Positions 1 to 64,000 of a DNA stretch of 64,000 bases are shown here, one piece after another (position 1 is the stretch's first letter; the number at the start of each line of letters is the position of its first letter). The translations under genes and the position numbers were made by a program. Under the pieces are notes generated by a model. That model saw only the letters and a list, made by a program, of their open reading frames with translations, ran no database searches and had not been told where the DNA came from. The stretch is from Dillenia suffruticosa (Eukaryota > Streptophyta > Magnoliopsida > Dilleniales > Dilleniaceae), in contig JAVTVX010000012.1 of assembly GCA_033439265.1 (NCBI GenBank), positions 16,874,501 through 16,938,500 of the forward strand, written 5' to 3'.

Positions 1-1776
1 TCTAAGAATTCTTCATTGGCCATGAAACATACGTTGGCCTGTTCATTATCACTCTAAGCAGTAAGTGTCTTTTTCTTTTTCTTCTATTTTCTTCTATCTT
101 CTTTCCTTTTTATTCTTCTTTTCGTCCATTTTTAGTTAGGGATAATCTGCTTTCATATGTGCAATTTCTTATATTTAAAACATTTAATTTCTTCTTTCTT
201 CTCTGACTTTTTGTAAAATGATTTGTTCTTTTTTTTTCTTCTCATCATGAATATTTTGAATCTTCTAGTCATGAGTGTTTCATCTTCTTATTCATCTTCT
301 TCCTTTGAATTTGAAGTGCCTTCATCATTGTTTGCTTTTTGAGCTTCTCGTTTGCTTCTTTCTTCTTTTGCTAGCTCCTTCACATTTAGCTGCATCTCAT
401 GGGTTATTAAAGACCCAATGAGTTCATCGATTGTCTGAGTCTCAAGATTCTTAGATTCTCTAATTGCAGTAACTTTGGGCTCCTATGATTTTGGCAGTCT
501 CCTCAAAATTTTATCCACCATATCTTCATGAGGGATTCCTTTTTCCAAGCAGTCTTAGTTCATTTGTTATCTTGTTGAATTTTGTTATCATTTCACTGAT
601 TGTTTCTCCTTCATTTATTTTGAAGACTTCATATTCTTGCTTCAGCAGTCTAATTTTACTCTTGTAAACTTGATTAGTGCTTTCGTAAATACCTTTGAGT
701 CTTTCCCAAATTTCCTTGTTGTGATGCATGATGAGACTTGATTGTATTCGTTGACACTCAAAGCAAGGTGAAGGAGAATTATAGCTTTACAGTTAGCTTG
801 ATAAGCCTTCTTTTGCTCTATTGTCATGTTTTTTGGTGGAACTGGCACACGTACACCTTCAATTTTTTCTATGGAAAATTCAACTCCTTGTTCGATAATT
901 TTTTCATGCATTTAGATTCTGTGTAATTATGAAGTTGCGCATTCTTTGTTTCTAGTAACTGAGATTACTTCCGTTGAAGAATGGTGCACGATTTGTGAAG
1001 CAGGCACAATTTGAAGTACCTTTATCACTGTCTGCTTTTTTAGCTTCTCATTTGCTTCTTTCTTCTTTTGCTAGCTCCTTTACATTCAGCTGCATTTCAT
1101 GGGTTATTAAAGACCCAACGAGTTCATCCATTGTCAGAGTCTCAAGATTCTTAGATTCTTTAATTGCAGTAACTTTGGACTCCTATGATTTTGACAAACT
1201 CCCCAAGATTTTGTCCACCATATCTTCCTGAGGGATTCCTTTTCCAAATAGTCTTAGTTCATTTGTTATTTTGTAGAATCTTGTTATCATTTCACTGATT
1301 GTTTCTCCTTCCTTTATTTTGAAGACTTCATATTCTTATTTCAGCAGTCTGATTTTGCTCTTGTAAACTTGATCAGTGTTTTCATAAATAGCTTTGAGTC
1401 TTTTCCAAATTTCCTTGTTGTGATACATGATGAGAATCGATTGTATTCGTTGACACTCAAAGCAAGGTGAAGGAGATTTACATCCTTACAGTTGGCTTGA
1501 TAAACCTTTTTCTGCTCCATTGTCATGTTTTTTGGTTTAACTGGCACATGTGCACCGTCAATTTTTTCTATGGAAAATTCAACTCCTTATTCGATTATTT
1601 CTTATGCATTTAGATCCTGTGCAATTATGAAGTTGTGCATTCTTTGCTTCTAGTAACTGAAGTTGCTTCCATTGAAGAAGGGTGCATGATTTGTTGAACA
1701 GGCTTCCGTTGATGGCCATTTGGATCTTTAGTGTCAAGCTATTAGGTTTTTTATCAACAAACCTGCTCTGATACCA
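1..1776 (-). mobile_element. Copia-type LTR retrotransposon, gag region (partial, leaves the window)
   Basis: Minus-strand reading gives gag (UBN2-type) protein pieces such as IWERLKGIYESTNQVY and KINEGETISEMITKFN, typical of plant copia gag. The primer-binding site is at 1765-1776: on the minus strand it reads TGGTATCAGAGC, complementary to initiator tRNA-Met. The element therefore runs right to left, with its 5' LTR starting at 1779 and its body continuing beyond base 1. Pol is outside the window. The element is a fossil with several breaks. The gag-coding DNA occurs twice in tandem (see the separate entry). Confidence 0.8.
308..1705 (-). repeat. Tandem duplication of about 695 bp within the copia gag region
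   Basis: About 308-1002 and 1005-1705 are near-identical direct copies, both covering the same gag segment and the same flanking text. Landmarks repeated with constant spacing are the pieces beginning gagcttctcgtttgc / agcttctcatttgc and ending gcattctttg(t/c)ttctagtaac. The copies differ by scattered substitutions, so the duplication is not an assembly echo of identical sequence. Confidence 0.8.
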
Positions 1777-1778
1777 AT

Positions 1779-3665
1779 TGTTATTTAACTAGGGTTGAAT
1801 AGTGGAATATGTAACTTTTTTAGACTTTTTGAAATTTAAAACATCTAACAAAAATAAATGGAAAATCAAGATAGAAAACACCAAAACTTTTTATAGTAGT
1901 TCTACTAAACTCGGTGTACATCCACTCCCAAACTCCCCCTGGATTTTTCACTAACCATTTAAGAATACAAACTTGATTACAAATTCAAATTTAACCTTTA
2001 TTGTATTTTTACACAACACTATATTTCAATCCTTCACAGATTGATTTTTCACTGTTAAGAACTAAAACAGTGATTCATACTCTTTAGTCTTTTGACACTT
2101 GTTCGAATCAAAAAATGAATATCAAGAATAGAGGCTTTCTATCATCAGATGTGACATTTTGTGAACTAGTTCTAAAAAATTTGAGAAGGAGAAGAATTTA
2201 AGAGCACAAATAAATACAGTTAAATGTAATCGAGGATTTTTCAGACAGTTCAATCAAGCATTCAATTTGTCTCATCTAGTCTCTCCTTTAACTCTTTGGT
2301 ATTATTGAAGTATTGAAGAGATCCGTTGAGAGTTGATGTATTCAAATATTGAGCAATTAATTTTCGCCATTAATGCTTTGCAACAGTACCCATTCTTCGT
2401 ACCAAATCTTTACTTTTTTACTGCCTCTACTTTTTTTTGGCCAATCAAAGCAAGTTTGTATTGCATTCGAACGTTAGCTTTGATAGAAATGGAAATGTTT
2501 CAAAAAATTGAGAAACAAAGTGACCATTTAGTTCAAATTTATTTCGCAGATCTGTTTTCTGACAATATCGGGTTAACATGTTCAAGAGGGACATTGACCT
2601 AAATTCAAAAATTTATAGCGTATTTTTAGACAAACAGGTTGACAAGATTGCATTTAGGTCGACATGATCATGTACTAAATAAAATAGGTAGATATACATA
2701 TTTAAATTAGTCAATGTGTGTACATATGTCGATAAGAGTGACAATAGATCGATGTGTGATTTCAAGTAGTTAATGAACATCAGATCGACAAGTCTACTAT
2801 ATGCATCGACATATTACTATGCAAGTAAGAAATTGGTGGACCTATACAATTGAATTGGTCAATGTGTGTCTGTTTGTCGACAAGAATGAGGTAGGTCAAT
2901 GTGTGAACATATGGTACAACAATTACCAAGTCCACATGTTCTTCTCATAGGTTCATATGTTACTATTCAATAATAAAATAGGTAGACCTATCTTCTAAAA
3001 TTGGTCTATGTGTTAGAGTAGGTCGACAAGGTCAAATAGCGGGTCAATGTGTAATGTTTAAGAAACACAAGCTATTAGGTCGACATGAGTTCTTTAGACA
3101 TCGACATGTCACTGTTCAATTCTAACACATGTGGACATGTCTTATGTAATTGGTCAATGTATTTCTTTGATGTCAACAAGGTTAACAACACGTCGATGTG
3201 TGATACTTAGAAAGCAAGTGAAATAGGTTGACAAGTTATCGAGTACATCGATGTCCTTGTGTTTTTGTCTAATTTGTGTCGATGTGTATCTTCTATGGGT
3301 TGATGTGCTTATAAAATTGATCGATATATTAATCTAAATTTGTTCACCCGAAACTGTTCAAATCGATATATGTTATAATCAGGTCGAAGTGATGAATAGT
3401 TCAATATGTTTTTGTGTGTGTTGACGTGTTTTATATTAGCTATGTATATTAAACTTTTATGACTCAAGTCGATGAGGGTTGCTCATCAGGTCGATGTGTT
3501 TAGGATTGAGTTAAAATTGGTCAACATGAGGCTTAAATTGGTGGACCTGTGATGCAGATCGATGTATTCTAAGATAAGGTCGACATGATGTGTAGATTTC
3601 TGATTTATTATTTCTTTTTTAAATTTCTTGAACCTATTTTCTTTCTTTCTCTCATCATCAAAACT
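1779..3665 (-). mobile_element. 5' LTR of the copia-type element (right boundary approximate)
   Basis: The LTR begins TGTTATTTAACTAGGG two bases after the primer site, as expected for a minus-strand element whose LTR ends in CA. The neighbouring text (ctagggttgaatag) resembles the CTAGAGGGGGTGAAT text that I recall at the primer-side end of many plant SIRE-like LTRs. The outer end is not clean. I place it near a catcatcaaaac stretch at about 3652-3665, a motif that recurs at the end of the related LTR near 26115. Most of the distal half is the GTCGAC-rich array. Confidence 0.55.
2600..3590. repeat. Degenerate array of GTCGAC / GGTCGATGTG words inside an LTR
   Basis: For about 1 kb the words ggtcgacatg, ggtcgatgtg, ggtcaatgtg and gtcgacaag recur every 20-50 bases with irregular spacing. 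The words are mostly variants of (G)GTCGAYRTG. No coding frame is kept through the stretch. Similar arrays occur at 17640-18560, 19370-19765 and 25492-26600. Spacing is too irregular for a satellite or a CRISPR array. Confidence 0.7.
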
Positions 3666-3769
3666 TTTCTACTGTATTTGTCTAGGGCTTGTTTCTACCT
3701 CAAAGATCCCATAATTCCTACTAAAAGCAATAATCGTATGAAGGTTAGTTGTGCTCATCTATCTTTCTA

Positions 3770-5432
3770 GCATGATTGAGACAAACTTTGTGTACCACTC
3801 TCCTCTTGCAATTCCCGCTCTTGCCTTACCCAATCAAGCCTCAAAGTAGTTCACTGAGTTATAAAAAGTCTTAAACACCAAGGCAAAAACAGGTAGATTC
3901 CTTGCACCCTCTAACATAGTATTATAACTTTCACTTATATTTGTTATCATATACCCAAAATGAAAGCCACCATCATGAGAGAAAGTCCATTATTCTGGGG
4001 CAATATTTGTAAAAATAATTGGGAGTATCTTCTTTTATCTCCTTCATTCTCGCCATAGCTCAAACTTCTTAAGTTGTGGCTATAATGCAGCAATGATGGC
4101 AAGTCTCTTAGAAGCTCCAACTATTGCTTGCCAATCTACTATCTTCCTTGAAAGTCACATAACCATCACCTCCTGGTGCAGTGGTCATAAAGGGGATTTA
4201 ATCATCTATTTGGCCAATGGCATTAGGAGCCTAGAAGGACTTGATCATTAACTCATTGCCATCACCATTACCACCACTACTACCACCAACTTCTCTATCA
4301 TTTTCGTCTTTATTATCAAACTCTTCTTTTACCTCTTCTTCCACCATTTCTTTCTCATCTGCATCGTTCTCCACTTTTGTCAAGGCAAGATTTACTCGAG
4401 ATTCCATATGTAGACAATCACCCTTATAATCACAACCTTGTTATGAGAACGTTCCACCATCATAAGATTTTATGTACAACTCATGAGTGAAAGCTACTTC
4501 TATGCTGACCACAAACTCTATCAAATTAAAAATATCACTGTCATTATTGATCGGCATCAATTCATATCGTATTGTCCCACATTGAATGTTTGAGATGGGA
4601 TACTAATGAAAAATCTCCACATGTTGTGTTATATAATTTATCCGAAGACTCTTATTGATCACAGACACAAACTCATTAAAATAGACATCTTCCTCACCCT
4701 AATCAACTTAGAAGGACCACGATCATAACAAATTTCATCCCCATCCATGACAATTTCACTATTATTGAAGCATAACAACCTCACCATATACGTCATTTTT
4801 TCTAGACATCAAAATTAAACTTGTTAATATTTAATTAAACATGTCATAAACTTATGTAAATAACCAAACTTTTTCAATTTAAAAATTATTCAACAATTTT
4901 ATAACAAATAAATTTATACCAATTTAAATTGTTAATATATCATACATTGTAAAGTTTAATAATTTTCTTATACATTTAACCCTAAACATATTAAATCCTA
5001 AATTTATAATAATTAAACTCGTCAACAAAACTAGTTCAATGAATATCATTAAAACAAATACCGCTAAAAAATATCATTTACCATAAAAAAAAGAATTTCA
5101 AATAAACCAAAGAAAAATATACCTTCTGTCGTCTTCGATTGCAGAGACTAAAGAAAGCTTTGCTATGGCCATTGGAGGTTGTAGAAGTCAGGATGTCCAC
5201 TGGAAATTGCCTTACGTGTGGTCAGCTAGGGTCAGGGTTAGGGTTTTGGTTTCATCCGCGGGGAAGAAGGAAATAGAAGAAGAGAAAGAATGGGAAAAGA
5301 AATAGCAGAGGGCTTTTCTACAAGTTAATCAAGTGTTAAACACTCAACCAACCTGACTTGGATGAGGAATTTTTTTCCAGTAAGGTTTTTTTAAGATTTT
5401 TTTAAAATAAGGTTAATTCCATACAAAACTCA
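3770..5432 (-). mobile_element. Mutator-like element MULE-1 (truncated on the left)
   Basis: Minus-strand reading from the right gives, in order: an N-terminal domain shared with MULE-2 (4800-4500; RVREDVYFNE, TQHVEIFH), an acidic stretch (about 4390-4240), a short DWQAIVGASKR piece (about 4140), then a MURA transposase end (about 3990-3780) with HDGGFHFGYMITNISESYN and EGARNLPVFALVFKTFYN. This is the plant MuDR pattern of a glycine-rich YG-MTTN-SE motif followed by a GARNLPI-like motif. The central catalytic part is absent. The right terminal inverted repeat ends at about 5432 and matches the ends of MULE-2 (gaattaacc then ttattt). No left terminus is recognisable, and the left flank runs into the copia LTR debris. 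Confidence 0.7.
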
Positions 5433-5744
5433 AAAGATGGAGGAGGTGAAAAAATGGATAAAGGGAGACAATAGCACGAGAGAAATGCTAGGGAACAGCA
5501 ACAAAAGCAAATCCCATCCTTTGTGCTTCCTCCTCTTCATTGCATTCCTCTCCGCCTTGGCAACATTGTTGAGACCCTCAGATCTTCTCCTCCGCCAAAT
5601 GTCAACTCGATCTTCATGTATGTATCATCTCCTGCATTGATATTTGTTTACTTGTGAAGTACAATTGGGTCTCCAAATTTTGCTTAAACAATTTAAAAAG
5701 CTACAGTGAATTATATTCTTCCAATAGAATGGAATAGGGTTTAT

Positions 5745-8700
5745 CAACTTTGTACAGATTTAACACTATTTAAAAAAAAATTGATAAAACAAACCTCAAG
5801 AAAAAATATTTCTAGAAGTAACCCATATTTGTCAAGTCTTATTCTCGTCCCTCGAAGACTTGACATACTTTTGTCCCCCCAAACTTAAATCATTTCCAAT
5901 TCTCATATATATTCCCTAAACTATATTAATTCTCACACCCAAATTTCTCAACAACATATAATATCTAATTTTTCACCAACACAACAAATCCAACAAAAGT
6001 AAATTACATCTAGCAAAGTATACATAGAAAAACCAGCACTTAATAGAATATAATTTTCATTAATATAATAAAATATACAAAGTACAGAATAACACATAAA
6101 TTTCAATGTCATTTTCTTCTCCTAATATACTATCTAACATCTAATAAGGTTGCATCTATACTGTTATCATGAAATAATAAACTAATCGTCTATATGTATA
6201 ATATGGGAGGGTTTTACATCATAATGGTAAGGATCAGAAAAGCTGTCGGGGACACATGATACATGAGTAGTGTATCATTTCTCTCAATATGTGTCAATCT
6301 CTCACCCATATAGATATCGGGACAAAGTTGCCTCTGTAGAGCCCTAAGTGGAAGCATGAGGGGAATCATTAAACACAAGTGTATAGAAAGATGAAAACTC
6401 TATATATCAACTCACAAGTCTTGTAACATCATGTAAAAGTTGAGATGGTGGTGGTGATACATTATGCGACGATGGTGGTGGTCTCCAAGGATGTGCTCTC
6501 CCTTGTCGTCATCTACATCCTCGCTCCCCATCATCTCCTTCGTTACATCCACTAGCCACTCTAGATCTTAAGAGGTGTGTCATATCATCTATAAAAGACT
6601 GCAATAGCAAAATCCATCATGTTATGCATGTCTATGCCATTAGAGTCTCGAATTAGGTATAAAGTATCCGACTACAAGAAAGTATATATATATGTTAGTT
6701 AAACTAATAAGTCTAAATTATCTATATAAATCAAACATAACAAGTTGTACACTTACTACATAGCTCACACATGCTCCTTGACATCCAATGAATTGACAGG
6801 TGATTGTACGAAACTAGGCGTTATAAGCAGGATCGACCGTGGGTCGAAATGATGTGTCAAGTGAAGTTAGGTAGTTATGTTGAAGTGTCCAAATGTTAAC
6901 GTATCCTGCACGCTTGATAGACCAATCAATCCCTCGTGGAGCACATGTGCTAGTGTTATGGAGTCGATCTTTAGTATCACAATGAATCAGAATGTACTGT
7001 ATACATCCAAACTAACGGATTACTCTATGAAGGAAATGCTACTCAATGATACTAAAACAAATAAGTGATACGTGGGTATGCCAAATATCCTTACCATCAT
7101 GATAGTAGTCAGGGAGAAAAGACAATGTATTTTCATTGTAGGGCACCCACGCGACATGATCAACCAACCTCTATCAAATGCCTCCTTGTTTACTGACACC
7201 ACGTATGTGGGGAGAGCAGTAACATCAAATTCCGTTTTCCACCACAAAACTAGTAGACCATCTTTCTCCATATGTAATGATCGCCTAATGGGAATAATAT
7301 AAGGAAACCTCTTCCATGCCTAAATCTAAAGAAAGATGAGTGCTCCACATATCTCATGCGAATCTATGCGTATAACTATACAAAACTATTTGTGCAAATA
7401 TATTAAGCACGCAGATCTCCAACTACAATGACCAAACATATCTAAATTCTCTGAAAATAACAAATACTATAAATGAGCAAAGTGTGTTGTCTTATCACAA
7501 AGCATAGGGGTTGATTTCCCAACATGAAATTGATAATGATTCTCCAAATGATGCATTTTGACAGCATAAATAAACTGCTCCTTCTACTCAAACTTCATTC
7601 CCTTCTTCAATTCATTACTAAAACACCATCACCTAGATATCTACTCTCTTCCTCAAAAGTGACAATACTGTAACCTCCGGCTGTAGTCGTTACTAAAGGG
7701 TTTAAGTCATCTATTCGGCTATAGGCAATACCCCGACCACCACCTCTGGGTATTGGGGCTGAGGAAGACCCAATCATTAACTCGTTGACATCACATCACC
7801 ACTACCACCACCAACTTCTCCATTATCTTCATTTTCTTCATCATCTTCTTCCTTCTCTTCTTCTATCATTTCTTCCTCATCGATATTGTTATCCACTTCT
7901 GCAAAAGCAAGATCCAGTCAAGATTCAATGCGTAAGTAATCATCTGTATAATCATAATCTTATTGCAAAGACATTCCACCATTATAAGATTTTATGTACA
8001 ACTCATGAATAGAATATCCTCCCATACTCACCGCAAGCTCTATAAAATTAAAGCCATTGTCGTCATCATTAATCGATACCAATTCATACTGTATATTCAC
8101 ACGTTGGATATTTGAAATGGGACAAGATAAAAAATCTCTACATGTTGTGTCATAAAATTTATCCAAAAACCCTTATATATCACTGACACCAACTCATTAA
8201 AATATACATTTTTCCTCACTCTAATCAATTTCGAAAGACTATGGTCATAATCAATTCTATTCTCACCCGTGACAATATCACTATTACTATAGCATAACAA
8301 TCTCACCACATCCGTCATTTTTTCTAAATATCAAAATTAAATTTGTTAATATATAATTCAACTTGTCATAAATTTATGCAAATAGATGACTTTTTGCAAT
8401 TCTAATTCTAAACGTAAACTTGAAACAATTCAACAAATATACTTAATGCTAAACATATTAAACCCTAAATTTATAATAATTAAATTTCTCAAGAAAACTA
8501 TTTCAGTGAACATAACATCCATCATTCAACAAACATTATTCAACATCAAAATATGCATTTTAGATGAATCAAAGAGAGCAATATACCTTTGGAGCTTTCT
8601 TGGGGTTGTATGTTACACGTTACAGGTTACGCAGAAGGTTGCAGGCTGCGCAACAAAGCTGCCGATGATTGCAACATTCATTGAAATCCGTAGATGGTGA

Positions 8701-8948
8701 CCAGACTACACTAGGATAGGATTAGGGTTAGGGATCGTCATAGGAAAAGAAGAAAGAAGAGAAAGAAATAGAGAAAGGAAAAAGGGCATGGGTTTTGACC
8801 AAACCCTTGAGTATGTCGAGTCTTGACATACATTGTTTGTCGAGTCTTGAAGACTCGATATACTATGGTTATTTTATGAATTTTTTTCCCTTAGGGTTGT
8901 TTTAGGATATATATATATTTAAATAGGGTTAAATCCACAAAAAGCTCA
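5745..8948 (-). mobile_element. Mutator-like element MULE-2 with TIRs and a plant mobile domain remnant
   Basis: The outer ends form terminal inverted repeats. The left end from 5744 (tcaactttgtacagatttaa) mirrors the right end read backwards from 8948 (tgagctttttgtggatttaa), and similarity continues inward past CTATTTAAA and AAAACAA. Flanking 9-mers agggtttat (5736-5744) and ggggtctat (8949-8957) agree at 7 of 9 positions, fitting the 9-bp Mutator target duplication. On the minus strand the parts are: an N-terminal PB1-like region (8318-7960; KLIRVRKNVYFNELVSV, TQHVEIFYLV), an acidic/Gly region (about 7900-7780), then a plant mobile domain remnant (7300-6700) with GKDIWHTHVSLICFSIIEW, GIDWSIKRAGYVNIW and a later HPWRPPPSSH tail (about 6450). 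Stops and shifts are frequent and no DDE catalytic block is seen, so it is inactive. It was presumably mobilised by a relative. Confidence 0.75.
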
Positions 8949-9344
8949 GGGGTCTATCATGGAGGGTTGGAATAGCTGGTTATGTTTCTTGACTTTCTAA
9001 ATTAATCAACCTTTGTATTGCCCAAGCTTCATACAACTTCTCTTTCTTAGACCGTATACCTTAATCATTCACATTTCCATAGGAATCAAAGTTAGATTAA
9101 GTTTTGAGGGGAGGACAGGTTTGATCTTTATGCACTTACTTATCACGAAATCCCTAGACCTATGTATATTTTGTTTCAATTGAAAAGGATCATAAATGCC
9201 TATCCCCTTTAGAAAATAATAAGTCAACACATGGAGGCACAACTTCACGGTTGCGTACCTAGTAGCTTCCTACAGTGGAGTAGGTTTAAGTCTTTATGAC
9301 TATGGTTTTTTAGTTATTGTATGGGGAGAGTTACCTTCACAATT

Positions 9345-9700
9345 CACAAGATGAGGATTGTAGTTGCATTGCAATCTAGATTTCTCAATAAACTCACATG
9401 GGGAAACATGTAAACCACATGGAATAGTAGGCCGGATTTTACTTTAGCATGAAATAGCAATCCAAACTGTTGTCTAAACCTATCTTCCATTTAAGTACTT
9501 CTCTTGGGGATGATTGGGGGAGGGGGATGAGCTCCTCTAGATCACTTTAACTACAGACGAATTGTAGTTTCATTGCAATCTAGATTGCTAAATAAAACCA
9601 CGTGGGGAAACATGCAAACTGCCCTGAATAGTAGGTTGAAGTTAACTTCAGCTTGAAACGGCAATCCATACATCAAAGCCTATCCCCCATATGCATATTC
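9345..9700 (+). repeat. Imperfect internal duplication in XRCC2 intron 2 (two units of about 210 bp)
   Basis: Two adjacent stretches (about 9350-9520 and 9560-9700) share the order gcattgcaatctaga, ggggaaacatg, gaatagtagg, a cttgaaa/catgaaa word, then gcaatcca. The same pair is present in copy B at about 37120-37280 and 37310-37420, so it predates the XRCC2 duplication. Confidence 0.6.
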
Positions 9701-9968
9701 ATTGCTTACCATGAGAAATGGAAATTTACAATTTTAGATAACATTTCTTCAAGTCCCTATTAAACCATACACATTAACATGACTGTGAGACACTTCCCCT
9801 CCTTACCTTTCCTTCCACCTTAATTCACCTCCATTATCATGCACAGTGTTATTGCTACCAGTCATAACCATGCAATCCAAAAGGTGATGCCACTGTGGAA
9901 TAGTACCCATAATTGGAATATACTTTAGTTACATGGATTATGAAGTATCTTTATGCTTTGTGAACCAT

Positions 9969-10005
9969 CTCTCTCTCTCTCTCTCCCTCCTCCTCCCTCC
10001 CTCCC
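9969..10005 (+). repeat. CT/CCT-rich microsatellite
   Basis: A (CT)n run followed by CCTCCCT repeats. The matching site in copy B (37724-37769) is an uninterrupted (CT) run of about 23 units. The length difference is between paralogous introns. Confidence 0.9.
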
Positions 10006-11189
10006 TCCTCCTCGGGGCGAGTAGCATGCGCAATCATAATTTTTTTTAATGGTGGGGGGGGGAAGGGACATCATGTACATTTTGTGAAGTGCATCATTAA
10101 GAATACCAAATTTAAAATGGGCATAAATTTAGACATTTCCTCACACTGATAGCTGTCGTTTTGTGGATAAGTGTATAGTGTGTATTCAGCTTACAACATT
10201 GGCCATAAAATTGCTCATGTGGTCCTTTCTTCCTCTCTTTCTCCTCATAGTTCAATAATATATTGCTTAAATGCCAAATCAAGATGTGGGAATTAAACCA
10301 TGTCATTCCTCTTCTTTTGAGTAGATATGTATTCTGTGAGTTGTCATTCTGTAACATAAACTATTGCCTTTTGGTCATGATCTTTCATATGGTTTTGTGT
10401 CTATGGTCTTAATTTATCGAGAAATTTCTCAATTCAATATTTCTTCCTCAAATGATTCCAACATTTGGTCGTTCCTATGTAAACAACGAATACAAAAAAT
10501 AAGATAAAATAATTATATGAAGTTCCTTAACTATCTTTCTAATTTTATGATAAAATAATTCAAATGCTTGGGCTAGTTGCCACAAGGATATATGAAAAAC
10601 AAAATCAGCATGCGAGTTCCAATATAATAAAAAAATAATAACAAATCAATAATCTAGCATGCTTGTACTTTTAGCTAAAATATAAGCATATAAGAGTTTA
10701 AAACTAAACTATATTTATGACAACATAAAGAACATAGTTTGGCCCTCTGTCCCATTCTGCATAAGCTATCATGTACTAACTAATCATGAATCCCAGTCCT
10801 ATCCAGTATTTAAGAATAACAAAACATGAATACATGCCCTCTCAGATATAAAACAATATTTGACTTCAACAGTATACGGATGTTGGCCTCCATTTTGCGG
10901 TATTTAGTATTGGCTGAGTAAAGGACATTATTAAATAAAGGATTTCTTTGACATATTCGAGCACTCGTAAATTTCTTCAATCCATGTGTTTATAGGATTA
11001 AAATAACATAAGGAGAGATATGGATAAGATCTAACCCATAGTATGCTAGTTTTATTTCTGATCACTAGTAGAGGAATCCAATAAATACCATGACCGGCTT
11101 ATCAGTCTTTATATGGCCTATATTGCCTCGTCTTTTTATTTCCTTTGACATCCTTACTAACTTGTTTTGAATGAAAATGCCAGATTATC

Positions 11190-13505
11190 TGTAAGGTCCT
11201 ATTTTGAAGAATCATTAAAGCATATATTTACATTTGCATTTTATTGAATACATTTAAATTTTTTGTATTACATTTTGCTAAAATTCATTGATTTTTAAGT
11301 GTGACTCATACTTTTATTTTAGTGGTTTCACCATAGATCGATTATATTAAAATTAACATAAATCAGCAAATAGGAATGGTCTGAATAAACCAACAAGAGA
11401 ACCAGAATTAGGGTTTAGTGTGGAACCTACTAAAAAAAGAAAGGAAAAGAAAAAGTGAGAAATGCCACGCCCTCACATGACATGGCTTCTTACTTGACAC
11501 ATGGCACTTACACCTTTGATATGTCACCATGCTTAGGGGGCCTCACAACCCATTTTGGATGGAAATGAGAGAGATGGAGAGAGGAAGGTCTTTCATTCTT
11601 AAATTTCATTCACATTTTCCTCTTTCTCCTCCCAAAAACTAAACCCTAACTTTATGAAAAGTGTCCTTTAAGCTTAGATTAAGTAACTTCCATCCATATA
11701 GTTATTATCCTTGGCACAAAGAGACATGGAAGAGCTCTAAAATAAGTTTAGAATATATGGAAAGCAAGGAAGTTAGAGGAAGAAGAGCATAAAAGAATAA
11801 AGAAGAATTAGAAGTTTGGAAAGACAAGTATTATATTTGTGTTTATTTAATTGATTCCTAATGATCATGTATGACATGTTTTACATGTGGTTATGATACT
11901 AGAACAAGGATAAAATAGATTAGGAAGAAAGGAATCACATTTTGAAATGAAAAACTAGTCGTTCTACATGCTGGGTAGTTTGACCATGTTTTAGTTTTTG
12001 ACTCATAACTTATTCTACACAACTGCAAATTGAGTGAGATTTTCCTTTTATGCGAGTAGACTTCCATAACTTTAAAATGACATATAATTTGAAGAGTTTC
12101 ATTAAGAATTTGATTTTTAGTGATTTTTCACAATAGCACATTTTTTTAAAGAAAACTGCTCTCTTTCAGTTCTGCTTATATGCTAAATTTTATCTCGATT
12201 TTTAAGTACCTTCTGGGCTAAATTAGACTAACCTCTAAACATAAAAATGGCTCTATGTCTTACCTTTAGACCGCAACCGGAATCATCTCAATCCAATATG
12301 TGCAGAAAAAGTTATGTTAATTTCTCTATAATTGTGCAAGCTGTATTATGAGTTTTAGATTATAATTTTGATTAATTTGGGCGTAATTTGAATTGAACCA
12401 AACTATAAATATGAAAGTTATAGTCTTGTATTTTATTTTTAAGTGGTAGTTAGAATCACCTTAATCTGAGCACTTTAGTTTGAGTTATAGCACTTTTCTT
12501 AAAACTACTTGTGCTAGAAATTTATTTATTAAGTTCTTGGGTACACAATTAGTTGTATAGCATGTATAATTTTGATGTTGGATTGCAACTTTAAAGTTGT
12601 GGTGAATTATGGTCTTTGTGGTCATGACTTTATGAGAATCACAAAAAAATATAAAGAGAAAATGATAACATAAAGATATCTTTGAAAGTTTTGTGAAGTC
12701 TGTAGATGAACCTTGAGGTATATAGCTGGTATATGGAGTTTCGAAAGTTTTGCGAACTCTGTGAGCGAAATTTGAAAAATTATGGATGTATCTTTTCTCC
12801 CTACGAGAGTAGAATTAAAAACAAGTGTAGTATTTGATGTGTCTAATCCAAAAAAACCTATATTTCATTTAGAAATTCCAAATTTTGGCTTACTTGTTTT
12901 AGACCCTATTCTATTTCTTTCTCTAATTATTAAGTTAAAATTAGAACAACAAAGATAGAGAAAGGTAATGAATCTAAAGTGGCACTCGCACTTATTTCCT
13001 TAGGAATACTTGAGAAAGGTAATACTTGCCTGCTTGTCACACATTCTAGTAGTCCCCTATGTACTTGCTTAGCTTATATTGACCCTGTTATCCTTACTTT
13101 CAGGTGATCCAAGAGACGAGCAGGAATCATTTTATTTGAGTTTCACATGAAACCATATTTTGAGGATTTTATTTAAACTTTTATTTCTATTCTATTAATA
13201 TAAATAATTTATATGAACTTTAAACATACCCTTTAACAAAAAGTCAACTTTATTTATATTGTCATGCTAATGTAATGTTTTACATGATCCTTTTTGGACG
13301 TTTGCTCACCCTGATAGCTTGGTTGACTCTTATTTCTCTTCATTTAGGTTTCAACATCCAAATGAGTACATAGCGGAGATTTTGTGCCATGAGGTCCATT
13401 TTGTAGTTTGATATCATGTTTTCATAAGATGCTTTTATGATGTGTAAGTCATGTTTTTTTCTAAGTTTCATAGCATATTAAGCTTTGGATTCTAATGTTT
13501 ATTAT
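11190..13505 (+). mobile_element. LTR-like insertion in XRCC2 copy A (family not determined)
   Basis: Similarity to XRCC2 copy B stops abruptly at about 11189, and the next bases are tgtaaggtcc, a plausible LTR start. The stretch is non-coding in all frames. Text such as tttttgactcataacttatt and tctacacaactgc (about 11990-12020) is of a kind that I recall from long plant gypsy LTRs. Its last 400 bases recur at 15845-16225. No partner LTR, primer site or protein domain is visible, so the class is only a guess. Confidence 0.35.
13100..13505 (+). repeat. Direct repeat, left copy (partner at 15845-16225)
   Basis: This copy runs from ttttatttgagtttcaca to agctttggattctaatg. It shares long words with the right copy, including aatgttttacatgatcct and ggtttcaacatccaaatg. 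It is probably the distal part of an LTR. The copies differ by many small changes, so the event is old. Confidence 0.75.
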
Positions 13506-13565
13506 TATCGACGGATTTTTTTATGTCAATAATTTTCCGTTACTGATACCGTATTTTCTTATAGT
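13506..13565 (+). mobile_element. Fragment of a CACTA element end
   Basis: The 60 bases with gacggatttttttatgtcaa, ataattttccgtta and ccgtattttcttatag match the right end of the intact CACTA element (19310-19366). Only this one end is present. It lies directly at the boundary of the left direct repeat. Confidence 0.55.
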
Positions 13566-15844
13566 AAGTTTTATTATTTAGTTATGCATACTCTTGGTTC
13601 CCTCTTTGGTTTTGATTTTCCAAGACAAATGGATGCATTTGGATATATAAACATCTTGATCCCTAAAGAAAAATTATCATAATTTGATGGTATCAAACCA
13701 TAATAGTTTGATTTGTTCTCTCGAAAATAATTATGATGCAGTTATGACATCAAACATTTTTTATGTCGTAAATCCTTATTATATAGAATTACAAAATTTG
13801 ATAGAACTAAAATCTAATCATTTTTAATTTATATTTTTTTCTTTTACAAAGATTTACCGTAAATAATAAACTTTAATTCAAAATTATTTCATATAAAAGA
13901 TTTCTTAAACTATAATCATTATTGTAGGATCGAAGTTGGTTGCTCTTGACATGACAACCGCAATCAATATGGGCGAGGATTCTCACCTGGGCCAACAATA
14001 GGCCATTTAGTAGTTGCATATGTTATGTATCTCATTTTATGTTTTAGGTGCCGGTGAGATATAGATCAATTAATATTATTTTTCTTTTTAAAGATTTCGA
14101 TTTTGAGTTTTACAGGAAAAAAGTGTAAACAAGTGTATTTTATATATCTCAACTTGATTTCTTTGATATTGCAAATATGTAATATTATATAATCAATATT
14201 TAGTTGATTTAGTGATTGAATACTAATAACGATTAAATAAGTTCTTGAATTTGAATCTTTAGGATCAATGTACTTAATATATATTTTAAACAAAAGTGAC
14301 ATTTTATATATTTATATCATTTTAAATGGATGACACGAAGAAAGAGCAAAAAAATAAAATGAAGAGTGTTGTTTCATTTCATGTAAGTATGGTAGGGCAA
14401 TATGTTACTATGACCGCTTGGCTTCCATACGTTTTGAGTGCTTCAATAGCGGTAGATCTGACATATTCATATCGGCTTGCAAATGCTTTTGTGCAAAAGG
14501 AGTCTCTCTCCCTCTCTCTCTCTCATACACACACATACATATTTTGATGGGGTCTCTAATCTGGCTTCTAAAATTGATGATTCTTTCTATTTACACTTCT
14601 TATTGGACTCTTCCGCTAAAATGGAAAAAGAAATATTGTTTGCCTTTTTATTTGTTTTGTGTGAGTTGGGAAACTATGGCAATGGAGGAATCTCATTTAA
14701 GAAGAAATTTCTTTCTTTCTTTTTTCTTTTTTCTTTTTTTCTACCAATCTATATCCAGATTTTATTCGATTAATTCAATCTAAATACTGTGGAATCCATT
14801 AAGGGATTTGCTCTCTCAAATTCTATTTCTCTATTTTTATGACTCAAATCTGAGATCTATAGTTAAGAGAATATAGTATCCTATCACTACACTCATAGGA
14901 GTTTGGGGGTGGAGCTTTCTTCTTTTCTTCATTTTTTCCCTTTATTTGATTAAATAGGGAATTATTTGCATCCCATGTTGTTTATAAAATTATAAATCTT
15001 ACGCTTATGCTTAATTTTTTCCCACATAATGAAATGGGAAGGTTGTGATTGCATCGAATCTTATGCTTATAATTTGTGTGCCATGATCCTCCATGCTTAG
15101 GTGACGTTTGGTCCATACTCGAGAATTAAAATCATGATCGAAATGAAAAATTCTAGAAATCGAAATCGAAATTATAATCCGATTCAAATTTTAGAATGGA
15201 CATGATTACTATTTTTGATATTTCATTTATATATCTTTCAAAATAAAAATCATTTAATTGTCAATTTTATCTTTCATAAAATATTTTTATGATTTAAAAT
15301 ATTTTTATTAAAAATTATGTGATGGACTCTCATAATAAATTTATAAATTTATAATAAAATTAGTGGATAAAATTAATAAATAAATGATTAATTAACAATA
15401 TGCATCCCACCAACCTCTCTCTTTTGCTCTAACAATGCCGGAACTTCCTATAAACAAGTCACTAGAGCCTCACCTTGACCTTGAACTCCTTCATCCTCCT
15501 CCGAAACCATCAATTTGCTTTCCAAATCGCATCTTTCTTTGATCTCGTGATTCTAAATGTCCTTAAACCGGCCACGTCAGGGAGAGGTTGCTTGGGGACA
15601 AGAGGAGCAAAATCAATAGGAGAAAGAAATGAAGAGGAAGAAGAGGAAGACCACCATGGGAAAGGAACCCAGGATTGTTGAGGATGGAAGCTAAGCTCTG
15701 GCTAGTACTATCATCAGAGATAGATTTGAACAAGGAAGGAGAGGAGGAAGAAGCATAACTAGTTTGATCGAGAGAGAGAGAGAGTTGTGTAATGGAAGGG
15801 TAAAAAGGACACTTACCTTTCTTGGGTTTCATAGATGTGTTTTA
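13566..15844. other. AT-rich spacer with no supported gene
   Basis: No conserved protein or RNA is seen. The stretch includes a CT/CA microsatellite (about 14503-14540), a T-rich tract (14700-14745) and a gtgacgtttggt word at about 15102, which is typical of hAT-like MITE termini but has no visible partner end. Open frames at 14326-14783 overlap in three frames and are low complexity. Confidence 0.5.
15563..15832 (-). other. Ser/Leu-rich open frame of unknown origin, possibly a decayed exon
   Basis: The minus-strand frame starts MKPKKGKCPF and includes SISDDSTSQSLASILNNPG, then a Leu-rich end. A donor-like AAAG|GTAAGT lies right after the first five codons. In the neighbouring frame the text continues as SEEDEGVQGQGEA (about 15490). 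It reads more like a decayed host exon than random AT-rich DNA, since it is locally GC-richer than its surroundings, but I do not recognise the family. Confidence 0.2.
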
Positions 15845-16225
15845 CTCTAGCCCGGTCGTTTTATTTGAGTTTTACACGAAACTCATATTTTGAGGATTTT
15901 AGTTAAATCTTTGTTTTTATTCTATTAATCCAAATAATTTATATGAGATCTTATAATCAAAAATCAACTTCATTTATATTGTTCTGTGAATGTAATGTTT
16001 TACATGATCCTTTTTAACGTTTGCTCACTCTGATAGCTTGGTTGATTGTTATTCTCTTCGTTTAGGTTTCAACATCCAAATGAGTACATAACAGAGATTT
16101 TGTGCCATGCGATCCATTTTGTAGTTTTATATTATGTTTTCATGAGATGCTTTTATGATGTGTAAGTCATTTTTTTTTCTAAGTTTCATAGCATATTAAG
16201 CTTTGGATTCTAATGTTTATGCTTT
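15845..16225 (+). repeat. Direct repeat, right copy (partner at 13100-13505)
   Basis: It repeats the same order of words as 13100-13505 in the same orientation, then continues about 120 bases further before a long poly(A) tract. Confidence 0.75.
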
Positions 16226-16363
16226 TTAATGCTTAGAGTTATGTTCTTTATGAGTATGCCTTCCTTATGTTTTAAGAGTTTATGTGGTCGTGGTCCTAGT
16301 ATGGCCTTAGGGCAAGCCATTTGTACTCATGATTATATCATATTAGTTAAATTCAAAAGTTTA

Positions 16364-16364
<1 letters not shown>

Positions 16365-16406
<42 letters not shown>
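16365..16406 (+). repeat. Poly(A) tract of about 41 bases
   Basis: The adenine run follows aaaagtttact and directly precedes the short tandem array. It could be the tail of a retroposed sequence, but no target duplication was found. Confidence 0.85.
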
Positions 16407-16408
<2 letters not shown>

Positions 16409-16419
16409 TAATAATACTC

Positions 16420-16665
16420 AAAAAGACAAATAAAATGGTACCACTAATACTTATAAAAACAAACCAAGATAGACAAGATGGTACTAAATACTTATACAAA
16501 ATTAAGGAAAATAAAATAGTGACTTTTAATACATACATAAAATTAAGGTAAGTCAAACGATACTTCTAATACTTAAACAAAATAATGAAAATCAAAATGG
16601 TATATTTTAATGCTTATATACAAACCAAAGACAAATGAAATGATCTTTCATAATACTTACTTTCG
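16420..16665 (+). repeat. Tandem array of about six degenerate 42-bp units
   Basis: Units share the pattern aaaatggtac..taatacttata.aaaa followed by an A-rich spacer. They begin at about 16432, 16473, 16510, 16554, 16593 and 16638. Units diverge strongly from each other. There is no coding content. Confidence 0.6.
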
Positions 16666-17639
16666 GGAGATTTTGTTGCTTTTCCTAAAATTCCCCATTT
16701 TTGAATGAGTTCTTACTCTTAACCTAATTTGGCCATAATTTTCTAATATATATATATATATAAAGTTATTCGTAGTATATCTTAATAAAAGGATTATATT
16801 TTGAAATTAGAGTTTGATTCTTGAATATTTGAAATTATACTTTTACCCATAAACTTTTAAAAACTATTTTTTTAACCCAAATATACTTGAAATATTTTGT
16901 AGACATGCCCTATAACAATGGAAAGGATTTATAAAAATTTTCAAAAATTTTTACAGAGAATATTTAAAAAGGATAAATTTTTTAAAAATATTTTCAAATT
17001 GGATACAACCATTATAAAATTAATACAAAAATTAATATATGGACTCTTTACAATATTATTGAAAGAATAATAACAAACTATCTAGAGAGAGTGAATAGGT
17101 TATTCATTACACTTTTGATTTTTCTGGGTTTTGAATGAAGATTAAGAACAGAGCAAAAAAAAAATCAACACAGAGAATTTATAATAATTTCACCCAGATT
17201 TAATTTGAATTTTCCAATTCACTATTTTCTACCAAAATAGTATACACAACTAATTTACCCATGTGCTATTTAGACTTTATAAGTATTTTACTCAAATGCT
17301 CTCCGCTAACTTTGTAGAGAAGCTAGTAAACCTAATTTGTTTTTCACACAAATACCTTTTTAACTCAAATCAAAAGAGCAATTTCTTTTGATCTTCTATA
17401 ACTTTTTGAAGGTGAAATAGAAGTACAAGAATGAAACTTAAACTTCAAATTAATCGTTAAAGCCCAAAAAGGAATACAACACAAAGAAGATTAAACTCAC
17501 TAAAAATTGTCATTTGATTTTGTTCACTTATGCTTCAAAAGATATTCAATCTTCACTTGAGGAGCTGTATTTATAAGTTTGAGAAAGAGATAATCGTTGA
17601 GTTTCATTTAATATTGAAATAGCTTTTTTGATTCACTAG

Positions 17640-18560
17640 CCATTATTCACATCGAGTTGATTCCTTTCTCTAGGTCGACTGTGTTTTGAATTTTGTATTG
17701 TTCAACACTAGTACAAGTCGACTTCATATATATGTCACGTCAACTTGAGCGGTATTCTACTTGAATATTTTTGCTATACTGCTTATACAACTTGGCTTGT
17801 TCTCTCTTCTGGTTAGCTATTGCTTGTCAGTATTTAAACATTTTCACATTGTGGATCGTGCAAATTGATTTGTACTTTCTTGAGGTCAACATGGTCTTTA
17901 TTTTGCTTAAGTGTTTTCACCTTTTTTCTTTGTGTAGGTCGACTTGTATATGCATCTGGTTGACTTGAACTTGATGGTACTTAAGCATTTTTACTTTATA
18001 GCTAGTGCAGATCAACTTGGAATTGCTTTTTAGTCAACTTGGGCTTGTTGGTAAGCATTTTTACCTCATGGTTCATGCAAGTAAACTTCGTATTGTTTTC
18101 TGGTCAACTTAGGCTTGTTGGCAAGTAAGTATTTTTACTTAAGTACTTGTTGGTGTTTAAGCACTTAACTATTGTTACTTTATTGTTTGTGTAGGTCATT
18201 AGCTTTGACATTAGGTTGACTTAAATTGTATTTTGCTCAAACATTTTCACTTTACTGCCTATGCAAGTTGACTTATGTTGGCTTCAATTTGACTCGTGCT
18301 CAATAGTATTTAGGTATTTTTGCTTTGCAGCTCGTATGGGTTGATTTGTTTTGCTTCTCTGGTCGACATGAGGAATACTATGTGAAGTTCAACTTAATAC
18401 AAGTCGACTTGCTTGGATTATCTAGTCAACTTGTATTTAATGTAGCTTAAATATATTTTACATTGTAACTCATGCAAATTGACTTAATGATGCTTATAGT
18501 GAACTAGTGAAAGTGTTTTGTGAGACCTAAGTTTGCACAAGTTAACTTGAGCAATGATTA
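17640..18560. repeat. Array of GTCGACTT / GTCAACTT / GTTGACTT words
   Basis: Variants of (A/G)GTYRACTTG recur every 20-60 bases, often followed by a short phrase such as taagcatttttac or gtatttaagcattt. This makes a looser higher-order repeat. Many copies contain TTGACT/AGTCAA, the WRKY W-box core. The array resumes at 19370-19765 and 25492-26100 on the far sides of the inserted elements. Confidence 0.7.
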
Positions 18561-18579
18561 GATAGCTTGTGCTCAATAA

Positions 18580-19366
18580 CACTACTAGAAAACGGACTTT
18601 CAGCGACGGAGAAATCCGTCGCTGAAAGTCCCTTTTCCGTCGCTGAAAGACATCAGCGACAGATTTTTTCCGTCGCTAAATCCGTCGCAAAAAGTGACCC
18701 CGCTAATTTTTAGCGACCGATTTTTTTACAAAATAAAATAATATTATTCTTTGCAAAATAAAATAAAAATAATAAGAATTATTAAATAAAATTTTAAAAT
18801 TAAAATTAAAAATAATTTATTATAAAATAATAAAATAATTTTAATCTTACTTAAAATAAAAAATAAAAAATTTGCAAAAATAAAATAATATTACTCTTTG
18901 AAAAAAAATAATAAGAATTATTAAATAAAATTAAAAAATTAAAAATTAAAATAAATAATAAATAATAAATAATAAATAAAATAAATAATAAATAAATAAA
19001 TCCGTCACTAATCCGTCGGTAATCTGTCGCTAATTTTCCATCGGTAATTCGTCGCTAATTTTCGGTCGCTAATCCGTCGCTAAAAGTTGTAAATATATTT
19101 TTTTAATTTTTTTTTCTTTCACCAATTCACCGACCGAAATTAGCGACGGAATATTTCCGTGGCTAAAAATTCCGTTAGTAATCGTTGCTGATAATTTTAT
19201 AATATATATATATATTTTTTTTTTAGGGTTTAGCGATGGAAATATATCTGTCGCTAATCTCTCAGTAAAAAATCTGACGTTAATCCGTCGCAAATCCATT
19301 ATTATTACCGACGGATATTTTTCCGTCGATAATTTTCCGTCGCTAAAGCCGTATTTTTTGGTAGTG
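18580..19366. mobile_element. Non-autonomous CACTA (CMC/EnSpm) transposon, complete ends
   Basis: It starts cactactagaaaacggac and ends ttttttggtagtg, so the termini CACTAC...GTAGTG are inverted. It is flanked by TAA on both sides (18577-18579 and 19367-19369), the 3-bp target duplication of this superfamily. Subterminal regions carry many copies of CGACGGA/TCCGTCGC. The 250-base interior is AT-rich with no transposase. At 787 bp it would depend on an enzyme supplied elsewhere. Confidence 0.9.
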
Positions 19367-19765
19367 TAAGCTTGGAGTTTTTCATTGCGATGCTCATGTA
19401 GGTCGCCTTTGAGTTTATGCAAGTTGACTTGTTTGTCCCATAGGTTGAGCACACTTGAAGACTAGAAGATCTTTTTGTATAGATGTTTTATCAACTTTTC
19501 CATGTCAACTTCTTTATATTTTAGGTCAACTTATTGCTTCTTCAGGTCGACTTCAAACATACTTCAGGTTGACTCATTGTTATTTCAAGTTGATTCATTA
19601 TTATTTCAAGTTGACTCGTCTCTTTCTTAATTTCATTACTCCTTGAGTCTTTCATCTTTGGGCTTGCTTGTGATCTCTTCAGGTCAATTTCTCCTTATTT
19701 CTGGTCAACTTGTAACTTGATTAGCTTCAGTTTTCATCAGTTATACTCCTTTGATCTTGAGCAAG

Positions 19766-20945
19766 TGTTATGGACCTCAGAAGAGCCATGCAAAATATTA
19801 GGGGTAGAGCAAGACATGTAGCAGCAAGGCGATAGCCTATGGGAGCTATTGAGGTAGCCGTACAAGCCACAACATGCACGGGTAACACATGTATACGACA
19901 CTTGGACAAGAAGCAACCCTATGTCAATGTGGAGCAACACTTAAGCAAAGGATACCTAATGCATATAAGGCTCTTGGAAACCATAGATGGCAAGGAAAAG
20001 CACAGAGGAATGGCTGTGATCTTAGAAGGACACATGCATGAACCGCAGCTCAAGAATACACAGTGACAAGGGCGCAAGACTAAGGACTTGAGTGATGGAG
20101 CCCTAGTGTAATTAGAACTCTTAAGAATCCTACTTCAACCAAAATTCCCAAAGGAACAAGAAGTACTTCAACAAGTAGTCCTAAAGGAACAAGAAGTCCT
20201 ACTCCAACAAGAAGTTCTGGAGCACAAGGAGTCCTAAATTAGTAAGACGTCCTAATACAAGGAGGAGTTCTAATGTAAGGAGAAGTTATTCCTAAGTTAG
20301 AAGTCCTAGAGCGATACAAAGTCCAAACGGAGAAGTAGTCCCAAGGGACAAGAAGTCTTGATCCAAGTCAAGTCTACCCAGAAAAGGTTGAGTTATACGA
20401 GGAGATAGCAAGTCCACTGCAATCGAATCCTAGTGTAACTCTCAACCAAAGAGGAAGATTAAGACAACTTAGACTAACAAATTTATTTTATTAGAAATTT
20501 GGTCTTAGTAAGGGATTAGATTAAATAAGAATGGTTTAAGATTTGGTTTTTAAAGTTTTATTTAAAGTGTTACCCCTAGAGCTAACAATAAAGTCTATAA
20601 ATATCTCATAGTAGCAAGTTGTCTAGTATGGTCTCGTATGTATTATGTTTTCATTCAATTAAATTAATAAAGCTTAGTTCTTTCTTCCAAGTAAGAGCTA
20701 ATTTAGGAGCATAAGAGAGTGATCATTTCTTGTGTTATACCACATTTTGAGAGATCCCTATTGTGCAAAGAGGTGAGGATCACAAGTGAACCGAGTATGA
20801 GTAAGTGATCCACTATTATCCAACTTCTTAATCCTAATGCTAACCTTCACATATGACACACATTCATATGACATAGGTGCTACAAAAGAGGGCTGCATTC
20901 CATTCTACTATACAAACCACATCCAATAGCTTGTTGCCCCCTACA
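19766..20945 (+). repeat. 5' LTR of the 19.8-25.5 kb gypsy element
   Basis: TG start, CA end, about 1180 bp. The middle (20140-20350) is built from degenerate repeats of agaagtcctactccaacaag-type words, also present in the 3' LTR at 24640-24900. Confidence 0.85.
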
Positions 20946-23900
20946 GCTTGGTGCTTTCATTGAGAGGACAATATTTAATCCAACTGTGAGGCAAATATCT
21001 ACCAACCATGAAGCTGTATATTGCCCATGGCCAAGCTATCCAAGCAACCCAGCCAACATAAGCATATAGAAGCTTTAGAGGTGCAGATCGAGACTTTACA
21101 TGCTATCATTCAGGAATCCAATGAGTGTTTGGCTCGATTAGAGCAAAACATGCTAGCTATCTTGATTTGTTGCAAACCACGCAACTTGGGACAAGTACAG
21201 AAAGGAAGAGAGGCCACCACGGTCAAGGTCTGCACGATGTTCACATTTTAAGCAGTGAAGATGACCCATCCAATGCACTCAAGTGAAATCCGAGTCCTCT
21301 AGCAATAGGGGGAGGATGACTCAAAGCCTTTAGGCCATGAGAGGAAGAATGGCCAAGAAAAAGTAAATAAGACCATCATTAGCTAAGATCATGGACTATC
21401 AAGCACAAACTTGATTTTTCCAAGTTCCAAGATGGAGATCCAAGTGCATGGGTTTCTCTTGCTGAGATCTACTTCAGTTACTACCTTGCGAACAAGTATG
21501 AGAAAATGAGGATTGTTGGATTCTACTTGGAGAAAGAACTACAACAATGGTTACAATGGCTTAAGGAAAGATACCATGTAAGCCATAAAAACTTGTCATG
21601 GTCTCGCCTAGTTAAGAAGCTGATGAAAAGATTCGGAGACACTTGATATGTGGACTACAATGAGGCCATATCCAAGCTAAGACAAACTGGTTCGTTGATA
21701 GACTACTAAAAGTAATTTGAAAAGCTATCTACCCTAGTCAATTGACCAGAGAAACCACTAACTAGTGCCTTTGTTGCTGGACTCAATCATGAGTTGGCAA
21801 CCAAAGTAAAAATTCAATGACCTAAGTCTTTGATGGGAAAGTTAACCAACTAGAAGATATTAGGAGGGTTGCCTAGATCCAAAGTGCTAAAAGAACACTT
21901 AAGTGGCATAATGCACCCTTTGGCAAGATAATCATAAGTCTGAATAAGCCAACCAACCCTAAAGTCCAAGCTCAAGGTGTCAAAAAGCTTTCATATGCAA
22001 AGATAGAGGTAAGACATGCAAAAGGTATTTTGTTTCAATTGTGATAAAAAGTTTGTGTCCTAACACAAGTGCTAGTCACCATAGATCTATAAGGTTAAAC
22101 CTATGAGTGATGAGCAGATCAAGATAGAAGATGAGCTAACCTATCAAGAGTCTTATCCCTATGAAAATATGGCTCAAAAAGAGGAGATTCATGATGAGGA
22201 TCCACTAATTTCCATCCATGCATTGGCTGACATCCAAGGGCCAAGGACAATATGCACACAAGCACATATTGGCAAGGGGAAGTAACCATCTTGATTGATA
22301 ATGGCTCAACGTTCAACTTTATCAATCTTAAAGTGGTCAAATCCTTAGAACTACCTATAAAAAAGGTGGAAGAGTTCAAGAGTTCAGGAGTAGCATGCAA
22401 TGAAAAGCTAAATTGTCGTGAGATCCATAAGAGTGTTAACCTACATATCCAAAGCTTGGAACTAATGGTAGATCTCTATTTTCTATCCTTGGTCAGACAA
22501 GATGTTGTTCTAGGAGTACAATGGCTTGAGAAGCTAGGCTGAATTGTTGCTGATAACAAAATAATAGAGTAGGAGTTTCTTCATAATGGTCAATAGATCA
22601 AACTAAAAATGGACAACCGAGCCATGATCAAAAGAGTGGAGATAGCACACATTTAGTCCATTGTCAAGAAAGGAGGACAAATCTTTGTCATTCAAATTTC
22701 TCCCTAACTAGCAGCTAAGGACATGGTCAAGGAAGAATCCCAATACAGCAAGGAAGACTCTCTTATCCACCAAGACATCAAGACTCTTTTGGATAAGTAC
22801 AAGTAAGTTAAAATTTTTACCAGCTACAAGGGACTTTGATCACTCAATCATCTTCAAAGATGAATCCAAACCCGTCAATGTACTACCCTATCGATATGCA
22901 TACTACCGGAAGGAAGAGATTCAAAGGTAATTTCAAGAGATGCATGAAAATGGGTCGATCTGCCTGAGCTCAAGTCCTTTTTCTAGTTGAGTTCTACTTG
23001 TCAAAAAGAAAGATGGATTGTAGAGATTTTGCACCGACCACCAAGCATTGAATCTATCAAGGATAGATTTCTTGTCCCTACCATTGATGACATGCTGGAT
23101 GAGCTAGGATGGGAAAAACACTTTTTCAAGCTAGATCATAGGGTCGGATATCACCAAATCTGAGTCAAGGAAGCGCATATGTATAATGTAGTCTTTCACA
23201 GACACAATGTCCATTATGAGTACCTTGTCATGCCCTTTGGACTTTGCAATGCACCAAGCACTTTTTCAAGCCTGAATGAGCGAGCTTTTTAGGCCCAAGT
23301 TAAGGAACTTTGTGTTGATTTTCTTTAATGACATCCCCATCTGTTCAAAAACTTAGGAAGACCACATCAAGCACTTGGAGTATATGATGCAAGCCTTAGC
23401 TAAGAATAACTTTTTCATCAAGCTGTCCAAATATCTTTTTGGCCAGCAAGAGGTTAAGTATCTTAGGCACATAATCTCAATTGACAATGTTAAAATTGAT
23501 CCAAAAAAAGTGGAAGAAATACTACCGTGGCTAAAACCTAAAACTCTAATGCAGTTTAAAGGATTTCTTAGTTTAACCGGATACTATCTCAGACTTGTCA
23601 AGGACTATGGTAATATAACGGGACCTCTGACCAATATGCTTTAGAAAGATGTTTTTTCATGGAGTGAGGCTAGCAATGAAGCCTTTGAGAAGCTGAAAAT
23701 GGCCATGAATAGAATCCCAATCTTTATAATGCCCAACTTTGAAGAAAAGTTTGAGATTCACTCGGATGTGAGCTCCATTGTCATAGGAGCTATCCTAGTT
23801 TAGAAGGAAGACCCCTAGCTATCTTAGTAAGGCTTTGGGTGAGAAAAATAAGGTTTGGTCAATGTATGCATGAGAGATGTTAACCATCATAGAAACTATT

Positions 23901-24284
23901 CGCATTTAAAGGCCTTACTTGCTAGGAAAGAGGTTCAAAATCATCACCAACCAGCAGCCCTTAAGGGCCTTGTTGGAGCAAAAAATCACCAACCTACAAT
24001 AACAAAAGTTGGTAGCCAAACTATAAGGCTATGAGTTTAAATTTGTCTACAAGCTGGGAAGAGAAAACATATTAGCCGATACCCTATCTTGCCAAGGCGA
24101 TAATAAAGTTCTCATGGCAATTTCTTATCCAACATGGAAGATTTGAGAAGAAATAAAAGCTACCATCCAAAATAATAATCAGACCTAGTAAATAGGAAAG
24201 ACCTGAGAGAACAAAATGTAATATAGAAAGAAAGCTTATCCAACATTCGACCTTGAGGGCAAGGTCATTCCCGAAGGGGGCGAC

Positions 24285-25491
24285 TGTTATGGATCTTAGA
24301 AGAGTCATGCAAAATGTTAGGCCCAAGGTAAGCTGTGCAACAATAAGGCAACAACTCATAGGAGACATCGAGCTAGCCATATAAGCCACAATACGCATGG
24401 GTAGTGCATGCATGCAACTCTTAAGCAAGGAGCAACCTAATTCGAAAATGGAGTAACATTCAAACAAAGGAGTCTAATGCATATAAGACTCCTAGAAACC
24501 TTAGAGGACAAGGGAAAGCATGCTGGAGAGGTTGTGATCTGAGGAGGGCCACACACGCACCACAGCTCAAGGATGTACAGCCATAAGGCCATATGACTAA
24601 GAACTTGAGTGATAAAGCCTTAGTATAATCAGGACTCTTGAGAGTCCTACTTCAACCAAGACTCATAAAAAAACAAGAAGTCCTACTCCAACAAAAAGTT
24701 CTAGAGCAACTAGGATTCTTAAAGGAATAAGAAGTTTTATTCCAAAAAGAAGTCTTAAAACAACGAGTCCTAAACCAATAAGAATTACTAATGAAAGGAG
24801 GAATTCTAATGCAACTAGAAGTTCTACCTAAATTAGGAGTCCTAGAGCTATGCAAAGTCCAAACCAAGAGTAATCCCAAGGGAGAAGAAGTCTTGATCTA
24901 AGTTAAGTATATCTAGAAAAGGTTGAGTTACACAAGAAGGTAGTTAGTCCACTTCTATTAGAAGACCTAGCAGCCGAGTCCTAGTGCAACTCTTAAGAAA
25001 AGAGAAAGATCATGATAGCTTAGACTAAGAGTTTTTATTTTACTAGAAGTTTGATCTTAGTAAGGGATTACATTAGATAAGAATAATTTTAGATTTGATC
25101 TCTAGAGTTTTAGTTGTTACTCCTAAAGTTAAAAATAAAGTATATAAATATCTCATAGAGTCAAGTTGTCCATCATTATCTCATGTATCTTATGTTTTTA
25201 TTCAATTGAATTAATAAAATTCAGTATTTTCTTCCAAGTAAGACCTAACTTAGGAGTATTAGGGAGTAATCCTTTCTTGTCTTACACCATCTTTTAAGAG
25301 ATCCCTATGGTATAGAGAGGTGAGTATAACAAGTAAATCGAGTGTGGATAACCAATCTACTACTATCTAACTTCCTAACATTAACCTTAACCCTCACACA
25401 AGCCACATTTTCAAGTGACATAGGTCCTACGAGATGGGTTTGCACTCCATTCCACTTTACCAACTGCATTCAATAGCTTGTTGCCCCAATA
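24285..25491 (+). repeat. 3' LTR of the 19.8-25.5 kb gypsy element
   Basis: It is the same as the 5' LTR in order and length (about 1207 bp), with heavy substitution. It starts right after the purine tract at about 24270-24284. Confidence 0.85.
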
Positions 25492-26149
25492 GCAAGTTGA
25501 CTCATGACTTCTTCAAATCAACTCAAATGATGAATGGTTCAACATGTGTTTTGCATTTGTTACTCATCAAGTTGACTTGTGTTCTTATTAATTTAACTCA
25601 TTCTTTCATCAGAATTTTTAATAAGTCAATTTAACATTCACCTTTCTACAAACATTTCTAAGTGTAGGTACAACAATTCATTTCAACAGATAGGTCTTTT
25701 AAATATTAGACCATTTAAAGTTTAAATTTGTGATTCTTTTAATGTTTTTATAAGATAGGTCGACTTATCATTGGATAGGTTGACTTTTTCTTAGATTCAT
25801 GCTAAGTCTTTTTTCACAAAATGTTTTTCGAGTCAATTTGATATTCTATGTGAGTTGGTTTGACTAACCTACTATTTGAGATTTGTAAATTTATTAGTTT
25901 TGGTAAGTTGGCATAATTCCCATTTAAGTTGACTTAGTTTATGTTTAAGTGTTAATCTATACTTAGTAAGTTGACTTGTTTATTATATGAGTCAATTTGT
26001 TCAAATATGTAACCTAGATACTTAAATTTAATTATCTTGAAACTTGTTCTGATTTCTTCTAAATTAATCTAACCTACTTTTGTTCATCATCTAATCTAGT
26101 TTTATTTAGTTTTGCCCATCATCAAAACATATTTTGTCAATTATTAGCA

Positions 26150-26660
26150 TATTTAGGTTTTAATGATAAACAAAAAATTCAAAGAACATATTTGGAACTT
26201 AAATAGAACTGAGCCAATTAACTCAAATGTATATGAGTTGAAAAACCTTAACTTAGAAGTAGAAAATTGTCAATTCATTGTGAACATCATTTGACCATCC
26301 CAAATATACCATGTAAGTTCAATTGACTGACCAGCATATAGAAAGCATGAAGTTGACATATCCTAGCATTCAGTTGACTAACATTACATTATATAAGCAC
26401 ACTATCGTTAGTCCTGACCAACCAGTTGACCAACTAAAGCACATGGTCAACTGAATCGACTAACCAATTGACTGTCTAATTTGGACAACCCTCGGTTGAC
26501 TAACGAAAAACAATGGTCAACTGATCATATGACCATTTGACCATCCAAACCATAGCAAACCATAGCATTGACTGACCAATACTATATTATGTAGTTGACT
26601 GGCAATTATCTTGTGCACACCCTCTGACAACTTATGTAAATTTTTAGTCAATCAAATTGA

Positions 26661-26698
<38 letters not shown>

Positions 26699-27400
26699 CA
26701 GTTATTTAATAAGAAAACCATGGGAATATTGAAATGGTTGGCCAAGTCTTTGTAAGCGTTAACACATTGGAAGTAATGGTCGACCAAGTCTTTATGACAG
26801 TTGACATATTTTTGAGTTAAGGCTAATACAGTCGACTCAGAGATTAGAATAGCCGACAAGAAGTTAAGCACATACATGTATACTTTGATCGATTAGTAAA
26901 ATCAATCGACACTTAATTGGAACTCTTTAAACCCGATCGACTTATAATTTAAATCAATCGAGACATGAACTTGGTACACGTTGGCAAAATGGACTTAATC
27001 AAAAATTACTCAACTTAAGTGTGCTTATCAACTTACGTGTTTAAAAATTAGGTCATTAGTGAAAACCCTATTAGATACGTTTGATCTTTAACTTTGATCT
27101 TATGCAGCAAAGCAAGTCCTCTTATTAGTTATGCAGAACAATATATAGAAAAGCAAAAGAAAACACTTTTTATTGGTTGTACAGAGCAAGGATTGAGAGT
27201 ATTCAATCAGTGTAGTGGTTGAAACATTAGTACAGATCATTTCAATTTGGAACTTCAAAAACATACTATGTTTTCCTTACTTCTATAAATTCCATCTATG
27301 AGAATCAAATCTATTACATCCAAAGTAATAGCTTCACTTATTGTAACATTTCTTGTTCTCCTATATTTAAAGTTCAAAGACTAGAGAGTGTTTTCTTGAT
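26150..27400 (+). mobile_element. Second TTGAC-rich LTR-like stretch (boundaries approximate)
   Basis: It begins near aggttttaatgataaacaaa (about 26155), the mirror image of the catcatcaaaa end seen at 26115. It carries cagttgaccaac, ggtcaactga, gttgactgacc and later cgatcgactt words (26270-26960). An (AT)n run sits at 26660-26697. The palindromic form of the words (TTGACCAA, GGTCAACTG) differs from the GTCGACTTG style of the neighbouring array, suggesting a related but distinct LTR family in the opposite orientation. No internal domains are seen. Confidence 0.4.
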
Positions 27401-28173
27401 TTGAGGTTTAGAGAGAGAAATAAACTATGGAGATTGTAATTGTTTCATGAGGATATACTTGTAAAGGTTTTACATATACTTGAAAGCAAATGAGTTATAC
27501 TATTTGAAAGAAATAGTAGAAATTCAGGAGGTGTCAAGAAGTCAACATACACCAAGTTTGGTAAAACAATTATAAAGGTCTTGTATGCTCTATTTCTTTA
27601 CCAACTTTCAATTCTTTCATCTTACCTCTATTTTCAATAAACCAAAAAATTTCCAAATCATCAAAAAAGTGACATATAACATATTTACTCCTCCAAATTG
27701 TATATCATCAACAACTATTGTTGTATTTTCAAATTGGATGCATTTTAAAGAACATTACGAAATAGGAAACTTTAAAATAAAATTCAGTTTGAGACGTTAG
27801 GTTTGAACTCATCAAGAATATGAATCTTTGTCTTTCCCTTATTCTTTATCTTTTTCTAGGTTTGGGCAACAACTGATAGTTTCTTCTCCCTCTTCTTGTT
27901 TTTCTTTTCTATATAAACAGAGTATTCTCTCTCCCCTTCTCTATCTTGTCTCTTCTATTTACTCTTACTGCTCTCTCTCTCTCTCATTTTTTTTCCATTC
28001 TCATTTTTTACAAGAGTATAGAATCTCTTTTCCTCTCCCTCATTCTTCTTCTATCTTTTCTCTACAAGGAAGAGCTCTTAGTACTCTTTTGATTGTTTCT
28101 CTCTCGCTCTTCGTTATCATCTTCCTCTCTTTTGCCCCTTGTTTCTTCTTTAATTGAATGCTTGGATGCCACC
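27401..28173. other. Spacer ending in a pyrimidine-rich tract
   Basis: There is no gene. 27830-28150 is almost pure C/T on the plus strand (ctctctctctctcatttttt and similar), which leaves open frames of low complexity. A tatataaacagag word (about 27911) is TATA-box-like and may be LTR promoter debris. Confidence 0.5.
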
Positions 28174-29654
28174 TGTCACACCCTAAATCCTCCCCCTCGT
28201 CGAGGTTTCGTTGATGACAGACTGTCTGGTTCTCACCAACTCAGTTACTTGTACGGTAGTGGAAATCATAGTAAAATAATAGATTTTTTATTTATTTAAA
28301 TCATTGCATATTACAGAAGTCATTTATATTTGATGAAGTAGTAGAACTTTTATACTAGAGAGGTTATCCGTAACAAAATTATCTCTATCCATTCATCTAA
28401 CCCTCCTCGACCTTTGTTATTGTAAGATCTAAAAATAATTTTTTGGTATGAATTTAATAGTCCAGTGAGATCCATGTGTGCATATATAAAACATTTATTA
28501 TAAAATTATATGATAATAACCTTAATGTAAATTCTTTTTGAGAAAGTTTTCTATACAACAACATATATATTTCAATAATAATAGTAATACAATACAGTAC
28601 AAATGACAATTCACTTTCGTCTTATTTTTCCATAAGAACAGTCACCTTATCCCTCCTAGGAGGTCCATTTTCAAAAAATCTTATCAGTCTCTGCTGCATT
28701 AAGTGGACAAATCTCATATCCACAATAATAGGGTGCTACCGGTATGTATTTTGATATTTGACAAAATCCTTATTTGCTCGAACTATCATACACATATCTG
28801 CTTATATAGCAATCATAAACGCATACATTGACGTAGTAATAAAAAATCATTATAACTGTATTAAATTATAATAGTAATAAACAATCACGATAGTTAAGTA
28901 TAAAATTATAAGAATGCAAAGGAGATTCACCTCCAAGAGTTGTCTTAATCAAGGATTCAGTCAATTGACTCGTTTTCTTTGGGTACACCACTTTCTTTTT
29001 CTCTTGTTTTCTTTTCTTTCTCTTTTTCTCTCTTCCTCTCTCCTTTCTCTTTTCTTTCCCTCCTCTCTTTCCTCTCTCTCTTGGCCGAATTGGTTTGGGG
29101 ATGAAAGGGGGAAGGGTATTTATAGATGTTAGAATGTCTGATGAGTCAGCAATTGGGCACGTATGATGACGATCCGTGACAAGGGATTTAACAAGTGTAT
29201 GGACACATGTCATGCAGCAGCATGTGTAATGGCACGTCAATGGTGGTGGAAGGAAGATAAGGTGGTAATTTTAGGTTTTAGGTGTCTAGGTTCGATATAC
29301 TTTCAACCAGGTCACAAAATATTCAAACATCCAACACTTCGTGTAATATCGTTAAAGTAAATGTTTCTATGTTGGACTTTTTTTATAGAGCTAATAGTTT
29401 AGAAAAATTCTAAAAAAATATGTTTGAACTTATTTGATATATAAGAAACAATTACCATGACTTTTCCTTCTTGATTTTTAGATATTTCAGATACCTCATT
29501 TTTGTCATACTTAATTTCCAACAAACTGGTCAAACCTAAATTTTTCAATATTCTAAGTGTTCAATTTTGTACCCAATTCTCATATTTCAGGTAACATCTT
29601 TATCTCATTATTAATTATAAATTATTTGTTGTAACTAAATTTGGGTATGTGACA
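28174..29654 (-). repeat. 3' LTR of the minus-strand gypsy element
   Basis: It has TGTCA/TGACA ends and is 1481 bp. It contains a C/T-rich block (28975-29085) and a conserved stretch ctttcaaccaggtca (about 29305) shared with the other LTR. Confidence 0.85.
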
Positions 29655-32600
29655 TTCCTTTCCCCTTAAAAAATTTCATCCTTGAAATTCATATCTCATC
29701 TTCAAATTCCCATATGGCATTTTCTATTTCATGGTTGCTCCAAAGTACTTTTACCAGATGTACTTCCTTTGATCTATGCTTCTTTATATCAAATTCTAAG
29801 ATCTTGACCGGTTTTTCCTCATAAGTTAGATCTTGGCGAAGTTGGAGTGGTTAGTAGCCTACTATATGATCTGATCAGGTTGATACTTTCAAAATAAATG
29901 ATACATGGAGTACATCATGGATTCTAGATAAAGTTGGTGGCAAGGCTAAACGATATACAATTTTTGCAATCTGTTCCAGTATTTCAAATGGTTCAATATA
30001 CTTCGGGCTTAATTTTCCCCCTTTTGCATGCTGGATTATTCCTTTTTGGGGGGATACTTGGTCAGCATAACTCTTTTGTCTATTTTGTGCAGCCATCATT
30101 ATTTGTTTGATCACTTTGACTTTGTTAAGGGTTTCTTCCATCCATGGTATGGTACTTGATGTATTTTTTTCTCCAATTCTATCCCAATAGATTAGTGATC
30201 AACATTTTCTTCTATATAATACCTCATAGGGAGTTATACCAATCATGGATTGAAAACTATTATTGTATGCAAATTCAATAAGTAGTAAATGTTTATCCCA
30301 ACTTCCTTTGAAATCCAATACACATGCTCGAAACATATCTTTTAATATTTGAATAGTGAGTTTAGATTGTCCATCAATCTAAGAATGAAAACTTGTGCTA
30401 AATTTTAACTTAGTACCTAAAAGTTGTTGTAGTTATTTCCAAAATCGAGAAATAAATCTTGGATCTCTGTCAGAAATAATACTAAGAGGTACTCCATGCA
30501 ATTTAACTATGTCATCCACATATTCTATCCCGAAATAAGTCATCATAAAAAAAGTGAGAAGATTTGGTGAACATATCCACAATTACCCATATCGCATCAT
30601 ATTCATTTTACCCTTTGGTAATGCACAAACAAAGTCCATAGTTAGTTCATCCAACTTCCATTCTGGAACTTGTAAGGGTTGCAGCAAGCCAAATGGTTTT
30701 TTGTGTTCTGTTTGACAAATTAAGCATATGAAAACATATTTCGCAATATTATTCTACCACTAATATTCTTTCAAATCTTTGTACATTTTAGTTCTTGTAC
30801 AGTGGAAAATATATTTCGAGCAATGTGCTTCCTCCAATATTTCTCTTCATAAAACCTTTATCAGGTACACATCCTATCTTGAAATTTTAGTATTCTATCT
30901 ACAGTTTCTTAGAAATTTGAAAACTGGTTTTCTCTAGCTTTTTCTTTGAGCTTTCATAGTGCTTGGTCTTGGTCTTGAGAAATCTTAATTCTTGAATACA
31001 ATTCTACATGAATTCTCATAATGGCAAAATTAATCCCTAAATGAATTTTAATAAACTCCCAATAGGCCAATTGCTTTAACATCTCCCATCCTTTTAACCT
31101 CAATTTTGCTATCTTCACCTTTTTGCTAAGGGCATCTGTGTCTACTTTGGCCTTACCTAGTTGGCAACTAATTGTATAATCATAATCCCTTAGGTACTCT
31201 ACCCATCTTCTTTGCCTTGAGTTAAGTTCTTTTTAAGAGGATAAATACTTTAAATTCTTATGATCTATGAATAACTCAAAAGTTACCTCACATAAATAAT
31301 CTCTCCACTTTTTGAGTGCAAATATTGTAATAGCTAACTCTAAATCATCAGTAAAATAATTTTGCTTATAAGGCTTTAATTGCCTCGATGTACATGCTAT
31401 AACCTTTACTTTTGCATTAATACACAACCTAAACTTCTTTTGATGCATCAGTATAAACCTCAAATCCATCATTTCCTTTGGATAAGGCAAGTATTGGAGG
31501 CATAGTTGGTCTTTTCTTCAATTCAAGGAAAATTCTTTCACATTCATTGTTCTAATCAAACTTAGTATTCTTCCGAGTTAACTTTGTCAAGGTTCCAGCT
31601 AGTTTCGAAAATTTTTTCATAAAACTTCTATAATAACTAACTAGTCCTAGGAAATTTCATATCTCAGTTACCGTCCCTGGTGTTTTTCATGACAAAATGA
31701 ATTTTATCTTAGAAGGATCAACAGAAATTCTCTCTACATATATTACGTGACCAAGAAAAGTAATTTTTTCTAACCAAAATTTACATTTGCTAAATTTGAC
31801 ATACAATTTATTTTCTCTAACAGTTTATAACACATAATGTAAATTTTCTCTGTGCCTTTCTTCTGATTTTGAATATACTAATATATCTTCTATAAAAATC
31901 ACTACAAAACGATCAATATATTGATAAAATACCCTAACATTAAGTCCACGAAGGCAGCTGGTGGACTAGTTGATCCGAAAGGCATGATCATAAATTAATA
32001 ATGACCATATCAAGTCCTAGAGGCTATCTTAGCTATGTCCTCTTGTCTAATCCTCAATTGATAATATCCCTATTTTGGATTAACTTAGTAAAGATTTTAG
32101 CACTTGTAACTGATCAAACAAACCATTTATCAAAGGCAAGGGATATTTATTCTTTATTGTGATATTGTTTAATTCTCGATAATTAATACACAATTGTAAT
32201 GAACCAACTTTTTCTTGACAAATAACATGAGATCTTCTCATGGTGATACACTCGGTCGAAGAAACCCTCTTCCAAGTAAATCTTACAATTGTACTTTAAG
32301 TTCTTTTAATTCTAGATGGGTCATTCTATATGGGGTCTTTCATATTTGTTCCACTCCTGAAACAAGATTTATACTGAATTTAACCTTAATATCTAGAACC
32401 ATTACCCAATTAGGAGCAATAAATGAATGTGTAATACCTTAACCTTATGATTATTGAATAGTAGCATACCTTCTACGACATTTGATACTTCAGGAATTTC
32501 CTCTCCTTCCATGGCAAAAACTCTACTTTGAATCTGGGATTTATTATTCTGATTGCTCTGTTTTTTACCTTGAGATATGCTTCTTTTTCCTATTATTCTG

Positions 32601-33747
32601 GGACAATCCTTAACATAATGCTCATCATTTCCATATCTTATACATTTTTCAACTTTTAGCTGACAACTATTTTCACTATGTCCTAGTTTTTTACAATAAT
32701 TGTAAAAGTCTTTTTGTCTAGCTTGCTAGAACTAGCTATATCATTTTCTTGGTTATTAAAAACCTGGATCTGGGGTGCTAACCATTTGAACCCCTTCTTG
32801 GTACCTTAGTCAACTCGACGACATGTCAGTTCTAACCATATAAATATTCCAAGGACAGATCTTAAAATAATGAAAGAACTTAATATGTCAAAAGGATGGC
32901 AAAAGCATCTCGGTACTGTACAATTTCTTAACAACTATATTACATTACCTTTATCCTACTATAGTAACAAAAGTACTTTAAGTAATACTCGTGATTTGAT
33001 CCTAAGAGATTAAGTTTACTATGCTTTAAATTTTGGCCATTTTACTAAGTTTTGGCTATATTCTCTACTATCTCTTCCTACCATACAAAGATCATGTAGG
33101 TCTGTTTGCAAAACTTGGATCTCGTTTTTGTAGTTCTAGATAACTATTGCAAATCTCAATTTTTCATTCTCCAATAATATGTTTTTTCTACTTAGTTGTT
33201 CAATCTCTTCATTTGCCTTATTACAATAATCAGTCAAGAATTGACTCCATTTCTCTTGATAATCTAGTTTTTCTCTTAGCACCCAAGTTTCTGGCTCATA
33301 TACTTGTTTCACTACAACTAATTCTTTCTTGTACCTATTGTTGTTAAAACATGCCTCACATGATAATCTTCTTTCTGTCTCAATTTCCTCCTTAGCTTCG
33401 ATTATTGTTGTTGGAAATGACTAAAAGCTTGGTGACTAAGAAACAATTCTTGCTGTGGCTCATTAATTTCTTTCATTTGAGCGTGCATTAGCAAATCCTT
33501 TCTTGTCTGATTAGTAGACTCTATTTCTTCTTCACTATCTTCTACTAAAATGTAATGCACTTTATTTTTTGGCTCGTTAACTCTTTCTTCTATTGAAACG
33601 CGATCTCTATCCCAATCCATTACTACAAAATTTCCAATAATGTTAATAGAAAACATAATAGCTAAACTTATTCATGATGAATGCATATGTTCAAGTATTG
33701 TTCTTTCCATTACTATCTTCTCTGCCTAGACTCTGATATCACTCAAT

Positions 33748-35246
33748 TGTCAAGCCCCCTCTTGCTAGAGCTTTATCGACGACGGACTGCCTAGTTCTCA
33801 CCATGGTTTAGTAACGGAACTTTTATACTAGAGAGGTTATCCATAATAAAATTATTTCTATCCGTTAATCCTCCTCGACTTTTGTTCCTACATAATCTAA
33901 AAATAATTTTCTGTGTGAGCTTAATAATCCAGTAAAGTCCGTGTGTGCATGTGTAAAATATTTATTATAAAATTATATGATAATGACCATAATGTAAAAT
34001 CTTTTTGAGAAACCTTTCTATACAGCAATAACATACATATTTGATTAATAACAATAATACAATACAATATAAATAATAGTTTACTTTCATCTTATCTCTC
34101 TATAAGAACAATCATCTTATCCCTCCCAGGAAGTCCATTTCCGGAAAGGCCTATCAGTCTTCTCCGCATTAAGTGGACAAACCTCCTATCCATAATAATG
34201 AGATGCTACCAGTATGTATTTTGACGTTCGACAAAACCCTTACTTGCTCGAACTATCTCCACATATATTGACTTATATAACAATCACAAACATATACACT
34301 TATGTAGTAGTAGTAGTAGTAGTAGAAAATTATTGTAATAGTAGTAAATCATGATAGCAGTAGAAAATTATGGTAGTTATGTATAAAATTATATGAATAC
34401 AAAGAATACTCACTTTCAAGAGTTGTGTTAATCAGGGGTTCAATCAATTGACTCTTTTTCTTGAGGCACACCACTTTCTTTTTCTTTCATTTTCTTTTCT
34501 TTCTCTTTTTCTCTCTCCTCTCCTTTCTCTTTCTTTCCCTCCTTCTCTCTTTCCCCTCTCATGGCCAAATTGGTTTGGGGATGGAAGGGGGTATTTATAA
34601 CTATTAGGATGTATGATGAGTCAGCAATTGGGTGCGTACGATGACGACACGTGGCAAGGGATTTGACACGTGTATGAATATGTGTCATACGGTGGCATGT
34701 GGACAACATATGTGATAACACGTCAATGGCGGTGGAACGAAGATAAGGATGTAAGTTTAGGTTTTAGGTGTCCAAGTTCGATGTACTTTCAACCAGGTCA
34801 TAGAATATTCATGCATCCAGCACTTGGTACTTATTTACTTAAGAATTACATGTAAATAAGGAAATATCTCTATTTAGATTTAATAAAAATAATTTCAAAA
34901 TCTATTTTTTTTATAACAAAATGTCAACTTTTACTTCAAACAACAAAAAGTCGAAACGGTTAATTTTATTGGACTTTATTTGGAGGGCTAATGATTTTAA
35001 AAAAAATTCTAAAAAAAATATGTTTTAACTTATTTGATATATAAGAAACAATTACCGGAATTTTTCTTTATTGATTTCTAAACATTTTATATAACTCTTT
35101 TTTGTAGTATTTAGTTTCAAACAAAAACTTGATTTCTCAATATTCTACGTGTTTAATTTTGTACCAAATTTTCATATTTTAGATAATATTCTTATCTTAT
35201 TATTAATTATAAATAATTTCTTATAACTAAATTAGGGTATATGATA
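33748..35246 (-). repeat. 5' LTR of the minus-strand gypsy element
   Basis: About 1499 bp, starting tgtcaagcc and ending gggtatatgata. It includes a (GTA)n run at 34302-34324 that is not matched in the other LTR. Confidence 0.85.
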
Positions 35247-36225
35247 TACCTCTACTTATTAGCACGATGTTGCATGTGAGGTAATCCACGGGTGGCGGAA
35301 TCAAACTAGGAGTTGAATAAATTTTGAACTATTAAGATGATTTGGCATGCAAAGCTAAGTTTGTAACTCAGTGTAAAGACACATGTTAGTACAAGATGTT
35401 AACATGTGTTGGACAGGTGCTCGATTTGATCAGAAATAAACAACCAACGTCAAAGGATGAATTTTCATTTCAAATCAATGATCAAAATTATTTCATAGTT
35501 TTAAAATTATTTGTTTTTTTAATTATTTTGTCCAAATCAAGGTTTCATCAAAAACTATTTTTTCTAAAATTTATAAATTACTACTAATATTATATATATG
35601 TATACTATTTTCAAAATTAATATCAGAATTTTTATTTTCATTTTTGAGAAAAATAAGGTTATAGTTTTTATAAGGTTAGCCTATTATAAGTAAAGTTTTA
35701 AAATGTAGGCTTACATTGATTGTGCAACACTCAATTACCTATTATTCTTATTGAAGTGAGAAAAAAATGTAATATAAATATTAAACATATGACATTATGG
35801 AAATATATCCAAAATAATTTTAATCGATATTCTAAAATTAGCATGATTAGTGTTAAAAATTTTCGACAACATATTTCTATAGCCATGGCTTTTATTGAGA
35901 CGACAAGAAGGACAATAATGAAAAAGATAGTTCATGCAAATATTTGTTTTGTTTCCTTTCTTAATATTTAACATAAAAATAAAATTATATATCATAGTCT
36001 TTATTTCTAATGATTTTAGGAAAAAATTATGTTTTTAATATAATTTTATTCTCAAATTTTTATTTTTTTTAAAAAAATTTATAAATTTAAAATTATATAA
36101 TAAGAATTATTCTTTACTTATAATTACTAAATAAATTAACTGGAAAAAAAAAAAAAAGGCACCAATTCTTCCGCGTCGATTCTTCCTCCTTCGGGTCCTT
36201 CCCCCTCCCGCCAAAAGGAGGAAGG
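35247..36225. other. AT-rich spacer upstream of XRCC2 copy B
   Basis: No supported gene. The last 80 bases before the XRCC2 start are GC-richer (cttccgcgtcgattcttcc) and look like a former 5' leader. They do not match the DNA upstream of copy A, where MULE-1 sits. Confidence 0.5.
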
Positions 36226-37720
36226 ATGGAAGAGGTGAAAGAAAGGATAAACGGAGACGAGGGCGCGAGCAAATCCCATCCTTTGTGCTTCCTCCTCTTC
36301 ATCGGATTCCTCTCCGCCTCGGCAGCGTTGTTGAGATCCTCGGACCTTCTCCCTCCGCCAAATCCCAACTCCTTCTTCACTCTCGTGCATTGATATTCCT
36401 CCAACTGTGAAGTGCAATTATGTCTCTAAATTTTTACTTGGAATAATCTAAAAGGCTGCAATGAACAGTATTCGTCCAGAAGAGTGAAATGGGCTCTGTT
36501 ATGGAGGGTTGGAACAGCTGGTTATGTTTCTCGACTTTGATGGCGGATTTGACATCCTACGCGTTTCCCAATTCCTCAAGCTTCGTATTGCCCAAGCTTC
36601 AGGTGACTTTTCTTTCTCCGCCTCTGCACCTTAATCATTCACATTTCCGTAGGAATCAAAGTTAGATTAAGTTTTGAGGGGAAAAGTGTAAGGACAGGTT
36701 TGATCTTTATGCACTTACTCATCACGAAATCCCTAGACCTATGTTTATTTTGTTTCAATTGAAAAGGATCATAAATGTATACCAACCCTTAGAAAATAAT
36801 AACAAGTCAACACAAGGAGGCACAACTTGGCTGTTGTGTACTCAGTAGCTTCCTTCAGAGGAGTAGGTTTGAGTTTTAGTGACTATGATCTTTTAGTGAT
36901 AGTGTGGGGGAGAGTTACCTCTTCTGTATAACCTAAATCCATTGGTCTCCTAATGAATAACAAAAATAATTGTGGCAAGTCTTCAAATTTGAGGTGTTTT
37001 GAATTGGGATGATTTATTTATTTATTCATCTTTTTAGGGGTGTAGGAGGGTATGATGAATGCTTCACTGGATCACTCTTATCCCAAAGGAATTATGTTCT
37101 AGATCACAAGATCAGAATTGTTGTTTCATTGCAATAGATTGCTCGAGTAGGTCAGACTTTACTTTAGCATGAAATAGCAATCCAAACAGTCATCTAAGCC
37201 TATCTTCCATTGAAGTATTTTTCTCGGGGATGATTGTGGGGTGGTGAGCGCTCCTTTGGATCACTTTAACTGCAGAGGAATTACGTTCTAGTTAGTGAGA
37301 TTGAGATCATAGTTACATTGCAATCTAGATTGCTAAATAAACCCATGGGGGGAAACATGTAAACTGCCCAGAATAGTAGGTTGAAGTTAACTTTAGCTTG
37401 AAACAGCTATCCATTGATCAGTGTATCCCCCATACACTGCATATTCATTGCTTTCCATGACAAATGCAAGTTTAGAATTTTAGATAACATTTTTCCAAGT
37501 CCCATTCTCTTATTTAACAAAACACATTAACATGATTGTGAGACTCTTCCCCTCCTTGCCTTTCCTTCCACCTTAATTCACCACTGTTATCATGCACACT
37601 GTTACTGCTACCAGTCATAACCATGTAATCCCAAAGGTGATGCCACTATAGAATAGTACCCATAATTGAAATATACTTTACTTACATGGACTATGAAGTA
37701 TCTTTATGCTTTGTGAACCA

Positions 37721-37723
<3 letters not shown>

Positions 37724-37769
<46 letters not shown>
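37724..37769 (+). repeat. (CT)n microsatellite, about 23 units, in XRCC2 copy B intron 2
   Basis: A perfect CT run followed by a short G run. The same intronic position in copy A has a shorter, imperfect run. Confidence 0.95.
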
Positions 37770-37772
<3 letters not shown>

Positions 37773-38569
37773 GGGGGGGGGGGAGTGGCATGTTCAATCA
37801 TTTTTTTTTCCTTTCTATTTGGATGGTGGGTGGGGAAGGGATGTCATGTACACTTTGTGAAGTGCATCAGTGAGAATACCAAATTTAAAATAGCCATTAA
37901 TTTAGACATCCCCCCCCCAACTGATTGCCGTCTCTTCATGGACGAGTGTGTTGTGTGTATTCAGCTTAAAACATTGGCCATAAAATTGCTCACGTGATCC
38001 CTTCTTCCTCTCTTTCTCCTTATAGTTCAATAATAAGTTGCTTAAATGCCAAATCAAGATGTGGGAATTAAACCACGCCATCGCTCTTGTTTTGAATAGA
38101 TATGCATGGGTTCTGTGAGTTGTCATGCCGTAACATAAACTATTGCCTTTTGATCATGATCTTTGGTATGATTTTATGTTTATGATCTTAATTTATGAGT
38201 AGAACATGATATTCTTTTCCAGGGTATCAAGTTATGAGTACAAATTTGTTGAAGCTTGATAATTTGGGTCCAGGATTAAGCAATGAAGACAATCAACACT
38301 CAATTGCTAATAATGTGTTGAACTATGATATCAGGAAGGAATCAAGTACTGCTTTTTGCATCATGCATGAGAAGATTCTTGTACATCTGATGTTATGATA
38401 CTTTAGAGTTCCTTGCCACAATCAAGGTATGGGAGTTTTTCCTAGACCAATGCATGATTGCTAATATTAGCTGGTTAGTCTTTTTGGTTCAAAATCTTGT
38501 AGGTTTGAAATAGAGGTGTTGAGATATAAAACGTGCTTGAACTTTTGGAGTAAATGGTTCTTTGACAAA

Positions 38570-38750
38570 ATTAAGATCATATCGCAGCTGGTCGTGAGTT
38601 CAAATGGTAACAAACTCATTTGTACACCCCTTTAATATTCCACTTCACATTATACCCAATATGTGAGGGGGAGTGCTAAAATATAAAACAGAAATAGGAA
38701 AATTTACCTCACGTCACAAGCTTAAGTTTTTGGAATAAATGACGTGTCAC
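38570..38750 (+). mobile_element. SINE-like tRNA-derived repeat in XRCC2 intron 3
   Basis: A box B-like ggtcgtgagttcaaatg sits near its start. It is followed by the phrase tgtgagggggagtgctaaaa and later acaagcttaagtttttgg, a combination that I recall as a common dispersed repeat in plant genomes. Similar short words flank it: acaaaattaag (about 38559) and acaaaatttaag (about 38750), a likely target duplication. There is no poly(A) tail. The corresponding part of copy A is missing, so presence or absence there is uninformative. Confidence 0.5.
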
Positions 38751-41700
38751 AAAATTTAAGAGAGGTGGGATGTATGGTTATTTTTGTAGATCCATTAATG
38801 CCATGTTTGCTATCAAAGCACAACCAACTTACAAGGATAAAAGTGCCATTAAGCTGAATATTAAAGGAAGCTAGTGTTTTTTAAATCTTTATATAGCAGG
38901 CCTGCCAATTTAGCATTCTGCAAGGTTCCCTTAAAGCATGGACAAAATTGTGCTATATGCACATGACTAGATGATTTCTCCATAATATGGAAAATTTTCT
39001 GATGTAAGATCTGGCATGGAAAAAATATACATTAACGTCGTTGTAGATATGTAAGATTTTTCTCAATTCAATATTTCTTCCTCAAATGGTTCCAACATTT
39101 GGTGGTTGCTATGTAAACAATGAATACAATAAATAAGAAATGCAACAGCATGAACTGTGGTAATCCTTTTGATCAGGAACTAGTACAATCTGAGGTTCAC
39201 CTTAAGTATCTTTCTAATTTTATGATAAATAATTCAAATGATTGAGTTACTTGCCACAAGGATATATGAAAAACAAAATCAGTATGCTAATTTGACTATA
39301 ATAAAACAAAATAACATATCAACAATCTAGCATGCTTGTATTTTTAGCTAAAATATAAGCATATATGAGTTTAAAACTAAAATATATGTATGACTACATA
39401 AAGAACGTAGTTTGGCCACTGCCTTATACTGCATAAGCCATCATGTATTAATCAGTCATGGATCCTAGTCCTATCTGGTATTTAAGAATAACAAAACATG
39501 AATGCATGCCCTCTCAAAGATACAACAACATTTGACTTCAACACAGAGTATATGGATGTGGCCTCTCTTTTCCAGTATCCAGTCTTGGCTTAGAGAAGGA
39601 TGTTGTTAAGTAAGCATGGCATTGTAAATTTAGTTCTACCATGATTACAGCTAAAAATCTAACCTGAAGGATTTCTTTGACATATTCGAGCACCCATAAA
39701 TTTCATAGGATTAAAATAACACCAGAAGAGATCTGGATAAACTTGCTATCCAAGTGTGCTAGTTTTATTTCAGGTCACTGGTAGAGGAATCCAATAAAAT
39801 ATCATGACTGGCTGAGCAGTCTTTATATGGCCTGTGTTGGCATGTCTTTTTATTTCCTTTGACATTCTTACTTGTATTGAATGAAAATGCCAGATTATCT
39901 GTAATACTCTTAAGACCTAATAACACCTAAACATGGGCTGAGCCCATTGGTCATCCAAGATGAATTTAGATTTTGGCTGGTGGTGTATCTGGTGTTCAAA
40001 TCACCCATTCCCCCCTTCCCCATCCACTTTGAGTGAGACAAAAAACCATGTGTTAAATGAATTCAAATTCCTTTATTCCTCTTCCTGCGTATTGAGCTTG
40101 CATTGAGTTCGCATCAATTTCGGTTCCGATGCTTTATTTATTTATTTTTTTTCCTTTTGTGAATATGAAAATGCTGCTGGAGTTAATTTCACAATTTATT
40201 GGAACTGTACTTATCTCTCTATCTTGTACTTTGATAACAGACTCTGCATTATCAACATCGAAAGCAAAGATAATCACCTGGTGTTACTGTCCATTTCCTC
40301 ATCATTGACAGGTTGGCTTAAGATTTCTACATTTTTGTGTCACTTTTTGCTATTTAAATAGAAGCTTCAGTGAAGAACAATGTAGAACCCTCTACCTTGC
40401 TTTTTAGATTTATATGGCTTGTGTAACCTTTGGATTGTTGATACCTAATCTACATGCAATTACATTCCAATTGTTAAGCATCTTAGTCTTGAACCAGGCA
40501 AAACATTAGTACCAGATGCTGCTATCATAACAACTACTGCCTGCATAGAATTGTTCACAAAATGTGAGAAATCAAAATTTAAAGTCCATGGAATTGTTAG
40601 TGTTCATAGGGTAATATCTGACCACACTAGACATGCCAACTAAATGGCAGATGGCAAGATCTGGCGCAACCCTCCTTGTTGATTTGACATACGAGTTTGC
40701 TGAGGGCGTTCGGCAAGAACAATAGGCACAAGCACTCCCTCAGGATGACCCTTCATATCACCCTCGCTGATCTTAAAAAGGGCCCGGATGCCAAAGAATC
40801 CTCAAAACTTCACTGCGTGACATGATAGACTATTGTGCTTTCAGGGCTTTTCTAGAGCCTGAAGGCTTTTGTATCCTTGATGTGTTGCACAGTTTACCTT
40901 TTCCCACTTGAATAACAGAAACTGAGTAGCCTGGATGCCACATTGAGTAGGGTTGGCCAGTTTGGCCAGATTCCTCCAATATTAGTAGTTTTAAAATTGA
41001 GCAAATCATTTTAACTGTAGAAAATTAGGGGGGAAAAAGCCAAATTACTTAATTTTTCCTATGATTTTCCAGTTATATTATGGCATTGTTTGGTCACCAG
41101 AAAGATAAAACCTCCAAACTTGTCAGGAAATTGCAATCTTCAACTCACAACAACAGTGGTCACAATGGATTGAAGAGAAGATGGAGAGATGGAGTTAGTT
41201 TCCTGATAGATCTGGGAAAAAAAAAAGAAAAGAAAAGAAAAAAAAAAGTCCAAAATTGTAGTGATTTTGCAAGTGAACCCTAAACTAGGCCGCTTTTTTT
41301 TTTCTCTCTCTCTCTTTAAATTGAATCGCAAGCCTCCCAGATTTCTTAAAAACCATAAATGATGAGCCAATTTACTTCAGTATTAAGGTGGTTCATTTGG
41401 TTTTTGGTTTATTTGTTCTTCCACTAGTCTACATATATTCTTAGAGATCATTAACTTTCATAGTGGAATTGGCTTGAGAGGATGAGAGGGATGGTTTTAC
41501 ATGGATGCTTTTTACATTGTATGGTCCTATAGAGTAAGAGAAGAAGAGGATTCTATAGCAGAAGTTGTTGAAGGTTAAAGGTAGATGGAGGCATGCATGG
41601 TTCATTGGTGGGCATCAACATGTGCTTTATCCTTGTGCAAGAAGTTTAAGGCGGGCAGATGGGGTTTTTGCTAGTCAGTTTCTAGACTTCATAATTGAGA

Positions 41701-42920
41701 ATGGGTTAATTGATGTTCCTACTCTTGGAGTGTGTTTTACGTGGTCAAGTCCTAAGGGAAAACCTGTGTTTGTCCAGATTGCACAAGTTCTTTGTTTCAA
41801 GAGATTAGGATGATCATTTACCTAGTGGTATGTAAAAAGTGCTCCCCCAGTTGACTTCATATCACCATTGAGGTTTTTAAATGTGTGGTCACAAGAGGAA
41901 GGATTTAAGGGGATGATTGAGATATAGTGGGGGCAAGGGGATGTAGTTGGCCATGTGATGCATAATACACTTGGGATCTTTTGTTTCTTTTTTGGTACCA
42001 TCTTTTAATTTTGTTGTGGGTCTTAGAGGGCAAAAGTGAGTCAATTCAATAGGATTTTGTGGGCCTTGTCTAGTTTAAGTGGGCTTTATCAACAGTTATT
42101 AAAATCTGTTGGTTCATTGTATCCTTAGTCATGAAATACATCATTGGCCTTTGCTTGGGCCTCATTAGGGATTCTATTTAAGGATCTAATGGCTTCACTT
42201 AGAAGGAGGGGGAGCAAATGGAAGAATAGAGTAAGAAGCCTAGTGCTTCAGTACTACTTGTGATTGCCTTCCTTCTACTGAGTGATCCCTTGAAACCTTA
42301 GGTATGATTTCCTGGGAATAATGCTATTTTGTGATCCTTTTATCCTCTATACAAGTGCTGTCTTGAAAGACCCTGCATCAGAATTGGTATCAGAGCATGG
42401 ATAGAATGATGCCTGCATGATCAAGAAGGCTTTTCAGAGGAAGACTGAGGCTGAAAGGGATGATTTGATGTTGAGGACTCTTGACAAATTAAAGGGCCTA
42501 AAGTGTCGGGTGGAAGAATTAACAATTTTTTTGGAGGTACTGATGTTAAAGTTTGCACATCCTAAAAACAGTTCCACCAAGATCAATGGTGGAAAGCCTC
42601 TAAAGTGCATTTGGATGAGCAGAAAGTTGCTGCAGAAAAAGATCAGCAACCAGACGAGCCAACATATGTGAAGTAAAGGCTGCCACTCAAGGAGATTTTA
42701 TGCTGTACACTATGATCTGCTACTGGAACATCCTGCAGACACAGTGAGGGTGGGAGAACAGATGATGCAGTTAATGGGAAAGAGTACAGGTCACCAAGTC
42801 AGCTGCCAAACACAAATCAGCACATGGAAAAGAAGACAGGTGTAGCTGTTGAGGAAAAACCACTCGAATTGATTCTCATGAGCGAGTTTATGTAAGAAGT
42901 AAGGAAAAGAAGAGACACAT

Positions 42921-43693
42921 TGATGAGATCATCAAGATTGCAAGGAATTCACAAGACCCAACTCAAGTCCTAGTTGGGCCGGTGACAAAGGCCCGAGTTA
43001 AAAGATTCAAAGAAGCATTGAACAACTTAATTCAGGGAGCTTTACAACAAGAAATTGGAGACCAAATAAATATAGAACCAAAAGGGGCCTTAATTATGCT
43101 TATACAAGCCCAATTGGAAGAATAAAAGGCCCAAAACTACCCAAGACCAAGGGAGGACGAAAATGAAGAAAAATAGCTGCAAGACTTGGTCAAAGTAGTT
43201 TGATTTATTTAGTTTCCTAATTTTTATTTTTTTTGTAACTTATGTTTAGTTTCCTAATTCTTTATTGTTTAGAGAGTTTCTAAATTTTTAGTTGTCAATT
43301 ATGTGTTTACCTTTAGGCTATAAATAGGCCATTATACGTTGTGTAAAACAACATTTTTGAGAGAATTAATAAAATTGTGAGGATTCTTCACACAGGTCTT
43401 GTTCTTTTGAGAACTTTGAACTTATTCAAGATATGAGTCTTGTTTAGTTCTTTGACCTATCAATCTAGATTTCGAACCATCTAGATTGTGGCGTCATTCA
43501 TTCCATCTTTATACCAAGGTTCTTGATCTAGTGAGAAACGGGTCTAAGGTCATATACCTTAGATTCTTCCTCCTTTAGGGCAAGGGTTGAGGTTTTTAAT
43601 TCCACCGGTTCAAATAATTCGTTGGGACGATTTTTGGACTAAATTAACTTATTCGTGGGTTCTAGGGTTTTTATACCCAACGGGTTCACATCA
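42921..43693 (+). repeat. 5' LTR of the young gypsy element
   Basis: 773 bp. A TATA box (TATAAATA, 43319-43326) lies in the downstream half, followed by an aattaataaaattgtg polyadenylation-like word. The first 200 bases are coding-like because the family's last frame runs into the LTR. Confidence 0.93.
43319..43326 (+). promoter_or_regulatory. LTR TATA box (TATAAATA)
   Basis: The sequence ggctataaataggcc is conserved at the same offset in the 3' LTR (49349-49356), which fits the core promoter of the element. Confidence 0.6.
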
Positions 43694-43848
43694 GTTGGTA
43701 TCAAAGCAATCCAGGTTTTTTTTTCTTCTTTCGAATTATTCTTATTTAATTTTTTTTTTCTTTTTTGTCTGAAAACTCTTCATTCGTTGGTTTATTTCTT
43801 ATTTTTGGTATACTTATTCTTTATTTTTGAACTGTCATATTTCCCAAA

Positions 43849-43908
43849 AAAAAAAAAAAAAAAGAAGGGCCAAAAAAAAAAAGAGAAGAGGCCGTGAAAA
43901 AAAAAAGG
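43849..43908 (+). repeat. A-rich tracts in the gypsy leader
   Basis: Three runs of 8 or more adenines, separated by gaagggcc, gagaagaggccgtg and similar, lie between the primer site and gag. They leave low-complexity lysine-rich frames that are not genes. Confidence 0.7.
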
Positions 43909-46900
43909 GGACAGTTTTCAAACTTTGCAAAATTGATAATTCTCCATTTTGTGATTTTGTTTAAATTTGGCAAATTTTAAAGTGTTATTGCCAAATTTGA
44001 ATTAGAATTTTCTAAATTTTTTTTTGTTGAGTTTGAAATATTTCCTTATTTGTACACTTACCCAAATTCAAACCTTCCATATTTGTTATCCTTTCATGAA
44101 CGACTTCCTTATTTATTCACCTTCCTTATTTATCTCATTCCTTGGTTGTTTCCTTTCTTATTTAGAAATTTCTTTTTAAATTTACTACTTTTCTTATTCC
44201 TTATTTTTCTCTTTTCTTCTTACTTTTCTTGTTATACTTTCTTCTATATAAGTCATTGAATTTCAAAAGACAATTATTTTTGAGTTGAGTTCTCAAGTTC
44301 AATAAAGAACTTGACTAAGTGAAGTAGAGTGGTAAAAGGCAAGAGAGAATTCATTAAAAATAAAAGCCAAATACATAGAGTGAAACACGAGTGGATTTGA
44401 GTGAATCATTATTTTTGAGTGAAATACGTGAGGGAGTGTGGTGAGTTTCTTTCCTATTGTATTCTAACATTGTCTTGCAGATTTCAATCATGACTCAAAA
44501 TCATAAAGATAACATAAGTGAGGAGGTTCAACCACAAGTTGGGTCGAATCTACAACTACAAGCATTTATGGGGGAGATGAGACGGATGATGAAGAGAGAG
44601 TTAGATCTTATACATGAAAGGTTGGATAAGGTGGAAGAGGGGTCGCAAAGGGGACAACCATCAATAGTGCCAACCCCCTCCAGGAGGAACAAGATTCATC
44701 AAAGAGAAACTAAAGTTGTGGATGAGTTTGAAGGGGATGGGTTAGAAGAGAAGTTTGATAGGTTGTCAGTGGGTAGTCATAGGAGACTTGGTCGAAATAG
44801 AGAAGTTAATAATGGGGTAGACAACAACTTAGATAGTATCAAGATGAAAATTCCGTCGTTTCAAGATAAAAGTGATCCCAAAACATATCTTGAGTGGGAA
44901 AAGAAGATTGAGTTAGTTTTTGATTGTCACAGCTATTCTGAATTAAAGGAGGTTAAACTTGCTGTTATTGAGTTTACTGATTATGCAATTGTATGGTGGG
45001 ATCAGATGTGTATCAATAGATTACGGAATGGGGATCGACCCATTGAAACTTGGGGTGAGATGAAGAGGGTGATGAGACGACGATTTGTGCCGAGTTATTA
45101 CTATAGAGATTTATATCTCAAGTTACAGAGTCTCCACCAAGGTAATCGAAGCGTAGATGAGTATTACAAAGAGATGGAGATGACTATGATTCGAGCTAAT
45201 GTGGAAGAAGATAGAGAGGCGACGATGGTTAGATTTTTGAATGGTTTAAATCGAGATATTGCCAACACGATCGAGCTTCACCATTATGTGGAGTTGGAGG
45301 ATTTAGTACATATGGCAATCAAGGTTGAAAGGCAGCTCAAAAGAGGTAACACACGACCAAAACCAACACCACAGAATCCGAATGCAACATCTTGGAGAAT
45401 GAGCTACCCAAAAAAAGAAAAAAATTCAGCCATCTCCAGAGTTAAGCCTGAACATAAACCTGTTATCTCCACCACGACTTCTCAAAGTAAGTGACATTGA
45501 TTGTTTGCCTCCATTGGAAGACGTCCCCATCGGAGCTGAGGAGTATGGGGCTGAACATGGTGAGATGTTAACGCTAGTAACATGTCGAGCCTTAAGCTTA
45601 CAAGCCAAAGGAGATGAAGAAGAAGTACAACGGGAGAATATCTTTCACACTCATTGCCATGTGAAAGACAAGATATGCATTTTGATCATTGATGGTGGTA
45701 GTTTTACTAATGTTGCGAGTAAGACTTTAGTAGAAAAGCTGAATTTGACAACCACTAAACATTCTCAACCATACAAGCTACAATGGTTGAATGATAGTGG
45801 AGAAGTGAGGGTTACAAAACAAGTTGTTGTACCATTCCGGATTGGGAAATATGAAGATGAGGTGTTATGTGATGTGGTGCCAATGCATGCTGGGCATATT
45901 TTGTTAGGAAGGCCTTGGCAATTTGATCGACATGTGCAACATGACGGCTTCACCAACAAATATTCATTCATGTTCAACCAACGAAAAATCACTTTAATTC
46001 CGATGACACCAAAGCAAGTCTATGAAGACCGAGTGAGGTTGCAAAAATTGAGTGAGCAACAGAAACAAAAAGATCAAAATGGGTTGAGAGAAGAGAAAAA
46101 AGAGAGAAAAGAAGAGAGAAAGGCCAAATTTGATGAGAAAGAGAAAAGAGAGGAAAGTTCGGCCGATGAGGTAAAATCCGAGAGAAAACAAAAGAATTTT
46201 TATGTCAAAACAAGTGAGGTTAAGCGAGCGATACTCTCAAGACGGCCACTGATTGTACTTATGTACAAGGAATTCCTTTTAAACACTGACCAACTTAACC
46301 CTTCTTTGCCGAGTGTTATTGTTTCTCTTTTGCAGGAGTTCAAAGATGTGTTTCCTGAAGAGCTACCCCAAGGTTTGCCACCTATCCGAGGGATTGAACA
46401 TCAAATTGATTTCATACCCGGTGCATCAATTCCAAATCGTCCAGCATATAGAAGCAATCCAGAAGAAGCGAAGGAGCTTCAAAGACAAGTCGAAGAGTTG
46501 ATGGAAAAGGGGCATGTGAGAGAAAGTATGAGTCCATGTATAGTTCCGGTGATTTTGGTACCTAAGAAAGATGGAACATGGAGGATGTGTGTTGACTGCC
46601 GAGCCATCAACAATATAACGGTAAGATATCGACACCCTATTCCTCGTTTAGATGACATGTTAGATGAGTTGCATGGTGCTTGTGTGTTTTCTAAAATTGA
46701 TCTTAAGAGTGGATATCATCAAATACGAATGAAAGAAGGAGATGAATGGAAAACAACTTTTAAAACTAAATATGGGTTGTATGAGTGGTTAGTTATGCCC
46801 TTTGGATTAATCAATGCTCCTAGTACATTCATGCACTTAATGAATCATGTTTTGCGTGCTTTTATTGATAAATTCGTTGTTGTTTATTTTGATGATATTT

Positions 46901-48949
46901 TGATATATAGCAAAAATTTGCATGATCATGTCTCACATTTGCATTCGGTTTTGGATGTACTTAGAAAAGAAAATTTATATGCTAATCTCAAAAAGTGTAC
47001 CTTCTGCACCGACAAACTTGTTTTTTTGGGTTTTGTTGTGAGTGTTAAAGGCATCGAGATAGATGAAGAGAAGATCAAAGCCATCCAAGAATGGCCAACC
47101 CCCTCCAATATAGGTAATGTTAGAAGTTTTCATGGTCTTGCTAGTTTTTACTGGAGATTCGTGAAAGATTTTAGCACTATCGCTGCACCGCTTACACAAG
47201 TCATCAAGAAAAACGTTGCATTGCATTTCAATGGAGTGAAGAGCAAGAGAAGGCGTTTCAACTTATTAAACATAAGCTTACTCATGCACCTTTACTTGCT
47301 TTACCGAACTTTTCTAAAACATTTGAAATTGAATGTGATGCTTCTGGTGTAGGTATAGGCACTGTTCTTATGCAGGATGAAAGACCACTTGCATACTTTA
47401 ACGAGAAGTTAAGCGGGGCTGCACTTAACTATCCTACCTATGACAAAGAATTATACGCCTTGGTTCGAGTTTTGGAGACATGGCAACACTATTTGTGGCC
47501 GAAAGAATTTGTGATTCGTACGGATCATGAATCCTTGAAACATTTGAAAAGTCAACATAAGCTAAATAAGAGACATGCTCGATGGATGGAATTTATCGAA
47601 ACTTTTCCTTATGTCATTCGATATAAACAAGGTAAGGAGAATGCAGTTGCGGATGCACTTTCACGCAGGTATGCCTTAATCTCTACTCTTGATGCTAAAT
47701 TTCTTGGTTTTGAGTATATTAAAGAACTTTATCATGATAACCATGATTTTGGAGAAATTTATAGTGCATGTTAAAAGTCAGCAGAGGGCAAATTCTATAG
47801 GCATGAGAACTTTTTGTTTAGAGAAAATAAGTTGTGCTTGCCGAATTGTTCATTGAGAGAGTTGTTAGTTCAAGAATCTCATAGCGGAGGGTTAATGGGA
47901 CATTTTGGAGTTGCTAAAACCTTGGCAATTTTACAAGAGCACTTTTATTGGCCACACATGAAGCGAGACATTGAGAGATTTTGTGGTAGATGTATTACCT
48001 GTAGGCAAGGTAAATCTAAGGTTCAACCTAATGGTCTTTACACACCCCTACCTATTCCTAGTTCACCTTGGATTGACATTTCAATGGATTTTGTTTTGGG
48101 TTTACCTAAGAATAAATATGGACGAGATTCGATCTTTGTAGTTGTAGATCGATTTTCTAAGATGGCTCATTTTATTCCTTGTCATAAATCTGACAATGTT
48201 TCTCATATTGCGAAATTATTCTTTAGGGAAATTGTGAGGTTACATGGGATGCCTAAAACAATCGTTTCAGATCGGGATACTAAGTTCCTGAGTTATTTTT
48301 GGAAGACATTATGGGGAAAGTTAGGAACGAAACTTTTATTTTCTACAACTTGTCATCCTCAAACTGATGGTCAAACAGAAGTAGTCAACAGAACTTTATC
48401 CACTTTGTTGAGAGCTGTCATTGGTAAAAATATTAAAATTTGGGAAGAATGTTTGCCACATGTTGAGTTTGTATATAATCGTGCTGTTCACTCTACTACT
48501 AAATTCTCATCGTTTGAAATTGTTTATGGTTTTAATCCTTTAACTCCTTTGGATTTCTTACCTTTACCTATTTCTGAGCAAGTGAATTTAGATGGTAAGA
48601 GAAAAGCAGAATTTGTGAAACAACTTCACGAGAAAGTACGGTTCAATATAGAGAGGAGGACTGAACAATATATCAAACAAGCTAATAAGGGACGTCACAA
48701 GTTGATTTTTGAACCCGGTGATTGCGTTTGGTTACACATGCGGAAGGAAAGATTTCCGGCACAGAGACGTTCCAAGTTGTTGCCTCGAGGAGATGGTCCT
48801 TTTCAAGTGTTAGAACGGATCAACGACAATGCTTACAAACTTGATTTACCAGGTGAGTATCATGTTAGTGCTACTTTCAATATTACTGACTTGAGTCCTT
48901 TTGATGTAGGTGACGATTTGAGAACAAATCCTTCTCAAGAGGAGGGGAA

Positions 48950-49722
48950 TGATGAGATCATCAAGATTGCAATGAATTCACGAGACCCAACTCAAGTCCT
49001 AGTTGGGCCGGTGACAAAGGCCCGAGTTAAAAGATTCAAAGAAACACTGAATAACTTAATTCAGGGAGCTTTACAACAAGAAATTGGAGGCCAAATAAAT
49101 ATAAAACCTAAAGGGGCCTTAATTATGCTTATACAAGCCCAATTGGAAGAATAAAAGGCCCAAAACTACCCAAAACCAAGGAAGGACGAAAATGAAGAAA
49201 AATATCTGCAAGACTTGGTCAAAATAGTTTGATTTATTTAGTTTCCTAATTTTTATTTTTTTTGTAACTTATGTTTAGTTTCCTAATTCTTTATTGTTTA
49301 GAGAGTTTCTAAATTTTTAGTTGCCAATTATGTTTTTACCTTTAAGCTATAAATAGGCCATTATACATTGTGTAAAACAACACTTTTGAGAGAATTAATA
49401 AAATTGTGAGAATTCTTCACACAGGTCTTGTTCTTTTGAGAACTTTGAACTTATTCAAGGTATGAGTCTTGTTTAGTTCTTTGACTTATCAATCTAGATT
49501 TCGAACCATCTAAATTGTGGCGTCATTCATTCCATCTTTATACCAAGATTCTTGATCTAGTGAGAAACGGGTCTAAGGTCATATACCTTAGGTTCTTCCT
49601 CCTTTAGGGCAAGGGTTGAGGTTTTTAATTCCACCGGTTCAAATAATTCGTTGGGATGATTTTTGGGCTAAATTAACTTGTTCGTGGGTTCTAAGATTTT
49701 TATACCCAACAGGTTCACATCA
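48950..49722 (+). repeat. 3' LTR of the young gypsy element
   Basis: 773 bp, same length as the 5' LTR. The frame that carries integrase continues into it for about 200 bases, with [19 protein letters not shown] and [20 protein letters not shown], ending at about 49154. Such a tail inside the LTR is known in plant gypsy families. Confidence 0.93.
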
Positions 49723-50483
49723 CACATGGTATTACAGCTGAAAAAACTGTAAAAGTACATTGGGGTCGGTGTATAGAAATGCCTAAGCAAGTGGCTGAAC
49801 GATTTCTCTTATATAGCACATGATGACTTAACCCTGTGATTTGCAACCAGTGCAGAACTCAACACACAAGTCATTTGGTTCTAGGCGCAAAGTTATGAAG
49901 TTTACTAGCCCATATAACTAAACAAGGGAAGAAAGTGAATTTCAAGTTTACGATCAAGTTGAAAACATTGTAAACAACAATATTACACATTTTGGCAAGT
50001 ACGGATGATATTTAGTGAAATGGAAGATGAAACTGTGGTTAGATTCTATGCAAATTCAAGATGAACCTCATGGATCAAGATTGTGGTCTCTACAAGAGGT
50101 ACTGAATCAACTCATCAGAGCGAGTTTTCCCAAATGGGAGAGAGTCGATGCAAATACAATCATGTCTTTTGTTTCTTCAACAGCACAATTATTGTAATAT
50201 TGTATTTTGGGCCTTGGTGGGCAGAGAATGGTCAGTCTAATTGGATTTTTTCGGCTTTGTATCAGTTTAAGTAGGCTCTATCTAGGATTTGTTAAAATGT
50301 CTAAATTTGCTTACGGTATAAGTAGGAGTGTATAGAAGATGTAATAGTGTCATTTGGAAAAATATGGAGAGAATGGAAGAGTATAGTGAGAAGCCTGGTG
50401 CTTTGGGAAGTGCGATTGCCTTCTTTCTAGTGAGTAATTCCTAGAAACCCAAGGTGTGATTGTCTAAAACTATTGCTATTTTG

Positions 50484-51178
50484 CTAGGAAGCACAAATGC
50501 TTTAACATGTAAGCTATATCTGCATTCAACACGTATCAAATATGATATTCCAAGAATGCTCACCAGCTACTTTTCTAATACTCCATGTGGCTTATCCATT
50601 TTTTTCATTATTATTTTTTTAAACACCTCATATATGTGAGATACTTGATAGATGCCTCTTAGATAGGTATCAATTTTTTGATGAGTAGTTCACATGAATC
50701 CTTTAACAACACTAATGTTTGCAAACGACATGTACAATTTTATTTACGTATTATTTGATTAGACAATATGAAGAAAGAAAAAACCATAATTGTTATACGT
50801 ACTTGTTATATATCATTATCATAAATTTTTAAATATCTAAATAACTAATTTCCCTAAATTAAACTGATTGTTATAAAACATTTGGTTTTATTATTTCAAA
50901 CCCATAATCTCGTATTTTAGTTTTTGGAAACTTGCTATGTCAATATATTCATATCATCTTAGATACTAGTATCCCTATCCATGATTCTTTTTTTTATGAA
51001 GTTTGAGATATTTAAAATTAAAATATATATAATGTTAACAAATATTATTAATATGAATTAAAACAAAAAGAAAAATACAGTACTCTGATATCCCTATGTC
51101 CATGTTTTTTGAAAATCTGTCATATTTCCATATTTTTGTCATGCTAGAACAATTGGATATTGTACACATGCTTACTAG
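50484..51178. mobile_element. AT-rich insertion of about 695 bp in the 3' LTR, possibly a MITE
   Basis: Alignment with the 5' LTR (gctattttg then tgatccttt) shows extra DNA here. Its ends, ctaggaagca and the reverse complement ctagtaagca, form a 10-bp inverted match with one difference. There is no clear target duplication and no coding content. Confidence 0.35.
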
Positions 51179-53110
51179 CTAATTCTGATCCTTTATTCTC
51201 TATAAAAGTGCTGTTTTGAAAGATCCTAAGTCACCGTACTAGTGAAAATCTTCTTGTCAAATTGAAGGAACTGAACAACCATTTTAAAATACAGAATAAT
51301 GATTCTTTTGGATATGTTATGGCTAACAGAGGGTAACCACCCCTTGCCCCTCTTGTCTTCGCCCATGCTTGGTGGCATAGCCTTCTTTCGGCTTTGAGAG
51401 TTTTTGGCTTTGAGAGTGTAATGGTAAGGCACCTTCTCTGCATGGTTTTATGATTGAGTCCTTTAATGAGTACCGTGGTGCCTTAACTGACTGGTACTCA
51501 TACCAAAAAAGCAAGATGCCTCTAATATCAGAGATTTTAGGCCTATTAGCTTGGTGGGAAGTGTGTATAGACTTTTGATAGGTCTTGATGTTGCTCTTAC
51601 TGCTAAAAGAATCTGATGAAAACATGGGAGGAGTGATGATGTTATCTTCTTTCTGCTTCATTTCTAGGAGTGGGAAAGGGTCTGTTCTTGGAGCAAAGCA
51701 TAAAGATGAGGCTATTTGGAAAAGGATCTTGGAAAAATTCAGGAAAAGGTGGCAGGGACGTAGAAAAGAGGTATCTCTGTAAAGGAGTGGGGCCTACTCT
51801 GATCAGGAACATCCTTTCAAATCTCCCTGTGTATTTCATGTTTCTTTTTCCTAAGGCTAAAGGTGAGAAGTTTGGTGTGGTTAAATGCGAGGTTGTAAAA
51901 CGCCCTTTACAATAAGGGAGTCTTGGCCTTAGATCTTTGGTATAATTCAATGAAGCATTGTTAAGGAAATGGTTGTGGAAGCTGTTAATAGAGCACATAT
52001 CTTTTTCCAAGGAGGCGATCGTAGCTATGTCTGGTACAAGTCGAAATGAATACTCTTATGAGGTGGTTGGGTGTTTTTGGCTGTGGAAGAAAATCAGGTG
52101 ACGGTGGGTTGCTTTCATGGATAAGGTGCATTTTGAAGTGCGCAGTGGTGCGACAATTTATTTCCAGCTTGATGCATGGTCTGGCTCGTGTTCTTTGAAG
52201 ATTTGCTTCCTGCATTAATGCTTGAGGGGTTGGAGTTGGATTGTGGAAGGGAAGAGGATGTGGTACTGAGGGGCTTCATAACAGGAACTTCTGAGTTCAA
52301 GGGATTCGGTACTGTGCTCAAATCTGTTAAAGGGAATGGGAGATCATCTTTTCTTTTAAAGTGTATTTGAGTTTCCTTCACTCTCCTCAGGGTTGGCTTC
52401 TTTTTTTTTTTTTTTTCCTAAAAAAAAAAAATTACGTGGGAGTTTGTTTGAGTCATTGTTCTGGTAATAGAGGTGTTCTATGCAAAGGAGAGCATGAGAC
52501 AGCATATCATTTGCTGCCCTAGGACTTGCATACTATGGGGAAGATTTTCTCTCTTTGCATATTTTTTGGGTGACTGCAAACTCTGTACAAAATGAGTTAT
52601 GGACTTGGAGTGGTTTGAATGGTATGTGTTGAAAATAATAGAATTAATAGAGTAGTTAATAGAGTGTTGGAGATAAAAATGTAATTAATTTGGTCTACTG
52701 AAAATAGGAGAAAACAATTACTCTTTTAGGAATATGAAAGTCATCATACATAATTAGAAATTAATGCTCAAAGAAAATTGGTGCACTCATTCTCTGTATC
52801 TATATTTGTGCTGAGTGCTAGCCTTTGAAGCCATCTTTCAGAAACTATTTAATAATGCAACCACTTCTCTATGAGACCTCTCAAGTCAATTGAGTCATAA
52901 CTACGTTGCTTCTCCTTTTTCAAGAGTATGTTTGGCAAGGAGAAGTCTTTAGGGTTCTTCGTCTACTTGTGTTTTGGATAGTTTGCAGGGAACAAAATAA
53001 GAGGAATTCTGTAGGGGTAGGGAAATCCTTTTTGAGATTTAAATGTTTGCATTTTTGGATTTTTTGAAGCCCTCAAGTCCTTTGTTAGAGTCATTGTACT
53101 TGTTGTTTTG

Positions 53111-54247
53111 GTGGGTTTGCATCACATTAGTGCTCCTTCCTTTTTGAAGTTTCTTTTTCTTTTCTTTTCTTTTTTTTTTTTGTTGTTGTGAATTTACCTA
53201 TTTGTTAAAGAAAAAGATGGCTTGAGAAAAATGTGTCAGTTATTGTGGAAAGGGACAAGACCAGAATATTAGAGTCCAAATCATTCTATCAGGACTATGG
53301 GATGCCTGAAAGGTTTAATCAAGAATAATAAAGAGGTTAGCTCAAAAGTTCTTCTATTAATTTTGATTGTGAGTAAAATGAGAGCACCCGGATCCTTGTG
53401 GGAAGCAGAGGAGCATTATGCAAGGAAGGAACATTATGCAGCCTAAGAAACAGAGTGGACTAAAAAGTAAATATTAGAGCCATTTTCCCACTTTATAATG
53501 AACATAAAGGAAAGAAATGTGAGTAAATGATTGGCGAACTTCCATAGACTCAGATGAGTATTCGACGTCACTGCCTTGGTTTCCCACCCATTCCCTTGAA
53601 CTGGAGGCAATACTTGCCCTAAACGACCTTATTTAGCTCACACATGTCTGCTCTTTTCTCTCTCTCTCTCTCTCTACCAGGATAAACAAACTCAGAGACC
53701 ACCCTTTCTTTCCTTCATACCATATGCTTATTCTTTGCTGCCACATCTTGACCTAGGATGCTTTATTCTCTTCATCTGTTTGTCTCTATTGCCATCCTAG
53801 GATTGTCATCTTAGGATACTTGCATGACCACAATTACCTCATGTGGCGTACCAGTGGCATGTTGAGATCTTAATGCTTGTCAGCTCCTTCTGGGAAGATG
53901 AAAACCAGACGTTCAAGATTTTGATCTGAAGATCTTAAGATGGCTAATGGCGTGTTGGATTCTATTTTTCCCACACTCGAGAGAGAAGTTGACAGTCCAA
54001 TTCCATGATTTTTCGTCCTAGACAGTTGGATGCTTAATGACAGATAGCTCCTTCTGAATCTGTCCCCGATACGAGGTGAATGAAATAAGTGCAAAAGGCA
54101 TCATTTTGATGGCATATGTAATGGATATTGCTTCTTTTTACACCAGGCATGCTATTTCACACCTAGATCAGTTTTGAGCTGATTTATTTAATGGCTTTAT
54201 TATCAAGTGAGCTAGTGACATGTCAAGTTTTTCCTTTTTCTTTGCAG
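53111..54247. other. Remainder of XRCC2 copy B intron 4
   Basis: No conserved protein or RNA. It includes T-rich runs (53158-53180) and a (TC)n run (53657-53674). It ends in the acceptor ctttgcag before exon 5. Confidence 0.5.
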
Positions 54248-57200
54248 CATTGGAGCTTTGTATTGGCTTGATCGTGCTTCAACATCCTTGCCCCAAGAAG
54301 TAAGCAGCAGGTGGGTACTGGATATATATTTCTGGTGCCAATGACTATTTGATTGTTATTGTACATAGTTAGAGAGCAGTAATGAGATTCCCTCACCTAG
54401 TAATAAAATTCCCTCTACTATGTTGGGTTTATTAAAACGTAGTCAATGGTTACAGTACAAACAATTTTTCTAGCAGCTATGGAACAAGACTTGCACATAA
54501 TTGTATACACTCTCAACACTCCCAAGCTTGTTACAGATGTACTCACTGATCGATACATATTGTTGCCTAATGTATGGTCTACACTGGCTCACCCATTCAG
54601 AGGGGGGCCTTGTTCTGTAATGACTTTTAGGACTGTTGCAAATAAGAAAGTAAAATGATCCTTTGGAAGAAAGTTTGGTTGCTATTAGGTGGCTACATTG
54701 GTAGGTTGTTTAAAAATCGAAATGTGGGAATGACGTTCTCAACTGGGGAGCAATGGGTTGGCACGGGCAATGTATTGCACCACTCTATTTGCAATCAATA
54801 CTTTTCTGCAATACTTACATTCACATTTATAGTACTGCTCATCTTCTAATCAACTGATGGGTTCCCCAAGAAAAATCACCAATAGCTAGCAGTTAGATGC
54901 ACATATTGAAAAGATTCCTCAACTTGAAGCATGGTATAAGCACTTTTTGTGCCATTACAGTGGTAAATTCAAACAGACACAATGCCCATATTATACTGAT
55001 TAAAATTATGTGTTGCCTTGGATGTTAAATCACATACGAATCATATTAAGGGTTAATAAGTAACTAATTCAGATGGTATAATAATCTTTTAATGGTTCTC
55101 ATCTATTTGTAATACAGGAAATTCATTTCTCTTCAAAGTGTTTGAGAGTCTATTGTTCAGGAGCTTCAGAAGCTTCTGTTGGTGCATCCCATTCTTATAT
55201 TAGCTTCAAGGACAATTGTATTAGCAAATGAGGATGCCAGTAGTGGGGTCAGGAGGTGAGCCAACTGCTATGGTTCTTGCTGTTCAGATGCAATATGAAG
55301 GGGATCAAAGAGATACCCATGCACTTACCTAACGTGAGTGTGTGGAGTACCAGTATCTCTTTACTTATTTCTTAATCATTTTCTATTTTATTCACTTGCA
55401 ATGTAGACGTAGAAAAGAGAGTTAGAGAGATAATATATGAAACGGTCTTAAATTGCATGATGCCCTTGCAGAAAACTTTCAAGACGTTATCATATACTAT
55501 GATTTTGGTGGAAAGAATGATGCAGAGCACCATTGGGTTGTGCTGAGATGACAACTGTGTTGAATGACAGGATGTTCTATATTTGCTTCTCTAAATTAGC
55601 CTAATTCGGGATAAGAATGTACCATTAATTTATTGTTTGCAGTGACTCCAATGGATACTATTTCAGACACCAGCATAGGAAACTAATCGGATCCAAACTA
55701 TAGCACTTGACTAGTATCATTCTCAGCACCAAAGCAAAAGGTTACACTACTAGACACATTTTTGCAGGGTTCATTCATATTGAAGTTTTTGCACTCCATT
55801 CCTGTGTGGCATAACCAATGCAAGGTTTTTGACCTCAAGTGTTTATGCATGCACGATTTCAACTATTAAACTAGTTTTTATGAAATCTTTTTTTTTTTTC
55901 CTGCAGCATTTCCAAAGAATGCTTACTGGCTGATCTTTTGTCTTTCAAAACTGCTAAAAGTGGTTCCTCACTTCCTTTCCACAAGTATTTGCCACCTGTT
56001 TGGCAGGTAATCATTTTACTTCTTTCCTAAACATGTTCCTCATGTTGACTTCTACAAGACCTTGGCTATATGACATTGAAGATCTTGGTTCTATAAATGT
56101 TATGAGGCTTTGATGGACTTGTGTTTGTAATGTTGAGCTTCTGATGTCTAATTGTTGGTCTATGATCTTGATGTTTATGTACAAATTTGGTTGTTTTGCT
56201 GTTGTGCCAATGGGTTGCTCGTTTCTTCATGCATCAGTCATCACATTTCCTTGGGAACAGAAAAAAGGAAGGAAAAGTTAAGATGGCCCATGTAAATTAT
56301 CATCTTTGCACTGAAATGTAACATTTCCTTCAATACATAAGGCGAAAAACACGAGTATGTTATGTGATATGATTGTATAACCTGGCACTAATAATGATTA
56401 AATGATTTGGAGAGGAATTAATGTTGGAAAGTGGAGCAGAAGAGCTGAAAGGGAAGTGTATCTTGAAATCCTGAACAGAGAATTTTGATTATTTTTCAAT
56501 TCCCTAGAAATAAAACAAATTTATCATTTTCATAGTTGCCTATGCCAATCTTAGAGTTCTCACTAAATGCAAGACACAAGTGCATGAGTGCCAAAATATG
56601 GGAACTACTCCAGAATCCGTACTGATAGGTCAACTCATTACTCTTTTAGATTTTTCAAAAACAATATTCCCAATGCTCATTATTTTTGAAAAATTAACTG
56701 CCCCAAGCTTTTCTAAGAAGAGAGAAAATTTCAACCATAAATGTTGGCCAACATATCCATTGTTTTGGTGGGCATTTCTTGTTCTAATTCAATTATTTCT
56801 CACTCACTTAACCTTTTTGGTTGTAGTCCTTTGCGACACACAGGATACTACTGGCTTAAGTTTCGGGTTTGTGAACTATCAGACTTGAAATGTAGGCCCC
56901 TTTCCAGGTGCTTGCATTCTTTCAAACTGAACATTTGTTTAAATTTTTATCCTCAGAGATGATCTTACGGTGGACCAGCATGTAAAGCACTCAATCTTTT
57001 TATTTAAATGGTTGCTTCCGCCATTATATTATGTCGACAAATTTGCTGTTGGAAAAGTGAAAATGCAGATTATCAGTGTCTTGTTGAAGACCACTTTCTT
57101 GAATGCTAACCTATTCTTGTTGGTTTTCTATTTTCTCTATTGTCATCTCTACCTTCAGGTTGGTCTCTTCATGATCACTTGAAGTGGCTTTAAGGTGATG

Positions 57201-57422
57201 CGCTGATCCTTGTTGACTTTGGTTGTCTTTTATTGCACTTAAATAAGCTTTATCACTACTAGTTACATACACAGACACACAAATGGTGACAACACATATT
57301 TGTAATAGCAATACACTGCTGTTGTTTGTGGAGCAATCAATCGCTCCAAAATTTTAAGCTGATGGAGGTCAGTGAGCCTATAAATTTGTGTCCTAGCAAC
57401 TCATGTTTCGTGTAAGCTTGCG

Positions 57423-57600
57423 ATGACTCATAAGGGGGTCTCAAACATGCTAAACGGGGTTAATGTGCCAAGTCCTGAACTCAGGATATTCTGTTCTGCT
57501 ACCATGTTAAACTACCAACTTATCCAAAAGTTAAACTTTTGGAGTGAGGCTCATTTATTATTTTATATCTTAACAATGTTGATGAGACTATTAACATCAT
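57423..57600 (-). mobile_element. SINE-like tRNA-derived repeat, minus strand
   Basis: Read on the minus strand it has the order caaaagtttaacttttgga, taagttggtagtttaaca, tggtagcagaaca, then a box B-like gagttcaggac. This mirrors the plant dispersed repeat with TGGTATCAGAGC and GGGTTCGAGCCC. The boxes are degenerate and there is no tail. Confidence 0.4.
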
Positions 57601-59206
57601 TCCACAGGCCAATCTCATGTGTTTTGTTTAGGGTTTTAGAATTGTAGCAAAGTCATGTAGTGTAGGACATGGTAAAAATGTAAATGGAGTTTGTTGTGGC
57701 AGGAAGAAGGATATGGTTAGACATCCTACAACCGTGTATCTTTGATTTTTCCTTTTTGCCTTTTCCTTTTGGCTCTTCTGTTTTGCAGACAGACACATGC
57801 ACATTCTCAGATGAGTGTTGCATCATTATATTCGTAAGGCTAGATTGCAGGAAGGGGAACTGTTAATGTTAATAAATAGTAAACAACATGCTTCCAACTG
57901 AGCCCATTTAAATTGCTTGTGGTTTACTTTCCTTCGCATGACTACTAATGGAAGGGAAGTAAATATGGGTGGAGTGGGTGCTAAAACATCACCATCCCTT
58001 TCTCTTCCTATTTTGATATAAATCTATTCTTGCCTGCACTCCATGCAGAAAACAAAATGTATCCTCTCTCTGCCCTTAATTTGGTTTTGCAATAGGGCAA
58101 GTTAAACTTTTCTGTAGCAAAATTCATATCTATCTTTCCTATTCAAGAAGTCCATAGATGAGCCTCTAATGGGCGGGACAGAGTGGCTAACTGGATACAT
58201 CAAAATGGAAGTCGTATCCATGTTGGATACAGCACGACTCTACATGAATACTTGGTCGACATGTGTTGATATATAGTTATGTTTTTAAATGCTAAATACT
58301 CGTCATATACTTATGGACTACTTTGATGCTTTTCCATACTTGACTAAAGCGTCTAACTTTGGCTAGCCTGTTTGTTCAGCAAGGGAAGCCTGGGTGGCAA
58401 CTATTTTAGGAGGTACAAGTTCATCCATATCAGATGCGAAGTTGCAAAGATGTCACATGAAGCTCTCAGTTTTTAGTTATGATTAGCTGGGGAAGAAATG
58501 AAAACCAACCAGGAAGAAGAGAAGCCAAAATGATTTGAAGTATAGCTACCTGGGGACCAGCTACTATGAACAATAGAAAATGTATATGATCTTAATGCGG
58601 TTGAGAAAATGTAGATATTGCGATTCAATGCTGAAAATTGTTAAGGATTAGGTTGAAAAGAAACTTTTCAAGTAAAAAAGAAAAATCAAGTATCCTTGAA
58701 AAAGTAGTCCATATATGAGGCAAGGAATGGCCTGAGGTAAGTGACTAATCCAACTGCATCTTTAGATAATTTTCTGCAAGTTGTTATGGTGATTGGCATG
58801 TTTTATGAATATCGTAGTCTTGACCCAAACTCTAATTTGCTTTTGCATCAATAATAGAGCAAGGTACAATTGACGATGAGCATACCAAGTTGAAGTTCAC
58901 ACCAGGTATAATATTTCTCTAAAATCCCCAATTTTGATAGCAAATGTTGCAGAAGCTCCTATTTGCTTTATGTGATCTTAGATGTTCATTTTTAGAATTC
59001 CAATGTTATAAATCAGGCACTTTTGCTTAAACGGTGCTGCGTATTTCCGTACCATAAATGAAATTGAATTTATACATTTTTTAAAATCCCTAAATTCAGA
59101 TAAGTGGGATGGGAAAACCTGTGAAGGGTAAGGCATCCCATTAATCATGCGATTGCTATTGATCCTTTATGGATGTAAACTTAGTTATGAGGAAGTACTT
59201 GAGCAT

Positions 59207-59475
59207 GCCATTAATCGTGAATGCCAATGCCACTTATCTGTAGGCAGAGGTACTATGTTATGAGGAAGTACGAAGCTTACATCCATAAAGTTTACATCGG
59301 TAATGCCACTTGTGTAAACTTAGTATTTTTTTTATTATTATTTGTTATATAAAAATTTAAATTTATGATCACTATATTAGGGGAGAGAAAGGTTATAATT
59401 ATAACCATTAGATTGTTTCTTTCAAATTAAACTTAGTATTTCTGTACCACTTATCTGGCATTCATGATTAATGGC
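59207..59475. repeat. Inverted repeat, 20-bp arms with one mismatch
   Basis: gccattaatcgtgaatgcca at 59207-59226 pairs with tggcattcatgattaatggc at 59456-59475 (19 of 20). A smaller inverted pair lies between (ggatgtaaactt near 59171 and aagcttacatcc near 59274). It could be a decayed foldback element. Confidence 0.6.
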
Positions 59476-59717
59476 ACTTACCGGTAGGTAGAAGTACTTG
59501 AGCTCATCTGTGGTGAGGAAGCAAAAGTTGCAAAACTTGGGGAGGAGATGCGAGAGACCGGAAATGGAGAGAATTAAAAGAGAGTCATGTTCAAGTACTG
59601 TTAATAATAACTACATTCTTATGAAGCCGTTTGTTTCTTCTGCACCAGCAGCCGAGACCGACAACAGTGATCCTTGCTGGCCAACTCACTACAAGATATA
59701 TGACTTTTAGTTAATAT

Positions 59718-59740
59718 ATATATATATATATATATATATT
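59718..59740 (+). repeat. (TA)n microsatellite
   Basis: A perfect TA run in the spacer upstream of the RING gene. Confidence 0.9.
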
Positions 59741-59991
59741 TCTTTTTTATTTTAGAAAAATGAATTTAGTTTATGGGTGTGGGCAATCTTGGTAAAAATT
59801 AATCACAATCTTTCCGATATATAAATGCCACGTTCTCATTGGAAGAATAATCCATTTTTTTTAGTATAAGAAAATATAATCAAACGAAATTGAATCAAGA
59901 AAAAGAAATAGAAATGGAGAGATATTAACATTTGGCTGTCCCTGAGGGCCAAATAATCCGATCTATAACTACACAAAGATTTGCATATATC

Positions 59992-60202
59992 ATCGATATC
60001 TGATGAATCAATTGGTTCGGAAACTGACGTCTCTTAATCATGATCGGGAATTCGATCCCTCATGGGAACGGAAAAATCAACGCTAGGAGACCTATCCCCT
60101 CAATTAAGTCATGTAAGTGGTCGACCTAAATTAGTCGGGATGAATCCCTTGATACTGGGTTAGTTACCTAGTTATAGCACAAAAAAAAAAAAAAAAAAAA
60201 AA
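59992..60202 (+). mobile_element. tRNA-derived SINE with poly(A) tail and target duplication
   Basis: The body (59992-60179) has a box B-like gggaattcgatccc at about 60045 and ends in about 20 adenines (60180-60202). A 17-base duplication, AAAGATTTGCATATATC, flanks it perfectly at 59975-59991 and 60200-60216. This is the hallmark of L1-type target-primed insertion. The box A region is degenerate. The perfect duplication suggests a relatively recent insertion. Confidence 0.88.
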
Positions 60203-60216
60203 GATTTGCATATATC

Positions 60217-60720
60217 CTTTTGTCTAATTTTTTGAGGTAGACTCGCTCTCAAGTCAATTAAAATTACAACTAAATTAGAACTGATGTGGATCAGACTTAG
60301 AATGGACAGCATCAGCAATGGTTGGTCATGGTCCACATATTTTTGGGACCAGAATTCAGCCAGGAATGCTAGAAAAAAACAAGTGAAACGGAACCGAAAC
60401 CGAGAATCAGTAGGTGATTGAACGTTGGTCTGTTTTGAGGTGTTATTTTGTTGGTGATAAGGCAAGGAAAGGGATGCCTTGTAGGAAGGAATACGGGAGG
60501 CGAATCAAAACATTTGTAAAATATCCAAGAGACGACGTTTTGGATTTGCTTTGCTACAAAGTTTTTACTTTGATTTTCTTCTGTGTGAAGAAAGCTCTTC
60601 TTGTGTCAGCTTATTATGTTCCTCGTTGGCACCCTTTTCTCTTGGATTGATTTCTTGTCCCAATTACAAGCGAATTGAATTCTGGATTTGCTATTTTTTT
60701 TTTTTTTTTGAAATAATAAA
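60217..60720 (+). promoter_or_regulatory. Upstream region and leader of the RING gene
   Basis: This interval lies between the SINE and the start codon. It contains a T-rich stretch (60692-60709) just before the ATG. I see no confident TATA box or known operator. The SINE sits about 520 bp upstream of the start codon and could affect expression, but nothing in the sequence proves it. Confidence 0.35.
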
Positions 60721-62345
60721 ATGGAGAAAGAAGAATCGTCCAAACAAGTTCCAAAGAGATCATCATCATCAAACCAACAAGAACAGCATCAATCGGATTT
60801 GGCTCTTGCAATGATATTACAACAGCAGGTTTCTTCCTAATTCATATATATATATATATATATGTTATGTGATTGACCACCATTCCAGTTCGTGCTAAGA
60901 CCCTCTGTAGGAGAGCTCTTTTCATGTAATTGGTTTCATTTCAAAAATTTGAATCCGAGTATTAGTTAAAGGACATAGCGATCTTATCATTAGATCAACT
61001 ATCCATTTGAATTTGTGTGTATATATTTGCTGCTTTCTCTTTGTTGTGTATCCTGCATGGTATATAAATGGATTACTTGTGTTCTAGGAAAGGGCATTCA
61101 CATTTATGCTTTCGGAAAGCGATGACGAAGATCAAAGCGCAGCTCCCGATGATCTTGATGATCATCATCGTCATCAAGACTCTAGTGATGCGAGTAATCA
61201 TTTCTTTCATAGCCCTGAAAGTGAAGGTGCTTTCACTGTAAATAACATTTTTGTTAAAATCAGTAAAACTGCAGTACTAACCAAATATTTGATATTAAGA
61301 TTGATGCATCCTATTGCCAAGGAAGAAGTGAAAAAGAATTATCTAATGATTTCCCATGTCTTTGTAATTCTGTAATGGCAGATGCAGAAGAGTTTTTGGA
61401 AGGAGAAGACAGCTTTTCTGATGAGGTTTGTCATCCTTTTATTCTCCATATTTCTCAATAATGTGCCTTTCAGGTATAAGTATTACCACCCCAAGAATTT
61501 TTATTTGTTCTTCTATTAGGATCTTAAAGAACACTATTGATTACGGTATTGGCCTTGATTTGGTTTAGTAATATATTTCTCTAAAAAGGGAAACACATCT
61601 TGTCAAATTAGTAGAACATCTTCCATTGTAAAGCATCCAGGAAAAACATTAAAAAAAAAATGCATGAATGGCAAGGCCAGAATCTTTTACTGGTATTTGG
61701 GTTATATATGCATGTTGGGACTTGTGGTTGGGTTGGTAGGGTCTAAATTTCACGGAAATGGAAACGTTAATAGAAAAATAGAAATGAATACGAAATAATA
61801 CGAAAGAAAAAAAAAAAAGATATTTTGTGAAAATATAGAAAACGAAAATGTGAGTAAATGTGTAACTATAAAAAATATAAGGATTTTTATGTAAATAATA
61901 AGTATTTTATGAAAATAATAAAATAATCACATTTTATGATAAAAATATAAAATGATCAATTAAAAAATTACTAAATATATATGACAAATAATATAAAAAA
62001 ATTATAATTAAATAAATAAATAATTCATTAAATATAAAAATATGTAAATATAGAAAAATATAACTATATTTGTGTAAATATTAATTAATTTAACTTGTTG
62101 AAATATTTCAAAAACAGAAAACATTTTAAAAACAGAAAAAAGTTAGTTTTACGAAGTTTTCATGCATTATAGGGTGGGGTTAGACTTAATTTGTATTTTG
62201 TATATAAGATTTTCGACAATCTCGGAATAATTAATAATTATACAACTCGTGATAGATTTTCAATTATTATTTTTGAACATCCAGAAGATAAAAAGATCAT
62301 TATTTGTTTAATGACCCAACCGTCATCATCTTCATTGGTACTTTT

Positions 62346-62394
<49 letters not shown>

Positions 62395-62872
62395 CATCCC
62401 TTCACATATATACCCACTCGAATAACACGAATCCCAAATAACCAATTTCATATGAAAATTAGGAGTCCTTAAAAGCTTAAAAGCTGTATATGGGTCCCAT
62501 AAGCTGGTATATTAGATCCTTAAATAACCCTCCATGTTTGAGAAAGGATGAGCTTCATTGATACAACTTATAATGATACTCAAAACATATTGTGGTTGGC
62601 AGATGGAAGATGAAGAAGATGAGTTCGATCCGGATGAACTATCCTATGAGGTGACTTCCAAGAAACTACATATATTTTTCAGTTTATTTTTGTTTATATA
62701 GCGCTTTGCATTTTTTATTTCATTAATTATTTAATTAATTAATTGGCAGAAAAAAGGAGTGGCCGTCATGTAGTGAGTTAAATATTGTCTCGAGTTTAGG
62801 GACTCACTTGTGGTAGAAATCATAATTACGGGGTTAAAAATAAATTAATTCATATTTTAGGGTCTTTTGCAA

Positions 62873-62919
<47 letters not shown>

Positions 62920-63778
62920 ATAAAAGAAAACTAAAAACTTTTCTGGAAATTAAAATTTGTTATATTAATGTGAATTTAAACTTAAAACCATTATTTCGAA
63001 TGATGGTAAGTGATCCGTGATAAAAAAAAAAAAAAAAAAGTATCAATCAAATTCCTAAAATCAAAAATAGTTTGCAAGCACCACAACAATTCCTTACATT
63101 TTAATTCTATTCGGATTTTAGTACCACTCCAGGAAGGATTAATATAGCTTGCTAGGTAGTTATCTCTGCTTTAATCTTTTCTAATTAAAATTCTTGTTAA
63201 CCTCATGATTAAAATAATCTAAAATAGTACTACAAAAATATGGGAATGAAATTAAAAAAATGCACTAAATGTATGTACTGCATGCATGTTTGGGTGGTAG
63301 GAATTGGTTGCATTGGGAGAGATAGTTGGAGAAGAGAAACGAGGACTCTCGGAAGATGAAATCTCGGCCTCCTTGCATCGGCACATTTGTCTTAATCCAC
63401 AACACACTGAAATCTCTGTTGATAGGTTGGAAAAATTATATTTGCTTCCTTGATTGTCTCTTCCAAATGCCAATTTCACAAAGAAAAAGAAGTGAAAATA
63501 TGGGGTTGGTTGGGGGGTGACTTGCAGGTGTGTGATATGTCAAGTGGAGTATGAAGATGGAGAACTGGTGGTGGCCCTTCCTTGTCAACACCCTTTTCAT
63601 TCTGATTGCATAACCAAATGGCTCCAAGTTCGAAAGGTAACCCTTCCTTATCAGCTTTACTACTTTTTTCTATAACCATTTCTCGGAAGAAAGAAATAAC
63701 AATTTGTTTTTATTTATTTTGCAGACCTGCCCCATATGTAGCATGGAGGTCTCATCACAAATAGTACGGATTTCATAG
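60721..63778 (+). CDS. RING-H2 E3 ubiquitin ligase, BIG BROTHER family (7 exons, 208 aa)
   Basis: A predicted E3 ligase that would pass ubiquitin from an E2 to target proteins. BIG BROTHER proteins in Arabidopsis limit organ growth. Exons are 60721-60828, 61088-61226, 61382-61425, 62603-62650, 63301-63425, 63528-63636 and 63725-63778. All have GT/AG borders, and the phases join without a stop for 627 nt. Residues 1-36 are Ser/Gln-rich ([17 protein letters not shown]). Residues 37-113 are acidic, with [16 protein letters not shown] and [15 protein letters not shown]. The family signature [20 protein letters not shown] spans exons 4-5. The RING-H2 finger (about residues 156-196) has all eight ligands: CVIC, then CQHPFH, then SDC and CPIC. 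It is shorter than the 248-residue Arabidopsis protein, as the N-terminal region is brief. The start is the first ATG after T-rich leader DNA, and its frame fits exon 2. A read-through frame at 61106-61375 is only intron retention. The exact orthologue is uncertain. Confidence 0.9.
62348..62393 (+). repeat. (AT)n microsatellite, about 22 units, in RING gene intron 3
   Basis: A perfect AT run inside the 1.2-kb third intron. It makes a spurious open frame (62191-62394) that ends in Tyr-Ile repeats. Confidence 0.95.
62874..62918 (+). repeat. (ATT)n microsatellite, about 15 units, in RING gene intron 4
   Basis: A perfect trinucleotide run in the intron between exons 4 and 5. Confidence 0.95.
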
Positions 63779-64000
63779 AGAATTACTAAAATTGTAACAT
63801 TTCCAAAGCACAAATCGCTTTGGATTCAGAATTTATGTCCATACAATATAGTGGAAGAGACAAAATGTAAATAAAATTACAGCAAATGGGGGAGCTCTCT
63901 CTTTCTACTATGGTAATTTCAACCTTTGGAGGACCGAAGCTGATTGATTCAGGTGGTTTAAGGCAACCATCAATGTCCTTTTAGTACATTCAATCTACTC
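63779..64000 (+). other. 3' flank of the RING gene
   Basis: The region after the TAG stop has a polyadenylation-like aaatgtaaataaaattac at about 63863, a plausible 3' end. No other gene begins before the window ends. Confidence 0.55.

Follow-up and report, generated by a model that had tools for sequence, protein, structure and literature searches.

An unprocessed XRCC2 pseudogene in Dillenia suffruticosa and a candidate working copy on another contig

XRCC2 remnants and transposons in the window

The window analyzed here is a stretch of 64,000 nucleotides from Dillenia suffruticosa (C12:16874501-16938500), within an assembly of 596 Mb and 37 contigs. It contains remnants of XRCC2, a RAD51 paralog and DNA-repair gene, at two places on the forward strand, referred to as copy A (5437-11194) and copy B (36226-57109). 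Two further copies, C and D, are located on contig C27. Copy B was aligned to copy D and possesses the same nine exons. Exon 1 is a remnant (36226-36380) with a 28-nt deletion, and its splice donor has been lost. Exon 2 (36455-36602) contains one in-frame stop, and exon 3 (38274-38426) contains an 8-nt deletion and one stop. One stop is also present in each of exon 4 (40241-40311), exon 6 (55118-55255), and exon 8 (56827-56866), and exon 9 (56959-57109) has a 1-nt deletion near the C terminus. Exon 5 (54248-54310) and exon 7 (55907-56006) are open; stops and frame-breaking deletions thus hit seven of the nine exons. Projected onto copy D, the stops fall at codons 72, 152, 175, 218, and 299 in the numbering of that copy. 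The splice dinucleotides are intact at 15 of 16 positions, the exon-1 donor being the one that is lost. Altogether there are nine lesions (five stops, three frame-breaking deletions, and one donor loss), compared to none in copy D. The introns have been retained and the nine exons span about 21 kb. A longer exon 3 was also considered and was dropped, as the CAG/GA acceptor gives an open frame in copy D (other acceptors were judged by eye).

A first-pass annotation of this DNA had described a decayed XRCC2 locus with nine exon remnants in order. The alignment to copy D bears out that order as well as the stops listed for exons 2, 3, 4, 6, and 8, and the peptides that were quoted are found on the forward strand at 38391, 54249, 55164, and 55989. 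Other parts need correction. The frameshifts in exons 1 and 3 are present, but the one in exon 9 was missing from the list. GT/AG borders were described without the loss of the exon-1 donor, and hold for the other 15 intron ends. The locus had been extended to 57182, whereas exon 9 stops 73 bases earlier. The locus had also been called an unprocessed pseudogene, which agrees with its retained introns, its disabled frame, and the related copies elsewhere (A, C, and D). Judged by its sequence, copy B is an unprocessed pseudogene of an ordinary sort, derived from a duplicated XRCC2 gene.

The identification of the locus as XRCC2 likewise stands. When the whole genome was searched with the protein of copy D, pieces of copy B were matched with best E values of 2.9e-18, 9.2e-18, 1.1e-14, and 2.8e-13; thus, the likeness is not due to chance. 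Exon 2 gives a weaker indication. A 33-aa stretch of it had XRCC2 as the top match among PDB sequences, but only at E = 0.023-0.025 (the next match was at 0.32). These matches were to four distinct XRCC2 sequences and covered residues 72-104 of longer chains. With approximate XRCC2 proteins as queries, the exons were matched piecewise in order, and further matches came up near 5.5 and 8.9 kb.

Intron 4 of copy B contains about 10.3 kb (42582-52912) that is absent from copy D, where the corresponding step is about 14 bases. An LTR retrotransposon lies here on the forward strand (42921-49722). Its LTRs are 773 bp long, begin and end with TG..CA, and are 96.2% identical (K2P 0.039), and a 5-bp target duplication, CACAT, is present on both sides. 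In the four open stretches that were scanned against Pfam, gag, RVT_1, RNase H, and integrase scored above the cut-off and protease below it. The element is classified as Ty3/Gypsy by its domain order, LTRs, and target duplication.

Copy A, which is more decayed than copy B, was overlooked in the first-pass annotation. It consists of exon 1, intron 1, a disrupted exon 2, and portions of the introns that follow. Positions 5506-11194 match 36268-39904 of copy B in pieces with 77-82% identity, and the alignment reaches the start codon at 5437. Exon 1 has two 1-nt deletions, and the intron-1 donor that was lost in copy B has been kept. Exons 3-9 appear to be absent; a search of window positions 1-36000 with the copy D protein (E<=5) gave only pieces of exons 1 and 2, apart from three further matches (E 0.24-2.9) that were taken as chance. 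A frame break in exon 1 common to copies A and B, which would date the death of the gene before their split, was considered. It is not claimed here, since the 1 nt missing from copy A and the 28 nt missing from copy B, which cover the same position, fit both one event with an additional 27-nt deletion and two separate events.

Exon 2 of copy A is interrupted by an insertion of 3204 bp with terminal inverted repeats (5747-8950). MULEs are recognized by long terminal inverted repeats and a target duplication of about 9 bp. The inverted ends of the insertion match with a score of 92, whereas 200 shuffles of one end never scored above 53, and a 9-bp target duplication with one mismatch is found at 5738-5746 and 8951-8959. 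By these ends, the insertion is classed as MULE-like. Two related stretches, 4134-5125 and 7639-8589, match in two pieces each with 74% identity, and the second is within the insertion. The bases immediately upstream of the start codon of copy A look similar, by eye, to an end of this MULE-like element. A second MULE-like element may have replaced the promoter of copy A. Additional repeats in the window include a tandem repeat (308-1005 and 1008-1703, 90% identity) and two pairs of direct repeats, 28344-29659 with 33817-35251 (about 80%) and 19766-20940 with 24285-25487 (about 75%).

An unbroken XRCC2 copy on C27

Copy D (C27:9412805-9422577) has nine coding exons, and its frame stays open for 351 codons up to the stop. 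In the model assembled from exon-by-exon alignment, GT/AG is present at all 16 intron ends and the exon phases fit. The first-pass annotation had raised the possibility that XRCC2 was lost from the lineage, should no intact copy turn up, and had pointed to the rest of the assembly as the place to look for one. Copy D is such a copy. There is no sign of XRCC2 loss in the assembly, and the finding is an ordinary one.

Copy C, which lay outside the view of the first-pass annotation, begins at C27:9369139, about 43.7 kb upstream of copy D, with which it forms a tandem pair. Its frame is broken by two stops and by the loss of 1 nt in exon 7. The exon-3 donor has changed, and the exon-6 border is altered with a GT close by. 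On C12, copies A and B are in the same orientation and about 31 kb apart. Thus, three of the four XRCC2 copies (A, B, and C) are broken.

The number of copies was explored with two genome-wide searches. When 575 bases of copy B were used as a DNA query, seven matches were obtained in the assembly, at four places that correspond to copies A, B, C, and D. The protein of copy D had 29 matches at E<=10, with 16 in copies C and D and 10 in copies A and B. The remaining three comprise a single match each on C8 and C2, both confined to exon 9, and another at a different place on C12 with an E value of 1.49. All 27 candidates of the first look were scored in this protein search, a first look that a very decayed copy could escape.

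The protein encoded by copy D matched XRCC2 in PDB with an E value of 1.3e-17. The matches to other paralogs were RAD51C (0.0015), RAD51 homolog 4 (0.041), RAD51 homolog 2 (0.36), and XRCC3 (0.84). Among the RAD51 paralogs, copy D is thus closest to XRCC2, and with XRCC2 as its top PDB match by a wide margin, a different gene family for the locus is ruled out. The score against the Pfam Rad51 profile was 14.6 bits. This is below the cut-off of 22, so the general profile leaves copy D unassigned. Candidate Walker A and Walker B motifs, GPSPSAKS and FLIIDSIGA, are found at the expected places. GPSPSAKS is without a glycine before the lysine and in this departs from the usual Walker A motif, in which glycine precedes lysine. 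An approximate Arabidopsis sequence matched the protein at 47% (159 of 340), which serves as a lead only.

A plant XRCC2 gene is available for comparison by size and counts. In the available part of a report on barley, HvXRCC2 is given as 347 aa and 12 exons, with two introns in the 3'UTR (PMC13293090), compared to 351 aa and nine coding exons for copy D. In its size and in the plan of its exons, copy D thus fits a plant XRCC2, as far as that part of the barley report describes one. Copy B shares the nine exons of copy D but, unlike HvXRCC2 as described there, it is broken by stops and deletions (PMC13293090). Copy D is likely the working XRCC2 of this genome, and it is likely to be expressed and functional. 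In a corrected annotation, copy D on C27 would be the candidate XRCC2, and copies A, B, and C are to be marked as pseudogenes.

Duplication history and constraint

The relationship among the four copies can be seen in intron 2. The K2P distance is 0.161 between copies A and B and 0.056 between copies C and D, and it ranges from 0.215 to 0.230 between the pairs. Where a site divides the four copies into two pairs, A goes with B and C with D at 104 sites, A with C and B with D at three, and A with D and B with C at none. A second, shorter block is noisier, with K2P of 0.147 for A-B, 0.182 for B-C, and 0.263 for A-C, and with copy D poorly aligned (0.305-0.504). It does not have the clean pattern of intron 2 and was not relied upon; the grouping rests on intron 2.

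A comparison of 90 kb around the C/D pair on C27 with the window and its flanks on C12 indicated that the two contigs are colinear, in the same order and with gaps, over window positions 36204-61305, the regions of copies B and D. Colinearity with sequence further downstream on C27 resumes at window-based positions 62667-65608, a stretch that extends beyond the end of the window. The match between copies A and B ends at 11194 and 39904, while the sequence common to copies C and D runs to tens of kb. Barring gene conversion, the intron-2 signal and the colinearity indicate that the C12/C27 duplication came first, and that each side then acquired its own pair. XRCC2 would have been duplicated between the present contigs C12 and C27 within a larger colinear block, and we infer that this was a whole-genome or large segmental duplication. 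Copies A and B on C12 would both have decayed through point mutations, small deletions, and transposon insertions. A later tandem duplication on C27 would have produced copy C, which is broken, and copy D, which is open throughout. Copy B would make no XRCC2 protein and copy D would likely be the working one. We are highly confident that copy B is an unprocessed pseudogene with this history, with A and B decayed, C broken, and D likely working.

A different order of events is possible but rather unlikely. A single tandem duplication could have preceded the C12/C27 split, and gene conversion could then have made A similar to B and C similar to D. Such a history would account for two copies in the same orientation on both contigs, which independent duplications would leave as a coincidence. 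It does not sit well with 104 intron-2 sites against three and zero, nor with an A/B match that stops where it does while the sharing between C and D extends over tens of kb. It concerns only the history and is compatible with copy B as an unprocessed pseudogene and copy D as the likely working gene. There is also little chance that independent tandem duplications on both chromosomes, with every extra copy dead and copy D perhaps relaxed, mark an XRCC2 locus that gains and loses copies time and again and is heading toward loss or replacement.

The preferred reading, with copy D as the likely working gene, can be compared to the constraint on that copy. Pairwise dN/dS is 0.53 for B-D, 0.56 for B-C, and 0.68 for C-D. 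Since the split from copy C, the branch of copy D has had 10 nonsynonymous and five synonymous changes, and that of copy C 14 and four. These counts for the D branch are too small for showing constraint, which is weak at best. The frame of copy D was also explored with 3000 neutral simulations at each of two distances, with substitutions only and indels left out. At K 0.11, approximately the span since the C12/C27 split when half of the distance is taken under an assumed clock, no stop arose by chance in 1.2% of the simulations. At K 0.028, about that of the D-only branch, this was the case in 29%. A plant with no working XRCC2, in which copy D is freshly dead or silent and merely still open, would draw on the three broken copies, on the weak constraint of the latest branch, and on the second of these values. 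It is nevertheless very improbable, given the open frame of copy D with all of its splice dinucleotides, the nine lesions in B against none in D, and the rarity of a stop-free frame at the larger distance. It is harder still to believe that copy B works by way of an unusual exon structure or readthrough, its stops being artefacts or spliced out. Its 15 intact splice dinucleotides and the open exons 5 and 7 would fit, but seven of its nine exons are hit by stops or frame-breaking deletions (five and three in all), which together with the loss of the exon-1 donor leaves this with almost no credibility.

As a pseudogene, copy B resembles the duplicated pseudogenes of other plant genes, in which introns are kept, stops and deletions are scattered, transposons have inserted, and an unbroken paralog is present elsewhere. 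It differs from the typical case only in that there are two copies per contig and three of the four are broken, and not in kind. In the literature searched, as far as titles and the beginnings of abstracts indicate, there was no report of a plant XRCC2 pseudogene. According to the available part of the barley report, XRCC2 mutants are semi-sterile and have a dramatic reduction of crossovers, unlike those of Arabidopsis (PMC13293090). A natural loss of XRCC2 would be notable because of this barley phenotype, as described in that part (PMC13293090).

Exon 9 fragments in a CACTA-like family

The exon 9 matches on C8 and C2 belong to a piece of about 1.05 kb that corresponds to the end of intron 8, exon 9, and the 3' flank of XRCC2. 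These pieces are 96-97% identical to copy D, 93-94% to copy C, and 80-81% to copy B, and each of the two lies within its own copy of a larger repeated block. The first 1.2 kb of this block has at least 46 matches on many contigs, among the 40 of 203 candidates that were scored. A right end was not found for the block that carries exon 9. Its left end contains CACTACAA (C2 copy). The simplest reading would be that a CACTA-type transposon captured a 3' end from the D lineage. With a gene fragment inside a repeated CACTA-like family, a label that is a reading from the left end, the block would be similar to Pack-TYPE CACTA transposons.
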